A stretch of 64,000 nt of DNA from Geothrix sp. (GTDB lineage: Bacteria > Acidobacteriota > Holophagae > Holophagales > Holophagaceae). This document shows, piece after piece, positions 1-64,000 of the stretch; position 1 is the stretch's first letter, and every line of letters starts with the position of its first letter. Made by a program: the position numbers and the translations under genes. The DNA is taken from positions 1,426,001-1,490,000 of the forward strand of contig NZ_JAHRYQ010000001.1 in the NCBI RefSeq assembly GCF_020622065.1, given 5' to 3'. The notes below the pieces were generated by a model that was not told the DNA's origin, searched no databases, and was given only the letters and a program-made list of their open reading frames with translations.

Positions 1-308
1 CGGTTGAAGTAGGGCGTGCCCTGGAAGGTGTCGCCGGCGTCCAGGAGCAGCACGGCCCCCAGCTGCTGGCGCAGCTGCCGCACCAGGGTGGCCCGGCGGG
101 CCATGCCGCCCTTGCCGCTGATGGCGCCGTTGCCCGGCCCGAAGGGCTCGATGCGGGAGTGGGTGTCGTTGGTGTGCAGGAGGGTGACGCGGCCGGCGGC
201 GGCCGCCTCGGTACCCCCCATCACAGCCCCCATTGAGGCCCGCAGGGGGGATACCTGGGAGGCGGCAGCGGCGGCGCCAAGGGAGACGAGGAAATCGCGG
301 CGATCCAT
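1..308 (-). CDS. 5'-nucleotidase/metallophosphatase N-terminal domain (partial, runs off the window start)
   Basis: Only the first 102 residues are inside the window. The ATG at 308 begins with an RRDFL stretch and an Ala-rich segment, resembling a Tat-type signal, so export to the periplasm is inferred. It is followed by the calcineurin-like phosphoesterase start TLLHTNDTHSRIEPF and then GDTFQGTPYFN, the metal-binding D-x-H and GD motifs of the UshA/5'-nucleotidase family. The family hydrolyses nucleotides or related phosphate esters with two divalent metals. The gene lies 8 bp downstream of a separate gene encoding the matching C-terminal domain, so the two usual halves of one enzyme are split and in reversed order. 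Substrate cannot be told from the fragment. Confidence 0.85.
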   Translation of the reverse strand, partial: MDRRDFLVSLGAAAAASQVSPLRASMGAVMGGTEAAAAGRVTLLHTNDTHSRIEPFGPGNGAISGKGGMARRATLVRQLRQQLGAVLLLDAGDTFQGTPYFN

Positions 309-316
309 GCGGGCCC

Positions 317-1123
317 CTACAGCTTCAGCTTCTTGTCGCGGATGGCTTCCTGGATTGGAACTGGAATCCCATAGCGCCCCGGGGGTGGGGAAACCAGGTC
401 CTTCTTCGCCTTGCCCAGGGCCGCACATTCATCGAGCAGCATCTGCCTGAGCGTGACACCCGTGGTGAAGGGCTTGCGCCCCTTCTTCAGTGTGGGGATG
501 GAATCGCCGCCACCGTAGAGGTAGTCCGTCGTGGCCACCTTGATTGTGGCTTCCGGATCGATGGGGCTGCCGTCCTCCCAAGTGACGGTGAGGACAGCCT
601 GCTCAGGGGGGCCTTCGATCTTCGCCTTCACGCCGGAACAGGGCTCACCGCCTCGGCGGAGCAGGCCTTCCTTCACGACCTGGATCACCTCGGCGCCCGT
701 GAGCTCGATCACCACCATCTCGTTCTCGAAGGGCATCAGCTCGAAGATGTCGCCCACCTTGAGCTGTCCCGGTCGCAGGTTGGCCCGCAAGCCTCCGGCA
801 TTGGTGATGGCAAACGGGACTGGCATGCCCACGAGGGGTTGGGCGGCTCGGCGCATGACATCCGAAACCCAATAGCCCAGCAGGTTCTCCTCGCCCCGGC
901 GCCCACGGAAGAGCCCCTGGGGCGCCTCCACCAGCGGCAGACCGAAGCTGGCCTTGATCTCCGCCGCCAAAGGGGCGATGACCTTCTGGATGTCCGCATC
1001 CTCCGGAATGGCCTCCGTAATGGGGATGACCTCGGTCTTCACGCTGGGGGGCTGCGCCGCCAGCGGAAGGGAAAACAGGGAAAAGACGAGGAGGGCACGA
1101 CCTGGATTAGGCTTCACGGGCAT
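317..1123 (-). CDS. 5'-nucleotidase C-terminal-domain protein, secreted
   Basis: The 268-aa protein opens with a basic, hydrophobic signal peptide ending near LAAQP. The rest matches the 5'-nucleotidase C-terminal (substrate-binding) domain: LLGYWVSDVMR, AITNAGGLRANLRPGQLKVGDIFELMPFENEMVVIELTG and the YLYGGGDSIP segment near the C-terminus. That domain supplies the nucleotide-stacking residues in UshA-like enzymes but has no catalytic metals of its own. The metallophosphatase half is the next gene downstream, 8 bp away. The two products probably act together in the periplasm; this is inference from gene order. The first bases overlap the upstream membrane-protein gene by 17 bp, so the three genes look like one operon. 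Confidence 0.85.
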   Translation of the reverse strand: MPVKPNPGRALLVFSLFSLPLAAQPPSVKTEVIPITEAIPEDADIQKVIAPLAAEIKASFGLPLVEAPQGLFRGRRGEENLLGYWVSDVMRRAAQPLVGMPVPFAITNAGGLRANLRPGQLKVGDIFELMPFENEMVVIELTGAEVIQVVKEGLLRRGGEPCSGVKAKIEGPPEQAVLTVTWEDGSPIDPEATIKVATTDYLYGGGDSIPTLKKGRKPFTTGVTLRQMLLDECAALGKAKKDLVSPPPGRYGIPVPIQEAIRDKKLKL

Positions 1124-2030
1124 CTTCCTTCAAGGCCGCCAGGGCGTCCCGCACGGCGGCATCGTGGATCCAGAATCGGGCGGCGGCGCGGAGGAACCAG
1201 CCCATCAGCCAGCCGTTGATCAGGGTGGCGGCCAGCTGCAGCAGCAGGAACAGCCAGACCCTGAAGGTGGTGCCGCCCCCCAGCCGCCAGGCCAGCAACA
1301 GCACCAGGAAGGGGAGCAGGGCACGCAAGGCGGCTCCGCCGAGATTCACCAGCCCCCACTGGATCGGGTGCATCCAGAGCCGCAGAAAGCAGTCCGCCAG
1401 GTGCGCCCAGTAGCCCCGAGAGAGTCCCGCCGCGCGCCCCAGCCGGCAGAACCACCACTGGAGGTTCAGGGCCGCGACGGTCGCCATCACCACCAGCGGA
1501 CGCCCAAAAAAGGCCATCCAGCCGAGCCCGTCGATGCCCAGGCTTCCGGCCCAGGCCAGGGCCGAATAGGCCGCCCAGCCCACCAGGCCCACCGGCAGGA
1601 GGCCGATCAGGAGGGTGTCCAGTGCGCCCAGCAGCCAGGGGCCCAGCCGGGCCTTCTGTCCGCCCGCTTCCGCCTGCAGGCGCCAACCATACCAGAGCAC
1701 GATCACCAGGCCAAGGCCCAGCAGGTGGACCGTCGGCGAGTTGGCCAGGCGATGTTGAAGGCCGCCGTTCACCCACAGTTCCCAGATGTCGCGCGCACTG
1801 ATTCCTTCGCCCCAGTGGCTGGGCAGGGCGCTCCAGCCAGCGGCCCGGCGGAGGTGGCCCGCCCAGCCCAGGGAGGGCCCCAGCAGGACCAGCACCCAGC
1901 CCGCCATCAGGCCCCAGCCCCATCGGCCGAAACCGCCGGGCAGAGCAGGGGCGAAGAAGGACCACGGCGCCCGAGGCGACAGGGTCTCCTCGGTGTGGAT
2001 GGTGGTGGGGCGTTCTTCCTCGAAGCTCAT
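1107..2030 (-). CDS. integral membrane protein of unknown function
   Basis: I do not recognise the family. The 307-aa product starts at ATG 2030 (MSFEEERPTT) and contains about six hydrophobic stretches: near residues 30-55, 85-105, 130-160, 175-200, 235-255 and 260-285. The short basic loops between them are typical of an inner-membrane protein. The topology loosely resembles YIP1-like proteins, but no signature motif was seen. The 3' end overlaps the secreted nucleotidase-domain gene by 17 bp, so co-transcription is likely. Its start lies 71 bp from the divergent trp leader peptide, so the two promoters must share that short region. Confidence 0.6.
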   Translation of the reverse strand: MSFEEERPTTIHTEETLSPRAPWSFFAPALPGGFGRWGWGLMAGWVLVLLGPSLGWAGHLRRAAGWSALPSHWGEGISARDIWELWVNGGLQHRLANSPTVHLLGLGLVIVLWYGWRLQAEAGGQKARLGPWLLGALDTLLIGLLPVGLVGWAAYSALAWAGSLGIDGLGWMAFFGRPLVVMATVAALNLQWWFCRLGRAAGLSRGYWAHLADCFLRLWMHPIQWGLVNLGGAALRALLPFLVLLLAWRLGGGTTFRVWLFLLLQLAATLINGWLMGWFLRAAARFWIHDAAVRDALAALKEDAREA

Positions 2031-2064
2031 GGCCGTCCGCAAACAATCCTTCATCAAACCACAC

Positions 2065-2094
2065 TTGACAGGGCCGGGGCCCTTGGGGTTTCAT
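2065..2094 (+). promoter_or_regulatory. candidate trp operon promoter
   Basis: TTGACA at 2065-2070 is a perfect -35 hexamer in an otherwise GC-rich stretch. The best -10 candidate, TTTCAT at 2089-2094, is 18 bp further on and matches the consensus at four of six positions. Transcription from it would start almost at the leader-peptide ATG at 2102, which would make that message close to leaderless. The -35 is convincing and the -10 is weak. Confidence 0.4.
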
Positions 2095-2101
2095 CGCTTC
2101 C

Positions 2102-2194
2102 ATGCTGTCGTCCTTCCCCTCCCTGCACCGGGGCCTCCTTTTCGGGGCCTATTGGTGGCGCGTGGGTTCGGACGGCTCCCTTGGCGAGGCCTGA
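2102..2194 (+). CDS. trpL: trp operon leader peptide with tandem Trp codons
   Basis: This 30-codon reading frame starts at ATG 2102 and ends at TGA 2192-2194. Codons 18 and 19 (2153-2158) are TGG TGG, within the segment GAYWWRVG. Tryptophan is rare, and a short frame with two adjacent Trp codons directly before a terminator hairpin and trpE is the classic layout of a trp attenuation leader. A stalled ribosome at these codons would report charged tRNA-Trp supply. No Shine-Dalgarno sequence is visible upstream, so the exact start is uncertain or the message is leaderless. It is too short to be scored on coding statistics; the call rests on the Trp pair and its context. Confidence 0.7.
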   Translation: MLSSFPSLHRGLLFGAYWWRVGSDGSLGEA

Positions 2195-2246
2195 CGGCCG
2201 CTGCCACCCCGGACCTTCCGAGCCCGACCCCATGGTCGGGCTTTTT
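2164..2246 (+). promoter_or_regulatory. trp attenuator: antiterminator/terminator pair
   Basis: The terminator is a perfect 9-bp stem, AGCCCGACC (2221-2229) and GGTCGGGCT (2234-2242), with a 4-nt loop followed by a T run at 2242-2246. The alternative helix pairs GGGTTCGGA (2164-2172), just after the two Trp codons, with TCCGAGCCC (2217-2225), allowing one G-U pair. That second helix consumes the 5' arm of the terminator, so the two structures exclude each other. The pairing was found by eye and was not energy-scored. A ribosome stalled at the Trp codons could partly cover the 2164-2172 arm, so details of the switch are uncertain. Confidence 0.65.
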
Positions 2247-2251
2247 CGCAT

Positions 2252-3649
2252 TTGGATGACCCCGTGCACCTGATCCGCCATCCCTTTCCCGCCGACCTGC
2301 TGACGCCCCTGGCCGCCTACCTGGCCCTGCGCCCGGCTGGAGCCAGCCTCCTGCTGGAGTCCTGTGATCAGGGCGAACGGGTGGGCCGCCACAGTTTCGT
2401 GCTGCTGGAAGGCCCGGCGGAATGCCGCCTGGCGCCTCCCGCCCGGGGCTGGATCGAGGCCCTGCGGGGGCTGGCTGGAGCCCCGCCGTCAGGAGCCATC
2501 CACGATCCGGTCGCCGAACTCCCCACGCTCCGGGAACCCCTGCCCATCGGTGTCGGATGTGCGGGCTATCTGGGTTTCGAGGCCATGGGCGCCCAGGAGC
2601 CGACCCTTCCGCTGCCCGCCCGGAACGGGCTGGGCCTGCCGGGCCTCTGGGTGAAGCGCTTCGACGCGGCCCTGGTCTTCGACCACTTGCACCAGGTGGC
2701 CGAGCTGCAGACCGTGGATGCCGATGTCGAAGCCGGTTTCCGGCGTCTGCGGGAGCTGCGGGCCCGGCTGCTGGCGGGCGTGCGCGATCCGGGGCCGGGC
2801 ACCTCCCATCCGAGGGCCCAGGCCCTGATGGCCCGCGAGGCCTACGAGGGTGCGGTGATCCGGGCGCAGGAGCGCATTCTCGATGGCGACATCTACCAGC
2901 TGGTGCCCAGCCAGCGCTTCCGCGTCGAGGACCCGCCACCCCCCCTCGAGGCCTACCGCCGCCTGCGCCGGTTGAATCCGAGCCCCTATGGGTTCCTGCT
3001 CGAATGGGGGGATTTCGCCCTGGTGGGCGCTTCTCCGGAGATGCTGGTGCGGGTGCAGGATGGCGAGGCCGAGACCCTGCCCATCGCTGGCACGGTGCCC
3101 AGGGGCGCGAACGCCGAGGAGGACACCTCCCGTTTCGAGGCCCTGAAGCGGGATCCGAAGGAGCTGGCCGAGCACCAGATGCTGGTGGACCTGGCCCGCA
3201 ACGACCTGGGCCGCGTGGCCGTGCCCGGCGGGGTCCGGGTGGAGAAACCCCTGGCCCTCCAGCGCACCAGCCATGTCCTGCACCTCACCACCACGGTGAA
3301 GGCGAAGCTGCGGGCGGGCGTGGATGCCCTGGATGTGCTGGCGGCGGCATTCCCCGCGGGCACCGTGAGCGGTGCCCCCAAACTCCGGGCCTGCCAGCGC
3401 ATCGCGGAGCTGGAAGGTGAGGTCCGCGGACCCTACGGCGGTGTGCTGCTGCGGCTGGGGACGGACGGCATCCTGGACACGGCCCTCATCCTCCGCACGG
3501 CGGTCTACGCCGGAGGGGCCGCCTACCTGCAGGCCGGGGCCGGCGTGGTGCGGGCTTCGAACCCGGAGTCTGAATACTTTGAAACCCTGCATAAGCTGGG
3601 CGCCGTCGCCCAGGCCCTCGGGGTCCAGCTGCCTGGAGCCTCTCGATGA
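2252..3649 (+). CDS. trpE: anthranilate synthase component I
   Basis: This enzyme converts chorismate plus ammonia (from TrpG) to anthranilate, the first step of tryptophan synthesis. The 465-aa protein has the chorismate-binding core: GDIYQLVPSQRF, PSPYGFLLE, the GASPEMLVR segment, DLARNDLGR and GTVSGAPKLRA, then YGGVLLRLGTDG and AGAGVV near the end. LLES at residues 34-37 is the tryptophan feedback-inhibition motif of TrpE. The start is uncertain: TTG 2252 is the first possible codon, while GTG 2264 has a weak GGA 7-8 bp upstream. Both lie only a few bases past the attenuator T run. It overlaps trpG by four bases (ATGA). Confidence 0.93.
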   Translation: MDDPVHLIRHPFPADLLTPLAAYLALRPAGASLLLESCDQGERVGRHSFVLLEGPAECRLAPPARGWIEALRGLAGAPPSGAIHDPVAELPTLREPLPIGVGCAGYLGFEAMGAQEPTLPLPARNGLGLPGLWVKRFDAALVFDHLHQVAELQTVDADVEAGFRRLRELRARLLAGVRDPGPGTSHPRAQALMAREAYEGAVIRAQERILDGDIYQLVPSQRFRVEDPPPPLEAYRRLRRLNPSPYGFLLEWGDFALVGASPEMLVRVQDGEAETLPIAGTVPRGANAEEDTSRFEALKRDPKELAEHQMLVDLARNDLGRVAVPGGVRVEKPLALQRTSHVLHLTTTVKAKLRAGVDALDVLAAAFPAGTVSGAPKLRACQRIAELEGEVRGPYGGVLLRLGTDGILDTALILRTAVYAGGAAYLQAGAGVVRASNPESEYFETLHKLGAVAQALGVQLPGASR

Positions 3650-4221
3650 TCCTCCTGATTGATGCCCTGGATTCCTTCACCTACAACCTGGTGCAGGCCT
3701 TCGAGACGCTGGGGATGCCGGTGCGCGTGGTGCGGCACGATGCCATCGGCCTCGAGGAGGCCAAGGCCCTCAAGCCCGAAGCCGTGGTGCTGTCGCCGGG
3801 GCCGGGCCATCCCACGGAAAGCCCGGCCCACATGGCCTTGGCGGGCTCGGATTGGGCCATCCCGCTGCTGGGCGTCTGCCTGGGGCATCAGGCCCTGGCG
3901 GCGGCCACGGGGGGCCGGGTCATCCGCGCCCTCGAGCCCCTGCACGGCGAGGCCACCCCCCTGGAACACGAGGGTACCGGCCTCTTCCTGGGGCTGGCGC
4001 CCGGCTTGCCCGTGGGCCGCTACCACAGCCTCATCGCCGAGCCAGCCTCGCTGCCCGCCTGCTGGCGCGTGACGGGCCGCAGCCCCGGCGGCGAAATCAT
4101 GGCCATGGCCCACCGCCAGCTGCCCCGCTGGGGCGTGCAATTCCACCCCGAAAGCATCCTCACGCCGGACGGCCCGGCCATGCTCGCCAACTTCCTCCGG
4201 ATGGCCAAGGAATCCCGATGA
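3646..4221 (+). CDS. trpG: anthranilate synthase component II (glutamine amidotransferase)
   Basis: TrpG hydrolyses glutamine and channels ammonia to TrpE. The 191-aa product is a single class I glutamine amidotransferase domain. The nucleophile is Cys78 in GVCLGHQ, and the His167/Glu169 pair lies in VQFHPES. LSPGPGHP near residue 50 forms the oxyanion region. It starts at ATG 3646 inside the trpE stop codon and ends inside the trpD start, so translation is probably coupled on both sides. In some bacteria one amidotransferase also serves PabA for folate synthesis. A PabC-like gene is present at 57024 but no pabA was seen in this window, so dual use is possible but unproven. Confidence 0.93.
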   Translation: MILLIDALDSFTYNLVQAFETLGMPVRVVRHDAIGLEEAKALKPEAVVLSPGPGHPTESPAHMALAGSDWAIPLLGVCLGHQALAAATGGRVIRALEPLHGEATPLEHEGTGLFLGLAPGLPVGRYHSLIAEPASLPACWRVTGRSPGGEIMAMAHRQLPRWGVQFHPESILTPDGPAMLANFLRMAKESR

Positions 4222-5276
4222 CTCTGCTCACCACCCACAATCCCATCCGCCCGTTGCCCGAGGCCACGGCCTCGGAGCTCATGCGCATCTTCATCGACCA
4301 GGACACGGACGCCCTGCTGGTGGGGGCCTGTCTGGCCCTGCTGGCCCAGCGGGTGCCCGAGGCCCACGAGCTGGCGGCCTTCGCCGGGGCCCTCTCCGAA
4401 GTGGCCGTCCCGTTCCCGGCCCTGCCCGAAGGCGCCCTCGACACCTGCGGCACGGGCGGCGACGGGGCCTCCACCGCCAACCTCAGCACCCTGGCAGCGC
4501 TGCTGCTGGCGCACCTTGGGGTCCCCATCGTCAAGCACGGCAACCGCGCCGCCACCAGCGTCTGCGGCAGCGCCGACCTGCTGGAGGCCCTGGGCTACGA
4601 CCTGGCCCGGGCCAGCGCCGACCTGTCGCAGGACCTGCAGGCCCACAGCTTCGCCTTCCTGTTCGCCCCGGCCTACCACCCCCTGCTCGGTCGCCTGCGG
4701 GAGATCCGCCGCCGCCTGGGGATCCCTACCATCTTCAACCTGCTGGGCCCGCTGCTGAATCCGGCGAACCCGCCCCTGCAGCTGCTGGGCGTGGCCCGCG
4801 AAGACCTGCTGGCCCCCATGGCCGGGGCCCTGGCGCGGCGGCCGACCCTGCGGCGGGCTTTCGTGATCCACGGCAAGGATGCCGAGGGGAGGGGGCTGGA
4901 TGAAGCCTCCATCGAAGGGCCCACCACGGTCCAGTCCGTGGCGGACGGGCGGGTCGAGGCCCTCCAGGTGCTGGTGCCCCGGGAACTGGGCATCGGCCAG
5001 CCGCCACGGCATGCCCTGCGCGTCGCGGATCGGGCCGAAGCCCTCGCCGTGGCCCGGGGCATCTTCGGCGGGGCGGGGCACGCGGATTTCCGCCCTGCGG
5101 TGGCGGATGCGGTGGCCCTGCAGGCGGGGCTCGGCCTGCTCCTCCATCGGAACCGGGGGCTCGACGACCTGCCTCGGGCCTTCCAGGAAACCCGGGCCGC
5201 CCTGGACCGAGGATTCGCGCTGCCATTCCCCGCGCCGGGTCCCGCCTCGGACTCTGCCGCAGGGGGGCAGCCATGA
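4218..5276 (+). CDS. trpD: anthranilate phosphoribosyltransferase
   Basis: The enzyme joins anthranilate to PRPP to give phosphoribosylanthranilate. The 352-aa protein has the family signature DTCGTGGDG at residues 75-83, which binds PRPP, followed by VKHGNRAATSVCGSADLLEALG, which binds anthranilate and PRPP. FNLLGPLLNPA is also present. The ATG at 4218 overlaps the trpG stop (ATGA). The open frame extends further upstream inside trpG, but that extension has no TrpD similarity and was discarded. Length is normal for a stand-alone TrpD. Confidence 0.93.
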   Translation: MTLLTTHNPIRPLPEATASELMRIFIDQDTDALLVGACLALLAQRVPEAHELAAFAGALSEVAVPFPALPEGALDTCGTGGDGASTANLSTLAALLLAHLGVPIVKHGNRAATSVCGSADLLEALGYDLARASADLSQDLQAHSFAFLFAPAYHPLLGRLREIRRRLGIPTIFNLLGPLLNPANPPLQLLGVAREDLLAPMAGALARRPTLRRAFVIHGKDAEGRGLDEASIEGPTTVQSVADGRVEALQVLVPRELGIGQPPRHALRVADRAEALAVARGIFGGAGHADFRPAVADAVALQAGLGLLLHRNRGLDDLPRAFQETRAALDRGFALPFPAPGPASDSAAGGQP

Positions 5277-6106
5277 GCCGTCTTCCCGATCCCGCCCTCC
5301 TGGTGGGCGAAACAGGCCTTTCCTCCCGATCCCACCTCCAGCGGGTGCTGGTCGCGGAGCTCGCGCGGGTCGGCCGACTCGCCACGCCCTCTCCCGCCCG
5401 CCCCCGGCGCGCCGGAGGCGGCCCCTTCGAAGCCGCCCTGCGGCGCGACGAGGCGGGGAAGGGCGGCGCGGTCATCGCCGAATACAAGCAGGCTTCGCCC
5501 TCCCTCGGTCCCTTCGCAGCCGGCACGCCGCTGCTGCCCCAGCTCCGGGCCTATCTCGAGGGCGGCACCGCGGCCTTCTCCATCCTTGCGGAACCCTTTC
5601 TCTTCCGGGGCGACGCCGACCACATCCGCCTCGCGGCCGAACTCGACCGGCCCCGGCTCTACAAGGGTTTCGTCATCGCCGAGGCCCAACTGGCCGAGGC
5701 GGAGGCCTGCGGCGCTGAGGCCGTGCTGCTCATTGCCCGCGTGCTCAAGGGCCACACGGCCGCCTTCGCGGAGGCGGCGCGCGACCGCGGCCTGGAGCCC
5801 CTGGTGGAGCTGCACGACCTCACCGAAGTGCCCTTCGCCCAGGAGGCCCAGGCCCGCCTGGTGGGCATCAATGCCCGGGACCTCTCGACCTTCAACCTCG
5901 GCGTGCCCACGGCCGAGCCTCTGCGCCGGGTCTTCCCGGAGGCGGTGCTGATCCGCGAATCAGGGCTCGCCACACCGGAGGACGCACGCGCCGCCCTGCG
6001 GGCCGGCTTCGACGCGGTGCTCATCGGCGAGGCGCTCATGCGGAGCCCGGATCCAAAAGGGTTCCTGGAGCGGGTCTTCGCGGATCTCCGGCAGGAGGCC
6101 CGATGA
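5273..6106 (+). CDS. trpC: indole-3-glycerol phosphate synthase
   Basis: This (beta/alpha)8-barrel enzyme closes the indole ring from carboxyphenylaminodeoxyribulose phosphate. In the 277-aa product the catalytic lysine sits in AEYKQASPSLG, a variant of the usual AEIKKASPS. Other expected segments are LLIARVL, LVELHDLTEV, VGINARDLSTF and the final phosphate-binding RESGLATPEDARAALRAG followed by DAVLIGEALM. It is a separate gene, not fused to trpF as in enteric bacteria. It overlaps trpD and trpF by four bases each. Confidence 0.93.
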   Translation: MSRLPDPALLVGETGLSSRSHLQRVLVAELARVGRLATPSPARPRRAGGGPFEAALRRDEAGKGGAVIAEYKQASPSLGPFAAGTPLLPQLRAYLEGGTAAFSILAEPFLFRGDADHIRLAAELDRPRLYKGFVIAEAQLAEAEACGAEAVLLIARVLKGHTAAFAEAARDRGLEPLVELHDLTEVPFAQEAQARLVGINARDLSTFNLGVPTAEPLRRVFPEAVLIRESGLATPEDARAALRAGFDAVLIGEALMRSPDPKGFLERVFADLRQEAR

Positions 6107-6723
6107 GCCTCCTCGCCAAGGTCTGCGGCCTCACCACGGTCGAGGATGCAGCCTTCGCCGCCAACCAGGGCGCCGACCTGCTGGGGTTTGTGGCGCATCC
6201 TCCCAGCCCGCGTCACTGTGCGGACCTCACTGTGGCAGAGGCCCATCTGGATCGTGCGGTGCTCGTGGCCGTGGCAGAGCGCGCCGAAGACCTGCTCGAG
6301 GTGGCACGGCGCCATGGGTTTCGTCGCGTGCAGCCCTACCTGCCGACCGCAGAACGGGGGCGCGGCGTGGCCCTGCTGCGGGAGGCCGGGCTCTTCGTCC
6401 TGCTGCCCTGGCCCGATGAACCCGGCCAGACGGCCCTTCCCGCGGACCTCTACCTCTGGGAGTCCAGTCCCGCGCAAACCGGCGTGGTCGGGGGCTCGGG
6501 CCAGGGCCACGGCATGGCCTTCCCGCCGCCAGGCCCCTTCCTGCTCGCCGGCGGGCTGGACGCGGCCTCCCTGGCCACCCGCGCCGCGCCTCTGCCGCCC
6601 TCCGTCCGCCCCCAGTTGCAGGGCTTCGATGCGGCCAGCCGGCTGGAGTCCGCCCCGGGTCGCAAGGACGCCGCGAAAATCGGCGCATTCATCACCGCCG
6701 CCCACCATCTGGAGCACCCATGA
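6103..6723 (+). CDS. trpF: phosphoribosylanthranilate isomerase
   Basis: TrpF isomerises phosphoribosylanthranilate to the enol form used by TrpC. The 206-aa barrel carries the catalytic cysteine in KVCGLTTVEDA and the LLGFVAHPPSPRH segment, which corresponds to the GFVFxxxSPR motif. The C-terminal region LLAGGLD and GFDAASRLESAPGRKD contains the general acid aspartate and phosphate site. The sequence is more diverged than its neighbours, as is usual for this family. Start and stop overlap trpC and trpB by ATGA junctions. Confidence 0.9.
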   Translation: MSLLAKVCGLTTVEDAAFAANQGADLLGFVAHPPSPRHCADLTVAEAHLDRAVLVAVAERAEDLLEVARRHGFRRVQPYLPTAERGRGVALLREAGLFVLLPWPDEPGQTALPADLYLWESSPAQTGVVGGSGQGHGMAFPPPGPFLLAGGLDAASLATRAAPLPPSVRPQLQGFDAASRLESAPGRKDAAKIGAFITAAHHLEHP

Positions 6724-7904
6724 CCACCGGATTCGAACTCCCCACGCGGTTCGGGACACAGGCTCTCGGCGGCTGCTACGCCCCGGAAACCCTCATGCAG
6801 CCGCTGCTCGACCTGGAGGCGGCCTTCCTGGGGGCCTCCGGCGATCCCGCCTTCCTCGCAGAGCTAAAGACGGAGCTGCGCCACTTCGTGGGCCGGCCCA
6901 CGCCGCTCACGGCCGCACCTCGTCTGGCCGGGAAGCTGGGCCTGAAGGCGCTCTTCCTCAAGCGCGAGGACCTCACCCACACGGGCGCCCACAAGATCAA
7001 CAACGCTCTGGCCCAGGCCCTCCTGGCGCGCCGCATGGGCAAGACGGAGATCATCGCGGAAACCGGCGCGGGTCAGCACGGTGTGGCCACCGCAGCGGCC
7101 TGCGCCCGGTTGGGGTTGTCCTGCACCGTCTACATGGGCGTCACGGACATGGCCCGCCAGGCGCCGAATGTGGCGCGGATGCGGCTCTTCGGCACCCAGG
7201 TCGTGCCCGTGGAAGCCGGGCAGGGCACGCTCAAGGAGGCCGTGAACGAGGCCCTGCGGGCCTGGGCCGGTCGCTGCGATCGCGCCCACTACATCCTCGG
7301 CTCCGCCCTGGGACCCCACCCGTTCCCAACGCTGGTGCGCAGCTTCCAGACGGTGATTGGCGAGGAAGCCCGGGCGCAGGTGCTGGAGCAATCCGGACAT
7401 TTGCCCGAGGTCGTCCTCGCCTGCGCCGGTGGCGGCAGCAACGGCCTGGGCTTGCTGGTGCCCTTCCTGGGCGACGGCTTGCGCCGGGTGGCCGTCGAGG
7501 CTGGGGGTCATGGTCCGGCGCTGGGTGAACACGCGGCCCGGCTCGACGGAGGCCGCATGGGCGTCCTGCATGGCTGCAAGACCCTGCTGCTCCAGGACGA
7601 ACACGGCCACACGGCGGAGACCGCCAGCATCAGCGCCGGGCTGGACTACCCGGCGCTGGGTCCCGAACTCGCGGCCCTGGCGCTGGATGGCCAAGTGGAA
7701 GTGCGCCGCGCCTCCGATGATGAAGCCCTGGCCGGGGCGCGCCTGCTCTGCGAAAGCGAGGGCATCCTGCCGGCCCTGGAGAGCAGCCACGCCCTGGCCC
7801 TGCTGCCCACCCTCGCCGTCGAAGGTGTCGCCACCATCCTGCTGGGCCTCAGCGGCCGGGGCGACAAGGACCTGTCCACCTACCAGTCGCGTCTGGGGAT
7901 CTGA
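6720..7904 (+). CDS. trpB: tryptophan synthase beta chain
   Basis: TrpB is the PLP-dependent subunit that condenses indole with serine. The 394-aa protein has the PLP lysine in HTGAHKINNALAQ, the ETGAGQHGVATA substrate loop, the phosphate-binding GGGSNGLG loop and the C-terminal LSGRGDKDLSTY. All residues expected of a canonical TrpB1 are visible. It begins in an ATGA overlap with trpF and is separated from trpA by a single base. It forms an alpha2beta2 complex with the next gene product. Confidence 0.95.
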   Translation: MTTGFELPTRFGTQALGGCYAPETLMQPLLDLEAAFLGASGDPAFLAELKTELRHFVGRPTPLTAAPRLAGKLGLKALFLKREDLTHTGAHKINNALAQALLARRMGKTEIIAETGAGQHGVATAAACARLGLSCTVYMGVTDMARQAPNVARMRLFGTQVVPVEAGQGTLKEAVNEALRAWAGRCDRAHYILGSALGPHPFPTLVRSFQTVIGEEARAQVLEQSGHLPEVVLACAGGGSNGLGLLVPFLGDGLRRVAVEAGGHGPALGEHAARLDGGRMGVLHGCKTLLLQDEHGHTAETASISAGLDYPALGPELAALALDGQVEVRRASDDEALAGARLLCESEGILPALESSHALALLPTLAVEGVATILLGLSGRGDKDLSTYQSRLGI

Positions 7905-7905
7905 G

Positions 7906-8658
7906 ATGAACCTGAATCCACTCCTCCCTTTCCTGATGGCCGGTGATCCCAGCCTGGAGGCTCTCCCAGCCCTTCTTTCGGAGGCCAAAACCCACGGCAT
8001 CGAGGCCCTCGAGCTGGGGCTGCCGCACTCGGATCCCATCGCGGACGGTCCCGTGCTCCAGGCCGCAGCCCAGCGCGCCATCGCCCGGGGCGCCACGCCC
8101 CTCCGGGTGCTCGAATCCCTCGCGGGAATCGCAGAAAGCCCGGATCTCATCCTCTTCACCTACCTGAATCCCCTGCTCCAACTCGGCGCGGATCGGCTGA
8201 AGGCGCTGTTGGCGCCCACGCCGGTGAAGGCGCTGCTGGTGGTGGACCTGCCCTTTGGCGAGGAGCCCGGATTCGAAGCGGATCTGCGCGCCGCGGGCTA
8301 TCCGATGGTGCCGCTGCTGGCACCCACCACGACCCTGGTCCGAGCCCGGCAGGTCCTGTCGGAACGGCCGGATCCCGGCCCCTCCGCACCCTTCGCCCAG
8401 CGGTTCGCCTATGTGGTGGCTCGCCTGGGCGTCACGGGGACGGGGCAGGGCACCGACCTGGCCCCCGTGCGTGAACGGCTGGCCCACTTGCTCGCGGCCA
8501 CGAGCCGTCCTCTCGCGGTGGGCTTCGGCCTCTCCGATCCCGCCAGCCTGGCGGCGGTGCGGAACATGGGCGCCACGCCTGTCGTCGGTTCGGCGCTCGT
8601 GCAGGCCCTCGACGCGGGCAAGTCCCTGTCGCAGGCCCTCGACGGCGGGCTCCGTTGA
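7906..8658 (+). CDS. trpA: tryptophan synthase alpha chain
   Basis: TrpA cleaves indole-3-glycerol phosphate to indole, which is passed to TrpB. The 250-aa product carries both catalytic acids in LELGLPHSDPIADGP, equivalent to Glu49 and Asp60 of E. coli. FTYLNPLLQLG, VVDLPFGE, the GVTGTGQG loop and VGFGLSDPAS follow. It is slightly shorter than the usual 260-270 residues, mainly at the N-terminus, which begins directly at the barrel (MNLNPLLPFLMAGDPS). It is the last gene of the operon. A 12-bp perfect palindrome, GATCTTAAGATC, lies two bases after its stop at 8660-8671. No clear T-run terminator follows. Confidence 0.93.
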   Translation: MNLNPLLPFLMAGDPSLEALPALLSEAKTHGIEALELGLPHSDPIADGPVLQAAAQRAIARGATPLRVLESLAGIAESPDLILFTYLNPLLQLGADRLKALLAPTPVKALLVVDLPFGEEPGFEADLRAAGYPMVPLLAPTTTLVRARQVLSERPDPGPSAPFAQRFAYVVARLGVTGTGQGTDLAPVRERLAHLLAATSRPLAVGFGLSDPASLAAVRNMGATPVVGSALVQALDAGKSLSQALDGGLR

Positions 8659-8811
8659 TGATCTTAAGATCGTGAATTAGCGGGTTTTCAGCCCACCCCC
8701 AGGATGGTTGCAAGGGCGTAACGATTTGGTATCGTGGTCAATCTTGCCCTTCAGAACCGGCTGGCAACAGCCACCCACCCCGGGAAGTCCGGGATTAGGA
8801 GCCATGCGCCC

Positions 8812-10311
8812 ATGACCCACCGCTCACGCCTCACCCTCACGGCTTTGACCCTCATCGCCGCCGGCGCCTTCGCTCCCCAGGCCCAGGCTTCCGGCTTCCA
8901 GCTCCGCGAGCAGAGCCCGAGCGCTCAGGGCAACGCCTTCGCGGGCATCAGCGCGGGGGGCAACGACATCAGCGCCCTCTTCTTCAACCCCGCGACGATG
9001 ACCCAGTTCGACGGCTGGCAGTTCTCCCTGGGCGGCACCTATGTCGGGTTGGATGTGAAGCTGCAGGACCTCTCGGCCAGCCGCACCCCGGCCCTGCTCG
9101 CGCTGGGCTTCCAGACGGCCCCGGTCACGGGCACCAGCCTGGGCCCGATCTCGGGCGCCTCGAGCCACGGGAACTCCGGGATCTCGGCCGTCCTGCCTGA
9201 ATTCAACATCATGTACAGCGTCAGCAAGGACCTGAAGGTGGGGCTTTCCCTGAATGTGCCCTTCGGCCTCACCACCGAGTACGACGCCAACTGGGCCGGC
9301 CGCTACCACGGCCTGAAGTCCGACCTGAAGACCATCGATGTCGCGCCGAGCCTGGCCTACCGGGTGAACGACCAGTTCTCCTTCGGCGTGGCCTTCGTGG
9401 CCCGCAAGGCTGATGCGGAACTGACCAACGCCGTGGACTACGGCACGGCCCTGGCCCTGAAGGTGGGGTCCGGCCTGGCGGCGGCGGGCATGTCCACCGT
9501 GTCTCCCGGCCCTGGCCAGAACAGCCCCGTGGCGAACATCGCGATGGGCGCTCCCAGCGCGGTCTTCGGGACGCCGGGTTACGCCATCCCCGGCGCCTGG
9601 GACGGCAAGGCCGGCCTGAAGGGCGATGGCTGGGGCTACGGCTGGAAGGCGGGCTTCACCTGGCAGCCGACCAAGGAGTTCCGCCTGGGCGGTGCCTACT
9701 CCGCCGCCATGACCATGACGCTCAAGGGGGATGCCTCCTTCGAGTTCCCCGGCAACCTGCCGCCCACGGACCTGGCTGCCCTGAACGGGGCCGGCCTCAA
9801 GAACGGCGGCGGACAGGCTGACCTCGCCCTCCCCGCCACGGCCTCGCTGGGCTTCGACTGGAAGGCGACCTCCGCCTTCTCCCTCCAGGGTGAAGTGGCC
9901 CAGAGCACCTGGTCCCGCTTCAAGGAACTCCGCGTGAAGTTCAACACCGGGGCCCCGGATTCCATCACGGACGAGAACTGGAAGGACACCTGGTTCTACT
10001 CTCTGGGCGGCACCTACAAGGTCAACCAGGACTGGACACTCCGCGCCGGCGTGGCCTTTGATCAGGGCGCCGTGGACGACAACCACCGCACCCCCCGCAT
10101 CCCCGACAACGACCGCAAGTGGCTCTCCCTCGGCGCGACCTACACCGTCTCCAAGAAGGTGGCCATCGATGTCGGCTACACCCACCTGTTCATCGGCGAC
10201 GCGAAGATCAACCTGACCGCGGCCGGCGACAACACGACCCGGGGCAGCCTCACCGGCACCATGAAGGCCACCATCGAGATCCTGGGCGCTCAGGTTCGGT
10301 ATTCCTTCTAG
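8812..10311 (+). CDS. FadL/OMPP1-type outer membrane porin
   Basis: The 499-aa protein begins with a clear signal peptide (MTHRSRLTLTALTLIAAGAF, cleavage after QAQA). The mature start SGFQLREQSPSAQGNAFAGISAGGND is the N-terminal hatch of the FadL/TodX family, followed by the NPA motif in FFNPATMTQ. Repeated aromatic-rich beta strands run through to a terminal VRYSF, a typical beta-barrel C-terminus for outer-membrane insertion. The family imports long-chain fatty acids or other hydrophobic compounds; the substrate here is unknown. AGGAG at 8797-8801 supports ATG 8812. A possible promoter is TTGCAA 8708-8713 with TATCGT 8730-8735 (weak). A strong hairpin follows the gene. Confidence 0.9.
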   Translation: MTHRSRLTLTALTLIAAGAFAPQAQASGFQLREQSPSAQGNAFAGISAGGNDISALFFNPATMTQFDGWQFSLGGTYVGLDVKLQDLSASRTPALLALGFQTAPVTGTSLGPISGASSHGNSGISAVLPEFNIMYSVSKDLKVGLSLNVPFGLTTEYDANWAGRYHGLKSDLKTIDVAPSLAYRVNDQFSFGVAFVARKADAELTNAVDYGTALALKVGSGLAAAGMSTVSPGPGQNSPVANIAMGAPSAVFGTPGYAIPGAWDGKAGLKGDGWGYGWKAGFTWQPTKEFRLGGAYSAAMTMTLKGDASFEFPGNLPPTDLAALNGAGLKNGGGQADLALPATASLGFDWKATSAFSLQGEVAQSTWSRFKELRVKFNTGAPDSITDENWKDTWFYSLGGTYKVNQDWTLRAGVAFDQGAVDDNHRTPRIPDNDRKWLSLGATYTVSKKVAIDVGYTHLFIGDAKINLTAAGDNTTRGSLTGTMKATIEILGAQVRYSF

Positions 10312-10325
10312 GCACCAGTCACCCC

Positions 10326-10359
10326 AGAGGAAGGGCCCGGTCTACCGGGCCCTTCCTCT
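10326..10359. terminator. 16-bp perfect hairpin between convergent genes
   Basis: AGAGGAAGGGCCCGGT (10326-10341) and its exact complement ACCGGGCCCTTCCTCT (10344-10359) are separated by two bases. The hairpin sits between the porin stop at 10311 and the stop of the convergent DUF2252 gene at 10362. There is no long T run on either side, so it may act as a bidirectional terminator or an mRNA 3'-end stabiliser. Confidence 0.75.
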
Positions 10360-10361
10360 GC

Positions 10362-11696
10362 CTAGATTCCCGTGACGGCCTGCAGATCTCCGGCCTGGAT
10401 GGCGCTCAGGAACCGCTCGTAGTCCCGGGTGGCCTGATCCGCGTAGTCCTTGGCGAAATCGGCCAGGGACTCATCCAGCTTGTCGGCATCGCCTAGATAG
10501 CCTGCGAGCATGGCTGCATCCCCGGTCCGGGCGTGGGCTTTGGCCAGGATGCCACCGCAGAGGGCCGCGTAGTCCCCGAGCGCCGGCCCCCCCAGCGCAG
10601 TCCCATCGATGCCCGCCTTGTGATCGGACCATTGCCGCACCAGGAAATCCTGGCCCCCGAACCGGGTCCAGCCGAGCAGGGGATCCACCCAGGTCTGCGA
10701 GCGGTGTTGGCCCAGCGCGACCCGCTGTCCCTGGTGGAGGCTGGGGGGCGTCTCCCGCAGGTGCGGGGCCCAGGCGGAAGGTTCTTCCGATTTGAGCTGG
10801 AGGAAGAGCGGGTCCTCCGAGTCGCGGCCCAGACAGAGCACCAACAGGCTTCTCAGGCCGATGCTGCCGGTGCCCACCACCCTGAAGACCGCATCCATCG
10901 GCGCGTAGCCTTCCAGCACCTGCCGGCGCCCGGGGAGCACAGTCTCCCGATAGGCCGGCAACCCCTCCCACAGCCCTTCCTGCTCGGCCGGATCGAGTGG
11001 GCGGGTCAGGGGTGGGCGGGCCTGGAACCGCCTGCCGCCCCGGCCGTCATCCATGGTGACTTTGGCCAGGAGCTTGTCGGGCGTATCCCGCCGGGCCTTG
11101 GCCAGGACCTCCTTCAGGACGCCTCCGCCGCCCTGGGGGGTCACTTCAAAACGGACCAGCTCCAGCCCCTTCATCTCCGCAAATCGGGCCATATGCTCGC
11201 GATAGGCCCGCACCAGCCCCTTGACTGCCTTGCTGGCCTCCGTCTCGGACTGGCCCGCTTCCCGACCGCCCAGCACAGTGCTGGCGCAAAGCCGCTTCAG
11301 ATCCCATTCCCAGGGACCAGGCATGGTTTCGTCAAAGTCATTGAGGTCGAAGACCAGGTGTCCGTCCGGGGCGGCATAGGCTCCCAGATTCAGCAGGTGG
11401 GCGTCCCCGCACATCTGAACTGTCATCCCGGTGGTGGGTCCGGAGGCGAGGTCACCGGCCATCAGCGCCACCGAACCCCGGAAGAAGGCAAAAGGGGATG
11501 CCGACATCCGTCCCCACTTGAGGGGCAGGAGGTCCGGAAGGCGGAGCTCATTGGCGGCCTTCAGCCGGGGGATGAGGTCTGGCCGGTCACCGGCTGCCTT
11601 CCAATGCCCCTGATCCGTTCGCGACAGCCGGTCCCGCAGCGCCTTGCCGGCGGAACGGCGTTCGGCGAGCGAGGGGCGGGGCGGCGGCATCGGCAT
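10362..11696 (-). CDS. DUF2252 family protein
   Basis: The 444-aa protein matches the DUF2252 family, a kinase-fold-like group of unknown function. Visible family segments are FAFFRGSVALMAGDLA, QMCGDAHLLNLGAYAAPDG, FDLNDFDETMPGPWEWDLKRLCAS, VGTGSIGLRSLLVL and DFLVRQWSDHKAG. The GDxHxxN and DFD arrangement resembles the catalytic loop and DFG region of aminoglycoside-phosphotransferase-like kinases, which suggests but does not prove phosphotransferase activity. The start is ATG 11696 (MPMPPPRPSL). The open frame continues upstream into the thiolase gene without homology. The neighbouring thiolase is on the same strand 44 bp upstream. Confidence 0.85.
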   Translation of the reverse strand: MPMPPPRPSLAERRSAGKALRDRLSRTDQGHWKAAGDRPDLIPRLKAANELRLPDLLPLKWGRMSASPFAFFRGSVALMAGDLASGPTTGMTVQMCGDAHLLNLGAYAAPDGHLVFDLNDFDETMPGPWEWDLKRLCASTVLGGREAGQSETEASKAVKGLVRAYREHMARFAEMKGLELVRFEVTPQGGGGVLKEVLAKARRDTPDKLLAKVTMDDGRGGRRFQARPPLTRPLDPAEQEGLWEGLPAYRETVLPGRRQVLEGYAPMDAVFRVVGTGSIGLRSLLVLCLGRDSEDPLFLQLKSEEPSAWAPHLRETPPSLHQGQRVALGQHRSQTWVDPLLGWTRFGGQDFLVRQWSDHKAGIDGTALGGPALGDYAALCGGILAKAHARTGDAAMLAGYLGDADKLDESLADFAKDYADQATRDYERFLSAIQAGDLQAVTGI

Positions 11697-11740
11697 GGCT
11701 GTCTCTCGGGTGCCCCGACTGGGGCCCAGCTGGGGCGGGG

Positions 11741-12913
<1,173 letters not shown>

Positions 12914-12928
12914 GGGGACTCCGGAAAT

Positions 12929-12952
12929 TCAGATGCTCAGATGTTCAGATAA
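12929..12952. repeat. three tandem 8-bp units upstream of the thiolase
   Basis: TCAGATGC, TCAGATGT and TCAGATAA lie head to tail, sharing the core TCAGAT. The array is between the thiolase start codon and the divIVA-like stop, 16 bp from the thiolase ATG. A copy-number change would alter only the leader, not a reading frame. Its function is unknown. Confidence 0.6.
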
Positions 12953-12959
12953 TCGGGAC

Positions 12960-13508
12960 TCAGGGGGCGGGATTGGGCCGGCGGGGGGGCAGGGCGGGCT
13001 CGTCCAGCGCGGTGAGGTCGAGGTTCTCAAGGTTCAAAGTCGGGGGCGCGGGCACATACATGTCCGGCGCCTCCTCCTGGATGTGGCGCCGCGTGCGGTC
13101 CATGAGGGCCTCCAGCTCCCGGAAGAAGCGGATGCGCTCCATCTTGAGGTTGCGGAGCTGCACCTCCATCTCGACCACATGCTGCTGGGCCTCGCGGATG
13201 ATCTCCTCCGCCTTGAACTGGGCCTCGCGGATGATCAGTTCCTTCTCCCGGCTGGCACCGTCCAGCACATCCTCGCGGGTGCGCTGTGCCTGGAGCAGGG
13301 TCTCGCGGAAGATGCGGTCCTGGTCCTGGTACTGCCGCAGCCGCTCGCGGCTGTCGAGGATCTCCTCCTTCAGCTTCTGGTTCTCCGCCAGCACCTCCTC
13401 CCACTCGGCGGCCACCTCGTGGAGGAAGGAACGGACCTCGGATTCCTCGAGGCCGCGGAAGACCTTCTCGAATTCCCGGCGCTGGATGTCGAGGGGGGTG
13501 TACTTCAT
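12960..13508 (-). CDS. DivIVA-domain coiled-coil protein
   Basis: The 182-aa protein begins MKYTPLDIQRREFEKVFRG, which matches the conserved N-terminal DivIVA segment (TPLDIxxxxFxxxxxGY-like) that recognises curved membrane. A long charged coiled coil rich in E, R, K and Q follows from about residue 35 to 145. The C-terminal 35 residues are proline-rich and probably disordered. DivIVA-type proteins organise cell poles and septa and often sit beside yggT, as here, where yggT lies 9 bp upstream in the same operon. In Gram-negatives the precise role is less clear. Confidence 0.88.
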   Translation of the reverse strand: MKYTPLDIQRREFEKVFRGLEESEVRSFLHEVAAEWEEVLAENQKLKEEILDSRERLRQYQDQDRIFRETLLQAQRTREDVLDGASREKELIIREAQFKAEEIIREAQQHVVEMEVQLRNLKMERIRFFRELEALMDRTRRHIQEEAPDMYVPAPPTLNLENLDLTALDEPALPPRRPNPAP

Positions 13509-13517
13509 GACACGCTC

Positions 13518-13775
13518 CTAGGAGGCCAGGGCCCGCAGAAAGACTCTCTGGATGACGCCGAGCAGCAGCACGGCGACGAGGATGTCGAAGCTGAACCCCC
13601 CGATGCTCGGCACGATGGCCCGGATGGGGTGGAGGATCGGGTCGGTGATCGCATGCAGAAGACGGATCCAGCGGTTTCCGGGGTCGATCGGGAACCAGGA
13701 CAGGATGGCCACCGCCAACAGCAGATAGATCAGGACATCCAGGGCGTAGTAGGCGATGGCGAAGAGAAGAGGCAT
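13518..13775 (-). CDS. YggT family membrane protein
   Basis: The 85-aa product has two hydrophobic helices, about residues 3-28 and 60-82, flanking the conserved segment SWFPIDPGNRWIRLLHAITDPILHPIRAIVP. That core (P-x-N ... TDPxLxPxRxxxP) is diagnostic of YggT. The family is an inner-membrane protein linked to cell division and osmotic stress. Placement directly before the DivIVA gene is a widespread arrangement and supports both calls. Confidence 0.9.
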   Translation of the reverse strand: MPLLFAIAYYALDVLIYLLLAVAILSWFPIDPGNRWIRLLHAITDPILHPIRAIVPSIGGFSFDILVAVLLLGVIQRVFLRALAS

Positions 13776-13824
13776 GGGCAGGATCCTGGGAACACCCCAT
13801 CATAGCTGGGAGTGAGGATCTTCC

Positions 13825-14934
13825 ATGCGCATCGGCATCTCCTGCTACAGCACCTTCGGCGGCTCGGGCGTCGTGGCCACGGAGGTGGGCAAGGCCCTCG
13901 CCGCCCGGGGCCACGAGGTGCACATCCTCAGCCCCAGCGTGCCGCCGCGCCTGGTGGGCTTCGAGGACCGCATCAATTTTCATGAGGTCCGGGCCACCAC
14001 CTATCCCCTCTTCGAGGACGCCCCCTATTCCATCGCCCTGGGCTCCAAGATGGCGGATGTGGCCGAGCATCACGGCCTGGAGATCATCCACGCGCACTAC
14101 GCCATCCCCCACGCCATGGCCGCCCTGCTGGCCCGCATGGCCATCCCGAGCCTGAAGGTCGTGACCACCCTCCACGGCACGGACATCACTGTGGTGGGCA
14201 GCGACCCCAGCTACCTCCCCATGGTGAAGATGGCCATCCGGGAAAGTGATGGCGTGACTGCCGTTTCAGAGTATCTGCGGGATGAGACCTACCGGACCTT
14301 CGGGGGGGGTCGCGACATCGATGTCATCGGCAACTTCGTGGAACCCCCCGGCCAGGAGCGCCCGGACTGCCGAGCCTGGCTGGCTCCCAGGGCCACCGCG
14401 GTGCTGACGCACATCTCCAATTTCAGGCCCGTGAAGCGCGTGATGGATGTGCTGAAGGTGTTTGAGCTGGTGCGCAAGGAGGTTCCCGTCCGCCTGGTGA
14501 TGGTGGGCGACGGACCGGATCGGGTGGAGGCCGAGGCCTATTGCCGCGACCGCGGGTTCGCCGCCGAGGTCCGGTTCACGGGCAAACAGCTGGACATCGG
14601 CACCGTACTGGCCTGTTCCGACCTCTTCCTGTTGCCCAGCGCCACCGAGAGCTTTGGATTGGCGGCCCTGGAGGCCATGGGTCACCGGGTGCCGGTCATC
14701 GCCAGCCGCGTGGGGGGCCTGCCCGAGGTGGTGCGCCACGGCATCGACGGCTACCTGGAGCCCATGGGTGATGTGGAGGCCATGGCAGCCGACGCGGTGA
14801 CCCTGCTGCGCGACGAGGACCTGCGGCTCACCATGGGCGATGCCGCGCGCGAGCGGGCGCTCGGCACCTTCGCGGAAGGCCCCATCGTGGATCAGTACGA
14901 GGCGTTGTACCGGCGGGTACTGGGCAAAGACTGA
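13825..14934 (+). CDS. bshA: N-acetyl-alpha-D-glucosaminyl L-malate synthase (bacillithiol synthesis)
   Basis: The 369-aa GT4 glycosyltransferase opens MRIGISCYSTFGGSGVVATEVG, the characteristic BshA start. IIHAHYAIPHAMAA and TLHGTDITVVGSDPSY follow, then the UDP-sugar site E-x7-E in ATESFGLAALEAMGHRVPVIAS. BshA joins GlcNAc from UDP-GlcNAc to L-malate, the first step of bacillithiol synthesis. Length is normal for the family. No bshB or bshC was seen in the window. It is transcribed divergently from yggT, with 49 bp between the starts. Confidence 0.9.
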   Translation: MRIGISCYSTFGGSGVVATEVGKALAARGHEVHILSPSVPPRLVGFEDRINFHEVRATTYPLFEDAPYSIALGSKMADVAEHHGLEIIHAHYAIPHAMAALLARMAIPSLKVVTTLHGTDITVVGSDPSYLPMVKMAIRESDGVTAVSEYLRDETYRTFGGGRDIDVIGNFVEPPGQERPDCRAWLAPRATAVLTHISNFRPVKRVMDVLKVFELVRKEVPVRLVMVGDGPDRVEAEAYCRDRGFAAEVRFTGKQLDIGTVLACSDLFLLPSATESFGLAALEAMGHRVPVIASRVGGLPEVVRHGIDGYLEPMGDVEAMAADAVTLLRDEDLRLTMGDAARERALGTFAEGPIVDQYEALYRRVLGKD

Positions 14935-14994
14935 CGAGTCAGTTCAGCCTCAGAGGCGGAGGCTCCGATATAGCGGCAACTGCAGGAGTGGTGA

Positions 14995-17541
14995 ATGGTC
15001 TGGTTTCGGGTCGCCCTGGTGGGCCTGCTGGGAATCTTCGGCATGGCCGCGGAGGGATGGCATCGCCCCTTCACCCTGCTCGGTCCGGATCAGGGGCTTC
15101 CCTCGGGGGCCATCACGAGCCTGGCCCAGGATTCGGATGGATTCATCTGGGTGGGGACGGAAAGCGCGCTCCTCCGCTACGACGGGGCTCATTGCCGGGC
15201 CTGGGGACGGGAAGACGGATTGCCGTCGAGCTTCATCCATCGCGTCCTGCCCGCCGATGGCGGGGGGGTCTGGGTTTCCACCCTGCGCGGCCTGGCCCGC
15301 TTTCGGGCCGGGCGCATCGAACGGGCCCAGTTCGACGGCCAAGCCGAATCGCTGCCCGCCAATGTCCTTGAGCTGGACCGGGAGGGCCGCCTCTGGGTCC
15401 TGACTTCGGCGGGCCTGTTCGTGCAGAAGGAGGGGCTCCGATTCCAGCGCCGTTCCGAACGGCCCTCGGGCCGGGCCTTCACCCTGGGGGCGGGATCCGG
15501 CGGCGTGATGCACCTGGGCTCCGAGGAAGGCATCGAGACCTTCCTGCCGGATGGTTCAAGCCGCCGCTGGAGTCCTGCCCAGGGCCTTCCCGCCGACGGC
15601 GTCTCGGCCGTGGCGGAGGACGGGGCCGGCCGCCTCTGGGCTGGCTCCGGCCGCAACCTGGCCATGAAAGCGCCGGGCGGGGATCGCTTCACCGACCAGT
15701 CCTCGCGTCTGGGGGGCAGCCTGTCGCCCAACAGCGTGCCCTTCAGGGATGCGGACGGCTCGGTCTGGCTCCCCACGCAGGCCGGTGCCCTGCATCTGGC
15801 CGGAGAGAAGACCGAGCAGGTCGACTCGGGCAACGGGCTCCCCTTCCGCTGGGTCCGCACGGTCTTCCGGGACCGGGAGGGCACGCTCTGGGTTCTGGGA
15901 ACGGCCCTGGCCCGCCTTCAGGGCGGGGGCCGCGTCTGGAACCACTCCCTGGCCTCGGGAACCTCGGGCGAAGTGGTCTGGTCCATCATCCGGGACTCCA
16001 AGGGCACCTTGCTGGCAGCCACCGATGACGGGGCGATCCGGGTGGAGGCCGCGGGCCTGAGCCGGATCCGGGGCACCGAGGGACACCGCATCAAGGGGCT
16101 GACCACCGATCCGACGGGAACCCTCTGGATGGTCAGCACCATCGGCCCCACCCTCTGGCTGCGTCCGGGCAGCCAGAAGACGGAAGTGGCTCCGCTCGGG
16201 GACTTCGGCTTCGGCGTCAACAGCGTGATGAAGGATTCCAGGGGCGCCCTCTGGCTGGGCCACGCACGATACGGCATCCTCCGCTGGGATGCCGGCGCCC
16301 GTCGGCTCGTTCAGGAGGTCGCTCCCAACACCCAGGGCGCCCTGGGCGTGTTCCGCATCCGGGAAGACGCGCAGGGCCGGCTTTGGGCCGCCACGACGGC
16401 GGGGCTCTACCTGCGGAGCGCCCAGGGATCCTGGCGGCTCTTCAACGAGCAGGACGGCCTGCTCCCCTATGGCCTCTACGGCATGGCTTTCCTGCCGGAC
16501 GGCAGCGCCTGGGTGCACTACCAGGAACCCCAGGGACTGACCCGGATCCGCATCGACGGCAGCCACCTGACGGTGCTGGAACAGCGTGTGAAGGGGCAGG
16601 GCCTCCATTCGAACCTGGTCTATGCCGTCGAAGTGGATGAACGGGACCGGACCTGGGCCTCGACGGATCTGGGGCTGGACCGCCTGGATCCGCCCCTGCA
16701 CATCGGTCGCAGAGAGGGCATGGTCAGCGAGGACTGCGCCATCCAGGCCCTGCTCGCCGAGGGGGGCCGCATCTGGGTGGGCACGGCCGCCGGCCTGGTC
16801 CGCTACGAAGCGGGCGAGGCCGATCCGCTCCTGGCGCCTCCCCAGGCCCACATTCTCGAGATGGCCTTCGGGCCCCGACGGCTGGAGCCCCCCTTCGACC
16901 GGCTTACGCCGCTGCCCCATCAGGAGGCCACCGTGACCTTCCGCGTGGGGGCGCCCTCCTACCTGGGCGAAGGCCGGGCACGCCTCCAGGTCCGCCTGCT
17001 GGGACTGGAGGATGCTTGGCGCGATGTGGAAGCCCCTCTGGTGAGATACCCCGCGCTTCCCGGCGGGCGCTACCGGCTGGAGACCCGCGCATCCGACGGG
17101 GAAGGGGCGTTCGGCCCAGTCGCCGCCCTGGACTTCCAGGTCCGCCCCCCGTGGTGGCGCACCTGGTGGGCCACCGGTCTCGCCACGCTGGCCGTCCTGG
17201 GCCTGGGCCGGGTCGTCCTGCGCCTGCGCCTCGCCGCCTTGGCTCGCAGCAAGGCCGAGTTGGAAGCCCTCGTGGCCGAACGGACTGAAGAACTGCAGCA
17301 CCGGAATGAGGAACTGTCCTCCGCCCTGGGCAATGTCAAGCAGCTCTCGGGCCTTCTCCCCATCTGCTCCACCTGCAAGAAGATCCGGGACGACCAGGGC
17401 TACTGGAACCAGCTGGAACACTACATCAGCGAACACTCCGAAGTCGGGTTCTCCCACGGCATCTGCCCGGATTGCGTGGAAACCATGTTTCCGAAGCGGG
17501 CCAAGGGAGGTCAGGCCCCGGAAGCGGATCCGAAGGGCTGA
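14995..17541 (+). CDS. Reg_prop beta-propeller sensor with Y_Y_Y domain and C-terminal CxxC module
   Basis: The 848-aa protein starts with a signal/anchor segment (MVWFRVALVGLLGIFGMAAE). About a dozen two-component-regulator propeller repeats follow to residue 620 (patterns such as GFIWVGTESALLRYDG and GRLWAATTAGLYLR). A Y_Y_Y-like beta domain covers about 625-715 and a transmembrane helix about 720-745 (WWATGLATLAVLGLGRVVL). Next is a coiled coil (LEALVAERTEELQHRNEELSS). There is no histidine kinase, GGDEF or HTH output. Instead the end is LPICSTCKKIRDDQGYWNQL ... GICPDCVETMFP, with two CxxC pairs that could bind a metal. The role of that module is unknown to me. SD GCAGGAG precedes the ATG. 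Confidence 0.85.
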   Translation: MVWFRVALVGLLGIFGMAAEGWHRPFTLLGPDQGLPSGAITSLAQDSDGFIWVGTESALLRYDGAHCRAWGREDGLPSSFIHRVLPADGGGVWVSTLRGLARFRAGRIERAQFDGQAESLPANVLELDREGRLWVLTSAGLFVQKEGLRFQRRSERPSGRAFTLGAGSGGVMHLGSEEGIETFLPDGSSRRWSPAQGLPADGVSAVAEDGAGRLWAGSGRNLAMKAPGGDRFTDQSSRLGGSLSPNSVPFRDADGSVWLPTQAGALHLAGEKTEQVDSGNGLPFRWVRTVFRDREGTLWVLGTALARLQGGGRVWNHSLASGTSGEVVWSIIRDSKGTLLAATDDGAIRVEAAGLSRIRGTEGHRIKGLTTDPTGTLWMVSTIGPTLWLRPGSQKTEVAPLGDFGFGVNSVMKDSRGALWLGHARYGILRWDAGARRLVQEVAPNTQGALGVFRIREDAQGRLWAATTAGLYLRSAQGSWRLFNEQDGLLPYGLYGMAFLPDGSAWVHYQEPQGLTRIRIDGSHLTVLEQRVKGQGLHSNLVYAVEVDERDRTWASTDLGLDRLDPPLHIGRREGMVSEDCAIQALLAEGGRIWVGTAAGLVRYEAGEADPLLAPPQAHILEMAFGPRRLEPPFDRLTPLPHQEATVTFRVGAPSYLGEGRARLQVRLLGLEDAWRDVEAPLVRYPALPGGRYRLETRASDGEGAFGPVAALDFQVRPPWWRTWWATGLATLAVLGLGRVVLRLRLAALARSKAELEALVAERTEELQHRNEELSSALGNVKQLSGLLPICSTCKKIRDDQGYWNQLEHYISEHSEVGFSHGICPDCVETMFPKRAKGGQAPEADPKG

Positions 17542-17626
17542 TGTCCTCCCACCGGGGAAATACCCGGGCGGTGGCGGGGACCGGAACCTATTGTGGGGGT
17601 GGAGCGCTTCGGCTCGAGGAGGCTCC

Positions 17627-18769
17627 ATGGTCCATCGAACGCCTCGATCCTGGCTTAATACCCTCTTCCTCGTGGGGACGCTGTCCTTAGCCCTGATCCT
17701 GGTGCCCTGGAAGGTGGCGGTGCAGGGTCTGCGCTGGAGCGAAGGGGCGGTTCTCCTGGCCATGTACTCGGCCACGGGACTTGCCATCACCGTGGGCTAC
17801 CATCGGCTCTTCAGCCATCGGGCCTTCCAGGCGGCCTGGCCTGTACGACTGGCGGTGCTGCTCTTCGGAGCCGCGGCCTTCCAGAACTCCGCCATCGCCT
17901 GGTGCAGCGACCATCGCCACCACCACCGCTTCGTGGACGATCCCGAGCGCGATCCCTATCCGGTCAAGCGGGGCTTCTGGTACGCCCACTGGATCTGGGT
18001 GATGGAGGCCAAGGACCGGCCCCTGGAGGCCATCGGCGACCTGGAGCGTGATCCCCTGCTCCGGTGGCAGCGCCGGTACCACTTCTGGATCGGCGGTGCC
18101 GTGGCGGCGCTGCCCGTGCTGGCGGTGGGCCTGCTGACCCACAATGTCGTGGGCCAGCTCGTGGTCGGCCTCCTGCTGCGCATCGTCCTGACGCACCACA
18201 GCACCTTCCTCATCAATTCCGCCGCCCACTGGTTCGGCACCCAACCCTACACAGATGCCAACAGCGCCCGCGACAATGCGCTGCTGGCCCCCTTCACCTT
18301 CGGCGAGGGCTATCACAACTTCCACCACATGTGGCAGTGGGACTACCGCAACGGCCCCCGCTGGTACCAGTGGGACCCGGCGAAGTGGCTCATTGCCGCC
18401 GGAGCCTGGGTGGGCCTCACTCGGGGCTTGCGGCGGGTCTCCGCCACGGAGGTGCAGCGCGCCCGGGTGGCCATGGAAGCCCGGCGATTGGCGGCGGCGC
18501 TCACCCGGGATGCCTTCCAGGCCAGGCGGGCCCTGGAAGAGGCCCGCTTCCACATCGACGCGTCCCTTACCGCCTTCCAGGCCTGTCTCGACGCCTGGCC
18601 CGCGAGGAAGGCCGAGTGGAAGGCGAAGGGCCTCGCCAAGGCCGATGCCTGGCGCATGCTTCGGACCGAGTGGAAACACCAGCGGCTCCAGCAACGCCGC
18701 GTGCTCCGGGAAGCCTGGATGGGGTGGAACCAGGCGCGGCTGCAGGCCAAGCGGCAGGTGCTGACCTGA
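17627..18769 (+). CDS. acyl-CoA desaturase (delta-9 type) with C-terminal helical extension
   Basis: The 380-aa integral membrane di-iron desaturase has the three histidine boxes: HRLFSH near residue 60, HRHHHRFVDD near 100 and GYHNFHHMWQWDYRNG near 230. NSAAHWFG supplies a further ligand. Hydrophobic helices surround the boxes. The family introduces a cis double bond into fatty acyl chains using O2 and an electron donor. After the desaturase domain (about residue 270) there is a 110-residue charged, alanine-rich helical tail not part of the core fold. ATG 17627 has AGGAGG at 17617-17622. The frame is open upstream inside the sensor gene but that part is not coding. Confidence 0.9.
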   Translation: MVHRTPRSWLNTLFLVGTLSLALILVPWKVAVQGLRWSEGAVLLAMYSATGLAITVGYHRLFSHRAFQAAWPVRLAVLLFGAAAFQNSAIAWCSDHRHHHRFVDDPERDPYPVKRGFWYAHWIWVMEAKDRPLEAIGDLERDPLLRWQRRYHFWIGGAVAALPVLAVGLLTHNVVGQLVVGLLLRIVLTHHSTFLINSAAHWFGTQPYTDANSARDNALLAPFTFGEGYHNFHHMWQWDYRNGPRWYQWDPAKWLIAAGAWVGLTRGLRRVSATEVQRARVAMEARRLAAALTRDAFQARRALEEARFHIDASLTAFQACLDAWPARKAEWKAKGLAKADAWRMLRTEWKHQRLQQRRVLREAWMGWNQARLQAKRQVLT

Positions 18770-18792
18770 AAATCCGGCCGAAAGCAGGGTGG

Positions 18793-19962
18793 TTATGAGA
18801 GGAGATGGTCGAAGAGGCCCGGCTCGGTCACTTGCTGCCCCTGCACCGGGTGGATCGAGGGATCCCCGGCCTTCACGAGCGATCCCGCCCGCACGCCCAG
18901 CAGGCGCAGCTTCCGGTCGAGGGGCGCCCGCCTCAGGGCGGCGCGGGCCGCCTCGCGCAGCGATAGTGCATCCGCCACCGCCACCGCGAGGGCCTGATCC
19001 CGGGTGACGGTGGTGAAATCTTCAAAGCGCAGCTTGATGCCGATGGCATGGGCCCGAAGGCCCTTGCGCTCCAGATCCCCGGCGAGCCGCTCGCACAGGT
19101 CGAGCAGAATGCGTGACAAGTCCTCCCGATCCAGCCGCGCGTGGAGGTCCCGCTCGAAGGTGGTCTCCCGGCTGATGGATTTGGGCTCCCGGGACAGCGT
19201 CAGGGGCCGGTCGTCTCGGCCCTGTGCGGCATCGTGGAGCCAGCCCCCGTAGCTCCGCCCGAAGTGCTCCACCAGCCAGGCGGGATTGGCCTGCGCCAGT
19301 TCCCCGATGGTGTGGATGCCAAAGCCTTCCAGCTTGGCGCTGGCCTTGGGCCCGATGCCATTGATGGCCGAGCAGGGCAGGGGCCAGATCCGGGAGGGAA
19401 TGTCCCCGTATCCCAGGATGGTCACGCCGTCGGGCTTCTGCAGCTCCGAGGCGAGCTTGGACAGCAGCTTGTTGGGCGTGATCCCGATGGAGCAGCTCAG
19501 GTTGGTGGCTCGCCGGACCGCCTCCTTGAGGCGCTGGGCCAGCTCATCGGATGTTCCCGGGACCTCCGTCAAGTCGAGGTAGATCTCATCGATGCCCCGG
19601 TCCTCGATCAGCGGCGCCACTTCCGCCACCGCGGCCTTGAAGGCCCGCGACACCCTGGCGTAGGCGTCGAAGTGGGCCGGTAGCAGGATCGCGTCTGGAG
19701 CCAGCGCTGCTGCCTTCATGAGTCCCATGCCACTGCGCACCCCGAAGGCCCGGGCCTCGTAGGTCGCCGTGGTGGCCACTCCTCGACCGACATAGTCCTT
19801 CAGCCTCGGGTGGTCCTTTCCCGCTGGCGCCGAGGCGGCGCGGCGACCGCCGACGACCACCGGAAGACCTTTCAGCTCCGGATGCTCCAGCAGCTCCACC
19901 GACGCGAAGAAGGCATCCATGTCCAGGTGGGCGATGCGGCGGACGGGTGGAACAAGATCCAT
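18793..19962 (-). CDS. dinB: DNA polymerase IV (Y family)
   Basis: The 389-aa protein is an error-prone translesion polymerase. The catalytic acids are visible in HLDMDAFFASVE (near residue 10) and IDEIYLDLTEV (near 105-115). Other Y-family features are YEARAFGVRSGMGL, the helix-hairpin-helix INGIGPKASAKLEGFGI and the little-finger region RETTFERDL ... AIGIKLRF. The C-terminus QQVTEPGLFDHLLS looks like a beta-clamp-binding tail. The start chosen is ATG 19962 (MDLVPPVRRIAHLDMDAFF). An upstream in-frame ATG at 20013 adds 17 residues with no family support. No SOS box was sought beyond visual inspection and none stood out. Confidence 0.93.
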   Translation of the reverse strand: MDLVPPVRRIAHLDMDAFFASVELLEHPELKGLPVVVGGRRAASAPAGKDHPRLKDYVGRGVATTATYEARAFGVRSGMGLMKAAALAPDAILLPAHFDAYARVSRAFKAAVAEVAPLIEDRGIDEIYLDLTEVPGTSDELAQRLKEAVRRATNLSCSIGITPNKLLSKLASELQKPDGVTILGYGDIPSRIWPLPCSAINGIGPKASAKLEGFGIHTIGELAQANPAWLVEHFGRSYGGWLHDAAQGRDDRPLTLSREPKSISRETTFERDLHARLDREDLSRILLDLCERLAGDLERKGLRAHAIGIKLRFEDFTTVTRDQALAVAVADALSLREAARAALRRAPLDRKLRLLGVRAGSLVKAGDPSIHPVQGQQVTEPGLFDHLLS

Positions 19963-20093
19963 CGGAGGTTCCTGGGACCGGATCAGAATGGCGAAAAATG
20001 GGCGAAAGGGCAAGGAATGCGGGTCGCCGGGTCAGCCGGGCCGCCACTGCTTCCCGGCCGTTCGGACCTGTTGGCTTGGGTGGGCGTACAGCA

Positions 20094-20119
20094 AAACCGG
20101 AGCCGCTCGGCTCCGGTTT
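20094..20119 (-). terminator. rho-independent terminator after tRNA-Met
   Basis: AAACCGGAGCCG (20094-20105) and CGGCTCCGGTTT (20108-20119) form a perfect 12-bp stem with a two-base loop. On the minus strand the stem ends in a run of four T, a few bases past the tRNA 3' end at 20126. Confidence 0.85.
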
Positions 20120-20125
20120 GTTGAG

Positions 20126-20202
20126 TGGTGGCTGGAGGCAGACTCGAACTGCCGACCTAGGGATTATGAGACCCTCGCTCTAACCACCTGAGCTACCCAG
20201 CC
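20126..20202 (-). tRNA. tRNA-Met (CAU), elongator-like
   Basis: On the minus strand the 77-nt gene runs from GGCTGGGTAGCTCAG to CCAGCCACCA, with CCA encoded. The acceptor stem GGCTGGG pairs with the 3' CCAGCC region. The TTCGAGTC T loop and D loop are regular, and the anticodon loop CTCATAA places CAU at the anticodon. The GGCT acceptor resembles elongator tRNA-Met rather than initiator or Ile2. Identity between Met and Ile2 for CAU tRNAs cannot be certain from sequence alone. Confidence 0.85.
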
Positions 20203-20238
20203 ATGAAGGAGCAGTGTAGCGCGGGCGTGGGCCTGCGT

Positions 20239-20901
20239 CTACGCCAGATCGTCCACCAGCACGACGATGAGGCGCTTGGGACCGTGTACGCCATAGGCCA
20301 GGGTCTGCTCGATGTCGGCGGTCTTGCTGGGGCCGGAGATCATCAGCGCGTTGGGCGGCAGGGCGCGGCCCCAGCCCAGGGCCTTCACGGCGGACCAGAA
20401 GCTGTCCTGGATCGTGGAAGCCCGCAGCAGCGCGATGTGGATGGGCGGCACCAAGGACATGAGCCGGGGCTCGGCGGGACCGGGCATCAGCAGGAGGCCG
20501 CCGGTTTCGGCGACGCCGCCCACCGTGCTGGTGAAGCCCGCATCCACCTCGCCGAAGAGTTCCTGTTTGAAGGCTTCCACGGGGCGGTCGTACGGCATCA
20601 GCCGGGTCCCGCCGGGCGCCCAGGCGGCCGCCAGGGCCGCGCCATCCTGGCAGGCGGGACCGAAGAGCAGGTTCTTCAGGCCCTCGCGGTCGCAGAAGGC
20701 GCGTACCACGGCGGGCCAGGTGGCCGGCGTGGCGTCGAGGAATTCCGTATGGACGGCCTCCATGCCTTTCCGGAGCCGGGCCACCCGCTCCGCGGCGGGC
20801 CATTGGCGGCGCTCGAGCACGGCGGTGTCGAGGGCGGGCAGGGGACCGGAATCGCCGGCAGCGCGGAGTCGGCCAAGGATGGCGGTGCGGGGATCAGGCA
20901 T
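20239..20901 (-). CDS. lutC: LutC-like LUD-domain protein (lactate oxidation)
   Basis: The 220-aa protein is an LUD/YkgG domain: FTSTVGGVAETGGLLLMPGPAEPRLMSLVPPIHIALL and the ending SGPSKTADIEQTLAYGVHGPKRLIVVLVDDL are hallmark stretches. LutC is the third subunit of the LutABC iron-sulfur complex that oxidises L-lactate to pyruvate. It has no Fe-S motif of its own. Its start overlaps the lutB stop by 8 bp, the last junction in the operon. The tRNA-Met gene follows on the same strand after 36 bp, without an obvious terminator between them. Confidence 0.9.
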   Translation of the reverse strand: MPDPRTAILGRLRAAGDSGPLPALDTAVLERRQWPAAERVARLRKGMEAVHTEFLDATPATWPAVVRAFCDREGLKNLLFGPACQDGAALAAAWAPGGTRLMPYDRPVEAFKQELFGEVDAGFTSTVGGVAETGGLLLMPGPAEPRLMSLVPPIHIALLRASTIQDSFWSAVKALGWGRALPPNALMISGPSKTADIEQTLAYGVHGPKRLIVVLVDDLA

Positions 20902-22327
20902 GGGGGCCTCCCTCGGCGCGCATCCGTTCGCTGAGCGAGCGGCGGGCGGGCACGGGCTTGGTGCGGGACTGGGTCCAGTTCTTGATCAGGGGCGCGCCGG
21001 CGGGCAGGGCCTTTCCGAAGCGGGTGGCGAACCAGGTGGCGATCCGGTAGAGGACGGGGCGCTTGGTGACGCCGGCCCAGAGGCGCCAGGCCCAGTCCTC
21101 GGTGGCGGTGCGGCCCGTCCCCTTGCCGGCCACGGTCGATCCCAGATCCTCGTGGGTGGCCTCGCGGCGGAGACGCACCAGGATTTCCGGAATGGGGATC
21201 TCCACGGGGCAGACCTCTCCGCAAGCCCCGCAGAGGCTGGAGCCGTGAATCAGGTCATGGCGCACGCCCACACCCTCCATCTGCGGCGTGAGGATTTTGC
21301 CGATGGGACCGGGGTAGACGGCCTCGTAGGCGTGACCGCCCACGCGGGTGTAGACCGGGCAGTGGTTCATGCAGGCGCCGCAGCGGATGCAGCGCAGGGT
21401 GGCGCGCAGCTGGGGATCGGCGTAGATCCGCGAGCGACCGTTGTCGAGGATGACCAGGTGGACTTCCTGGGGGCCATCCTTCTCGCCCGCGCCCCGGGGG
21501 CCGGTGATCATGTTGAAGTAGGTGCTCACCGCCTGGCCGGTGGCCGAGCGCGTGAGGATGGCGTAGAGCGGCGCCACATCCTCCAGCCTCGCCACGACCT
21601 TCTCCAGGCCCATGACGGCGATGTGGAGGGGCGGCACATGGGTGCTCATGCGGCCGTTGCCCTCGTTTTCCACCAGACACAGGGTGCCGGTTTCCGCGAC
21701 GGCGAAGTTCACGCCGGACAGGCCCGCATCCGCATCCAGGAACTTCTGGCGCAGCACCTTCCGGGCCATGGCCGTGAGCTCGTCCACATCCTCGGTGTAC
21801 TTCGCGTCCTTGATCTTCTGGCTGAACTGCCGGGCGATCTGGTCTTTGTTCTTGTGGATGGCCGGCATGATGATGTGGCTCGGCGTCTCGCCATCGAGCT
21901 GGATGATGTACTCGCCCAGATCGGATTCCAGGGCCTCGATGCCCTTGGATTCGAGGAAGGCGTTGAGGTGCATCTCCTCGGAGACCATGCTCTTGCCCTT
22001 GACCAGGGTCTTGGCGCCCTTGGCCTGCATGATGCCCAGGATCAGCTCGTTGGCCTGCTCGCAGGTCTCCGCCCAGTGGACCTTGATGCCATTCTTCGTG
22101 CAGTTGGCCTCGAATTGCTCGAGCAGTTCCGGCAGGTTCAGCAGGCTCCGGGAGCGGATGGCCGTGCTCAGGTCGCGGAGATCCTGCAGGTCGCGGGGAT
22201 CCGGGAACTGGGCCTTGCGCTTGGTGATGAGGCCATCCATGGCGCGGCGGAAATTGGCCCGGAGCTGGGGATCCAGCAAGGCCTTGGCGGCGGCATCGCG
22301 GAAGTGGACTTCAGTCTCAGCGTGCAC
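20894..22327 (-). CDS. lutB: LutB-like iron-sulfur protein (lactate oxidation)
   Basis: The 477-aa protein has an N-terminal LUD domain (TLVKGKSMVSEEMHLNAFLE and FAVAETGTLCLVENEGNGRM). Two [4Fe-4S] ferredoxin-type clusters follow in CIRCGACMNHCPVY and CGACGEVCPVEIPI near residues 310 and 365. A helical C-terminal domain completes it. This is the standard LutB architecture and length. The chosen start is GTG 22327 (VHAETEVHFRDAAAKALLD), overlapping the lutA end by 11 bp. The frame is open further upstream, but that part lies inside lutA and lacks homology. It passes electrons from lactate oxidation together with LutA and LutC. Confidence 0.9.
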   Translation of the reverse strand: MHAETEVHFRDAAAKALLDPQLRANFRRAMDGLITKRKAQFPDPRDLQDLRDLSTAIRSRSLLNLPELLEQFEANCTKNGIKVHWAETCEQANELILGIMQAKGAKTLVKGKSMVSEEMHLNAFLESKGIEALESDLGEYIIQLDGETPSHIIMPAIHKNKDQIARQFSQKIKDAKYTEDVDELTAMARKVLRQKFLDADAGLSGVNFAVAETGTLCLVENEGNGRMSTHVPPLHIAVMGLEKVVARLEDVAPLYAILTRSATGQAVSTYFNMITGPRGAGEKDGPQEVHLVILDNGRSRIYADPQLRATLRCIRCGACMNHCPVYTRVGGHAYEAVYPGPIGKILTPQMEGVGVRHDLIHGSSLCGACGEVCPVEIPIPEILVRLRREATHEDLGSTVAGKGTGRTATEDWAWRLWAGVTKRPVLYRIATWFATRFGKALPAGAPLIKNWTQSRTKPVPARRSLSERMRAEGGPHA

Positions 22328-23059
22328 GGGTGCGCTCCCACAGGAATTCGGCGACATGCTGGACCTTGAGCTTGCTGTTCTTGGCTTCCAGGGTGCCATT
22401 CACATTGAGCAGGCAGCCACCATCTGTGGAAAGGACCACGGATGCGCCGGTCGCTTCGGCATCCGCGGCCTTGTCGCAGGACATGGCCGCGGAGATCTCC
22501 GGCTGCCGCACTGAGAAGGTGCCGCCGAAGCCGCAGCACTCGTGCTCCCGGGTCAGGGGCGCCAGTTCCACATGGGCGAGCTGGCCGATGAGCGCCTGGG
22601 GCTCGCCCTTCAAGCCAAGGTCGCGGACCGCGTGGCAGGAGCTGTGCCAGGTGACCTTCACGGGTTCGCCCAGATCCTTCAGCTTCACATCCAGCACATC
22701 CACAAGGAACTGGGTCAACTCGTAGACCCGGGCGCTGAAGGCGCGGACCTTAGCCTCGTCCGGCTGCCCATGGAAAAGCTCGGGATAGTGGACCTTCATC
22801 ATGCCCGCACAGCTGCCGGAGGGCAGGACCACAGGCAGATCCTGGGGGAAGAGCGCCACCTGGGTGCGCGCCACCTCGCGGGCCTCCTCCCAGTAGCCGC
22901 AGTTGAAGGCGGGCTGGCCGCAGCAGGTCTGGCCCTCGGGGAAGACCACCTCCACTCCGGCTTCACGCAGGAGCTGGATGCCCGCCATGCCTGCATCGGG
23001 AAAGAACAGGTCCACCAGGCAAGTGCCGTAGAAGTAGACCTTTTTGGGTTTCGATCCAT

Positions 23060-23063
<4 letters not shown>
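22317..23063 (-). CDS. lutA: LutA-like cysteine-rich (CCG) protein
   Basis: The 248-aa protein contains two CCG domains: CLVDLFFPDAG ... TCCGQPAFNCGY and SSCHAVRDLG ... ECCGFGGTFSV. These bind non-cubane or [4Fe-4S] clusters in heterodisulfide-reductase-like subunits. STDGGCLLN near the end is typical of LutA/YkgE. It starts at GTG 23063 in a GTGA overlap with the dld stop. It works with LutB and LutC in L-lactate oxidation at the cytoplasmic face of the membrane. Confidence 0.9.
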
Positions 23064-25918
<2,855 letters not shown>

Positions 25919-25948
25919 GAGAAACATCCTCTTCCCACGGGGGGCGGC

Positions 25949-25986
25949 AAAAGGTCCCGCCGACGGTTGGAGCTGTCGGCGGGACC
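25949..25986 (-). terminator. hairpin terminator between lctP and the dehydrogenase gene
   Basis: GGTCCCGCCGAC (25953-25964) and GTCGGCGGGACC (25975-25986) make a perfect 12-bp stem with a 10-nt loop. On the minus strand four T follow (25949-25952). It lies 35 bp after lctP and about 30 bp before the dehydrogenase start, with no room for a separate promoter. It probably reduces downstream expression by partial termination. Confidence 0.75.
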
Positions 25987-26021
25987 CGGGGTCATTCAGT
26001 ACGAGAGCGCCTGGGCCAGAG

Positions 26022-27782
26022 CTACTTGGCCGGGGCAGGGGCGGGCACGGTCGCCGGAGCGGCCGGGGCAACGGGGGCGGGTGCCGTCACCGCCGCAGGC
26101 GCGGCGGGAGGAAGCTGAGGCATCCAGTTGGCGGGCAGGACCTTCGCATAGAGGAAGACCACGACGCCGACCATGGCCGCCAGGGCCAGGCTGTGGAAGA
26201 ACACATAACGGAGGATGGTGCCCTCCTCGCCCTGCTGGTTGGTGGCCACGGAGGCCACCACGAGGCTCTGGGCGTCGATCATCTTGCCCATGACGCCGCC
26301 GGTGGTATTGGCCGCGGCGGTGAGGATCGGGTTCAGGCCCAGCTGCTGGGCAGTGATCTTCTGGAGGCCACCGAACAGCACATTGGCGGAGGTGTCGCTG
26401 CCGGTCAGGGCCACGCCCAGCCAGCCCAGCATGGCGCTGAAGAAGGGGAACAGCACGCCGGTGCTGGCGAAGGCGAGGCCCATGGTGGCGTCCAGGCCCG
26501 CGGACTTGGAGACGAAACCAAGGCCCAGCATGGCGGCGATGGTCAGCAGGGAGATCTTCACGCGATTGACGGTCTTGCCGAAGATCTTGACGAGTTCCAG
26601 GAAGCTGAAGCCCGCCACGAGGCCACTGAGAATGCCGGCCAGGAGAAGGCTGGTGCCCGTCAGCGAGAGCCAGTTGAAGGTCCAGACCGCGGTTTCAGCG
26701 GAAGGCTTGGCCACGACGGGGGGAGCCTTGATCACATTCTTGTGGAGCAGGGGGATCTCGAAGTTCTTGACGGTGTAGCCGTAGAGGAAGTTCGGCTTGT
26801 CCTTGGTGCCGCCGTTGAGGAAGGTCTTGACCTGGGGCGTGCCCCAGGCGAACACGAACAGGGACAGGAACACCCAGGGCAGCCAGGCCTTGACGACCTT
26901 GCCGGCGGGCTGTTCGACCTTCACCGCGTGGGCATCTTCACGCTCGTGCTCATAGCGCCAGGTGGTCTTGGGCTGCCAGACCTTCAGGAACAGGACCAGG
27001 GCCACCATGGAGACGATGGCGCCGATGATGTCCACCAGCCAGGGGCCGTGGAAGTTGCTCACCGCGAACTGCGTGATGGCGAAGCTGCCACCGGCCACGA
27101 GGCAGGCCGGCCAGACTTCCATCATGGCTTTCCGCCCGGCCATGGTCCAGATGATCCAGAAGGGCACGATCAGCGAGAAGATGGGCAGGATGCGGCCCGC
27201 GGCGGCGCTGAGCATGTCCAGGGGCAGGCCGGTCACGCCGGCGAGGGCGATCAGGGGACTGCCCAGGGCGCCGTAGGCCACGGGAGCGGTGTTGCCGATG
27301 AGGGCCAGACCGGCGGCCTGGAGGGGGCGGAAGCCCAGGCCGATCAGCATGGCCGCGGAAATCGCCACGGGCGTGCCGAAGCCGGCGGCGCCCTCGATGA
27401 AGGCGCCGAAGCTGAAGGCGATCAGCAGGGCCTGGATGCGGCGGTCACCGGCCAGGCCGGCGATGGAGTGCTTCACCACTTCGAAATCCCCGGACTTCAC
27501 GGTGATGTCGTAGATGAAGATGGCGTTCAGCACGATCCAGCCGATGGGCATCAGACCGAACAGGGCGCCGTGCACGGCGGCCATGCTGGCCATGCCCGCG
27601 GGCATCTTGTAGATCAGGACGGCCACCGCGTAACAGGTGAGGAGGCCCAGGATGGCCGAGTAGTGGGCCTTGACATGTTTGGCCAGGAAGCCCAACAGCA
27701 CGAAGACTGGCAAAGCTGCCACCAGTGCGGAGAGGAAGATATTCCCCATGACGGGGGAATAGACTTGGGTCCACGGGGTCAT
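26022..27782 (-). CDS. lctP: L-lactate permease (LctP family)
   Basis: The 586-aa transporter has about 12-14 hydrophobic helices and the LctP signature FGAFIEGAAGFGTPVAISAAMLIGLGF. Further conserved stretches are NTAPVAYGALGSP, GSDTSANVLFG and NTTGGVMGKMIDAQSLVVAS. It imports lactate (and probably glycolate) with protons across the inner membrane. The last 40 residues are an unusual Ala-Pro tail. The start is ATG 27782 (MTPWTQVYSPV), preceded by GGAGG. A longer frame upstream is not supported. It is the first gene of the lactate operon and divergent from lutR. Confidence 0.93.
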   Translation of the reverse strand: MTPWTQVYSPVMGNIFLSALVAALPVFVLLGFLAKHVKAHYSAILGLLTCYAVAVLIYKMPAGMASMAAVHGALFGLMPIGWIVLNAIFIYDITVKSGDFEVVKHSIAGLAGDRRIQALLIAFSFGAFIEGAAGFGTPVAISAAMLIGLGFRPLQAAGLALIGNTAPVAYGALGSPLIALAGVTGLPLDMLSAAAGRILPIFSLIVPFWIIWTMAGRKAMMEVWPACLVAGGSFAITQFAVSNFHGPWLVDIIGAIVSMVALVLFLKVWQPKTTWRYEHEREDAHAVKVEQPAGKVVKAWLPWVFLSLFVFAWGTPQVKTFLNGGTKDKPNFLYGYTVKNFEIPLLHKNVIKAPPVVAKPSAETAVWTFNWLSLTGTSLLLAGILSGLVAGFSFLELVKIFGKTVNRVKISLLTIAAMLGLGFVSKSAGLDATMGLAFASTGVLFPFFSAMLGWLGVALTGSDTSANVLFGGLQKITAQQLGLNPILTAAANTTGGVMGKMIDAQSLVVASVATNQQGEEGTILRYVFFHSLALAAMVGVVVFLYAKVLPANWMPQLPPAAPAAVTAPAPVAPAAPATVPAPAPAK

Positions 27783-27865
27783 GCAGCCTCCAGTTGGGTG
27801 GGGGGAGTAGGGGATGAAGAGGTAGTTTAGGAAAAGAACCTGGAGGAAGATTACAATGGGTCTAG

Positions 27866-27876
27866 TGGTCAGACCA
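27866..27876. promoter_or_regulatory. FadR/LldR-type operator palindrome
   Basis: TGGTCAGACCA is a perfect inverted repeat matching the TGGTCnGACCA/TGGTnnnACCA pattern of FadR-subfamily GntR operators. It lies between lctP and the divergent lutR. A possible minus-strand -10 (TGTAAT, the complement of 27851-27856) places the palindrome in the -10/-35 region of lctP. Binding by LutR with relief by lactate is inferred from the family. Confidence 0.65.
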
Positions 27877-27956
27877 TAAAAACACCTTCTGCTTTTGATC
27901 ACACTTTGCATGTGTTATTTTTTATGGACTTAAGCACCTCATATAAAGCGAACCCC

Positions 27957-28673
27957 ATGGAATTCACCCCCATCAAGACCAAGCGGCTCTACGAAGAGAT
28001 CGTCGAGCAGATCAAACAGCTCATCACCGACGGGAAGCTGAAGCCCGGGGACAAACTGCTGGCCGAGCGGGAACTGGCCGAGCGGTTCCAGGTCAGCCGT
28101 GCCTCGGTACGCGAGGCCATCCGCACCCTCGAGATGCTCGGCGTCATCGACATCCGCCCGGGAGAAGGCACCTTCGTCCGGAGCAGCGAGACCGACGACA
28201 TCATCCGACCGCTCGCGATGTTCCTTGCCGTCGAGCGCAGCTCGCTGCTCGACATGTTCGAGATGCGGCGGATCTTCGAGACGGCCACCGCCAGCCTCGC
28301 CGCAGAGCGCGCCACCCTCGAGGAGCTGGATCAGATCGAATCCATGCTCGAGAGCATGAAGGAACGGCTGAATGTCCAGGACCCCGAGAAAGGCGAGGAG
28401 TTCGATGCCGCCTTCCACCACGCGGTCGCCGAGGCCACCCACAACAGCCTTCTGACCAAGCTGTTCAAGACCGTCTCGGAAGAGTTCGCCAAGGCCAACT
28501 CCGTGGCCCGCCGCCAGCTGTACCACGACAACATCCAGAACGCCCAGAAGATCATCGACCAGCACTCCGAGATCCTCGCCGCCATTCGATCCGGCTCGCC
28601 TCAGATGGCCTCCAAAGCCATGCTGAGCCACCTGATCTTCGCGGAAGACGAGCTGAGGAAGTGGATCGTCTAG
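27957..28673 (+). CDS. lutR: GntR/FadR-family regulator of lactate genes
   Basis: The 238-aa protein has an N-terminal winged helix (KLKPGDKLLAERELAERFQVSRASVREAIRTLEMLGVIDIRPGEGTFV, about residues 25-75). A helical FCD effector domain follows, with metal-binding type residues including the DAAFHHAVAEATHN segment and a C-terminal His (AMLSHLIFAEDEL). This is the FadR/LldR subfamily, whose members sense carboxylates such as lactate. Its divergent position next to lctP and the TGGTC palindrome supports control of the lactate operon. ATG 27957 (MEFTPIKTKRLYEE) is preferred over an upstream in-frame ATG at 27906, because the family starts near this segment. The Tn7-like element begins 30 bp after its stop. 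Confidence 0.9.
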   Translation: MEFTPIKTKRLYEEIVEQIKQLITDGKLKPGDKLLAERELAERFQVSRASVREAIRTLEMLGVIDIRPGEGTFVRSSETDDIIRPLAMFLAVERSSLLDMFEMRRIFETATASLAAERATLEELDQIESMLESMKERLNVQDPEKGEEFDAAFHHAVAEATHNSLLTKLFKTVSEEFAKANSVARRQLYHDNIQNAQKIIDQHSEILAAIRSGSPQMASKAMLSHLIFAEDELRKWIV

Positions 28674-28682
28674 ACAAGCGGT

Positions 28683-28703
28683 GACGAGGGCACTTCCTGT
28701 GCC
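28683..28703 (+). terminator. left half of a transposon-split terminator hairpin
   Basis: GACGAGGGCAC (28683-28693), loop TTCCT and the target duplication GTGCC (28699-28703) are followed directly by the transposon end. Joining GTGCC to CTCGTC at 45419-45424 restores a perfect 11-bp stem, GACGAGGGCAC with GTGCCCTCGTC, followed by CTATTT. This was probably the shared terminator of lutR and the convergent tRNA-Ile. In the occupied locus only five base pairs remain on each side. Confidence 0.8.
28699..28703. repeat. target site duplication, left copy
   Basis: GTGCC immediately outside the left terminal repeat, identical to 45414-45418. Five bases is the Tn7-family duplication length. Confidence 0.93.
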
Positions 28704-28866
28704 TGTGTCGTGAACAAAAGTCTGTCGCTTTTGGGAACCATAGTTTGTCGCCCCAACCCTCGAAGGGCCCCTCCGGGAGTCCTTTTTGTGCCCAAAATCG
28801 GCCACTTTTCAAGAAGGGTGAAACCATAGTTTGTCGCTGCGTGCAAAACGGAAGCATAGTTTGTCG
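28704..28866. repeat. transposon left end: terminal repeat and internal TnsB-type sites
   Basis: The end begins TGTGTCGTGAAC at 28704. The terminal site diverges slightly (AACAAAAGTCTGTCG, 28713-28727). Three internal copies follow in the same orientation: AACCATAGTTTGTCG at 28736-28750 and 28822-28836, and AAGCATAGTTTGTCG at 28852-28866. The uneven spacing, two close sites at each side of a 71-bp gap, is like the arrangement of TnsB sites in Tn7 left ends. Assignment as TnsB sites is by analogy. Confidence 0.85.
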
Positions 28867-29214
28867 CCGAGTGCAGACGGATCCCAATGGGCTGATGGCA
28901 AACAGCTAATGCGTGCGCGATAGACGCAAAAACTAAGATCAATGTCGTTTTGGTGCCCCTTTTTTCTTGAAGATGCCCCGTTTTCGGCAGTGAGAGTGGC
29001 TGTAAGTTGCATTGGGAGGCAGGGACTGAGGCTGGCGAGTGCGCTTGCGTCGGCCGGGTGGGCCGATGGGGATCTTGGGGCGAAATGCCGGGGCGGCCTG
29101 CCCGTCATCCATCCTTCGTTCAGGGGCGATGTGGCCCGAGGAAAAGCCTTGGCATCAAGATTCGGATCGCGCGATCGGGCTGATCCGTTTCCCGCACCCC
29201 TCGATGAGGTGACC
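28867..29214. other. gene-free stretch inside the left end
   Basis: No supported gene lies between the last left-end repeat and the small protein at 29215. An open frame reaching back to 28942 exists, but it has no ribosome site and its translated sequence looks non-coding. An AT-richer patch around 28920-28980 could hold a promoter, but no convincing pair of hexamers was seen. Confidence 0.5.
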
Positions 29215-29496
29215 ATGTGGATCAAGAGCAAGGAAGGACTTTTCAACTCGACCGCCTACCGGTCCATCGTGGCGGAGCACTTCCAGCCGGAAGGCCCCGG
29301 GGACAAGCCGATGTCGGTCGTGGTCGGCCACTTCCTGGGCCAGAAGAAGCGCGACACGGGAGCCAACACCGAATCCGATCCCTTCGATGCGATCGCCATC
29401 TACGAAGGCGAAGGCTGCAGCTACAGGGCGGACCAGGCCATCAAACGGATCAGCACCCACCTCGGCTGGCATTCCAAGCAGTGTGATGTCGGATGA
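29215..29496 (+). CDS. small cargo protein, unknown function
   Basis: I do not recognise this 93-aa protein. It starts at ATG 29215 (MWIKSKEGLFNSTAYRSIVAEHF) with GAGGTG just upstream, and the frame is open to TGA at 29496. A central segment, MSVVVGHFLGQKKRDTGANTESDPFDAIAIYEGEG, looks like alternating beta strands and turns. No signal peptide, transmembrane helix or metal motif is visible. It is the first gene inside the left end of the transposon. Absence of homology cannot be tested here, so its reality rests on the start context and composition. Confidence 0.5.
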   Translation: MWIKSKEGLFNSTAYRSIVAEHFQPEGPGDKPMSVVVGHFLGQKKRDTGANTESDPFDAIAIYEGEGCSYRADQAIKRISTHLGWHSKQCDVG

Positions 29497-29653
29497 CCTG
29501 ACCAGCGGGGAACCCGCAGGGGTGACGGCTGGGCTTGGCCACGGGTGAAAACGCGTGAGAAGCCTGACCGCCACAAAGATCCCAAGGCCGGATGTGTGCG
29601 GATTCTAGCGATTCCGCACATGCCACCCTTGGGATGGGCCAAGGGGGCGTGCG

Positions 29654-30409
29654 ATGGGTAGGGGATTGTCACCTTCGGTGGGGTTGAACCGACCCGAATC
29701 CCTGGTTCCGGGTGCTGTCACCGCATCCGTGGGACCGGATGACATCAGCGGGGCCATCGATGCGCTCGTGGCGACCGGGATGGACCGCTGGGATGCCGTG
29801 GTGTCCATGATCGCAGCGGGGATGGATCCGGCCGCGTTTCCGGCCTTGGCGGCCGTGCCCCGGAACTTCCTGCGCCACGAGGCCATGCGGAATCTCGAGA
29901 AGGCCATGATCGTCCTGCAGGGCATCGCGCAGGTGGATCCCAAGGGCGCCAACGCCGCGATGAACTTCATCCTGGAAGGGCGCACCATCTGTTACGACTA
30001 CCTCCAGAACCTGTCCGGTGGCATGAAATGGATCACCTCGCTGCCCAGGGACCTGACCGTCACTGGTCCCATGTTCATGGAGAAGCTTTCCGTGAAGGAC
30101 CTTCCGGAAAACCTGACGGCGGACCTGTTTCTGCGGGATTCCCCCGTCAGGACCCTTGGTAAGGGACTGCACATCTCCGGCAGCCTGGATCTTGGGAACA
30201 CGAAGATCACCACCCTGCCTGAAGGGTTGTGGGTGGACGGATTTCTGGATCTCACCAAAGCCAGGAAGTGGGACGGTCAGATCCCCGCTGGTGCCAGGAT
30301 CCGAACCCTTTACACCCCCCGGCATCCGAATGGTGATGGCCGTGACAGGCAGTCGATAAAGCTGAAGGAATGGCGCGCCCTTTACCCACACGGTGAACCA
30401 AGGGGATGA
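29654..30409 (+). CDS. cargo protein with leucine-rich-like repeats, unknown function
   Basis: The 251-aa product is not a family I can name. Residues about 35-110 are helical. Residues about 125-205 show a degenerate repeat of about 20 residues (LPRDLTVTGPMFMEKLSV, LPENLTADLFLRDSPV, LGKGLHISGSLDLGNTKI, LPEGLWVDGFLDL), in the style of bacterial leucine-rich or beta-solenoid proteins with LPxxLxVxGxLxL units. Such repeats usually bind proteins. ATG 29654 has AAGGGGG nine bases upstream. It lies among other small orphan genes in the cargo. It has no signal peptide, so a cytoplasmic role is likely. Confidence 0.6.
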   Translation: MGRGLSPSVGLNRPESLVPGAVTASVGPDDISGAIDALVATGMDRWDAVVSMIAAGMDPAAFPALAAVPRNFLRHEAMRNLEKAMIVLQGIAQVDPKGANAAMNFILEGRTICYDYLQNLSGGMKWITSLPRDLTVTGPMFMEKLSVKDLPENLTADLFLRDSPVRTLGKGLHISGSLDLGNTKITTLPEGLWVDGFLDLTKARKWDGQIPAGARIRTLYTPRHPNGDGRDRQSIKLKEWRALYPHGEPRG

Positions 30410-30425
30410 ACCCTCTGTGGCTGGA

Positions 30426-30641
30426 TCAGTCGCTGATTTCCCGCAATTGGAAGCGACTCCCGGGTGAACCGGCGACAGGCATCAGATCAATCTCTTCGAT
30501 GTCGAAACCTTCCTCTTGCAGGCTTTCACGGGAAAATGCGATGGCTGCCTCGCGGCTGTCGAAGACCCCGAGTTCCGTTTCGGTGTCCGGATCCCAAGCG
30601 CCGTTGGGATTGGGATCGACTTCCAGCAGAACGATCTTCAT
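30426..30641 (-). CDS. small acidic cargo protein, unknown function
   Basis: The 71-aa product is strongly acidic (MKIVLLEVDPNPNGAWD, then TETELGVFDSREAAIAFSRE, ending FQLREISD). It has a beta-alpha-beta look and no membrane or metal motif. It is convergent with the repeat protein at 29654 and ends 16 bp from it. The next gene upstream on the same strand ends 27 bp away, so the pair may be one transcript. AAGGG lies upstream of the ATG. I do not recognise the family. Confidence 0.5.
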   Translation of the reverse strand: MKIVLLEVDPNPNGAWDPDTETELGVFDSREAAIAFSRESLQEEGFDIEEIDLMPVAGSPGSRFQLREISD

Positions 30642-30668
30642 GGGCGGCCCTTGTGGTGAAGCCCAATT

Positions 30669-31097
30669 CTAGTCCGAAACCGGCCCGGCCACTGACTTGC
30701 GCCTGTCCCTGGCCTTCTTCAGGGCTTCCCGCCGGTGTTTCGGGCAGTAGGTCAGCAGCCAGTCGCCCACCGAGCCGGTCATTCCGGGCTTGCCGCAGGT
30801 CTCGCAGATGGTGGCGGACTGTTCCTCGGCAGCTTCGGTCAGTTCAATCGCCTCATCGGACACGGACCCGCCAGTCAGGTAGAAGCGCAGGGTTCCGTAT
30901 TTCTCCTTCACCTGACAGGCGCGCATCGGCGCTTGGCCTTCAGCCAACTGCTGGCGGGCCATGCCCTCCAGGGCCGTGCAGAGGTCCCATATGAGCGGGT
31001 GCCAGCCCGGTCCCGCACTGAGGGAAAGGATCCGTTCCTTTTCCCCGAACAGGATCGGGAATGCCGCCGGGAAGGGCCTCCAGTCGATCATGCCCAT
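30669..31097 (-). CDS. small zinc-ribbon-like cargo protein, unknown function
   Basis: The 142-aa protein contains a probable zinc site near the C-terminus: CETCGKPGMTGSVGDWLLTYCPKH, with two cysteines, a 17-residue spacer, then Cys-Pro-Lys-His. The N-terminal part (MGMIDWRPFPAAFPILFGEKERI) and the segment VKEKYGTLRFYLTGG look globular. ATG 31097 is chosen because AAAGGA lies eight bases upstream; an earlier in-frame start at 31148 lacks a ribosome site. A basic tail (KKARDRRKS) could contact nucleic acid. I cannot assign a function. Confidence 0.55.
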   Translation of the reverse strand: MGMIDWRPFPAAFPILFGEKERILSLSAGPGWHPLIWDLCTALEGMARQQLAEGQAPMRACQVKEKYGTLRFYLTGGSVSDEAIELTEAAEEQSATICETCGKPGMTGSVGDWLLTYCPKHRREALKKARDRRKSVAGPVSD

Positions 31098-31148
31098 GTC
31101 CGGTGTCCTTTCAGGCGGCTGGTCTGTCAGTTCGTCGCGCGGCCCCAT

Positions 31149-31540
31149 TCTGAGCCGTCGAGGGGGTCTTGGGAGGGAGGTGGAATCGGCCCGGCGGACC
31201 CGCGGGGATCATGAGGCAATTGGTGGGCTCCAATTCCCGGACGTCCGCTCTAAGGTGGAAGCCTTGCCGGGGGTAGTCATGTGGCAGGGGCATCCCGGGA
31301 TTTCGATATGACCGGATGGCATATGGGTGCCGTATTCATTGAAGTTGGGCAAACCGTTTTCCATAAATATAAAACTTACAACACTTGAAACGGCATGACC
31401 CACCAGGTTTAGCGGTTGATTCCGGCGCGCGGAAAGAACACTATCTAAATGAACAGGCCACCCATTGGAACCCGAATGTCTTCCCCATTTCTTCATGCCA
31501 GTGCCGGATTCGGCACCGACCCCGTTCGTGCGTGGCCGTG
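31149..31540 (+). promoter_or_regulatory. intergenic region with candidate promoter of the vsr-dcm unit
   Basis: No gene is supported here. An AT-rich island at 31350-31385 stands out. TTGGGC at 31345-31350 and TATAAA at 31368-31373 are 17 bp apart and point towards vsr. The -10 is good but the -35 is weak. That would leave a leader of about 160 nt before vsr. The open frame before the Vsr start is not homologous to Vsr. Confidence 0.35.
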
Positions 31541-31966
31541 ATGGGAAAGGCGACCCCGCTGACACGATCCGAGGTCATGGCGCGAATCCGCGGCCGGGAC
31601 ACCTCGCCGGAACTGGCCCTGCGCAAGGAACTGCACGCGCGTGGTGCCCGCTTCCGGGTGGACTACCGGATCCCGGGGGTCGGAAGGGTCGACATCGCGT
31701 TCACCCGCCGGCGGCTGGCCATCTTCGTGGACGGCTGCTTCTGGCACTGCTGCCCGGAGCATGGGGTCAGGCCGAAAACCAACGTCGCGTTCTGGCGGGA
31801 CAAGCTGGACGGCAACCGGGCCAGGGATGCCAAGCAGGTCCTGGTGCTCCGGTCCATGGGCTGGTCCGTGATCAGGGTGTGGGAACACGACCTGGAGGCG
31901 GATCTGGCATCGGTCACCAGGACGGTATTGGAAGTGTTGCATTCACCTGAGGAAGACCATCAATGA
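31541..31966 (+). CDS. vsr: very short patch repair endonuclease
   Basis: The 141-aa enzyme belongs to the Vsr family, which nicks at T:G mismatches produced by deamination of 5-methylcytosine. The catalytic region is GRVDIAFTRRRLAIFVDGCFWHCCPEHG, with Asp51 and His69 at the positions of the E. coli Asp51 and conserved His. The N-terminal RSEVMARIRGRDTSPELALRKELHARG is also typical. ATG 31541 is chosen because Vsr proteins start at this point; GTG 31538 is an alternative. It overlaps the cytosine methyltransferase by ATGA, and the pairing of Vsr with a C5 methyltransferase explains its role. Confidence 0.92.
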   Translation: MGKATPLTRSEVMARIRGRDTSPELALRKELHARGARFRVDYRIPGVGRVDIAFTRRRLAIFVDGCFWHCCPEHGVRPKTNVAFWRDKLDGNRARDAKQVLVLRSMGWSVIRVWEHDLEADLASVTRTVLEVLHSPEEDHQ

Positions 31967-33573
31967 AGACCGATCGTTCGCATTGCTCACCGAAATCCGG
32001 CGTGGTGGAAGGCGCGGAGACGACGCCCGAACCGTCCAAGGCCAAGGTGAAGGCGCTCATGGCAAGGAAGCTCAAGCGGATCCAGGACGGGGGGGAGATC
32101 CGCACCCTAGACCTGTTCGCGGGCTGCGGCGGCATCGCCCTGGGTTTCCACGCGGCCGGCTACCAGACGGTCGGCGCGGTGGAGATCGATCCCTTCGCGG
32201 CGCTGTCCTTCGCCAGGAACTTCGGGAAGCACGCGCCCCACGCCGACCCGGCGACGCTGGGCCTCCCGAGGGACATCACCAAGCTGGACCCACCCGAATT
32301 CCTTGCGGGGCTGGGGATCAAAGGCCCCGTGGACGATTCCGTCGATGTCCTGGTCGGCGGCCCGCCCTGTCAGGCTTTCGCCCGTGTGGGACGGGCCAAG
32401 CTGCGCGAGGTGGACAGCCACCCCCAGGCGTTCAAGCAGGATCCGCGCGGGAACCTCTACCTGCGTTACCTGGCCTACATTCGGGCCACCCGGCCGCTGG
32501 CGATCCTGATGGAGAATGTGCCGGACGTCCTGAACTACGGCGGGCACAACATCTCCCAGGAAGTGTGCGAGATCCTGGAAGCGGAAGGCTATTCCTGCAA
32601 GTACACCCTGCTGAACAGCGCCTACTATGGCGTCCCGCAGATGCGTGAACGGATGTTCCTGGTCGCCATCCACGGCGTTGCCAAGCGCAGCTTCGAGTTC
32701 CCCAAACCGACCCACTTCGTGAACCTGCCTTCGGGGTATGAGCACACGCGGGTGGTGGCACTGAAGGCGACCCGTGGGGGTGGTGGGAGCCTTTTCAACG
32801 ATGACATCTTCAGCAGCGACGAAAACCACCTTGAACGGCCGCCCGTGCCCAAGGTTGGCCTCCCGCCGTCCATCACGGTGGAACAGGCGATCTATGACCT
32901 TCCGTTCCTTGACGCGGCCAAGCTGCTGAAGGACGGGGATCTGATCCGGGGCGCCAAGCGGTTCGACAAGCCCTTGCCCTACGGCAGCGAACCCCATACC
33001 GGCTACGCGCGCCTGATGCGGGAGTGGCCCGGGTTCGAGGCCAGGGACGGGGTGTATGACCACGTCATCCGCTACCTGCCCCGTGACTTCAAGCTCTTCA
33101 AGCGGATGAAGCCGGGGGACCAGTATCCCCAGGCGTATGCGATGGCCGTGACCATGTTCAAGGAGGAATACCGGAAGCTGCAGCGGAAGGGGCACGCCCC
33201 GGCCGAAGGCACCAAGGCATGGCAGGTGCTGTGGGATTCGTTCGTCCCACCCTATGACGCCAGCAAGTTCCCGAATAAGTGGCGGAAGCTGGAGGCCGAC
33301 ATGCCGTCCCGGACGCTGCTGGCGCACCTGGGCAAGGATTCCTATTCGCACATCCACCCGGACAACGGGCAGGGTCGGACCATCTCCGTCCGGGATGGCG
33401 CGCGCCTGCAGTCCTTCCCGGACGGGTTCCTGTTCGAGGGCACCATCAACCCGGCCTTCAAGCAGATCGGCAACGCGGTCCCGCCCCTGATGGCCTATGC
33501 GCTGGCCCGGAACATCCGCGCGGCGCTCGGGGCGAAGGAACTGAAGGACATCAGGGTCGGCTACATCCTCTGA
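31963..33573 (+). CDS. DNA (cytosine-5-)-methyltransferase
   Basis: The 536-aa protein carries all main C5-methyltransferase motifs. Motif I is LDLFAGCGGIALGFHAAGY (residues 49-67), motif IV GGPPCQAFARVGR with catalytic Cys136, motif VI ENV at 184-186 and motif VIII QMRERMFLVA. The late motifs are in RTISVRDGARLQSFPDGF and QIGNAVPPLMAYALA. A long target-recognition region lies between, about residues 240-440. The first 45 residues are a charged extension. It modifies one cytosine of an unknown sequence. The convergent McrB/McrC-like genes next to it are probably the restriction half. Confidence 0.93.
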   Translation: MKTDRSHCSPKSGVVEGAETTPEPSKAKVKALMARKLKRIQDGGEIRTLDLFAGCGGIALGFHAAGYQTVGAVEIDPFAALSFARNFGKHAPHADPATLGLPRDITKLDPPEFLAGLGIKGPVDDSVDVLVGGPPCQAFARVGRAKLREVDSHPQAFKQDPRGNLYLRYLAYIRATRPLAILMENVPDVLNYGGHNISQEVCEILEAEGYSCKYTLLNSAYYGVPQMRERMFLVAIHGVAKRSFEFPKPTHFVNLPSGYEHTRVVALKATRGGGGSLFNDDIFSSDENHLERPPVPKVGLPPSITVEQAIYDLPFLDAAKLLKDGDLIRGAKRFDKPLPYGSEPHTGYARLMREWPGFEARDGVYDHVIRYLPRDFKLFKRMKPGDQYPQAYAMAVTMFKEEYRKLQRKGHAPAEGTKAWQVLWDSFVPPYDASKFPNKWRKLEADMPSRTLLAHLGKDSYSHIHPDNGQGRTISVRDGARLQSFPDGFLFEGTINPAFKQIGNAVPPLMAYALARNIRAALGAKELKDIRVGYIL

Positions 33574-33600
33574 CGTGTTGGGCCTATCCGGCCCGGCCCA

Positions 33601-35262
33601 TCAGGCGGGTATGGGGGGCAGGACGGAAGCCAGGAGTTCCTGGACCTGGCTGACCCCCATGCCCGGTCGCATCGAGATGGCCCCGAACCGGTATTCCCGG
33701 TGGTATCCCTTCTGGAAGAACACTTCCGGTGAATCCGATTCCCGCCATTCCGCCCCCCGGTCCCTGACCTCCCGGTTGGGTGTCAGCAGGAACGCGCTTC
33801 GGATCGGGTGTTCCATGACGCCGCCAGCGCGAGCCATGACCAGGGCGTCCTTGTACATGTGGGTGGAGGCGATGGCGGAATCCAGCGCCTGTTCCACCCG
33901 GTATTTCGCGTCCAGGATCACCGTCGGGACCCACTTGCCAGGGGCTTCCACGTCGATCGCGATGTCCGGGTTCATGGGGCGGGAATAGCTTCCCACCGCG
34001 GGGGCCGGGACCTTCCAGATCTCCCCATAGGTCGGCTGGAAGGTCAGCCGGTAGGGGCCGAACTTGAAGGGTTTCGCGTCCAGTTTGACGGTGAGGCAGC
34101 CCTGGGACATCCGGTCCTCCAGGGTCTCCTTCCAGCCTTCCGCGCCAAGCAGTCCGGATGCCGCCCGGAGGATCCGAAGGAAGGACCAGAACTCATAGAG
34201 GTCGTAGGTCCGGTTGACGGGGATGTCCATGAAGTCGCCGGCGATGTCCCCGATGCCCGCCATGAAGGCCCGATAGGTCTCATGGAAGGTCCGGTAGGCC
34301 GGAACCCTACGGAAGACGTGGCTGGTCTGGATGCCGCCGTAGGTCGGCTTGACCCCATCGAACAGCGGCAGGGTGGTCAGCCGCATCAGGCGCTGGAGCA
34401 TGCCCGTGACGCGCTTGCGCATCAACGGTGGTGCCGGGCGGCGTTCCCTCTCCAGCCGATCAAGGGACTTCTGCACCCTGGCCAGGAATCCCTGCCACAT
34501 GTGAAGCACGGCGAGCATATCGGAATGCTCACGGCGCCTGTTGTCGGTCTGGAGGATGGTCCGGGAGACCATTTCGGGGTAACGCCCACCAAGACGATCG
34601 ATCACCTTCCGGACGGACGGTTCAAGGCGGTCCAGTTCCGCGTCCGGTAGGCGCTTGGCGCTTCGCAGCGCCCTTGCCAGGGCCATGGGCGTGGTGATCC
34701 CGCCATGTCCGAACGGGACCATCTTCTGATGCCGTTCCCCGTTCAGCCACGGGGCGCGGTCAATCTCTCGGACAGCGTGTTCCATCCTGCTGAACCAGCG
34801 GCTGAGGTATTCAAACCTGGCGATCTCGGGAGGGCGGTCCAGACCGCGATCGAAGCCGACCTTGTGTCCCGCGATCGACGCGATCGCCAGGGAATCATCG
34901 ATGATGTCCCCGATCATCTTCAGGTAGTCATCCCGCGTCAGCTTCGCCGTGGCGGGGTCGGTCGTGACCGTCACCTGCAGCGGGGCTTCGCCGGGACTGA
35001 CCAGCTTCAGTTCGGCAGTCCCGGCGTGGAATCCGATGGACCATGGCCACCACGCGCAGGTCGGCGACTTCGCGATGCAGACCAGTGGCTGGTCATTGAG
35101 GGACAGTTGCAGGGCGTAGACGTCCGTTTCCGGGGGATGGGTGGTGACCAGGTGGACATCCATGCCCTCCGCCAACCGCCCTTCCGGCACCGGATCGGTG
35201 GCCGGGTGGAGCTGGAACACTTCGCCATCCGGAAGGCGAAGGTCGATCCTGGCCTTGCTCAT
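33601..35262 (-). CDS. DUF2357 PD-(D/E)XK nuclease, McrC-like partner of the GTPase
   Basis: The 553-aa protein is of the DUF2357/DUF524 type found as the second restriction gene in LlaJI- and BsuMI-like systems. The N-terminal half is a DNA-binding-type beta domain plus helices. The C-terminal half has a PD-(D/E)XK site: Glu357 in YDLYEFW, Pro432-Asp433 in NPDIAIDVEA and Asp451-x-Lys453 in VILDAKYR. In these systems the McrB-like partner provides NTP hydrolysis and this protein cuts DNA. It starts at ATG 35262 in a four-base overlap with the GTPase gene. It is convergent with the methyltransferase, ending 27 bp from it. Confidence 0.85.
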   Translation of the reverse strand: MSKARIDLRLPDGEVFQLHPATDPVPEGRLAEGMDVHLVTTHPPETDVYALQLSLNDQPLVCIAKSPTCAWWPWSIGFHAGTAELKLVSPGEAPLQVTVTTDPATAKLTRDDYLKMIGDIIDDSLAIASIAGHKVGFDRGLDRPPEIARFEYLSRWFSRMEHAVREIDRAPWLNGERHQKMVPFGHGGITTPMALARALRSAKRLPDAELDRLEPSVRKVIDRLGGRYPEMVSRTILQTDNRRREHSDMLAVLHMWQGFLARVQKSLDRLERERRPAPPLMRKRVTGMLQRLMRLTTLPLFDGVKPTYGGIQTSHVFRRVPAYRTFHETYRAFMAGIGDIAGDFMDIPVNRTYDLYEFWSFLRILRAASGLLGAEGWKETLEDRMSQGCLTVKLDAKPFKFGPYRLTFQPTYGEIWKVPAPAVGSYSRPMNPDIAIDVEAPGKWVPTVILDAKYRVEQALDSAIASTHMYKDALVMARAGGVMEHPIRSAFLLTPNREVRDRGAEWRESDSPEVFFQKGYHREYRFGAISMRPGMGVSQVQELLASVLPPIPA

Positions 35263-36860
35263 GACCAGTATTGGAAGGACTCGAATTCATCGAGATCCTG
35301 CTTCATCTGGCGCACCTTCGCCAGGGACTTGGGCAGGCCCGCGAACAGGGTCTCCAACTGGTCGAGCACGCCCGAATGGCGCCTACTGCCCTTCAGCTTC
35401 GTGAGGATCTTCTGGTGAACCTGGACGTCCATGGCTTCGGCCGCCAGCAGGGACTTCGCATTGGCGAAACCCAGGAACTTCACCATCTCCTTGACGGTCC
35501 GGTACCCGAAGTGAAGCCCAAATGGCTCAAGTGCTGCGTGGAGGTCATTGATGAAGGCGCCGAAAGCGGCATCGCCCGCGTGCGCGCAGGCCGGATCTGA
35601 GGCGATGGCGGTCAGGTAGGTGGGGATGTCCACTTCGCTCATGTCGATCACGTTGGCCCGGTCCAGCAGCTTCGGGCTGAACGGCCGGGTGGTCTCGTCC
35701 ATGTTCACGGTGCCTACGATGTAGAGGTTCGCCGGCCATGGGATGGACTTCGGAACGCCGGCTTCCGCCTCGTCGACATCGTGCAGATGGATGTCGCCGC
35801 CCGTTTCCATCGCGCTCATGATGTCCGCGAAGTAGTGTTCGGGCTGGGCCAGGTTCATCTCATCGAGGCAGACGAACATCGGCATGTCCCGATTGGCGTT
35901 GGCCCTGATCAGGGCTTCCAGGAAGCGGGTGGACCGGTACTTCCCGGTCACGGAATCCAGGTAGCCCAGCAGGTGGGCGGGTTCGGTCCAGTCCGGCCGT
36001 ACCGGGATCAGCATGAAGTTGTCGTTGGCCAGCTTCAGGTCCGGGATTCCGACGACCGCATACGAATAGCATCTGGCCAGTAGGGTTTTGCCGGTCCCGG
36101 AGATGCCTGTCAGCAGGACGAAGTGCTTCTGCGCCTGATGATTCATGGCCACGTGATAGCGGTGGACCAGGGTATCGGGGAAGACCCCGCCCAGGTTCTT
36201 GACCCGTTTCACGATCTCCTTTGGGTCCACATCCGCCGGTTCAAGACCCACGCCCACGAAGGTCGCAGCCGTGGATGCGCCGGCCCTGGAGATCGGGACC
36301 GGGGGCAGGTGCTTTCGGATGAATTCAAGGTAGGAGATCTCAACCGGGTCCAGCGTTCCACCACGCTTCACGTCAGCGTAGTAGGCCATCGTCGGGGGGA
36401 CGCTGATGCCAATCCATGGATCGGCCAGATCGATGGATGTGGGATCCGAATCCGGCGTTGGGGTGACGGACCCGCCGGGCTGGCGAAGATACAGGGAACC
36501 TTCATGAAGATAGACGCGGACCTTGCTGGTGTCCCCGGCCTGGGCCTTGATCGCGGTCTGCCTTGCCGCCAGCGCCTTCAGGGCGGGCTTCCCCTTGTAG
36601 ACCAGGGCTAGATTCAGGAAACAGCCGTTGGGCAGGACAAATGTCGTCAGGAAGCTGAAGGGGGCGTCGGCATCCGCAAGCGCCTTGAAATCCACGTTGA
36701 GGATGTTGAACAGGCCGACTCGGACGCCATTCTCCATCGCGAAAGGGCCATTGCTGGCACTGAGGGCTTCCCGCTTGCCGGTGCGGGCGGTGGCGCCCGG
36801 AACCGACCGTTCCAGCCATTCCAGGAAAGTGCCGTATTCGTCTTCAGCAATGCTGGGCAT
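35259..36860 (-). CDS. McrB-like AAA+ GTPase of a restriction system
   Basis: The 533-aa protein has an MrcB-type N-terminal domain (about 1-190) and an AAA+ domain. Walker A is GISGTGKT at 252-259 and Walker B is FVCLDEMN with Asp333-Glu334. The McrB signature region reads VGTVNMDETTRPFSPKLLDRAN, with an MDE where classic McrB has NTAD. McrB-like subunits assemble as hexamers and power DNA translocation for a nuclease partner, here the next gene. ATG 36860 has GGAGT six to ten bases upstream and is preferred over 36938. This with the methyltransferase and Vsr resembles a LlaJI-type GTP-dependent restriction-modification set. Confidence 0.88.
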   Translation of the reverse strand: MPSIAEDEYGTFLEWLERSVPGATARTGKREALSASNGPFAMENGVRVGLFNILNVDFKALADADAPFSFLTTFVLPNGCFLNLALVYKGKPALKALAARQTAIKAQAGDTSKVRVYLHEGSLYLRQPGGSVTPTPDSDPTSIDLADPWIGISVPPTMAYYADVKRGGTLDPVEISYLEFIRKHLPPVPISRAGASTAATFVGVGLEPADVDPKEIVKRVKNLGGVFPDTLVHRYHVAMNHQAQKHFVLLTGISGTGKTLLARCYSYAVVGIPDLKLANDNFMLIPVRPDWTEPAHLLGYLDSVTGKYRSTRFLEALIRANANRDMPMFVCLDEMNLAQPEHYFADIMSAMETGGDIHLHDVDEAEAGVPKSIPWPANLYIVGTVNMDETTRPFSPKLLDRANVIDMSEVDIPTYLTAIASDPACAHAGDAAFGAFINDLHAALEPFGLHFGYRTVKEMVKFLGFANAKSLLAAEAMDVQVHQKILTKLKGSRRHSGVLDQLETLFAGLPKSLAKVRQMKQDLDEFESFQYWS

Positions 36861-37172
36861 CTTGACTCCGACCACACTCGTTTTCAGACCAGTTGACCGC
36901 TGGAGCCTACCATCTGGGGCTGTGGACCGCAAAGTCACATATCCTGTCCATTCCCATTGAAATCGATGCGAATGCCACGTGGTTCAACCCTTCGCATCCG
37001 GTGCCATCCGAAGCCCCGCGACTGGCGCAGGTTTCAGGCGAACAACCGCGGCCGGCCTAGGTCCACGGGCCAGGATTGTGGAATGGGGATTCCCTGCGGT
37101 GTGTGTCGATTTCTACACGGATGGCGCGCAAAAGTGGGCTGGGTGCGTGTCTTGGGGGCAGAATCCGCTTCG
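36861..37172. other. intergenic region with left copy of an 18-bp direct repeat
   Basis: No gene is supported between the divergent GTPase and zinc-finger genes. The stretch contains ACTGGCGCAGGTTTCAGG at 37021-37038, which recurs with one mismatch after the zinc-finger gene. It must also contain promoters for both divergent genes, but no clear hexamers were found. Confidence 0.5.
37021..37038 (+). repeat. 18-bp direct repeat, left copy
   Basis: ACTGGCGCAGGTTTCAGG; the partner at 38819-38836 differs only at the sixth base. Similarity extends weakly upstream (CC-AAG-CCC pattern). The pair brackets the low-GC zinc-finger gene. Confidence 0.7.
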
Positions 37173-38789
37173 ATGCGTAGACTAACCCTTGAAGACATGA
37201 AAGCCCTTGCCCGCGAACGGGGTGGGGAGTGCGTGTCAATCGAATACAAAAATGCTCGCACAGACCTTCGATGGCGATGTTCTGAAGGGCACGAATGGGA
37301 AGTGGTCCCCTCCAACATAAGGACGGGAAGCTGGTGCCCCTATTGCAAAGGCAAAAGGATTTGGTCACCCGGGAAAACCGAATCGGAAGCCCGGTTGGAT
37401 AAATGCCGTACCCTTGCCAAGGCGCGTGGTGGAGCTTGCCTTTCGGATCAATACGGTGGTGTGAAGGTAAATCTTTTGTGGCGCTGTAGCGATGGACACA
37501 AATGGGAAGCGACCCCGGCAAATGTGCAAAGCGGTTCGTGGTGTCCGCAATGTTCTGGTGGATTGAAAGAGGAATTTTGTCGTGCAGCCCTTGAATCCCT
37601 GACGGGAAAAGCCTGGCCGAAGGCGAGACCGGCTTGGCTTGTGAACGAACGCGGTGGGCGCATGGAACTGGACGGTTATTGCAAGGATATCGGAGTGGCC
37701 TATGAATATCAGGGCGAACAACATTTCAGTGAAGTGAAACACTTCCGCAGTGGGGAATTCGCACTGGCACTTCGCATGGCTGATGATCAACGCAAGCGTG
37801 ACCTGTGTCATGCGCATGGCATCAAGTTGATCGAAGTCCACCACAGCGTTCGCCTTGACGAAATGTTGCCGTATCTTGCAATTACACTTTCGGAAAAAAC
37901 GGGTGTAATTGTTCGGATTCCAGAAGGTCTGACCGTTGATTCAATGGGCTACGATCGTGGTTTTCTTGACGGACTCCGCGTGTTGGCCAGAGAGCGTGGT
38001 GGGGACTGCCTTTCCTCGTCATATGGTGGCGGAATGACAAACGTGCGTTGGCGATGCGCCGAAGGTCATGATTGGGAAGCGACCCCGGCCAACGTCCAAC
38101 GGGGTTCGTGGTGCCCATATTGTCAGGGGTTCAAAGTCTGGTCACCCGGACAGACCGAAGCACAAGCGCGGCTGACAGAATGCCAAACTATTGCAAAAGA
38201 ACGTGGTGGGTTATGTCTATCTGAAACATACATTGAACAGCGTGGAAAACTTCGCTGGCAATGTTCAGAAGGACATAATTGGGATGCGAAGACGGTTGAG
38301 ATAAAAAAGGGGTCCTGGTGCCCCTTCTGTGTGGGAAAGAAGGTGTGGTCGCCTGGGCAAACAGAATCTGATGCCAGGTTGGAGGAATGCCGATCAATTG
38401 CCAAAACGCAAGGTGGCGACTGCCTTTCGTCTGAATATGTAAACAGAACATTGAACCTGCAATGGCGTTGTTCTAATGGACATGAATGGGAAGCAACGCC
38501 ATCGAACATCAAACGAGGTTCATGGTGTCCTATTTGTGCGCGCGATGCACAGCGCGGCTCAATCGAGGAATGCAATTCAATTGCGCGCAGTCGCGGTGGA
38601 ATGTGTGTTTCGACTGAATATCTTGATGCTCTTAGCAAGGTCCGTTGGCGCTGCTCTCAGGGCCACGAATGGGATGCAAAACCAAATAGCGTTAAGCGGG
38701 GATCATGGTGTCCAACCTGTTGGAACAAGAATCGAGGCCGGGCCAGTCGGGAAGGGTGGGCCACGCGCCGAGAACGACAGGAACCATAA
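37173..38789 (+). CDS. six-repeat treble-clef zinc-finger protein with embedded endonuclease-like domain
   Basis: The 538-aa protein has six copies of a 45-50-residue unit (RGGxCxSxxY ... LRWRCxxGHxWxATPxNxxxGSWCPxC). Each contributes two Cys pairs plus His, as in treble-clef or zinc-ribbon modules of phage and mobile-element proteins. Between units two and three, about residues 125-235, sits a domain with ELDGYCKDIGVAYEYQGEQH and KRDLCHAHGIKLIEVHH. It resembles the Vsr-like EDxHD/PD-(D/E)XK nuclease fold (acid, then E-x-Q, then a late E-x-H). A DNA-binding nuclease is inferred. Base composition is visibly more AT-rich than the rest of the element. ATG 37173 is a compromise; ATG 37197 is also possible. 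Confidence 0.7.
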   Translation: MRRLTLEDMKALARERGGECVSIEYKNARTDLRWRCSEGHEWEVVPSNIRTGSWCPYCKGKRIWSPGKTESEARLDKCRTLAKARGGACLSDQYGGVKVNLLWRCSDGHKWEATPANVQSGSWCPQCSGGLKEEFCRAALESLTGKAWPKARPAWLVNERGGRMELDGYCKDIGVAYEYQGEQHFSEVKHFRSGEFALALRMADDQRKRDLCHAHGIKLIEVHHSVRLDEMLPYLAITLSEKTGVIVRIPEGLTVDSMGYDRGFLDGLRVLARERGGDCLSSSYGGGMTNVRWRCAEGHDWEATPANVQRGSWCPYCQGFKVWSPGQTEAQARLTECQTIAKERGGLCLSETYIEQRGKLRWQCSEGHNWDAKTVEIKKGSWCPFCVGKKVWSPGQTESDARLEECRSIAKTQGGDCLSSEYVNRTLNLQWRCSNGHEWEATPSNIKRGSWCPICARDAQRGSIEECNSIARSRGGMCVSTEYLDALSKVRWRCSQGHEWDAKPNSVKRGSWCPTCWNKNRGRASREGWATRRERQEP

Positions 38790-38818
38790 GACCCCACATG
38801 ACCCGCCCAAGACCCAGA

Positions 38819-38836
38819 ACTGGTGCAGGTTTCAGG
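38819..38836 (+). repeat. 18-bp direct repeat, right copy
   Basis: ACTGGTGCAGGTTTCAGG, 17 of 18 bases identical to 37021-37038, located 30 bp after the zinc-finger gene stop. Confidence 0.7.
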
Positions 38837-38934
38837 GGTTATCGACCTCGCGTAATTTTTGCGAAAAATAGCTGGCTCACGAGTTGAAATCATCTCTGTA
38901 TGCTTCCTAGCCTGCGAGCTAATGGGAGCTGCCG

Positions 38935-39297
38935 ATGCCTGAGCCTGAAGACCTCCACCCGCCTTTCGTACGAAGGGATTCCGCGCTGCAGGCAGCCCAG
39001 GAAGGCATGCTGATCGCGGCGCTTCGCGACATCGAATGGGGCGGAATGATGGGGCGCGGGCACTGCCCCGCCTGCGGCGCGCTGAAAAAGCACGGTCACA
39101 TGAGCGCCTGTATGGTCGGACTGGCGCTGACGCCTGACCATGGCGCGGCGCAACTGAACCAGGCGGTCACGGACGCGATCCGGGACATCGGCACCCGGCG
39201 GCGGTCCATCCAGGTGGTGGTCGGCGCGTGCAGTTCCGAACTGGATGACCTTGAGGGCTGCCTCACGACCATCCAGGACCTTCTGCACCTGTTCTAG
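38935..39297 (+). CDS. small CxxC/GH-motif cargo protein A, unknown function
   Basis: The 120-aa protein has one probable metal site, CPACGALKKHGHMSACMVGLAL, with the pattern C-x2-C-G-x5-GH-x3-C-x-VG-x-A. A helical C-terminal half follows (DDLEGCLTTIQDLLHLF). GGGAG seven bases before ATG 38935 supports the start. The next gene encodes a protein with the same motif and length, so the two are paralogues from a tandem duplication, although the remaining sequence has diverged. I do not recognise a family. The position just upstream of the transposition genes is a possible hint at a link with them. Confidence 0.6.
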   Translation: MPEPEDLHPPFVRRDSALQAAQEGMLIAALRDIEWGGMMGRGHCPACGALKKHGHMSACMVGLALTPDHGAAQLNQAVTDAIRDIGTRRRSIQVVVGACSSELDDLEGCLTTIQDLLHLF

Positions 39298-39306
39298 GGG
39301 GTGACC

Positions 39307-39666
39307 GTGTTTGACGACCAGCCCCAGGATTGGGGATCACCGGATGATCCGCCGGTTTCCGTCGGTCTTCGGATCCTGTACACCGTCACGGAACGGATGC
39401 AGTTTGTGGGACCCCCGAACGAGGAACGGTGCTTGGCCTGCGGCTCTGGGCCTGTCCGAGGTCATGCCTGGCAGTGCCCTGTGGGACGCGCGATGGCCAG
39501 CACGGAACCCACGCGCGATGCGTTGCTGGGCTTCGTGTGGGACACGCAGTTCGTGGCGGCTTCGGCAAGGCGGGAACTGCTGATCCCGTTGGCGCTCTTC
39601 ATGAAGGGGTTCGATCAACTTGAGAGGAAGGTGACGCGCGTGCTGGATCTGATGCCGCGCACGTAA
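39307..39666 (+). CDS. small CxxC/GH-motif cargo protein B, paralogue of A
   Basis: The 119-aa protein repeats the motif of its neighbour: CLACGSGPVRGHAWQCPVGRAM. It lies nine bases after the preceding stop, so the two are co-translated. GTG 39307 is chosen because AGGGGG lies five bases upstream, while GTG 39301 overlaps that ribosome site. The C-terminal half is helical with a heptad-like pattern (ELLIPLALFMKGFDQLERKVTRVLDLM), matching the placement of the helix in protein A. Function is unknown. A zinc-stabilised small dimer is a reasonable guess, not shown. Confidence 0.6.
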   Translation: MFDDQPQDWGSPDDPPVSVGLRILYTVTERMQFVGPPNEERCLACGSGPVRGHAWQCPVGRAMASTEPTRDALLGFVWDTQFVAASARRELLIPLALFMKGFDQLERKVTRVLDLMPRT

Positions 39667-39963
39667 GGAAGTACGGGGGCGCTTTTCTGGTCCGGACCTG
39701 GGATGGCGGACGAGAGGGCGGAAGGGGTCGGCATTTCGTGGAATCGGATTTCGATCCGTACACACGAGCGTCGCGATTGATCAAGGGCGTGAATGCCCGC
39801 GATCACCACGCGTGCGAACCCGCTTGCCTGCCCTCTCTCTCAGATTTCTGCTGCCGCTTAACCACCAACTAGGCTTATCAAACGCGGCCCCCCCGCAGCT
39901 TGCCCGGCGGAACAGTGGTAGCGCAAGTGAAAAATTTCAATGATTTACTGAAGGATATCTAAG
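39667..39963. other. intergenic region upstream of the transposition operon
   Basis: No gene, CRISPR repeat or guide-RNA-like array is visible. The last 60 bases are AT-richer (39925-39963) and lead into AAGGAT at 39951-39956, the ribosome site of tnsAB. The transposase promoter is probably here, but no consensus pair is convincing. Confidence 0.5.
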
Positions 39964-42714
39964 ATGTTGGCTTTACATGAACTTGAAGAACTGATGGAAC
40001 GGCTCGGAATGCCTGATTTCGGCCGCCAGCTCGTCCGGAAGGCCCGGAATGAAGCCCCGGTCCGCAAGGTCCAGTCCCATCTGTCGAACGTCATCACCCT
40101 GTTCGTCAGCCAGAAGATGGCCCGTTCCATCGCCACGGAAAGCCGGACGGTCGAATACCCGGCGGTGATCACCTACGAACGGGACGCGTCGGTCCTGGAA
40201 TACTTCGCCCAGCCGGTGAAGCTGAAAATCAACCAGATGGACGCGAACGGGAAGAAGTGCAGCTTCACGCACACACCGGACTTCCTGGTGGTTCGCAGGG
40301 ACGGGATCCTGATCGAGGAATGGCGTGAGGAGGAGCGCCTGCTGGCGCACGCCGTGAAATACCCCGGCCGCTATGTCCGTGAGGAGGACGGCTGGCGTTC
40401 GCCCTTCGTCGAAGAACAGCTTGCCGCAATGGGAATCACCTATCGCCTGCGGTCCGCCGACGAGCACCCCCGCTGCTACATCCGCAACCTGATCTTCCTG
40501 GGGGACTACCTGGATGCGGGTGGCAAGGCGTCGAACCCTGCGGTGGCGAAGGTCCTTCTGGGCCTTTTCTCGGACCGCGCCGCCATCCACCTGCGGGAAG
40601 TTCTGAATACGGAAGGGGTCTCGCCGGATCACGTCTATCAGGCGATCGCCGATGGCCTGCTGTCCTTCGACCTGATGAACGACGACATCGCGGAGACCGA
40701 CCGGGTCCAGGTGTTCCGGGACGAAACGACCATGCTGTTGCACCGCAAGGTGGGAATGGCGCCCATCGGGGAATCTGTGGAACGCCTGGATGCTTCGATC
40801 GCCACAGGCGGAATGCTCCGCTATGACGGGCAGGACTATGAGATCGGCCCTGTGGGCAAGGAGAAGGTCATCCTGAAGTCCGGGGCCGGGGCGGTTGAAA
40901 TGCCCCTGACCTGGGTGGAACAGCACTACCGGAACGGGAAGCTGTCCCTGGCGTCCACACACAAGGCATCGGACGCCATCGCGATGGCCACGGATCTGCT
41001 GAACGGTATCCACCCGAAGCATCTGGATACTGCCCTTCAGCGGGCCGAATGGCTGGAACAAGCCCTTGTCTCACCTGAAACCGTGCCGTGCTCCACGCGC
41101 ACCCTGCAGCGCTGGAAGAAGTCAATGCGGGAAGCGGGTGACAGCGTCATCGACCGTCATCTGGCGATCGCACCCAAATACGCGAACAGCGGCCGCCGCG
41201 AACGGCGCCTGTCGGAAGCCGTGATCGCCCTCATCGCCAAAACCGTCCGGGAGAAGTACAACACCCCGACGAACGTGAACAAGGAATGGAACTACATGGA
41301 CTTCGTGGCGGCCTGCATCGGCGCCGGGGAGGACCCCTGTTCCCGCCGGACCTTCGTGAAGGAACTGGCCAAGCACGGGTCCGTCTACCTGCGGGAAGGT
41401 AAGCGCCGGGCCTACCAGAAGGCTCCGATCGTCCATTACCTTGACCTTCATGAATCGATCCACGGGGTCAGGCCGTTCCAGGTCGTCCACATCGACCACA
41501 CGGAACTCCAGATCGAGTTGACGATCCCAGGTTCCAAGGAATCCTTCGGGCGTGTCTGGCTGAGTCTGGCCATGGATGCGGAATCGCGGGCGATGGTTGG
41601 CTTCTACCTGAGTTTCGAATCCCCCAGCTACCGGTCCTGCATGATGGTGCTCCGCGACATCGTCCGCCGTCACGGCCGGATGCCGGAGATGCTGGTCCTG
41701 GACAACGGCAAGGAATTCCATTCCCGTGCGATGAGGCGGGTGTGCCTGCTCTACGGGACCACACTTCGCTACCGGCCCGCCTCAAAGGCACGGTTCGGGG
41801 GGGTGCTGGAACGGCTGTTCGGAACCACCCAAAGCCAGTTCATCAACAATCTGGCGGGTAACACCCAGGTGCTCCTGCACGCCCGGCAGGCTACCAAACG
41901 GGTGATGCCATCGAACTTCGTCGAATGGACCCTTCCGGCGCTACACGGCGGCCTCGACTACTACTTCACGACGCTGTACGGGAAGGAACCGCACCCCACC
42001 CACCAGGACGGTCCCGTGGAACACCTGGCGATGCGTATGACCGAGACCGGGGAGCGGCGCAACCGGTTGGTGAACCTGGACCACCGCTTCCGGGTCGAGA
42101 CATGCCCGAGTCCCGTGGATGGGGAGACGCGGAAGGTGAACGGCCAGCGGGGCGTGAAGATCCAGCACATCTGGTACTGGTGCGATGCCTTCCGTGACCA
42201 GACGCTCGCTCGCCAGAGCCTCTCCGTCCGAGTCGATCCCTGGGATGTCCGCTTCGTGTTCATCCTGATCGGGCGGGAATGGCACCGCTGCCGGTCCAAG
42301 CTGGCATGGCTCGTGGAAAGCTACACCGAGGTTGAGCTTCGGTATGCCTGTGAGGAACTGGCCAAGAGGCACTCGGTCCAAAAGAAGAAGCTCAGCCCCG
42401 AGCGCTTGGCCGAGTGGTTGAAGGTCAGGGAAGCCGTGAACTTCGATTCGCGGTTGGCCATTACCCAGGCAGAAGCCCGCCTGGTCTACGACCCCCTTGG
42501 GATGACCAGCGTGCCGGGAACGGTGGTGACCGCAGAAACCGACGGGACGGTGGATATGGGGATGGAGACCCGGTTGGATCACTCGAAAACCAACGTCACC
42601 CCGTTCCGAAAAATCCGGAAGCGACCGGAACCGGCCAGAACGCACATCAACAAGCCCTGCGCGAGTGCGCAGGAGATCGAAGGGAGCATGGATGAAGACT
42701 ATGACCTGCTGTGA
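39964..42714 (+). CDS. tnsAB: TnsA-TnsB fusion transposase
   Basis: The 916-aa protein joins the two Tn7 transposase subunits. The TnsA part (about 1-240) has Glu79 in SVLEYFAQP, Asp106 in HTPDFLVVRRDG and the segment LIEEWREEERL where E-x-K is expected; no Lys is present, Arg121 being the nearest. A winged-helix TnsA C-domain region follows. The TnsB part (about 370-916) has a DDE integrase core: Asp511 in VVHIDHTEL, Asp580 in LVLDNGKEF and Glu616 in GVLERLFGT. TnsB cuts the 3' ends and joins them to the target; TnsA cuts the 5' strands to allow cut-and-paste. SD AAGGAT precedes the ATG by eight bases. It overlaps tnsC by 23 bp. Confidence 0.92.
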   Translation: MLALHELEELMERLGMPDFGRQLVRKARNEAPVRKVQSHLSNVITLFVSQKMARSIATESRTVEYPAVITYERDASVLEYFAQPVKLKINQMDANGKKCSFTHTPDFLVVRRDGILIEEWREEERLLAHAVKYPGRYVREEDGWRSPFVEEQLAAMGITYRLRSADEHPRCYIRNLIFLGDYLDAGGKASNPAVAKVLLGLFSDRAAIHLREVLNTEGVSPDHVYQAIADGLLSFDLMNDDIAETDRVQVFRDETTMLLHRKVGMAPIGESVERLDASIATGGMLRYDGQDYEIGPVGKEKVILKSGAGAVEMPLTWVEQHYRNGKLSLASTHKASDAIAMATDLLNGIHPKHLDTALQRAEWLEQALVSPETVPCSTRTLQRWKKSMREAGDSVIDRHLAIAPKYANSGRRERRLSEAVIALIAKTVREKYNTPTNVNKEWNYMDFVAACIGAGEDPCSRRTFVKELAKHGSVYLREGKRRAYQKAPIVHYLDLHESIHGVRPFQVVHIDHTELQIELTIPGSKESFGRVWLSLAMDAESRAMVGFYLSFESPSYRSCMMVLRDIVRRHGRMPEMLVLDNGKEFHSRAMRRVCLLYGTTLRYRPASKARFGGVLERLFGTTQSQFINNLAGNTQVLLHARQATKRVMPSNFVEWTLPALHGGLDYYFTTLYGKEPHPTHQDGPVEHLAMRMTETGERRNRLVNLDHRFRVETCPSPVDGETRKVNGQRGVKIQHIWYWCDAFRDQTLARQSLSVRVDPWDVRFVFILIGREWHRCRSKLAWLVESYTEVELRYACEELAKRHSVQKKKLSPERLAEWLKVREAVNFDSRLAITQAEARLVYDPLGMTSVPGTVVTAETDGTVDMGMETRLDHSKTNVTPFRKIRKRPEPARTHINKPCASAQEIEGSMDEDYDLL

Positions 42715-43774
42715 CATCGACCCCCGCACCATGAGCCGGGAGGAAGCGCTGACGCTGTCGGACGCCGACAAGATCAAATACTTCAAGCTTGTCCGCCTGA
42801 AACACCCCCGAATCGCGGAAACCTTGAACGAGATGACCCTCCGGGCCACATCGGACATGGGGAAGGGCATCGTCCTCCTCATCGGGCCTACCGGTGTCGG
42901 CAAGTCCACCCTGATCAAAACCCTTGGGGAGCAGATGATCAGCAGGGAACGTGCGGAGATCGATGCCGACCCTTCCTATGTTCCGGTGGCGATGATGGTC
43001 GCACCGGCTTCTGGGGGTCCCGGCTTCTCCTGGAAGATGTTCTATTCGGTCCTGGGGAAGGCCCTGCGGGAACCGCTGATGGAGAAGAAGCTTGAGACCA
43101 GGATCGAGGGGGACAAGACCTTCGTTCGCCTTCCGGGATCAGGAAGCACGCTGGCCGGGATGAAGCTGGCGGTGGCCGACATCATCAAGTCCCGCCGAAC
43201 GAAACTGGTCGTGGTCGATGAGGCGGTTCCCATGCTCCGCCCAGCCCCCGGGAACAGCCTTGAAAACCACATGGACACCATCAAGACCATGGTGGACAAC
43301 GACATGACCCTGGTCCTGGTTGGTTCTTACGACCTTCTTGAACTCGCCAGCAAGGGCGATCAGGTGGCAAGGCGTTCGGCCATTGTCCATTTCCGCCGTT
43401 ACCTGACCGGGATCCCGGAGGACGAACGGGCGTTCCGGAAGGCGCTGCAGCAGTTGCAGAAATTCATGCCCCTCCAAGACATGCCGGACCTCACCGACCG
43501 GGCCCTGGAACTCCAGACCACCTGCATCGGATGTGTCGGCATCCTCAAGACCGTCCTTCTCTCCACCCTTAACAGCGCCCTGCACAACGGTGGGAAATGG
43601 TCCGAATCGCACCTTGAGAAGGCCCAGTTCAGCAGGGCACAGTTCACCAAGATCATGACCGCGACCCTTAGCGGGGAAGCCAGCATCCAGGATTCCGAAC
43701 TTGGTTCGGGGACGTTCGAGGCCCTGATGGCCCAGGCGAAGTTGATCGAGACCATGCGCCGGGGTATCGCGTGA
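42692..43774 (+). CDS. tnsC: TnsC AAA+ transposition regulator
   Basis: The 360-aa ATPase links target selection to the transposase. Walker A is GPTGVGKST at residues 65-73. Walker B is KLVVVDEAVPML with Asp176-Glu177, and the sensor region is LVLVGSYDLLELAS. TnsC forms filaments on DNA and bridges TniQ to TnsB. ATG 42692 is preferred over upstream in-frame codons because AAGGGAG (42680-42686) lies five bases before it. The gene begins inside tnsAB and ends in a GTGA overlap with tniQ, so the three proteins are translationally coupled. The C-terminal 60 residues are helical, as expected for the TnsB-contacting end. Confidence 0.92.
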   Translation: MKTMTCCDIDPRTMSREEALTLSDADKIKYFKLVRLKHPRIAETLNEMTLRATSDMGKGIVLLIGPTGVGKSTLIKTLGEQMISRERAEIDADPSYVPVAMMVAPASGGPGFSWKMFYSVLGKALREPLMEKKLETRIEGDKTFVRLPGSGSTLAGMKLAVADIIKSRRTKLVVVDEAVPMLRPAPGNSLENHMDTIKTMVDNDMTLVLVGSYDLLELASKGDQVARRSAIVHFRRYLTGIPEDERAFRKALQQLQKFMPLQDMPDLTDRALELQTTCIGCVGILKTVLLSTLNSALHNGGKWSESHLEKAQFSRAQFTKIMTATLSGEASIQDSELGSGTFEALMAQAKLIETMRRGIA

Positions 43775-45135
43775 TCGATCCTGAAGACGAATGGGGCTTG
43801 GATTGTCCGGGGACCGGATTCGAATTGCCGCCCCGATCGCCCCTCATCCGCCTTCAGCCTCTTGGTCTCGGGACGCCCGACAGGGAATGTCTCAGCAGCT
43901 ACTTCCTGCGCTTGGCCGATGCCCACCGCCTTTCCCCGATGATGCTGGCCAGGGAGATCCTTTTCCCCGAACGGATCAAGGAAGGTGTCCTGCGCACCAA
44001 CCACTTCGATTGCGCCTGGAAACGTCCTTTCTTCAATGGAATCGGGGTCCCATGCCAGGTGTGGGTCCCGCGCCTGAAAGAACTCACGATGGTGGACGGG
44101 CTTGAACGCCTCACCCTGGGGTTCCTTGACAGGCTGTCCACCCGTGGACTTGTCAGCGCCAAATCCCGGTGGTGCCCAGCTTGCTTCCGAGAGGACCAGG
44201 AACGCGGAATCCCTTACGGGCGACTGATCTGGTGCATCGAAGCCGTGACCTGTTGCCCGAAACACGGGAACAAGCTGGTAGAACGGTGCGGTTGTGGGCC
44301 TGATGAGGCGCAGGCCCCGGGGATGATCAAGTGTCTGCCGCACATCTGCAATCAATGCGGTCGGAATCTCGGACTGGAAAACGGCAGGGGATCTGACCTC
44401 CCTTCGGAAAAGGACCTCAGGCACAGCCGGATGGTGGCGGATCTGCTGCTGAGTGAGCTTCCGGCGCCGGATCAGCCATCAAGTCGGGACATCGCCGATT
44501 TCCTGAACGAATCGCTGACGACCTATGCCAATGGGAATGCCATGGCCCTTGGCCGGCTCCTTGGGGTCGGCAAATCCACCCTGCATGGATGGCTTCATCG
44601 CGGGCATACACCTGGATTCACGGAAATTATGATGATCGCGGAAGCACATGGGTGTTCGATCTCGGATGTCATATGCGGACGTTCCGAAGCCGTGACCACG
44701 AGCCCGATGATCCCCAAGTCGATCCGGACGGCGAAAAAGCGACAGAAGAAGAAGCCCAGAAAGCTCAATTGGGACACCATCATCAAGCGCTTGAAGGAAA
44801 TCCTTGAACAGGACCCGCCCATCAATGTGGCTGAAGCCAGCCGGCGCGTGGAGGTGTCCTACGATCTCCTCAAGAACAAGGAACCCGAGATCTGCTCAGC
44901 CATCACCGCAAGGTGGATGATCTGGCAGAGATCCCTTGTGGTGCAGAGGGATGAGGAGCTTGCGGAACGGGTCCGGTTGGCCGCACGCCAGATGGCGGAA
45001 AGCGGTATCCGCCCGACTTGGCGACGACTTCAAGATGAAGGGTTGCTTGCCGGGTCCCCTTGGAGAAGCAGAGTCGCCCTAAGAGGGATGTGCAAGGACA
45101 TCTGGCTGGAATTCCACCCATCAGGTGGAATCTGA
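43771..45135 (+). CDS. tniQ: TniQ/TnsD-family target-selection protein
   Basis: The 454-aa protein starts at GTG 43771 in the tnsC stop. Residues 1-200 are the TniQ domain: PDRECLSSYFLRLADAH, then zinc ligands in WCPACF (Cys135, Cys138) and CCPKHGNKL (Cys162, His165), then a second cysteine cluster about 173-196. Two helix-turn-helix regions follow, about 264-292 (MALGRLLGVGKSTLHGWLHRG) and about 345-375 (INVAEASRRVEVSYDLLKNK). It is longer than CRISPR-linked TniQ proteins and closer to TnsD, which binds a specific attachment site. Being the only TniQ, and next to a tRNA gene, it may recognise that gene; this is inference. Confidence 0.9.
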   Translation: MIDPEDEWGLDCPGTGFELPPRSPLIRLQPLGLGTPDRECLSSYFLRLADAHRLSPMMLAREILFPERIKEGVLRTNHFDCAWKRPFFNGIGVPCQVWVPRLKELTMVDGLERLTLGFLDRLSTRGLVSAKSRWCPACFREDQERGIPYGRLIWCIEAVTCCPKHGNKLVERCGCGPDEAQAPGMIKCLPHICNQCGRNLGLENGRGSDLPSEKDLRHSRMVADLLLSELPAPDQPSSRDIADFLNESLTTYANGNAMALGRLLGVGKSTLHGWLHRGHTPGFTEIMMIAEAHGCSISDVICGRSEAVTTSPMIPKSIRTAKKRQKKKPRKLNWDTIIKRLKEILEQDPPINVAEASRRVEVSYDLLKNKEPEICSAITARWMIWQRSLVVQRDEELAERVRLAARQMAESGIRPTWRRLQDEGLLAGSPWRSRVALRGMCKDIWLEFHPSGGI

Positions 45136-45342
45136 AGCGCTGAAGGTTCGCTGCCAATGCGGAGCCTTCTGTTTCAGACGAGCGCCCTTCTGCCAACTCG
45201 GAGGATAGGGTAGGGGGCAAAGCCCCCCGTCCCGAATCGTTGGCCATCGAAAGGCTGACCAGAGGAAAGGTGACTTCACCCCCCTGGCGTGAGCCCGATT
45301 CCTTGGCTAAGTCCAACAGATAAGACTTCCGGGCGGTCCGGG
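45136..45342. other. gene-free stretch between tniQ and the right-end repeats
   Basis: No gene is supported. GGGGGCAAAGCCCCCC at about 45214-45229 is a short hairpin that may terminate the tns operon. No extra TnsB-type site, CRISPR repeat or tRNA-like guide was found. Confidence 0.5.
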
Positions 45343-45413
45343 AACAATAGTTTGTCGTTCCCTGCCTTGGAACCATAGTTTGTCGTTTGCGACAAACTAT
45401 GGTTCACGACACA
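45343..45413. repeat. transposon right end: terminal repeat and opposed internal sites
   Basis: The terminal site on the minus strand reads TGTGTCGTGAACC then ATAGTTTGTCGC and occupies 45389-45413. Two further copies, AACCATAGTTTGTCG at 45371-45385 and AACAATAGTTTGTCG at 45343-45357, point the opposite way. As a result 45371-45404 is a perfect 15-bp inverted repeat around a 4-bp centre. Tn7 right-end sites normally all share one orientation, so this layout is unusual. Confidence 0.85.
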
Positions 45414-45418
45414 GTGCC
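45414..45418. repeat. target site duplication, right copy
   Basis: GTGCC immediately outside the right terminal repeat, identical to 28699-28703. Confidence 0.93.
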
Positions 45419-45424
45419 CTCGTC
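45419..45424. other. right half of the transposon-split terminator hairpin
   Basis: CTCGTC directly after the right target duplication completes the stem that begins at 28683. Together with GTGCC it is the exact complement of GACGAGGGCAC. Confidence 0.8.
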
Positions 45425-45445
45425 CTATTTCGCAATCCGGCGAAA

Positions 45446-45521
45446 TGGTGGCCCCGGTGGGGTTCGAACCCACGACCAAGCGGTTATGAGCCGCCAGCTC
45501 TGACCGCTGAGCTACAGGGCC
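45446..45521 (-). tRNA. tRNA-Ile2 (CAU), probable transposon attachment gene
   Basis: On the minus strand the 76-nt gene runs from GGCCCTGTAGCTCAG to CCGGGGCCACCA with CCA encoded. The acceptor stem pairs with one G-U, the T loop is TTCGAAC, and the anticodon loop CTCATAA contains CAU. The GGCCC acceptor resembles E. coli ileX, whose CAU anticodon is modified by TilS to read AUA. Distinction from Met rests on that similarity. The transposon's right target duplication ends 27 bp past the tRNA 3' end. A hairpin ATTTCGC/GCGAAAT (45427-45446) lies between them. Confidence 0.88.
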
Positions 45522-45556
45522 GGAGCCAGTGTAGCAAGGCGGGCCGGGCCGCTCCG

Positions 45557-46180
45557 TCACACCCCGTGGATGGCCCGGCCCCCCTGGGCGAAATCCAGCA
45601 GCTGGATCATCCGTTCCGCCAGGGCCGGAAGATCGGGCGACTCCAGCAGGAACTGGCGCTCGGTCGGTTCGAAATCCAGGGCCATCGCCAGCGTGTTCAG
45701 CCGTGCCGCATCTTCCAGGGGCAGGTCCAGGAGCTCCTTAAGCTGGGCTTCGATACCTTCTTTGGCGGCATAGGCGTGGAGCGATTCCATGAGACGGCGG
45801 CGATGCGGTCCCGGCCAGAGCACGGAACTGTCGAAGGGGAGCGGCGCGGTGTGGGCCTGGCGGAAGCTCTTGCCGGGAACCTCTTCGAGGATCCGTACCG
45901 CCTCCTTGCCCTGCACCAGCAGGTTCCAACGCCCCCCGGTCAACGGTTCGGCCCGGACCACCTCCGCCAGGCAACCCACCTCGAAGGTCGAGGCCGTCTC
46001 TCCGAAAGGGCCGGCATCCGGGCTCTCCCGCATCAGGACGAGGACCAGGTGGTGGTGGCCGTTCAGCACCTCGACCGTCATCTCCTGATAGCGGGGCTCG
46101 AAGACATGCAACGGCAGGAAGGTCTGCGGAAAGAGCACGACCTGGGGCAGGGGGAAGAGGGGAAGAATGGCTGGTAGCAT
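45557..46180 (-). CDS. LON substrate-binding-domain protein
   Basis: The 207-aa protein is a stand-alone LON/PUA-type domain: LPLFPLPQVVLFPQTFLPLHVFEPRYQEM at the N-terminus, then GCLAEVVRAEPLTGGRWNLLVQG and a helical C-terminal half ending LLDFAQGG. It lacks the AAA+ ATPase and protease of Lon, so it is the small YcaM/peptidase-S16-like type whose role is unclear. ATG 46180 (MLPAILPLFPLPQ) is chosen because the domain begins there; the longer frame upstream overlaps kdsD on the other strand and shows no homology. It is divergent from kdsD, and the two starts are only 35 bp apart. Confidence 0.85.
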   Translation of the reverse strand: MLPAILPLFPLPQVVLFPQTFLPLHVFEPRYQEMTVEVLNGHHHLVLVLMRESPDAGPFGETASTFEVGCLAEVVRAEPLTGGRWNLLVQGKEAVRILEEVPGKSFRQAHTAPLPFDSSVLWPGPHRRRLMESLHAYAAKEGIEAQLKELLDLPLEDAARLNTLAMALDFEPTERQFLLESPDLPALAERMIQLLDFAQGGRAIHGV

Positions 46181-46214
46181 GAACACCTTGCACCATCCCA
46201 TCGGAGTCGGAACA

Positions 46215-47201
46215 GTGAAGGATGAGAACCAGGCCACCGCGGCGCAGGAAGTCGGCCATGCCGTGCTGGACGCGGTTCGAGGGGGCCTCGCCGAACTCCG
46301 GGAAACCTGGGATCCCGCCCAGGTGAATGCGTGGTGCCAGACGGTGCTGGGCCGGACCGGGCGCGTGGTGCTCACGGGCATGGGCAAGTCGGGCCTTGTG
46401 GCCCAGAAGGTGGCGGCGACCCTGGCGTCGACCGGATGCCCGAGTTTCTTCCTCCATCCTGCTGAAGCCCTGCATGGCGATCTCGGCATGGTCACCCCCG
46501 ACGACTCGGTGCTGGCGCTTTCCAACAGCGGCGAAAGCGATGAGGTCGTCCGCCTCCTGCCGAGCCTGTTGCGCCTGGGGATTCCCCTCGCGGCCATCAC
46601 CGCACGCGCCGAGAGCAGCCTGGGGCAGGCAGCCCAGTGGACCTTCCTCTATCGGTTGCCCCAGGGAGAGGGGTGCCCCCTCGATCTGGCCCCCATGGCG
46701 AGCACCACCCTCCAATTGGTCTGGGGCGACCTCCTGGCCGCCACCCTCATGGACCGGCGGGGGTTCACCCGGGACAACTTCGCCCTGAATCACCCCGCTG
46801 GAAGTCTTGGTGCGAAGCTTATGAAAGTCGGGAGTTTGATGCATACGACCTGGCCCAAGGTCGAGCCCTCAGCCACCCTGACCGAGGTGCTGCGCGCCAT
46901 GACCGAAGGACGGCTGGGCATGACCAGCGTCATGCAGAACGGCAGCCTAAGCGGCGTCATCACCGACGGCGACATCCGCCGGGCCCTCGAAACCGCTGAG
47001 CGGGAGGGGCGGAATCCGCTTGGACTTCACGCCGAGCAGATCATGACCCGGACCCCAGCCCGGATCAGCCAGGAGGCCCTGGCCCTCGAAGCCGCCGCCG
47101 ACATGGAAGCCCGGAAGATCACCTTCCTCATGGTCGAGCAGGAAGGGCGCCCCTGCGGCGTCATCCACATCCACGATCTTCTGGCGGCAAAGGTCTTGTG
47201 A
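46215..47201 (+). CDS. kdsD: D-arabinose 5-phosphate isomerase (KpsF/GutQ/KdsD)
   Basis: The 328-aa enzyme converts ribulose 5-phosphate to arabinose 5-phosphate, the entry step to Kdo for lipopolysaccharide. A SIS domain (about 30-170) has GMGKSGLVAQKVAATLASTG, HPAEALHGDLGMV and SNSGESDEVVRLLP. Two CBS domains follow (LTEVLRAMTEGRLG ... GVITDGDIRRAL, then MTRTPARIS ... GVIHIHDLL). GTG 46215 has GGAG about ten bases upstream and gives the usual family length; ATG 46179 is an alternative. Its neighbour LptFG transports the lipopolysaccharide that Kdo is part of. Confidence 0.9.
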   Translation: MKDENQATAAQEVGHAVLDAVRGGLAELRETWDPAQVNAWCQTVLGRTGRVVLTGMGKSGLVAQKVAATLASTGCPSFFLHPAEALHGDLGMVTPDDSVLALSNSGESDEVVRLLPSLLRLGIPLAAITARAESSLGQAAQWTFLYRLPQGEGCPLDLAPMASTTLQLVWGDLLAATLMDRRGFTRDNFALNHPAGSLGAKLMKVGSLMHTTWPKVEPSATLTEVLRAMTEGRLGMTSVMQNGSLSGVITDGDIRRALETAEREGRNPLGLHAEQIMTRTPARISQEALALEAAADMEARKITFLMVEQEGRPCGVIHIHDLLAAKVL

Positions 47202-47225
47202 ATGCCTGAGCCGGATCGAGGCCAT

Positions 47226-47262
47226 GATTCAAGGTTACATAATATACATTATCGAAAGCTAA
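47226..47262 (+). promoter_or_regulatory. AT-rich island, candidate promoter of lptFG
   Basis: The run AAGGTTACATAATATACATTA (47231-47250 region) is exceptionally AT-rich for this genome. It contains several -10-like hexamers (TAATAT, TATACA) about 30 bp before the lptFG start. A good -35 is not evident. Confidence 0.35.
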
Positions 47263-47275
47263 ATCTGGACCCCAA

Positions 47276-49513
47276 GTGCCTGCCGTACTGACCCGATACA
47301 TCCTGCGCCGATGGAGCCTGCCTCTTGTGGGAGCCCTGCTCTTCTATGGGTTGCTCCTGCTTGCCAACGAGATGGTGGCCATCGCCAAGCAGATCTTCTC
47401 CCAGGGGGCGCCCCTTCGCTGGCTCGTGCCGCTGCTGTTGACCTCGCTGCCGGAAATCCTGGGCATGGTGCTTCCCATGGCGGCGGTCCTCGGAGGTTTG
47501 CTTGGGACGCAGCAGTTGATGGAAGGTTCCGAACTGGTGGCAGCCCAAGGACTTGGCGCTGGTAGGCGCATCTGGACGACCCCCTGGGCGATCCTGGCCG
47601 TTGCCCTCGTGACCCTGGCCACGCTCAACGCCCACCTGCTGGTCCCCGCTGCGGCCCGGATCCAGCAGGGACTGCAGGTTCGGATGACCGAAGAGGCCCA
47701 GGCCCGATTCCTCCGGCCAGGAGGCCCACCCTGGTTCCCCCCCAGCGCTCCCCACTCCGCCTTCTGGGTTTCCCCGGAAGGCCAGATCCACATCATGGAA
47801 TCGACCCCCCAAGGGGTGCAGCACCTCACCGCCGCCACCATGACCTATGCGCTGGAGGCCAAGCCGGATGGTTCCTCCGAGCTCCAGCTCCACCTTTCAG
47901 GGCTTCAGGGCGTCCTCTACCAGCCCGCTGGGGCCGGGAGTGTTCTCCACCTCCATCAGGAAAAACAGGTTCTCCGCTTTGCCATTCCCTCGGGCAATCG
48001 CCTGCTCCCCCCCACGCCGCTGCGTTACGAGAACAGTGCCACGCTGCTGAAGCTGGGGCGGCGACCGGATTCTGGGGTGGAAACGCCTGACACGAAGAAC
48101 CGGCGAATCCAGGCGTTGATCGAGGTGTGCCGGCGCACGACCTTGCCGCTGGCCGCGGCGGCCTTGCTGCTCCTGGGCATCGGCCTGGGGTTCGGGCATC
48201 CCCGGTTCTACCGAGGGGGCGCCATTCTGAAGAGCATGTTGGTCATCATGCTCTATTATTTGGTGATGAAGTACTTTGAAAACATGTGGTTGGCTGAGAA
48301 GTTAAAAACGGTTGCCCCCCTGCTGCTGCTCCCCTTCCCCTTCCTGATCGCCGGCTGGCTCCTGCTTCACCTGCGCCTGCGTCCCCACCATCCGAACCGC
48401 CTTTGGCGGAGGCTCTCCCCCCGGTTCAAGCCCGTTCGGTCCCACTTGGCTCCGACGCTGCAGCGAATGGCCGAGGCCAAAGCCCGTCTGCTGCGCTGGA
48501 TCCACGGAAAGGGCACCCAGCATGGGATCCTCCGCCACTGGTCGACCCTCGCCTGGTGGCGGAACTGGGCCTCAGCCTTGGGGAGCCTGCTCGTTTTGAA
48601 CCTCCTGGTGGAGTACGCAACCCTGGCGGGTGACCTATCGAAGAATGGCGTTCAAATCCATGTATTTGCTCGTTATTGGTTCTGGAATCTCCCCCCCTTC
48701 CTGGTGATAGCCCTACCGATGGCCTTCTTGCTGGGCAGCCTACTCTCCCTTTCGGAAGCGGCCCTCAGCCGAGAATGGCTGGCCCTTCGGGCGGGGGGCG
48801 TCAGCCTGCTGCGCTGGCTCTGGTGCAGCCGCTACGCCTGGGGGGTGGTCGCCCTTCTGACCCTGGTGCTGCAAGCGGGGGTCGCCCCTACTGCCATGAG
48901 CCGTGCCAACAGTCTTTATCGACGAATACTCAATCGGTCTGAGGTCCAAACATCTTCGCGCCCCTGGCTGCATTTGGGGGCTACGGGCGTTCTCTGGCAC
49001 CTTCAGGCAGATCAGCGCTGGGGCTTCCCCCTGAAGGCTCCGGGGGAGGCACCGATCCTGCTGCGGTGGCGCCTCGGCGCCCCCCGGGCCGAGGCCCTGG
49101 CCTGGGGCGGCCTCCATCTGGTGCAAGGGCCCGAGGCGGATCAGCTCTTCCCCACCCAGGCGCTCCGGGCCTCCGCTTCTGCTGAAGAGGCCCGCACCCT
49201 CGACCTGCTCCACTGGCAGCGGTGGGCGCCGGACCCCGAGCGATCCTACATGCTCTGGAGCCGCCTGCTCGGTTGGCTGGCCGGCCCCTGCCTTGTCCTG
49301 GCCATGTTGTCCTTCGCCTTCCCGGGCCCCCGTCAGGGGCGTGGCCAGGCCCTGGGGGCCGGGCTGGTGGCCGGACTGGTGTTCCTGGGACTCCAGACCC
49401 TATTCGGCGGCGCAGCCCGGGCTTCCGAGATCCCCGCCTATTGGGGCGTCCTGGCCCCCCTGCTCATCCTGATGTCCATCTCCCTGTTGCGCCTTCAGCG
49501 CCTGAGAACCTGA
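47276..49513 (+). CDS. LptF-LptG single-chain fusion (lipopolysaccharide export permease)
   Basis: The 745-aa protein contains two YjgP/YjgQ permease halves. The first (about 1-370) starts RYILRRWSLPLVGALLFYGLLLLANEMVAIAKQ and has helices, a periplasmic beta-jellyroll segment (about 150-265) and LPLAAAALLLLGIGLGF. The second (about 420-745) starts WASALGSLLVLNLLVEYATLAGDL, with its own jellyroll (about 545-655) and final helices. LptF and LptG are normally separate and pair with LptB2 to extract lipopolysaccharide. Here they are joined by a basic linker at about 370-420. The start is GTG 47276. A near-overlap joins it to mnmA. Confidence 0.85.
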   Translation: MPAVLTRYILRRWSLPLVGALLFYGLLLLANEMVAIAKQIFSQGAPLRWLVPLLLTSLPEILGMVLPMAAVLGGLLGTQQLMEGSELVAAQGLGAGRRIWTTPWAILAVALVTLATLNAHLLVPAAARIQQGLQVRMTEEAQARFLRPGGPPWFPPSAPHSAFWVSPEGQIHIMESTPQGVQHLTAATMTYALEAKPDGSSELQLHLSGLQGVLYQPAGAGSVLHLHQEKQVLRFAIPSGNRLLPPTPLRYENSATLLKLGRRPDSGVETPDTKNRRIQALIEVCRRTTLPLAAAALLLLGIGLGFGHPRFYRGGAILKSMLVIMLYYLVMKYFENMWLAEKLKTVAPLLLLPFPFLIAGWLLLHLRLRPHHPNRLWRRLSPRFKPVRSHLAPTLQRMAEAKARLLRWIHGKGTQHGILRHWSTLAWWRNWASALGSLLVLNLLVEYATLAGDLSKNGVQIHVFARYWFWNLPPFLVIALPMAFLLGSLLSLSEAALSREWLALRAGGVSLLRWLWCSRYAWGVVALLTLVLQAGVAPTAMSRANSLYRRILNRSEVQTSSRPWLHLGATGVLWHLQADQRWGFPLKAPGEAPILLRWRLGAPRAEALAWGGLHLVQGPEADQLFPTQALRASASAEEARTLDLLHWQRWAPDPERSYMLWSRLLGWLAGPCLVLAMLSFAFPGPRQGRGQALGAGLVAGLVFLGLQTLFGGAARASEIPAYWGVLAPLLILMSISLLRLQRLRT

Positions 49514-49516
49514 ACC

Positions 49517-50677
49517 TTGTCCACCCTGCTCGACGCCGCCCTCACCCCCCTGCTGGAGCACCCCACCTTGAAGCGGGGGGACCGGGTTCTGGCGGCCATG
49601 TCCGGTGGCGTGGACAGCTCCGTGATGGCGGCCCTGCTGCACCGGGCCGGGTACGAGGTCATCGGCATTTCCATGCAGCTCTTCGACAAGAAGGGGCTTC
49701 AAACTTCGGAAGGGAAATGCTGCACTCTTGATGACTTCCAGGATGCCCGACGGGTAGCTTACGACCTCGGCTTCGCCCACTATGTCATGGACTTCGAGGA
49801 GCGGTTTCGGGACACCGTCATTGAAGGCTTCATCCAGGGGTATCTGGATGGCGAAACGCCAAGTCCTTGTATACGATGCAACCAACACCTCAAGTTCTCC
49901 ACCCTGATGGATCGGGCCGAGGCCCTGGGAGCCGCCTTCGTGGCCACCGGGCACTACGCGACCATTACCCATGAAGATGGGCGCTGGCACCTCCGCAAGG
50001 CTTCCGATCCAGCCAAGGATCAGAGCTATTTCCTCTTCCACCACCATCAGGCCACGCTGGCGCGAACCCTCTTCCCCCTGGCTCATCTCACCAAGCCGGA
50101 GGTGCGGCGGTTGGGCGCAGAACTGGGCCTCCATCTGGCCGAAAAGCCCGAAAGCCAGGAGATCTGCTTCGTAACCCAGGATCGCTACGACGCCTTTCTC
50201 GAAGCCGAAGGCCGCACTCCGGGACTGGGAGACGGGGATATCCGGCACCTGGACGGTCGGGTGCTGGGCCGGCATCAAGGCTACTGGCGACACACCATCG
50301 GGCAGCGCCGGGGGCTGGGCGTCGCGTTTGCCGACCCCCTCTATGTGATCCGGCTCGAGCCCGCCACGAACACCGTCTGGGTGGGCGGCGAGGCCGATCT
50401 CTTTGGCCAGGAGCTGGTGGCCCGCGAGCTGACCTGGGTGGACGGTCCTCCCGAAGGCCCCCTGGCCTGCGAGGCGCGGATCCGCAGCCGCTCCCCGGAG
50501 GCCGAGGCCCTCGTGATCCCCCTGCCAAACGGCCGGGTGAAGGTCGCCTTCGCCGAACCCCAGCGGGCCATCGCCCCCGGGCAGGCCGTGGTCTTCTACC
50601 GGGACGGCGAAGTCCTCGGAGGTGGGTGGATCGATGGCTGTGCAGACCGCCCGGGGATCGGCCCCTCGGGCCTGTGA
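49517..50677 (+). CDS. mnmA: tRNA-specific 2-thiouridylase
   Basis: The 386-aa enzyme thiolates U34 of tRNA Lys, Glu and Gln. The PP-loop is AAMSGGVDSSVMAALL near residue 30. The catalytic cysteine pair is in PSPCIRCNQHLKF and SQEICFVTQD. The C-terminal beta-barrel includes HTIGQRRGLGV. Start is TTG 49517, four bases after the lptFG stop, which suggests coupling; ATG 49599 would cut into the PP-loop. The region GKCCTLDDFQDARRVA near residue 70 is a common feature of one MnmA subgroup. Confidence 0.92.
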   Translation: MSTLLDAALTPLLEHPTLKRGDRVLAAMSGGVDSSVMAALLHRAGYEVIGISMQLFDKKGLQTSEGKCCTLDDFQDARRVAYDLGFAHYVMDFEERFRDTVIEGFIQGYLDGETPSPCIRCNQHLKFSTLMDRAEALGAAFVATGHYATITHEDGRWHLRKASDPAKDQSYFLFHHHQATLARTLFPLAHLTKPEVRRLGAELGLHLAEKPESQEICFVTQDRYDAFLEAEGRTPGLGDGDIRHLDGRVLGRHQGYWRHTIGQRRGLGVAFADPLYVIRLEPATNTVWVGGEADLFGQELVARELTWVDGPPEGPLACEARIRSRSPEAEALVIPLPNGRVKVAFAEPQRAIAPGQAVVFYRDGEVLGGGWIDGCADRPGIGPSGL

Positions 50678-50712
50678 CCCCCGTCCAGCCCCACCATCGT
50701 TAGCCTTCAGGG

Positions 50713-51258
50713 ATGTTCACCTACCGCCTTTGGGTCCAGACCCATCCCTTTCTGTCCGCCGCCCTCCAGTTCGCCCTGCTGGGCACTTTGGGTGAGCTCG
50801 CGGCCTCGAGCTTCAGGGCCCGGCGCCCCAGCCTGCCCTGCACCGCCCCCCAGCTGCTGGCCAAGGTCCTGGCCTGGGCCCTGCTCGGCCTCGTCATCAA
50901 GGCGGGTTTCGTGGGCATGAGGGGTTTCACCCGGGCCCTGGTGGACCATCACATCCTGCCGGCCTTCCTGGGCGTCGGTCCCGGCGGCGCCTTCGCGCTC
51001 TCCGCCCTGACGAACCTCTTCTTCGGCCCGCAGATGATGCTGTTCCACCGCCTGGAGGACAACCTCATCCTCCGTCGCCGCGGATTCGATGGCATGGCGC
51101 CTGCGCTCTGGACCCTGCTCTGGTTCTGGGTTCCCGCACACACCCTCACCTTCAGCCTGCCCTTGGACTACCAGCTGGGCCTGGCGGCCCTGTGGTCCCT
51201 GGCGCTGGGCGTCATCCTGGGGCTGCGAAGCCGAGATCACTCCCTCCCCAGGGTGTAG
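50713..51258 (+). CDS. small membrane protein, unknown function
   Basis: The 181-aa protein has about four hydrophobic segments: residues 12-30, 48-68, 85-105 and 140-172. A conserved-looking segment is HHILPAFLGVGPGGAFALSALTNLFFGPQMMLFHRLED. The pattern of four helices and the final NLxLPLxxxxGLxALWSL-like region loosely recall Mpv17-like proteins, but I am not confident. It begins 35 bp after mnmA on the same strand and is convergent with the Memo-like gene, overlapping it by 22 bp at the 3' ends. Confidence 0.6.
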   Translation: MFTYRLWVQTHPFLSAALQFALLGTLGELAASSFRARRPSLPCTAPQLLAKVLAWALLGLVIKAGFVGMRGFTRALVDHHILPAFLGVGPGGAFALSALTNLFFGPQMMLFHRLEDNLILRRRGFDGMAPALWTLLWFWVPAHTLTFSLPLDYQLGLAALWSLALGVILGLRSRDHSLPRV

Positions 51259-52385
51259 GCCACCCCGGGATAGCTCACAAAATGGTAGAGGTTCGCCTCG
51301 GCGGTGACACCCAGGCCCTGGCTCCGGACCGGCAGCTGGGGAAAGCTGATCGAGGTGCCGAAGGCGATGGTCTGGCCCGTGGGCACGGGGCTGCCCATCG
51401 CGCGGGCCGTCTCTCCCAAGAGCAGCAGGCCGAAAGGGATGGAGAAGCGGCCGCACCAGGGCATTCGGTATTCATCGGGGTTCTGCGGGTTCACGACCGC
51501 CGAGAAAAAGGCCCCGGCTTTGGCGGCGGTCACCGGCCCGGCCAGCGGACCCTTCAGCAGGTCGCGATCCCGCGCGACCGCCTCGGTGTAGGGGCCCACG
51601 CCCCCTTCGCCGTACGGCGTGTATTTGAAGTCTGTGCCGTAATGAATGCCATCGGAGGAGATGACCACTGCCAAATCTCTCCCCAGGGACCACCCGCGGG
51701 CCTTGGCGCTTTCCGCCAGGGCCTTCCCCAGATGCGTGGCCAGTTCCTGGAACCGGTCAAAGGAGGCCGAAGGGACCAGGACCGACACAATCTCCACTTT
51801 GGGATTGAGGTGCTTCAGCCAATAGGCGATGGCCTCGACGGAGTGCTCACTGTCCTGCATCGCCGCATCCTGGATGACATCCACCGCCGGAAGCTTCGCC
51901 AGCAGATCCTTCCGTAGCTCCGAGACCGGGATCTCCCCGTCGGGGGAACGCCAGGCCCGGTAGGAGTCGAACACCAGCGCATCCTTGGCGCCGAAGCGCC
52001 GGTACTTGTGGAAGACGCCCACCAGCACGACAGTCCGGGCCGTCACCAGGGGCAGGATGCGGCGATAGACTCGGCCCGCATAAAGATAGTCATCGTGGGG
52101 GCAGATGAGCCCGGCGACCCCGGGAGCGGGCAACGGACCGGCGAACTCCGGGGCGGGAGGAAGCGCGGAGGCCTCCCACACCTGGGCCATCTGATCGGGC
52201 CTGGACGCAAACCCCACGGTGTCCTGCTGACCGCGGAGATCGCCCTGGGAGGGGATGCCCATGGCCTTGCGGACCTCTTCCAGCGCCGGGCGTCGGGGTG
52301 GTTCAGGCTGCAGGGAGAGGGACGCCTGGCCCAGGGCGGGAAGGCTGGCGAGAAGGCAGGTGAAGACAGCCGGAATGCTTGGCAT
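51237..52385 (-). CDS. Memo-like protein (AmmeMemoRadiSam system protein B family), exported
   Basis: The 382-aa protein has a signal peptide (MPSIPAVFTCLLASLPALGQA) followed by a Memo domain: LICPHDDYLYAGRVYRRILP, VVLVGVFHKYRRFG, DSEHSVEAIAYWLKHLNP and AVVISSDGIHYGTDF. The His-Asp-Cys-type metal/active-site region of Memo relates to class III extradiol dioxygenases. Cytoplasmic versions are usually found with AMMECR1 and radical-SAM genes; neither is present here. The secreted form is unusual. Substrate is unknown. Confidence 0.85.
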   Translation of the reverse strand: MPSIPAVFTCLLASLPALGQASLSLQPEPPRRPALEEVRKAMGIPSQGDLRGQQDTVGFASRPDQMAQVWEASALPPAPEFAGPLPAPGVAGLICPHDDYLYAGRVYRRILPLVTARTVVLVGVFHKYRRFGAKDALVFDSYRAWRSPDGEIPVSELRKDLLAKLPAVDVIQDAAMQDSEHSVEAIAYWLKHLNPKVEIVSVLVPSASFDRFQELATHLGKALAESAKARGWSLGRDLAVVISSDGIHYGTDFKYTPYGEGGVGPYTEAVARDRDLLKGPLAGPVTAAKAGAFFSAVVNPQNPDEYRMPWCGRFSIPFGLLLLGETARAMGSPVPTGQTIAFGTSISFPQLPVRSQGLGVTAEANLYHFVSYPGVAYTLGRE

Positions 52386-52411
52386 GGAGGATCTCCGGAC
52401 CTACCGTAACA

Positions 52412-52513
52412 GCCCTGCCTGCGCGCCATTCGGGACTTCGATGCCGGATCTGAACCTGACGGCGCAAAAAAAGCCCCCTTGCGGGGGCTGGTCTGGAGGC
52501 GCCGATCGGAATC
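52412..52513. repeat. duplicated copy of the tRNA-Cys 3' end and terminator
   Basis: Bases 52461-52513 repeat 52626-52677 almost exactly: the terminator hairpin AGCCCCC/GGGGGCT and the last nucleotides of the tRNA-Cys gene including TCCA, differing by one A. Weaker similarity extends left to about 52412 and 52592 (CCTGCGCGCCAT). The copy stops after GGAATC and contains no complete tRNA, so it is a non-functional fragment. Confidence 0.8.
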
Positions 52514-52630
52514 CGGTTCCCGCCGCGCGGCTGGCTGCGCACGGCCCTTCTCGCCCGGAACGCCACATTCAGTGGCGCCCCAGGCGGGGCCTACCTGCGC
52601 GCCATCCGCGACTTCGATTCCGACCGGCGC

Positions 52631-52653
52631 AAAAAAGCCCCCTTGCGGGGGCT
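52631..52653 (-). terminator. terminator after tRNA-Cys
   Basis: AGCCCCC (52636-52642) and GGGGGCT (52647-52653) form a 7-bp stem with loop TTGC. On the minus strand it is followed by six T. Confidence 0.85.
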
Positions 52654-52657
52654 GGTC

Positions 52658-52732
52658 TGGAGGCGCCGATCGGAATCGAACCGATGGATACAGGATTTGC
52701 AGTCCCGGGCCTTACCACTTGGCTACGGCGCC
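52658..52732 (-). tRNA. tRNA-Cys (GCA)
   Basis: The 75-nt minus-strand gene runs from GGCGCCGTAGCCAAGTGG to GGCGCCTCCA with CCA encoded. The seven-base acceptor stem is perfect, the T loop is GGTTCGATTCC and the anticodon loop ACTGCAAA gives GCA. It is followed by a rho-independent terminator. tRNA-Gly lies 72 bp upstream on the same strand. Confidence 0.93.
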
Positions 52733-52780
52733 TTGCGTTGGTGCGGTGGGCGTTGGTGCTGTGGAGCTTTCAAATGATCC

Positions 52781-52802
52781 GGGCCGCTTACGCGGCCCGG
52801 GC
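52781..52802. other. hairpin between tRNA-Gly and tRNA-Cys
   Basis: CCGGGCCGC and GCGGCCCGG pair perfectly around a four-base loop. There is no T run, so it is probably a processing or spacer structure rather than a terminator. Confidence 0.5.
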
Positions 52803-52804
52803 AG

Positions 52805-52879
<75 letters not shown>

Positions 52880-52915
52880 GTGAGACATCAAGACTAGCAA
52901 TGGCGCGCGATCCGG

Positions 52916-53350
52916 TCAACGGTCTTTTTCAGCGCGACAGGCGCTGCAGAGCCCGAAGAGCATGAGCTGATGGCGGGTGATCCGGAATCCCGAGAGCTTT
53001 TCCAGTTCCGTCAGCGACGCGTCGAGGCCGCAGGCATCCACTTCCGTGGTGCGGCCGCAGCGCTCGCACTGCAGGTGGTGGTGATGGTGCCGTGAGTCGC
53101 ACCGCACGAACCGCATGACCTGGTCGGGCCCCATGATGCTCTCCGCCCAACCCTCGTGGACGAACCGTTCGAGGTTGCGGTAGACCGTGGGGAGCCCCGA
53201 ACGGCGCTCGGGCATGCGCTCCCAGATCTCCTCCACGGTAAGGGGGCGATCGGAGTCCTTCAACACGCGCAGGATCCCCTCCCGCTGAGGGGTCTGCCTC
53301 ATGCCGGCGGCACGCAGAGAGGGCGTGGAGGGGGGTGCGGGTTCCAGCAT
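52916..53350 (-). CDS. Fur-family metalloregulator
   Basis: The 144-aa protein has the Fur winged helix (LRAAGMRQTPQREGILRVLK, LTVEEIWERMPERRSGLPTVYRNLERFVHEGW). The metal-binding domain contains HHHHHLQCERCGRTTEV, with the CxxC structural zinc pair, and CSACR at the end. Whether it senses iron, zinc or peroxide cannot be decided. ATG 53350 is used because the conserved LRAAGMRQTPQR lies upstream of the next ATG at 53302. It is divergent from the sensor kinase with only about 10-25 bp between starts. Confidence 0.9.
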   Translation of the reverse strand: MLEPAPPSTPSLRAAGMRQTPQREGILRVLKDSDRPLTVEEIWERMPERRSGLPTVYRNLERFVHEGWAESIMGPDQVMRFVRCDSRHHHHHLQCERCGRTTEVDACGLDASLTELEKLSGFRITRHQLMLFGLCSACRAEKDR

Positions 53351-53359
53351 GGCCTTAGC

Positions 53360-55075
53360 ATGCCAGATTCGGGCATGCTGGAACCTATGCTCCAGCGCAC
53401 ATTGGGCCGCCTGGGCGTGCGGGATGCCAACCCGCCCTTCCTCCCCCTCGCCTTCAGGCTCTTCACCAGCTTCGGCTTGCTGGTGCTCCACCTTGCCCTG
53501 CCGGCCGAAGGGCGGGTCGCGGGCCCGGGCGAAAGCGCGTATCTCTTGGCCTTGGGGCTGCTGTTCATCGAGGCCACCTGGGAGGTCGGCCTCGGCCTGA
53601 AGGCCCAGGACATCCTCCTCTTCCCCACCCCGCGGCTTCCCTGGATCCGATGGAACCTGGCCCTGGACCTGGTCCTGGTCGCGCTGATCATCGCCTTCCA
53701 GGGCGTGATGCAGGAGCGGTTCTCGACGCTGTACATCTTCCCGGTGCTGGCCTCCGCCTTCTACCTGGGGACCGTGGAGATCGTGTGGGTGGGCATCGCC
53801 TGCTCCGCCTCCCACATCCTGCTGGTGCTGGGATTCAGCAGCGGCCTGCTGCCTGCCTTCGGGCTCTCCGGGGAGACCCTCGATCCGGACGGGACCCGGC
53901 TTCCGTACCTGCTCGGCATCGCCTCGCTGCAGGTCTTCGCGACCACCCTGGTGGTGGTGCTCATCCGGCGGAACCTCGAGCGTCTGAGCACGGATCTCAG
54001 CGTCAGCGAGGCGGCTGTGGATGAGCTGTCCGCCCTCCATCGGCGGGTGGTGGATTCCATGTCGTCAGGTCTCATCACCCTGGATCCGGCGGGTCGGGTG
54101 ACCTCGGCGAATCCGGCTGCCGAAGCGATCCTCGGACGGAGCGTCCCGTTGGGCGTACCGCTGCAGGGCTTGCTCCCCCTGGGAGATCCCCTTCCCACCC
54201 AGCGGGGGCGCGAACATCGCTTCGAAGTGACCGTTCAGACCCAGGACGCGCGCCGCCGCATCCTGGGCGGGCACCTCGCCTCGCTGCGGGATGGCCGGGG
54301 CCAGGAGACGGGGCAGCTGCTGCTCTTCCAGGACCTCACGGAACTCAAGGCCCTCGAGGAACGGACCCGGATCAGCGAGCGCCTCGCGGCCATCGGGCAA
54401 CTGGCGGCCGGCCTGGCCCACGAGCTGCGGAACCCCCTCGCTTCCATCAGCGGCTGCGTGCAGCTGCTCCACCAGGGGCAGGCGCCCGTGGATGTGCAGG
54501 GCCGGGTCCTCGGCATCCTGGAGCGGGAGACGCATCGCGTGGGCGCCATCGTCTCCGATTTCCTCGATTTCGCCCGGCCCGAGGCCCTGCCCAGTGCCAC
54601 GCTCTACCTGCCCAGGGTCCTGGAAGAAGCCCGTGCCAGCTGGGAGATGGATCTCCGGACCGGCGGCCTGCCGCTGACCGTGCAGGCGCCCCCCAAAACC
54701 TTCCTCCGCTCGGATGCCGTGGGCCTCCACCGCATGCTGATGAACCTCCTGAGCAACGCCCGGAAGGCCGTGAAGGGGATTCCCGCTCCCAGAGTCAGCC
54801 TCTCGGCCGTTCAGTCGGAGGGGCAGATCCAGCTGACCGTGGAGGACAACGGCTGCGGCATGGGGCCCGATCAGCTGGACCGCCTGTTCGTGCCCTTTGC
54901 GGGGAGCTTCGAGGAGGGCTCGGGCCTCGGCATGAGCCTGGTCTACAAATTCACCGAGGCGATGGGATGGCGGATCGAGGTGCAAAGCCGCCTCGGCGAG
55001 GGCACCCGCGTCCAGATTTTCCTACCAGAGGCGGGATCCGAAGATGCATTGGCGGCCCATGGAGATCAGGCGTAA
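53360..55075 (+). CDS. PilS/NtrB-like sensor histidine kinase
   Basis: The 571-aa protein has a membrane-sensing part with about six hydrophobic helices (about 20-190). A short coiled coil and PAS domain follow (MSSGLITLDPAGRVTSANPAAEAILG). The HisKA domain has the phospho-acceptor in GLAHELRNPLASISG. The ATPase domain has N-box MLMNLLSNARKAV, then VEDNGCGM and GSGLGMSLVYKF. This matches PilS-type kinases, which usually work with a sigma54 response regulator; none is in the window. Start is uncertain between ATG 53360, 53375 and 53387. Confidence 0.88.
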   Translation: MPDSGMLEPMLQRTLGRLGVRDANPPFLPLAFRLFTSFGLLVLHLALPAEGRVAGPGESAYLLALGLLFIEATWEVGLGLKAQDILLFPTPRLPWIRWNLALDLVLVALIIAFQGVMQERFSTLYIFPVLASAFYLGTVEIVWVGIACSASHILLVLGFSSGLLPAFGLSGETLDPDGTRLPYLLGIASLQVFATTLVVVLIRRNLERLSTDLSVSEAAVDELSALHRRVVDSMSSGLITLDPAGRVTSANPAAEAILGRSVPLGVPLQGLLPLGDPLPTQRGREHRFEVTVQTQDARRRILGGHLASLRDGRGQETGQLLLFQDLTELKALEERTRISERLAAIGQLAAGLAHELRNPLASISGCVQLLHQGQAPVDVQGRVLGILERETHRVGAIVSDFLDFARPEALPSATLYLPRVLEEARASWEMDLRTGGLPLTVQAPPKTFLRSDAVGLHRMLMNLLSNARKAVKGIPAPRVSLSAVQSEGQIQLTVEDNGCGMGPDQLDRLFVPFAGSFEEGSGLGMSLVYKFTEAMGWRIEVQSRLGEGTRVQIFLPEAGSEDALAAHGDQA

Positions 55076-55273
55076 ACTTCCGGCAGCTTTCAAGCATCAA
55101 ATCTGCACACACCCTTGCGGGGTCCACTTGGCACCTGCCAAAGTGGCTTATTCCCTTCCAGTGTCCTCAGGCCGCGCCTCCCCATTGTCGCGTTCTGCCC
55201 AGGCTTGAGAGGGACCGGACACCCGCCGATACCTTTGACATTCCACGCACAGCCCGACAGGCCAGGATCTGCC

Positions 55274-55756
55274 ATGAATCGCAAGCTCATCCGACCGAAC
55301 CTCAGCGAACTCAAGGACAAGCTGGGCATTCCCGCCAAGGCCGGCGGCGGGGAAGCCATGACACCGGTTCCGCCGGCCCTGACGGCCAGCGGCGAGCCGA
55401 ACCCGGCCACCAACCCGGCCGCGGCCACGGCGCCTCAAGGCCTCGGCAGCCCCCGGCGCAAGATCGCCCCTCCCGAGCAGACCAACGCCGAAAGTTTCTA
55501 CTACCTCAAGCAGATGCAGTCCAAGACGCCGATGGTGATCGTGCTCCAGGACGACGAGAAGGTGCGCGGGGTCATCGAGTGGTACGACAAGCACTGCCTG
55601 AAGATCAATCGGGTGAAGGAACCCAATGTCCTAGTCCCGAAACACAACATCAAATACATCTACAAGCAGGAAGAGGAACCCCGCATCCGGCGGAGCCGCA
55701 CCCTCAAGAAGGAAGAGCCGCTCACCACCGAGGTGGAAGTCCCCGCCTACGATTGA
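55274..55756 (+). CDS. Hfq-like RNA chaperone with long N-terminal extension
   Basis: The 160-aa protein has an Sm-fold domain at about residues 75-140: NAESFYYLKQMQSKTPMVIVLQDDEKVRGVIEWYDKHCLKINR, then PNVLVPKHNIKYIYKQ. The second part corresponds to the Hfq Sm2 motif (KHAI), here KHNI. Hfq is usually 70-100 residues; this one has about 70 extra N-terminal residues rich in Pro, Ala and Gly, plus a short acidic/basic tail. A role in small-RNA or mRNA binding is inferred. ATG 55274 (MNRKLIRPNLSELKDKLG) is the best start in a frame open further upstream. Confidence 0.75.
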   Translation: MNRKLIRPNLSELKDKLGIPAKAGGGEAMTPVPPALTASGEPNPATNPAAATAPQGLGSPRRKIAPPEQTNAESFYYLKQMQSKTPMVIVLQDDEKVRGVIEWYDKHCLKINRVKEPNVLVPKHNIKYIYKQEEEPRIRRSRTLKKEEPLTTEVEVPAYD

Positions 55757-55778
55757 GGCTGGGCTTCGCGCCCCCCTA

Positions 55779-55808
55779 GATCACAATCAGGATCACGATT
55801 GGGATCAC
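55779..55808. repeat. 2.5 tandem 12-bp units before pdxA
   Basis: GATCACAATCAG, GATCACGATTGG and a partial GATCAC lie head to tail and run into the pdxA start at 55810. The third unit takes the place where a ribosome site would be expected; GGGATC is the only SD-like string. Confidence 0.6.
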
Positions 55809-55809
55809 C

Positions 55810-57027
55810 ATGAGCCGCCGACCGCGCATCGCCATCACGCTGGGAGATCCCTGCGGCATCGGGCCCGAGCTGCTGCTCCGTTCCTTGACTGCCATCCAGG
55901 TCTGGTCCGATGTTGTGGTCGTGGGCTCCCGGGCGGGGGTGGACCTCCTCGAGGGACTTCCCGGAACCGCCGTCACCTGGTGCTGGGACCCTTCCTCCGC
56001 GCCGCCCCCACCTGCCTTCCAGGGCTCCGCGCTGGAGCTTCGGATCGAGGGACCCCAGGGCTCAGCCGCGGCCATCTGGCTGGATCCCACGCCCGACATC
56101 GGAGTGGGCGATCTCCACCTGGGCCGGGGCTCTTCAGCTTCCGGCCGGGCCACGGTGGAGGCCATCCGCCTCGCTGCGGGCCTCGCGTCCTCGGGGCTGG
56201 TGGATGCCCTCGTCACGCTGCCGATGGCCAAATCCGCCGCCCATCTCGCCGGGTACGACATCCCGGGCCACACGGAGTTCCTCCAGGCCCTCTCCGGCTC
56301 GCCCCTCACCCGCATGGCTTTCGTGAGTCCCCGCCTGTCCGTGGTGCTCCACACGGTTCACCAGAGCCTGCGCTCCGTGGTGGACGGGCTCGAGGTCCAG
56401 GCCGTGGCTGAGACGCTGGCCTTCTCCGCGGATCGCTTCATCCAGCTCACAGGCAATCCGAATCTGCGCGTGGCGCTATGCGCCCTCAACCCCCACGCCG
56501 GCGAGGCGGGGGCTTTCGGCCAGGAAGAGGCACTGTTGTCGGAGGCCCTGGCCCGAGCCGAGGCCGCCTTCCGGAAAGCCGGGCCCGCAGGGCCTTTCGC
56601 GGCCCTGCCCTCCCCCTTTCCGTCCGGCCCCGCACCCCAGGGGTGGACGCTCCATCCGGGAGAGACCGCCAGGGTCCCGGTGGAGGCCGGCGGACCTTCC
56701 CCCAACTTTCTGGGCCCCCGCTTCTCGGGCCCGCACCCTTCCGACAGCCTGTTCCACCGTGCCGTTTCGGGGGAATTCGATCTGGTCGTGGCCCTGTACC
56801 ACGACCAGGGGCTCATCCCCATCAAGCTGCTGGAACCGACCCGGGCCGTGAACCTCACCCTGGGCCTGCCCTTCATCCGCACCAGCCCCGACCACGGCAC
56901 GGCCTTCGACAAGGCCGGCCATTGGATCGCCGATCCGCGGAACTTCCTTGAAGCCACGGCCCTGGCGGTGCGTCTGGCCGGCCGGGCCCGCCACCAGCCC
57001 TGGACTGCCCGCGTGGCCACGCCGTGA
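55810..57027 (+). CDS. pdxA: 4-hydroxythreonine-4-phosphate dehydrogenase
   Basis: PdxA oxidises 4-phosphohydroxythreonine in pyridoxal 5'-phosphate synthesis. The 405-aa protein has the expected ITLGDPCGIGPELLLRSL start and metal histidines in GYDIPGHTEFLQAL, VALYHDQGLIPIKLL and TSPDHGTAFDKAG. CALNPHAGEAGAFGQEE is the usual substrate loop. It is about 70 residues longer than typical PdxA; the extra sequence is a Pro/Gly-rich insertion at about 260-315 (AGPAGPFAALPSPFPSGPAP) between otherwise conserved blocks. It overlaps the next gene by GTGA. Confidence 0.92.
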   Translation: MSRRPRIAITLGDPCGIGPELLLRSLTAIQVWSDVVVVGSRAGVDLLEGLPGTAVTWCWDPSSAPPPPAFQGSALELRIEGPQGSAAAIWLDPTPDIGVGDLHLGRGSSASGRATVEAIRLAAGLASSGLVDALVTLPMAKSAAHLAGYDIPGHTEFLQALSGSPLTRMAFVSPRLSVVLHTVHQSLRSVVDGLEVQAVAETLAFSADRFIQLTGNPNLRVALCALNPHAGEAGAFGQEEALLSEALARAEAAFRKAGPAGPFAALPSPFPSGPAPQGWTLHPGETARVPVEAGGPSPNFLGPRFSGPHPSDSLFHRAVSGEFDLVVALYHDQGLIPIKLLEPTRAVNLTLGLPFIRTSPDHGTAFDKAGHWIADPRNFLEATALAVRLAGRARHQPWTARVATP

Positions 57028-57740
57028 GGCCTGCCGCTGGCCTGCCTGCTGAAGCGGTGTTCGGCCCCGGCGGCTCCGCCTGGCTCCCCGGTCGCCCCAC
57101 CCCTGCGGGAGAGGGCCCCCGCACGGCCCTACCCATCCACCAGGGCGTCCCCCGCCACCTGGAGGCCCACCTGGCGCGGCTCCGGGCCGGAGCGAAGGCG
57201 CTGGGCCAGGAGGTTCCCTGGCTGGCCGGTGCCGCGGTGGAACTCGGCATCTGGCTGGCACTCGGGCCGGCCTCGGAAGGTGCCTTGCGTCTGGCGCTTC
57301 ACCTGGAGCTCCGGCTCCTCGCGGCGCGGCTGGAGGTCCTGCCCTCCACGCCAGCACCCTACCGTCTGGCGCCCTTGCCCCATCCCATGGGGGACCTGCG
57401 GTCCAACCCCCTGGCCCCCCACAAAGGGCTCTCGGGCCCCTGGCGCCCTCCGGCCATGGCCGCAGCCCACCGCCGCGGCGCGGAGGATGCCCTCCTGCTG
57501 TGGCCCGATGGGACTTTGGCGGAGACGGCCATCGCGGCCGTGGCCCTGGAGCGCGGGGGGGCCCTGATGATCCCGCCTGCCCCGGGCCGGGTGGCCAGCG
57601 TGGCGGAGCGGCTGGATCTCCCGGCCTGGGCAGAGGCCCGGGGCTTGGCCCTGGAAACCCGGGACATCCCCCTTGGAACCGAGGGACAGCTCTGGTGCCT
57701 GAACGCGTTGCGCGGTATTTGGCCCGCAATCCTTCTCTGA
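57024..57740 (+). CDS. PLP class IV aminotransferase, aminodeoxychorismate lyase-like
   Basis: The 238-aa protein resembles PabC/IlvE fold-type IV enzymes. The PLP lysine is in PHKGLSGPWRPPAM. DALLLWPDGTLAETAIAAVAL contains the conserved Glu of the ExS/ET motif. The N-terminal HLEAHLARLRAGAKALG corresponds to the usual RLxRLxxSA segment. Aminodeoxychorismate lyase makes 4-aminobenzoate for folate; D-amino-acid or branched-chain aminotransferase is also possible. It begins at GTG 57024 inside the pdxA stop. Length is slightly short for the family. Confidence 0.7.
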   Translation: MRPAAGLPAEAVFGPGGSAWLPGRPTPAGEGPRTALPIHQGVPRHLEAHLARLRAGAKALGQEVPWLAGAAVELGIWLALGPASEGALRLALHLELRLLAARLEVLPSTPAPYRLAPLPHPMGDLRSNPLAPHKGLSGPWRPPAMAAAHRRGAEDALLLWPDGTLAETAIAAVALERGGALMIPPAPGRVASVAERLDLPAWAEARGLALETRDIPLGTEGQLWCLNALRGIWPAILL

Positions 57741-57802
57741 GTCCCCGGCTCGACCTCCAAGGATGACCGTGCAGCTGTTGTAGGCTGGTAGCGGGAGGTG
57801 GC

Positions 57803-59200
57803 ATGTCCACGGTGGCAGTGATCCTGGCGGCGGGCCTCGGAACCCGCATGAAATCGCGGCTTCCCAAAGTGCTGCACCCCATCCTCGGCGACCCGACCCT
57901 GCTCTGGGCCCTGCGGGCCCTCCCTCCCGGCCTGGGTGGCGCGGTGGTGGTGGTTCACCACGGCAAGGAACAGGTTCTGGCCGCCCTGGAGGCCTGGCAG
58001 AAGGCCGGGCTGCTGCCCTGTCCCGTGAGCACTGTGGACCAGGGGGAGCCCCTCGGCACCGGCCACGCCCTCCAGGTCTGCATCCCCGAACTGGACCGCC
58101 TCGGCGCCAGCCAGGTGGCCATCCTCTGCGGGGATGTGCCGCTGACCTCACCCGCCACGGTATTCCGGCTCTGTTCCGCCGAGGCCCTGCTGCTGGCCAT
58201 GGACCTCCCCACCCCCGGCTCCTACGGCCGGGTGATCCAGCACGCGGATGGCCGCCTCGCCAATCTGGTGGAGGCCAAGGACGCCACCCCCGACCAGCTG
58301 GCCGTCCAGCGAGTGAACGGCGGCGCCTATGCCCTGCCCTGGCCCGCCTTGAGGAAGGCCCTCCAGGGCCTCAAGAACGACAACGCCCAGAAGGAGTACT
58401 ACCTCACGGATGCCGTGGCGGCCGTGGCCAAGGACCTTCCTGTGGCCGTGGAAGTCTGCGATCCCGAGGAACTGGCCGGCATGAACTCCAGGCACGATCA
58501 GGCGGCCCTGCAGGCGGCGGCCCAGCGGCGGATCCAGCGGCACTGGATGGCCGAGGGCGTGACCTTCCTCCATCCCGACAGCACGCTGGTGGGACCGCGG
58601 GTGGTCCTTCACCGCGATGTGCTGCTCGAACCCGGCGTGCGGATGGAGGGCTCGGTCCTCGTCGGTGAGGGCTGCCGCATCGGCCAGGGCACCGTGATCA
58701 CGAATTCCGTCCTGGGCGACGGCGTGGACATCCGGCCCTACTGCGTCATCGAGCAGGTCCTGGTGGGTGCGGGCGCCAAGGTGGGCCCCTTCGCCCGGCT
58801 GCGGGAGGGTACCGACCTGGCCGAGGGGGTCCACATCGGCAATTTCGTGGAGACCAAGAAGGCGAAACTCCACCGGGGCGCCAAGGCCAACCACCTCGCC
58901 TACCTCGGCGATACGGAGATCGGCGAAGGCACCAACATCGGCGCGGGGGTCATCACCTGCAACTACGATGGCGTCAACAAGCACAAGACCACCATCGGCC
59001 GCCGGGTCTTCGTCGGATCGGACACCCAACTGGTCGCTCCCCTGACCATTGGCGACGGGGCCCTCATCGGCGCGGGCAGCACGATTACGAAGGATGTCCC
59101 CGCCGATGCCCTGGCCCTCAGCCGGACTCCGCAGACCAGCCGCGAGGGGGGTGCCTCCAAGCTGCGCGACCGACAGAAGAAGCCGTCTGGGTTAAGCTAG
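57803..59200 (+). CDS. glmU: bifunctional UDP-GlcNAc pyrophosphorylase / glucosamine-1-P acetyltransferase
   Basis: The 465-aa enzyme makes UDP-GlcNAc for peptidoglycan and lipopolysaccharide. The uridylyltransferase domain (1-230) has VILAAGLGTRMKSRLPKVLHP, LGTGHALQV and LCGDVPLT. The acetyltransferase domain is a left-handed beta-helix (about 255-450) with hexapeptide repeats and the catalytic HIGNFVETKKAKLHRGAKANHLAYLGD. The BshA product in this window also consumes UDP-GlcNAc. An SD-like GGGAGGTGGC lies just before the ATG. Confidence 0.95.
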   Translation: MSTVAVILAAGLGTRMKSRLPKVLHPILGDPTLLWALRALPPGLGGAVVVVHHGKEQVLAALEAWQKAGLLPCPVSTVDQGEPLGTGHALQVCIPELDRLGASQVAILCGDVPLTSPATVFRLCSAEALLLAMDLPTPGSYGRVIQHADGRLANLVEAKDATPDQLAVQRVNGGAYALPWPALRKALQGLKNDNAQKEYYLTDAVAAVAKDLPVAVEVCDPEELAGMNSRHDQAALQAAAQRRIQRHWMAEGVTFLHPDSTLVGPRVVLHRDVLLEPGVRMEGSVLVGEGCRIGQGTVITNSVLGDGVDIRPYCVIEQVLVGAGAKVGPFARLREGTDLAEGVHIGNFVETKKAKLHRGAKANHLAYLGDTEIGEGTNIGAGVITCNYDGVNKHKTTIGRRVFVGSDTQLVAPLTIGDGALIGAGSTITKDVPADALALSRTPQTSREGGASKLRDRQKKPSGLS

Positions 59201-59221
59201 CCTTTTGCGTCCCGGAGCCCC

Positions 59222-59998
59222 ATGGTCCTGACCCTCTTCGACAAGACCGGCGCCCGCGTGCTGGGGGCCCTCGAGACGACCGGGGACTTTGCGGTGCTCG
59301 CAGGGCGGACCTTCGCCGCCATCTTCAAGCGCCCCTTCGACGGCAAGAGCCTCATGAACCAGCTCCATTCGCTGGGCGTGAACTCCATTCCCGTGGTGGT
59401 GCTCACGAGCATCGCCGTGAGCATGGTGTTTGCGGTGCAGCTGGCCTTCGGCTTCCGCCAGTTTCAGGCGGAGGGTCTGGCCTCCCAGGTGGAGGGTCTG
59501 GCCATCGTCCGCGAGCTGGGGCCGGTGATTACGGGCCTGATGCTCTCCGGGCGCATCGGCTCGGCCATGGCCGCGGAGCTGGGCACCATGCAGGTGACCG
59601 AGCAGATCGATGCCCTGGAGTGCCTGGCGACCGATCCCATCCACTACCTCTTCGTGCCGCGGTTCCTGGCCGCCGTCGTCATGGTTCCCCTCCTCACGGT
59701 GGTCTCCATCTATGTGAGCTTCTGGGGCGGCTACATGATCCTCGTCGGCGTGGAAGGCCAGAGCGCCTATGTCTACAGCAGCGAGTTCTACAAGTTGCTG
59801 GCCTTCCGCGATCTCCGCATCGCCCTCATCAAGGCCCTGGTGTTCGGGATGATCATCGCCCTGGTCGGCTGCTGGAAGGGATATCGCACCCACGGCGGCG
59901 CCGAGGGCGTGGGCAATGCGCCCACCAGCAGCGTGGTGACCAGCAGCCTCTGGATCCTCGTCTCCGACTTCTTCCTGACCAAGCTGTTGTTGGTGTGA
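59222..59998 (+). CDS. mlaE: MlaE-family ABC transporter permease
   Basis: The 258-aa inner-membrane protein has five to six hydrophobic helices and the MlaE signature ELGPVITGLMLSGRIGSAMAAELGTMQVTEQIDALE. LFVPRFLAAVVMVPLLTVVS follows. MlaE with MlaF and MlaD moves phospholipids between inner and outer membrane. It is the first gene of an mlaEFD operon, four bases before mlaF. mlaC and mlaB were not seen, and the MCE protein downstream is longer than usual. Confidence 0.92.
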   Translation: MVLTLFDKTGARVLGALETTGDFAVLAGRTFAAIFKRPFDGKSLMNQLHSLGVNSIPVVVLTSIAVSMVFAVQLAFGFRQFQAEGLASQVEGLAIVRELGPVITGLMLSGRIGSAMAAELGTMQVTEQIDALECLATDPIHYLFVPRFLAAVVMVPLLTVVSIYVSFWGGYMILVGVEGQSAYVYSSEFYKLLAFRDLRIALIKALVFGMIIALVGCWKGYRTHGGAEGVGNAPTSSVVTSSLWILVSDFFLTKLLLV

Positions 59999-60002
59999 CG
60001 GC

Positions 60003-60794
60003 ATGGCGCTGATCGATGTCGTCAATCTCTCCAAGGCCTTCGGTCCGAAGGTGGTGCTATCCAATGTGAACCTGCAGGTCCAGGAGGGCGAGAGTCTCGT
60101 GGTCCTGGGCGGGTCCGGCACCGGCAAGACCGTGCTGCTCCGCAACATCATGGGCCTGCTGACTCCCGACTCGGGCCATGTGGCCATCGAAGGCAAGATC
60201 ATCGCCCAGCTGGACCGGGAGGAACTGTTCAAGGTCCGCCAGAGCATCGGCATGTGCTTCCAGATGGCGGCCCTCTTCGATTCCATGACGGTGTTCGAGA
60301 ATGTGGCCTTCGGCCTCCGGCGGCACCTCGAGATCACCGAGGACGAAGTGCAGGCCCGGGTGGAGGAATGCCTCTCCATGGTGGGCATGAAGGGCACCGA
60401 CAAGCTGAAGCCCGCTGAACTCTCCGGCGGCATGAAGCGCCGCGTGGGCTTCGCGCGCGCCATCGCCCTCAAGCCCAAGATCCTCCTCTTCGACGAGCCC
60501 ACCACGGGACTGGATCCGGTGATGACCGATGTCATCGGCCGCGTGATCCTGGACCTCAAGCACGAGCTGGGCGTCACCACCATCACCATCACCCACGACC
60601 TCAAGTCCGCCTTCGAGATCGCCGACCGCATTGCCCTGCTCTTCCGCGGCGAGTGCATCGCCTGCGAGTCGCCGGCGGCCTTCAAGGTCAATCCCCATCC
60701 CGTCATTCAGCAGTTCCTGCGGGGGGATGCGGATGGCCCCTTCCTTCAGGACCCGCCCCCGCCCAAGCGCAAAACCCAGGAGGCCCACCCATGA
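60003..60794 (+). CDS. mlaF: MlaF-family ABC transporter ATP-binding protein
   Basis: The 263-aa ATPase has Walker A GGSGTGKT, Q-loop in MCFQMAALFDSMTVFENVAFGL, signature LSGGMKRRVGFARA, Walker B KILLFDEPTTGLDP and the switch His in ITITHDLKSAFEIA. The MTVxENVxFxLR pattern after the Q-loop is typical of MlaF. It energises MlaE. It overlaps the MlaD gene by ATGA. The C-terminal 25 residues are Pro-rich. Confidence 0.93.
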   Translation: MALIDVVNLSKAFGPKVVLSNVNLQVQEGESLVVLGGSGTGKTVLLRNIMGLLTPDSGHVAIEGKIIAQLDREELFKVRQSIGMCFQMAALFDSMTVFENVAFGLRRHLEITEDEVQARVEECLSMVGMKGTDKLKPAELSGGMKRRVGFARAIALKPKILLFDEPTTGLDPVMTDVIGRVILDLKHELGVTTITITHDLKSAFEIADRIALLFRGECIACESPAAFKVNPHPVIQQFLRGDADGPFLQDPPPPKRKTQEAHP

Positions 60795-62257
60795 AGCTCG
60801 AAACCAAAGTCGGCCTCTTCTTCACGGGCGCCATCTTCCTGCTGGCCGTGCTCATCCTCCGGACCGAGAAGCTGGAGGTCGGCGGCAAGCGCAACCAGTC
60901 CGAGCGGTTCACCATCTTCGACTCCGTGGCCGGACTGAGCCTCCAGAGCGCCGTGCGCATCGCCGGCGTGAAGGTGGGCGATGTGCGCACCATCGCCCTT
61001 GAGAACGGCAAGGCCCGCGTGGCCATCGGCCTGGGCAACGAAGTGCAGGTCTACCGCGATGCCAGCGTATCCCTGGGCTCCATCGGCATCCTGGGTGAGA
61101 AGTTCATCGACCTCGATCCCGGCCACAGCGCGATGGGTCCCTTCCCCGAAGGCGTGCCCCTCCCCAGCAAGGCCGGCGTGAGCCTGGACAACCTCATGGA
61201 GACCCTCTCCGAGATCGGCAAGAATGTGAAGGGCGTCACCCAGTCCCTGAACGAATCCATCGGGGGCGAGCAAGGCCGCCAGAAGCTCGACGAGATCGTG
61301 GACAACATCCGCGTGCTGACCGCCGAGTTCCGCTCCATGGCCCAGGAGAACCACGGGGCCATCAACAACACCATGGCCAATGTCGAGGCCATCAGCTCCG
61401 ACCTGCGCGACAAGCTGCCCAAGCTCGCTCAGCAGTTCGAGACCGTGGGCAAGAACCTCAACGCCATCCTGGAGGAGAACCGCCCCGAGCTGAAGGGTGT
61501 CATGAGCGATGTCCGCAAGCTGGCCCAGAGTTTCCAGGGGACCGCGGAGAACATGAAGGTGCTCACCGACCGCATCAACAAGGGCGAAGGCACCATCGGC
61601 AAGCTGCTCAATGACGAGACCACCATCAAGAAGATCAACGAGGCCGTGGACAATGTGAACGGCATGCTGGGCGGATTCAACAAGATGGACTTCCGCCTGG
61701 ACATGAACGCGGCCCAGTGGGACAAGCGCAAGGACAGCCGCGTGGGTCTTGGCCTGGAAGTCGCGCCCCGGCCCGACTACTGGTACGCCCTGGGCTTCGC
61801 CTCCACGCCGGATGGCAAGCTCAGCGAGAGCACCCGGACCGTCACCCAGATCGATCCCGTCACGGGCCAGTCCGTCAGCGTGCTCGAAAAGAACAAGTTC
61901 GTCACCACGGACCAGAGCTTCACCGTATCGGCCCAGTTCGCCAAGCGCATCGGAGCCGCCATCTTCTCGGCCGGCATCGTCGAGGGCAAGGGCGGCGGCG
62001 GACTGGAGTTCCGCACCCTGGACGACGACCGCCTGCGATTCGGCATATTGGCCTACGACTTCACCAAGCGGGACGACAAGCCGAATCCCCGCTACCGCTT
62101 CACCAGCAGCTACCAGTTCTGGAAGGGCGCCTACATCCAGGCCGGCGTCCAGGACATCGGCAACAAGGATCTCCGCACCGTCTTCTTCGGCGGCGGCCTG
62201 CGCTGGAAGGATGATGACTTGAAGAAGATCATCGGCCTTGCCGGAGCCGCCAAGTGA
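60791..62257 (+). CDS. MlaD-like MCE protein with long C-terminal extension
   Basis: The 488-aa protein has a single N-terminal transmembrane helix (about 8-25) and one MCE domain (about 35-115: SVAGLSLQSAVRIAGVKVGDVRTI, then GSIGILGEKFIDLDPG). A long helical region follows (about 130-290) with repeated LxxxL patterns. The last 190 residues are beta-rich and strand-like (VGLGLEVAPRPDYWYALGFAS, then LRTVFFGGGLRW), resembling an outer-membrane or barrel-like module. Classic MlaD is about 180 residues. The extension could form a tunnel and contact the outer membrane; that is inference. Confidence 0.85.
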   Translation: MKLETKVGLFFTGAIFLLAVLILRTEKLEVGGKRNQSERFTIFDSVAGLSLQSAVRIAGVKVGDVRTIALENGKARVAIGLGNEVQVYRDASVSLGSIGILGEKFIDLDPGHSAMGPFPEGVPLPSKAGVSLDNLMETLSEIGKNVKGVTQSLNESIGGEQGRQKLDEIVDNIRVLTAEFRSMAQENHGAINNTMANVEAISSDLRDKLPKLAQQFETVGKNLNAILEENRPELKGVMSDVRKLAQSFQGTAENMKVLTDRINKGEGTIGKLLNDETTIKKINEAVDNVNGMLGGFNKMDFRLDMNAAQWDKRKDSRVGLGLEVAPRPDYWYALGFASTPDGKLSESTRTVTQIDPVTGQSVSVLEKNKFVTTDQSFTVSAQFAKRIGAAIFSAGIVEGKGGGGLEFRTLDDDRLRFGILAYDFTKRDDKPNPRYRFTSSYQFWKGAYIQAGVQDIGNKDLRTVFFGGGLRWKDDDLKKIIGLAGAAK

Positions 62258-63039
62258 AGGAACCCCGCGCCCTGCCCCAGCCCGGCCCCCTGCCGGTGGA
62301 GCGGGGCGCGCTGTTCCTCTGGGTTCGTCGGGGCGTACCGCTGGCGCTGGCGGTCTTCGCCTTCGCCTTCGCCGCGCTGCACTCGGCCGGTCGGGGCTGG
62401 TGGCTGCTGGCAGGCACGGGGGCCCTGGCCGCCGCCTGGCCCAGTTTCCTCCGGGGAGAGGCCTTTCTCCGCAACCGGGCTGCGGTCATGCGCCAGGATT
62501 GCCTCTGGACCAACGCCCTCCGGCCGCTGGCCCGGCGGTTGGGGCAGGAAGATGCGTGGATCCTCTCCTTCTGCGGCCACAACAATCAGCGCGTCCGGGA
62601 GGCTCTGGGAAGCCGCCGGGCCAAGCGGGCCCTCATCCTGCTGCCTCACTGCATCCAGATGGCCCGTTGCAAGGCTGGCATCCTCGACGACCTTCAGGCC
62701 TGCTACGACTGCGGCCTCTGCCCCGTGGGCGATTACATGAACGCCGCCCTTCTGAACCGGTGGGAAGGCCGCATCACCAACCGCAGCCACAAGGCCTATC
62801 GCGAGGCGCGGGAATTCAGGCCGGATCTGGTGGTGGCGGTGAGCTGCACGGACCGCCTGCTCAAGGGACTCACGAAAATGCCGGAGATCCCCTGCTATGT
62901 GATCCCCCTGTCCCTGCCCCACGGCATGTGCGTGGACACGGACTTCAGCGTGCCTCATGTGTTCGCCGCCATGGAGGCCCTGGTGGAGCCCAGGCGCCCC
63001 GGCGACATCCAGCCGCTCAGGCGTGAGGGCATCGCGTGA
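62254..63039 (+). CDS. DUF116 family protein
   Basis: The 261-aa protein has two hydrophobic N-terminal helices (about 25-45 and 48-65) and a DUF116 domain with several cysteines: LLPHCIQMARCKAGILDD, CYDCGLCPVGDY and CVDTDFSVPHVF. The Cys spacing suggests an Fe-S or zinc site. It starts at GTG 62254 in the mlaD stop and ends in a GTGA overlap with the UbiA-family gene, so it belongs to the same transcript. Function is unknown. Confidence 0.85.
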   Translation: MKEPRALPQPGPLPVERGALFLWVRRGVPLALAVFAFAFAALHSAGRGWWLLAGTGALAAAWPSFLRGEAFLRNRAAVMRQDCLWTNALRPLARRLGQEDAWILSFCGHNNQRVREALGSRRAKRALILLPHCIQMARCKAGILDDLQACYDCGLCPVGDYMNAALLNRWEGRITNRSHKAYREAREFRPDLVVAVSCTDRLLKGLTKMPEIPCYVIPLSLPHGMCVDTDFSVPHVFAAMEALVEPRRPGDIQPLRREGIA

Positions 63040-63938
63040 CCGGAGCGGCCCCCCGCTTCCCGTTGCGCACCTTCGTCCAACGCCTCCTCGGCCCGAAGGT
63101 CACGGCGTACTTGCTCCACCTGCGCCCGTTGGAATGGCCGATCATGACGGCCCACTTCCTGCTGGGCACCCTGTTGGCCTCGGGCTGGCCCCTGACGGCG
63201 GGCCCTGCCCTCCTGGGCTGGCTGGTGTTCGTGGCTCTGATGAACGGGGGCACCCTGGCCATCAACAGCGCCTTCGACCAGGACGAGGGTGACATCGGGT
63301 ATCTCAAGGCACCACCCAAGCCCCCTGACCACCTGCTGGCCTTCTCCGTCCTGCTGTTGGCCTTCTCCGCCCTGCTGGGCTTCCTGCTGCCCCGTCCCTT
63401 CGCGCTCCTCAACCTCGCCTGCGTGGCCATGAGCATCCTCTACTCCGTGCCCCCGGCACGCCTCAAGGCCCGGGCCGGGTGGGATCTGCTCATCAACTGC
63501 CTGGGGTTCGGCCTGTTCACACCCCTGGCGGGCTGGGCCCTCACCGGCCGGCCCTTCAGCCCGGCCATCCTCAGGGCCGCCCTCGGCTTTGCCTTTCTCT
63601 TCGCCGCGCTCTACCCCATGACCCAGATCTACCAGGTGGCCGAAGATGCCCGCCGGGGTGATCGCACGCTGGTCATCCGCGTGGGCGTGGGCCGGAGCCT
63701 GGGATTGGCTCTTGGGGCGGCCCTGGCGGCCCATGGGCTTTTCGCCGCCGCCATCCTGGCCAAGGGGCGGAACCCCTGGTATCTGGCCCTCTCCCTGGGG
63801 GCCTGGCTGGCCGTCCTGCTCCCCTGGCTGGGCCAGTGGCGCACCTGGTCGGATCATCGGCACGAAGCTGGCATGTACTGGGGCCTGGGTGCCTGGGCCG
63901 TCACGGACCTGAGCCTATTGGTCCTTTTGTGGCCTTGA
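63036..63938 (+). CDS. UbiA-family prenyltransferase
   Basis: The 300-aa membrane protein has about eight hydrophobic helices and the first UbiA Asp-rich motif NSAFDQDEGD (NxxxDxxxD) near residue 78. A second, weaker Asp region is in YQVAEDARRGDRTLVIRVG near residue 200. The family attaches prenyl chains to aromatic acceptors in quinone or haem synthesis; the acceptor is unknown. It starts at GTG 63036. The remaining 62 bases of the window carry no gene. Confidence 0.85.
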   Translation: MTGAAPRFPLRTFVQRLLGPKVTAYLLHLRPLEWPIMTAHFLLGTLLASGWPLTAGPALLGWLVFVALMNGGTLAINSAFDQDEGDIGYLKAPPKPPDHLLAFSVLLLAFSALLGFLLPRPFALLNLACVAMSILYSVPPARLKARAGWDLLINCLGFGLFTPLAGWALTGRPFSPAILRAALGFAFLFAALYPMTQIYQVAEDARRGDRTLVIRVGVGRSLGLALGAALAAHGLFAAAILAKGRNPWYLALSLGAWLAVLLPWLGQWRTWSDHRHEAGMYWGLGAWAVTDLSLLVLLWP

Positions 63939-64000
63939 GCAGGAATTGCCCTTGAGCAAGGGACCTCCCGATCCGATAGACTAGGAACAAGTGACAACAG

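Follow-up and report, generated by a model that had tools for sequence, protein, structure and literature searches.

The window analysed here, a 64,000-nucleotide stretch of a Geothrix sp. contig, contains a Tn7-like element whose end lies close to a tRNA gene. This raises the question of whether the element was placed there by its own TniQ protein, and whether its relatives follow the same rule. A first-pass annotation had proposed tRNA-gene homing by a lone TniQ. We find that the element is very probably a cut-and-paste-type Tn7-like transposon that lacks Cas genes and belongs to the TnsAB-fused, tRNA-homing branch, with the single TniQ acting as TnsD. The evidence for homing to RNA genes at a nearly constant distance is strong, and the gene that is used differs between relatives.

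The element is a complete insertion beside an intact tRNA-Ile2 gene

The Tn7-like element is complete and spans 16,710 bp (28704-45413). Its TGTG/CACA ends are inverted, with TGTGTCGTGAAC starting at 28704 and the inverse copy ending at 45413. A repeat analysis of the window gave terminal arms of 26 nt, including one flanking base, that are 88% complementary; the tRNA-distal terminal inverted repeat covers 28704-28728 on the forward strand. The 5-bp duplication GTGCC borders both ends, with the left copy at 28699-28703 and the right copy at 45414-45418. Spaced TnsB-type sites form a repeat family in the tRNA-distal end (28736-28875, forward strand), with AACCATAGTTTGTCG-like copies at 28736, 28822 and 28852. 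The tRNA-proximal end (45343-45413) includes sites at 45343 and 45371 in addition to the terminal inverted copy. TGT/ACA ends, several TnsB-type sites and a 5-bp duplication are all as expected of the TnsAB-fused branch.

We compared the joined flanks, with a single GTGCC, to other genomes of the genus. Two of these (G032 and G062) matched without gaps at 409 and 407 of 422 positions, and an 882-nt version of the joined flanks was also compared with the genus genomes. These gapless, uninterrupted sites, which carry one copy of GTGCC, show that the element is an insertion, that the duplication is real and that the tRNA gene was left untouched. In many other genomes of the genus the match is split in two, one piece for the left gene and one for the tRNA. 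In G063 and G067, the left gene is separated from this tRNA-Ile2 gene by about 21 kb and 5 kb, respectively, of other DNA.

The target tRNA gene occupies 45446-45521 on the reverse strand, where it was called by both ARAGORN and Rfam (68.1 bits). Counted from its 3' base, in the CCA, the duplication is 27 bp away and the element end 32 bp away, in agreement with the 27 bp and roughly 30 bp given by the first-pass annotation. ARAGORN labels the gene 'Met', which reflects the CAU anticodon alone. A comparison with E. coli tRNA-Ile genes gave a match of 86.8% across its full 76 nt (best five of 785 records), and the one match that was examined has the anticodon CAU. The E. coli match and the anticodon together identify the window tRNA as tRNA-Ile2(CAU). 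As a control, the E. coli tRNA-Ile match to another CAU tRNA, at 20126, covers only 56% of the length.

The core genes include a fused TnsAB and a single TniQ of TnsD length

The core genes are arranged in the order TnsA-TnsB fusion, TnsC, TniQ, all pointing rightward. The fusion protein (39964-42714, forward strand; 916 aa) consists of a TnsA-like N-terminal part, an rve core and a Mu-type C-terminal part. Its TnsA-like part scored 25.0 bits in Pfam, slightly below the cut-off of 26.5, and residues 6-825 align to PDB chain 9bw1_M (E-value 4e-136). The fusion gene is followed by a TnsC/TniB AAA+ ATPase gene (42665-43774, forward strand; Pfam) and by the gene of the presumed target selector, a 454-aa TniQ of TnsD length (43771-45135, forward strand). 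The TniQ stop codon falls 278 bp short of the element end.

Pfam places a TniQ domain (PF06527, E-value 6e-17) and a CI-like helix-turn-helix (residues 258-304) in this TniQ. The single sequence matches TnsD of PDB 8v32 over residues 8-420 of 454 (E-value 5e-38), and a profile of seven TniQ sequences, from the window and six relatives, matches the same TnsD over positions 9-421 (E-value 1e-62). Since the profile match spans positions 9-421, the C-terminal part of TniQ also belongs to the TnsD match. We take 8v32 and 9bw1 to be the I-B2 transpososome (PmcCAST) on its tRNA site. An AAA+ TnsC next to a TnsD-length TniQ with a predicted C-terminal DNA-binding part is a further feature of the branch. 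An AlphaFold model built from the seven-row TniQ alignment was poor (mean pLDDT 51) and confident mainly from about residue 331.

A profile search of the element's own genome returned no second TniQ at an E-value of 0.001 or below. This, together with the 454-aa ORF and the tRNA comparison, bears out the proposal of a lone TnsD-length TniQ beside tRNA-Ile2(CAU). A TniQ scan of viral_contigs gave nothing that was confirmed.

Most relatives lie at a near-fixed distance from different small RNA genes

A TniQ profile search of 77 genomes of the host family yielded ten places in eight genomes. At eight of the ten, a small RNA gene is followed, 27-32 bases beyond its 3' end, by the end of an element. 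The gene is tRNA-Ile2 at one place, tRNA-Pro(UGG) at two, tRNA-Leu(CAA) at one and tmRNA at four. The distance from the element end to the 3' base of the RNA is 32 bases in the window, 29 and 28 bases at the two tRNA-Pro(UGG) genes (G022:C35 and G009), and 29 bases at tRNA-Leu(CAA) (G161), where the end could sit two bases nearer. At tmRNA it is 28 bases (G007), 27 bases (G022:C64), 29 bases (G011) and 30 bases, two of them N (G436). Only pieces of TniQ are present in G009 and G011. Rfam backed the tmRNA calls at three of the four places, and at the remaining two of the ten family places (G022:C28 and G015:C67) it found no RNA gene in the available stretches. Both ends, the duplication and the uninterrupted site were established for the window element; the other places were each defined by one end, by eye and by motif. 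In five relatives we looked for a distal end bordered by a matching duplication, and none gave a convincing one.

Insertion roughly 30 nt downstream of an RNA gene is found here as in the tRNA-homing branch, with the qualification that four of the seven relatives' sites are at tmRNA and not at a tRNA. The tRNA-homing claim of the first-pass annotation holds in this wider form: the relatives keep the distance from an RNA gene but use Pro, Leu and tmRNA genes, not Ile(CAU), and insertion at Ile2 was seen only once. Close relatives at unrelated, tRNA-free sites, named there as evidence against homing, were sought and none was found, eight of the ten family places having an RNA gene 27-32 bases from an element end. 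The full-length TniQ proteins of relatives with placed targets are 49% (Pro), 45% and 41% (both tmRNA) identical to that of the window.

To put the distances in perspective, G000 has 47 tRNA genes by RF00005 in a genome of 3,348,603 bp. By our own arithmetic, with these 47 tRNA genes and one tmRNA, a six-base band covers 288 of 3,348,603 bp, a chance of about 9 in 100,000 per end. The use of four different RNA genes in a single family greatly exceeds what chance would give, however the tmRNA cases are related by descent. All eight sites have the CCA and a T-loop GTTC in common. Six contain GGTTCGA, the exceptions being G009 (AGTTCGA) and G436 (GGTTCAA). Such T-loop letters are present in most tRNAs.

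We also fetched eleven more distant loci, nine acidobacterial and two from Caballeronia. One acidobacterial element (G413) ends 29 bases from tRNA-Gln(CUG), and an element on the chromid of Caballeronia M1242 ends 28 bases from a CAT tRNA (Met or Ile2). The stretches read at the other nine loci, where the element ends are undefined, showed no tRNA gene. A candidate tandem insertion at tmRNA in G022:C54, of two elements with ends 5 bp apart, was discarded because the flanking 5-mers differ.

The same type of end faces the RNA gene

The tRNA-proximal end in the window carries a perfect inverted pair of TnsB-type sites, GAACCATAGTTTGTCG..CGACAAACTATGGTTC. An inverted site pair starting 7-9 nt in, with 0-2 mismatches per 15-nt arm, is found in the RNA-facing end at all eight family sites. 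The distal end was checked for such a pair in the window element, where the best candidate has five mismatches and no inverted pair is present. Among the distant loci, the G413 end has a similar inverted pair with two mismatches and a longer loop, and the best pair at the Caballeronia end, with four mismatches, is not as good. Allowing up to three mismatches, the end palindrome of the window occurs in 3 of 47 genomes of the genus, always at the tRNA gene of a placed site; this search does not catch tmRNA-type ends.

The gene order relative to the target is less uniform. The TniQ side points towards the tRNA in the window, G022:C35, G009, G161 and G413. At tmRNA, it is the TnsAB side that points towards the RNA gene in G007, G022:C64 and G436, and instead the TniQ side in the G011 remnant. 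By convention, 'right' denotes the end that lies upstream of the tns genes, and the end with overlapping sites appears nearest the attachment site (both from section 11 of PMC11406308). The inverted pair at the RNA-facing ends agrees with the latter remark. The tRNA-side end of the window element is right-like by its perfect inverted site pair and is not right by gene order, as it lies downstream of the operon. Of the earlier comparison with Tn7, in which the right end is nearest the target, the part that stands is that the inverted-pair end faces the tRNA; unlike in Tn7, this end is operon-distal.

Hairpins, selection or a guide RNA as alternative explanations

The fixed distance could arise if a hairpin terminator or palindrome were what the element aims at, with the tRNA only happening to lie close by. 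The joined window flanks form the palindrome GACGAGGGCAC-TTCCT-GTGCCCTCGTC, with the insertion in its 3' arm, and a hairpin can be seen by eye at the G161, G007, G011, G009 and G436 sites. We nevertheless consider this very unlikely: no such hairpin was visible by eye at G022:C35 (Pro) or G022:C64 (tmRNA), where the distance is still kept, and the palindrome of the window is the only copy in G000 at up to three mismatches. Insertion could also be random, with those past RNA genes surviving as harmless. Such sites are indeed tolerated, as the other DNA at the same tRNA-Ile2 in G063 and G067 indicates. Survival cannot, however, explain a band of 27-32 bases with the same facing end at eight of ten places, given the chance per insertion calculated above, and we hold this explanation to be extremely improbable.

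Guidance by a CRISPR-type RNA has a precedent in V-K elements, which carry tRNA-matching spacers and whose att sites are mostly tRNA genes according to passages of PMC11406308. No Cas family was found among 13 element proteins scanned with Pfam or nine scanned with PADLOC, sets that hold some but not all of the small ORFs. No CRISPR-like array was present among the 20 listed of at least 60 direct-repeat families, and the TniQ is of TnsD length. A guide RNA is thus hardly credible as the director of these insertions.

TniQ and the choice of target

As judged from the protein and site sequences, TniQ very likely recognises small RNA genes and uses them as safe places for insertion. We propose that its C-terminal helix-turn-helix part would bind the 3' part of the tRNA-Ile2 gene and its N-terminal domain would recruit TnsC. 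In an active element, TnsAB bound to the ends would then insert it about 30 bp downstream, generating the 5-bp duplication, turning the inverted-pair end to the RNA gene and leaving the tRNA intact. Related TniQs would have moved to tRNA-Pro, tRNA-Leu and tmRNA with the distance and the facing end kept.

We considered whether the target follows the C-terminal domain of TniQ. Between the window and G022:C35, which have different targets, identity is 36% in the C-terminal region and 59% in the TniQ domain. The values are 57% and 74% for G007 and G022:C64, which share tmRNA as a target. These figures hint that the target may follow the C-terminal domain, weakly so as the same-target pair is also most diverged there. 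In the TniQ trees, G007 and G022:C64 share a clade with G022:C28 and G015:C67, while G436 and the G011 remnant, which has a long branch, fall outside the clade of G007 and G022:C64. Given this split of the tmRNA users, the tmRNA target either dates back to a common ancestor or was acquired repeatedly, with several forks of the trees left open.

Relation to known elements

The window element is a member of the TnsAB-fused subfamily, the source of I-B2 and I-D elements, in which TnsD is directed at a range of tRNA genes (Hsieh and Peters, as reported in parts of PMC11406308). It shares with that subfamily the fused TnsAB and a TnsD aimed at various tRNA genes. The type I-B2 element PmcCAST (TnsAB, TnsC, TnsD), whose TnsD targets tRNA-Val according to an excerpt of PMC12719977, likewise has a fused TnsAB, and the TnsD homology of the window TniQ to the PDB chains is nearly full-length. 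It differs in that the window element has neither Cas genes that we could find nor a second, small TniQ, and in having another tRNA and another phylum. In an experimental assay, TnsD of CyCAST (type I-D) inserts about 30-33 nt past tRNA-Leu (part of PMC10293859), close to the 27-32 bases here; CyCAST carries an I-D CRISPR system, and none was found in the window element. The Cas effector genes and array of CRISPR-associated transposons (I-B2, I-D, V-K) are thus both missing from what was found in the window element.

With Tn7 the element has in common a fixed distance past a conserved gene, a 5-bp duplication and a close-packed end towards the target (PMC11406308, section 11). Prototypic Tn7 has separate TnsA and TnsB, TnsE and a glmS target, whereas here TnsA and TnsB are fused, the site is at tRNA-Ile2 and the operon points the opposite way relative to the target. 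Elements of the Tn5053/Tn402 family are not known to encode TnsA; they carry a resolvase gene and target res sites. The window element has a TnsA part, and none of its 13 proteins scanned with Pfam is a resolvase.

Protein-guided tRNA homing of the TnsAB-fused branch is already known, at least from the published parts cited above. What may be new is the Cas-free acidobacterial lineage and the use of Ile2 and of tmRNA as targets. In the papers searched, we found no Tn7-like element at tRNA-Ile and no link between TnsD and ssrA; tmRNA or Ile2 could be among the targets listed by Hsieh and Peters. In a section of PMC10121019, the elements at the tmRNA locus of E. coli include unspecified transposons, and TniQ annotation is used for finding Tn7-like elements. 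The two are not linked in that text, and the use of tmRNA by Tn7-like elements may be known.

The chances seem slightly against, although not far from even, that a single lineage in one family has repeatedly re-aimed its TniQ from one small RNA gene to another, unrelated one, tmRNA being among them, with the 30-bp rule kept, and that tmRNA as a protein-guided Tn7-type site is not yet in print. If true, these elements would be a natural series for reading the protein code of RNA-gene target choice. Protein-guided tRNA homing would extend to a Cas-free acidobacterial lineage, and tmRNA may join the landing sites of Tn7-like elements. Closely related full-length TniQs with different placed targets make site reading by TnsD testable by domain swaps.

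Cargo genes

Among the remaining genes of the element are some that look like restriction-type defence genes, judging by their predicted domains. Two neighbouring small ORFs of 120 and 121 aa before TnsAB (38935-39666, forward strand) are probably cargo. They matched no Pfam family and have no relatives among the fetched loci, and were therefore not counted as core genes. A putative Vsr-type endonuclease gene (31385-31966, forward strand; PADLOC and Pfam), with an uncertain start codon, is followed by a predicted C5-cytosine DNA methyltransferase gene (31963-33573, forward strand; Pfam and PADLOC). On the reverse strand are genes for a predicted DUF2357/PDDEXK_7 nuclease (33601-35262; Pfam) and an AAA ATPase (35259-36938; Pfam), the latter a PADLOC candidate for PDC-M26A. 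Next to them, on the forward strand, lies the gene of a predicted treble-clef zinc protein with DUF4379 in six stretches (36957-38789; repeats and Pfam).

Insertion site

When the sequences flanking the Tn7-like element (28704-45413) are joined with one copy of its GTGCC duplication, positions 28683-28703 and 45419-45424 form a perfect 11-bp stem with TTCCT between the arms, which is perhaps a terminator. The 3' arm of this stem is interrupted by the element. Other genomes of the genus carry repeat copies of the hairpin stretch (about 27-33 bp, 88-100% identity), some of which are arrayed in rows adjoining the tRNA gene, while a search of the window's own genome found no further copy within 3 mismatches.

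Two other genomes possess other DNA past the same tRNA-Ile2, spanning about 21 kb in G063 (loci L096-L097) and about 5 kb in G067 (locus L098). Both are without a TnsAB or TniQ match, and a Pfam search of four ORFs in this DNA found no integrase.

Element cargo

The element encodes Vsr, a C5 methyltransferase, a DUF2357/PDDEXK_7 nuclease and an AAA protein at 31385-36938, the last of which matches the PADLOC candidate PDC-M26A. This cargo reads as a restriction-like set. At 36957-38789 lies the gene of a 610-aa DUF4379 protein with diverged treble-clef zinc repeats, whose DNA repeats are often spaced at 207 bp. No copy of this protein was found in the fetched loci.

Loci in other genomes

On the chromid of Caballeronia M1242, two related TnsAB-TnsC-TniQ sets are consecutive (L063, 12142-31078), in a region with zero annotated features in the sequence record.

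In genome G022, a CCA-ending sequence directly follows the TniQ stop codon at G022:C28 (L013, 14574-14622). On visual inspection it resembles an initiator tRNA's 3' half and may be a scar left by an integrase island; Rfam makes no call there. At G022:C54 in this genome (L062, 3445-3451), the ends of two Tn7-like elements lie exactly 5 bp apart, separated by CAGTG, with the spaced-site end of one facing the palindromic end of the other.
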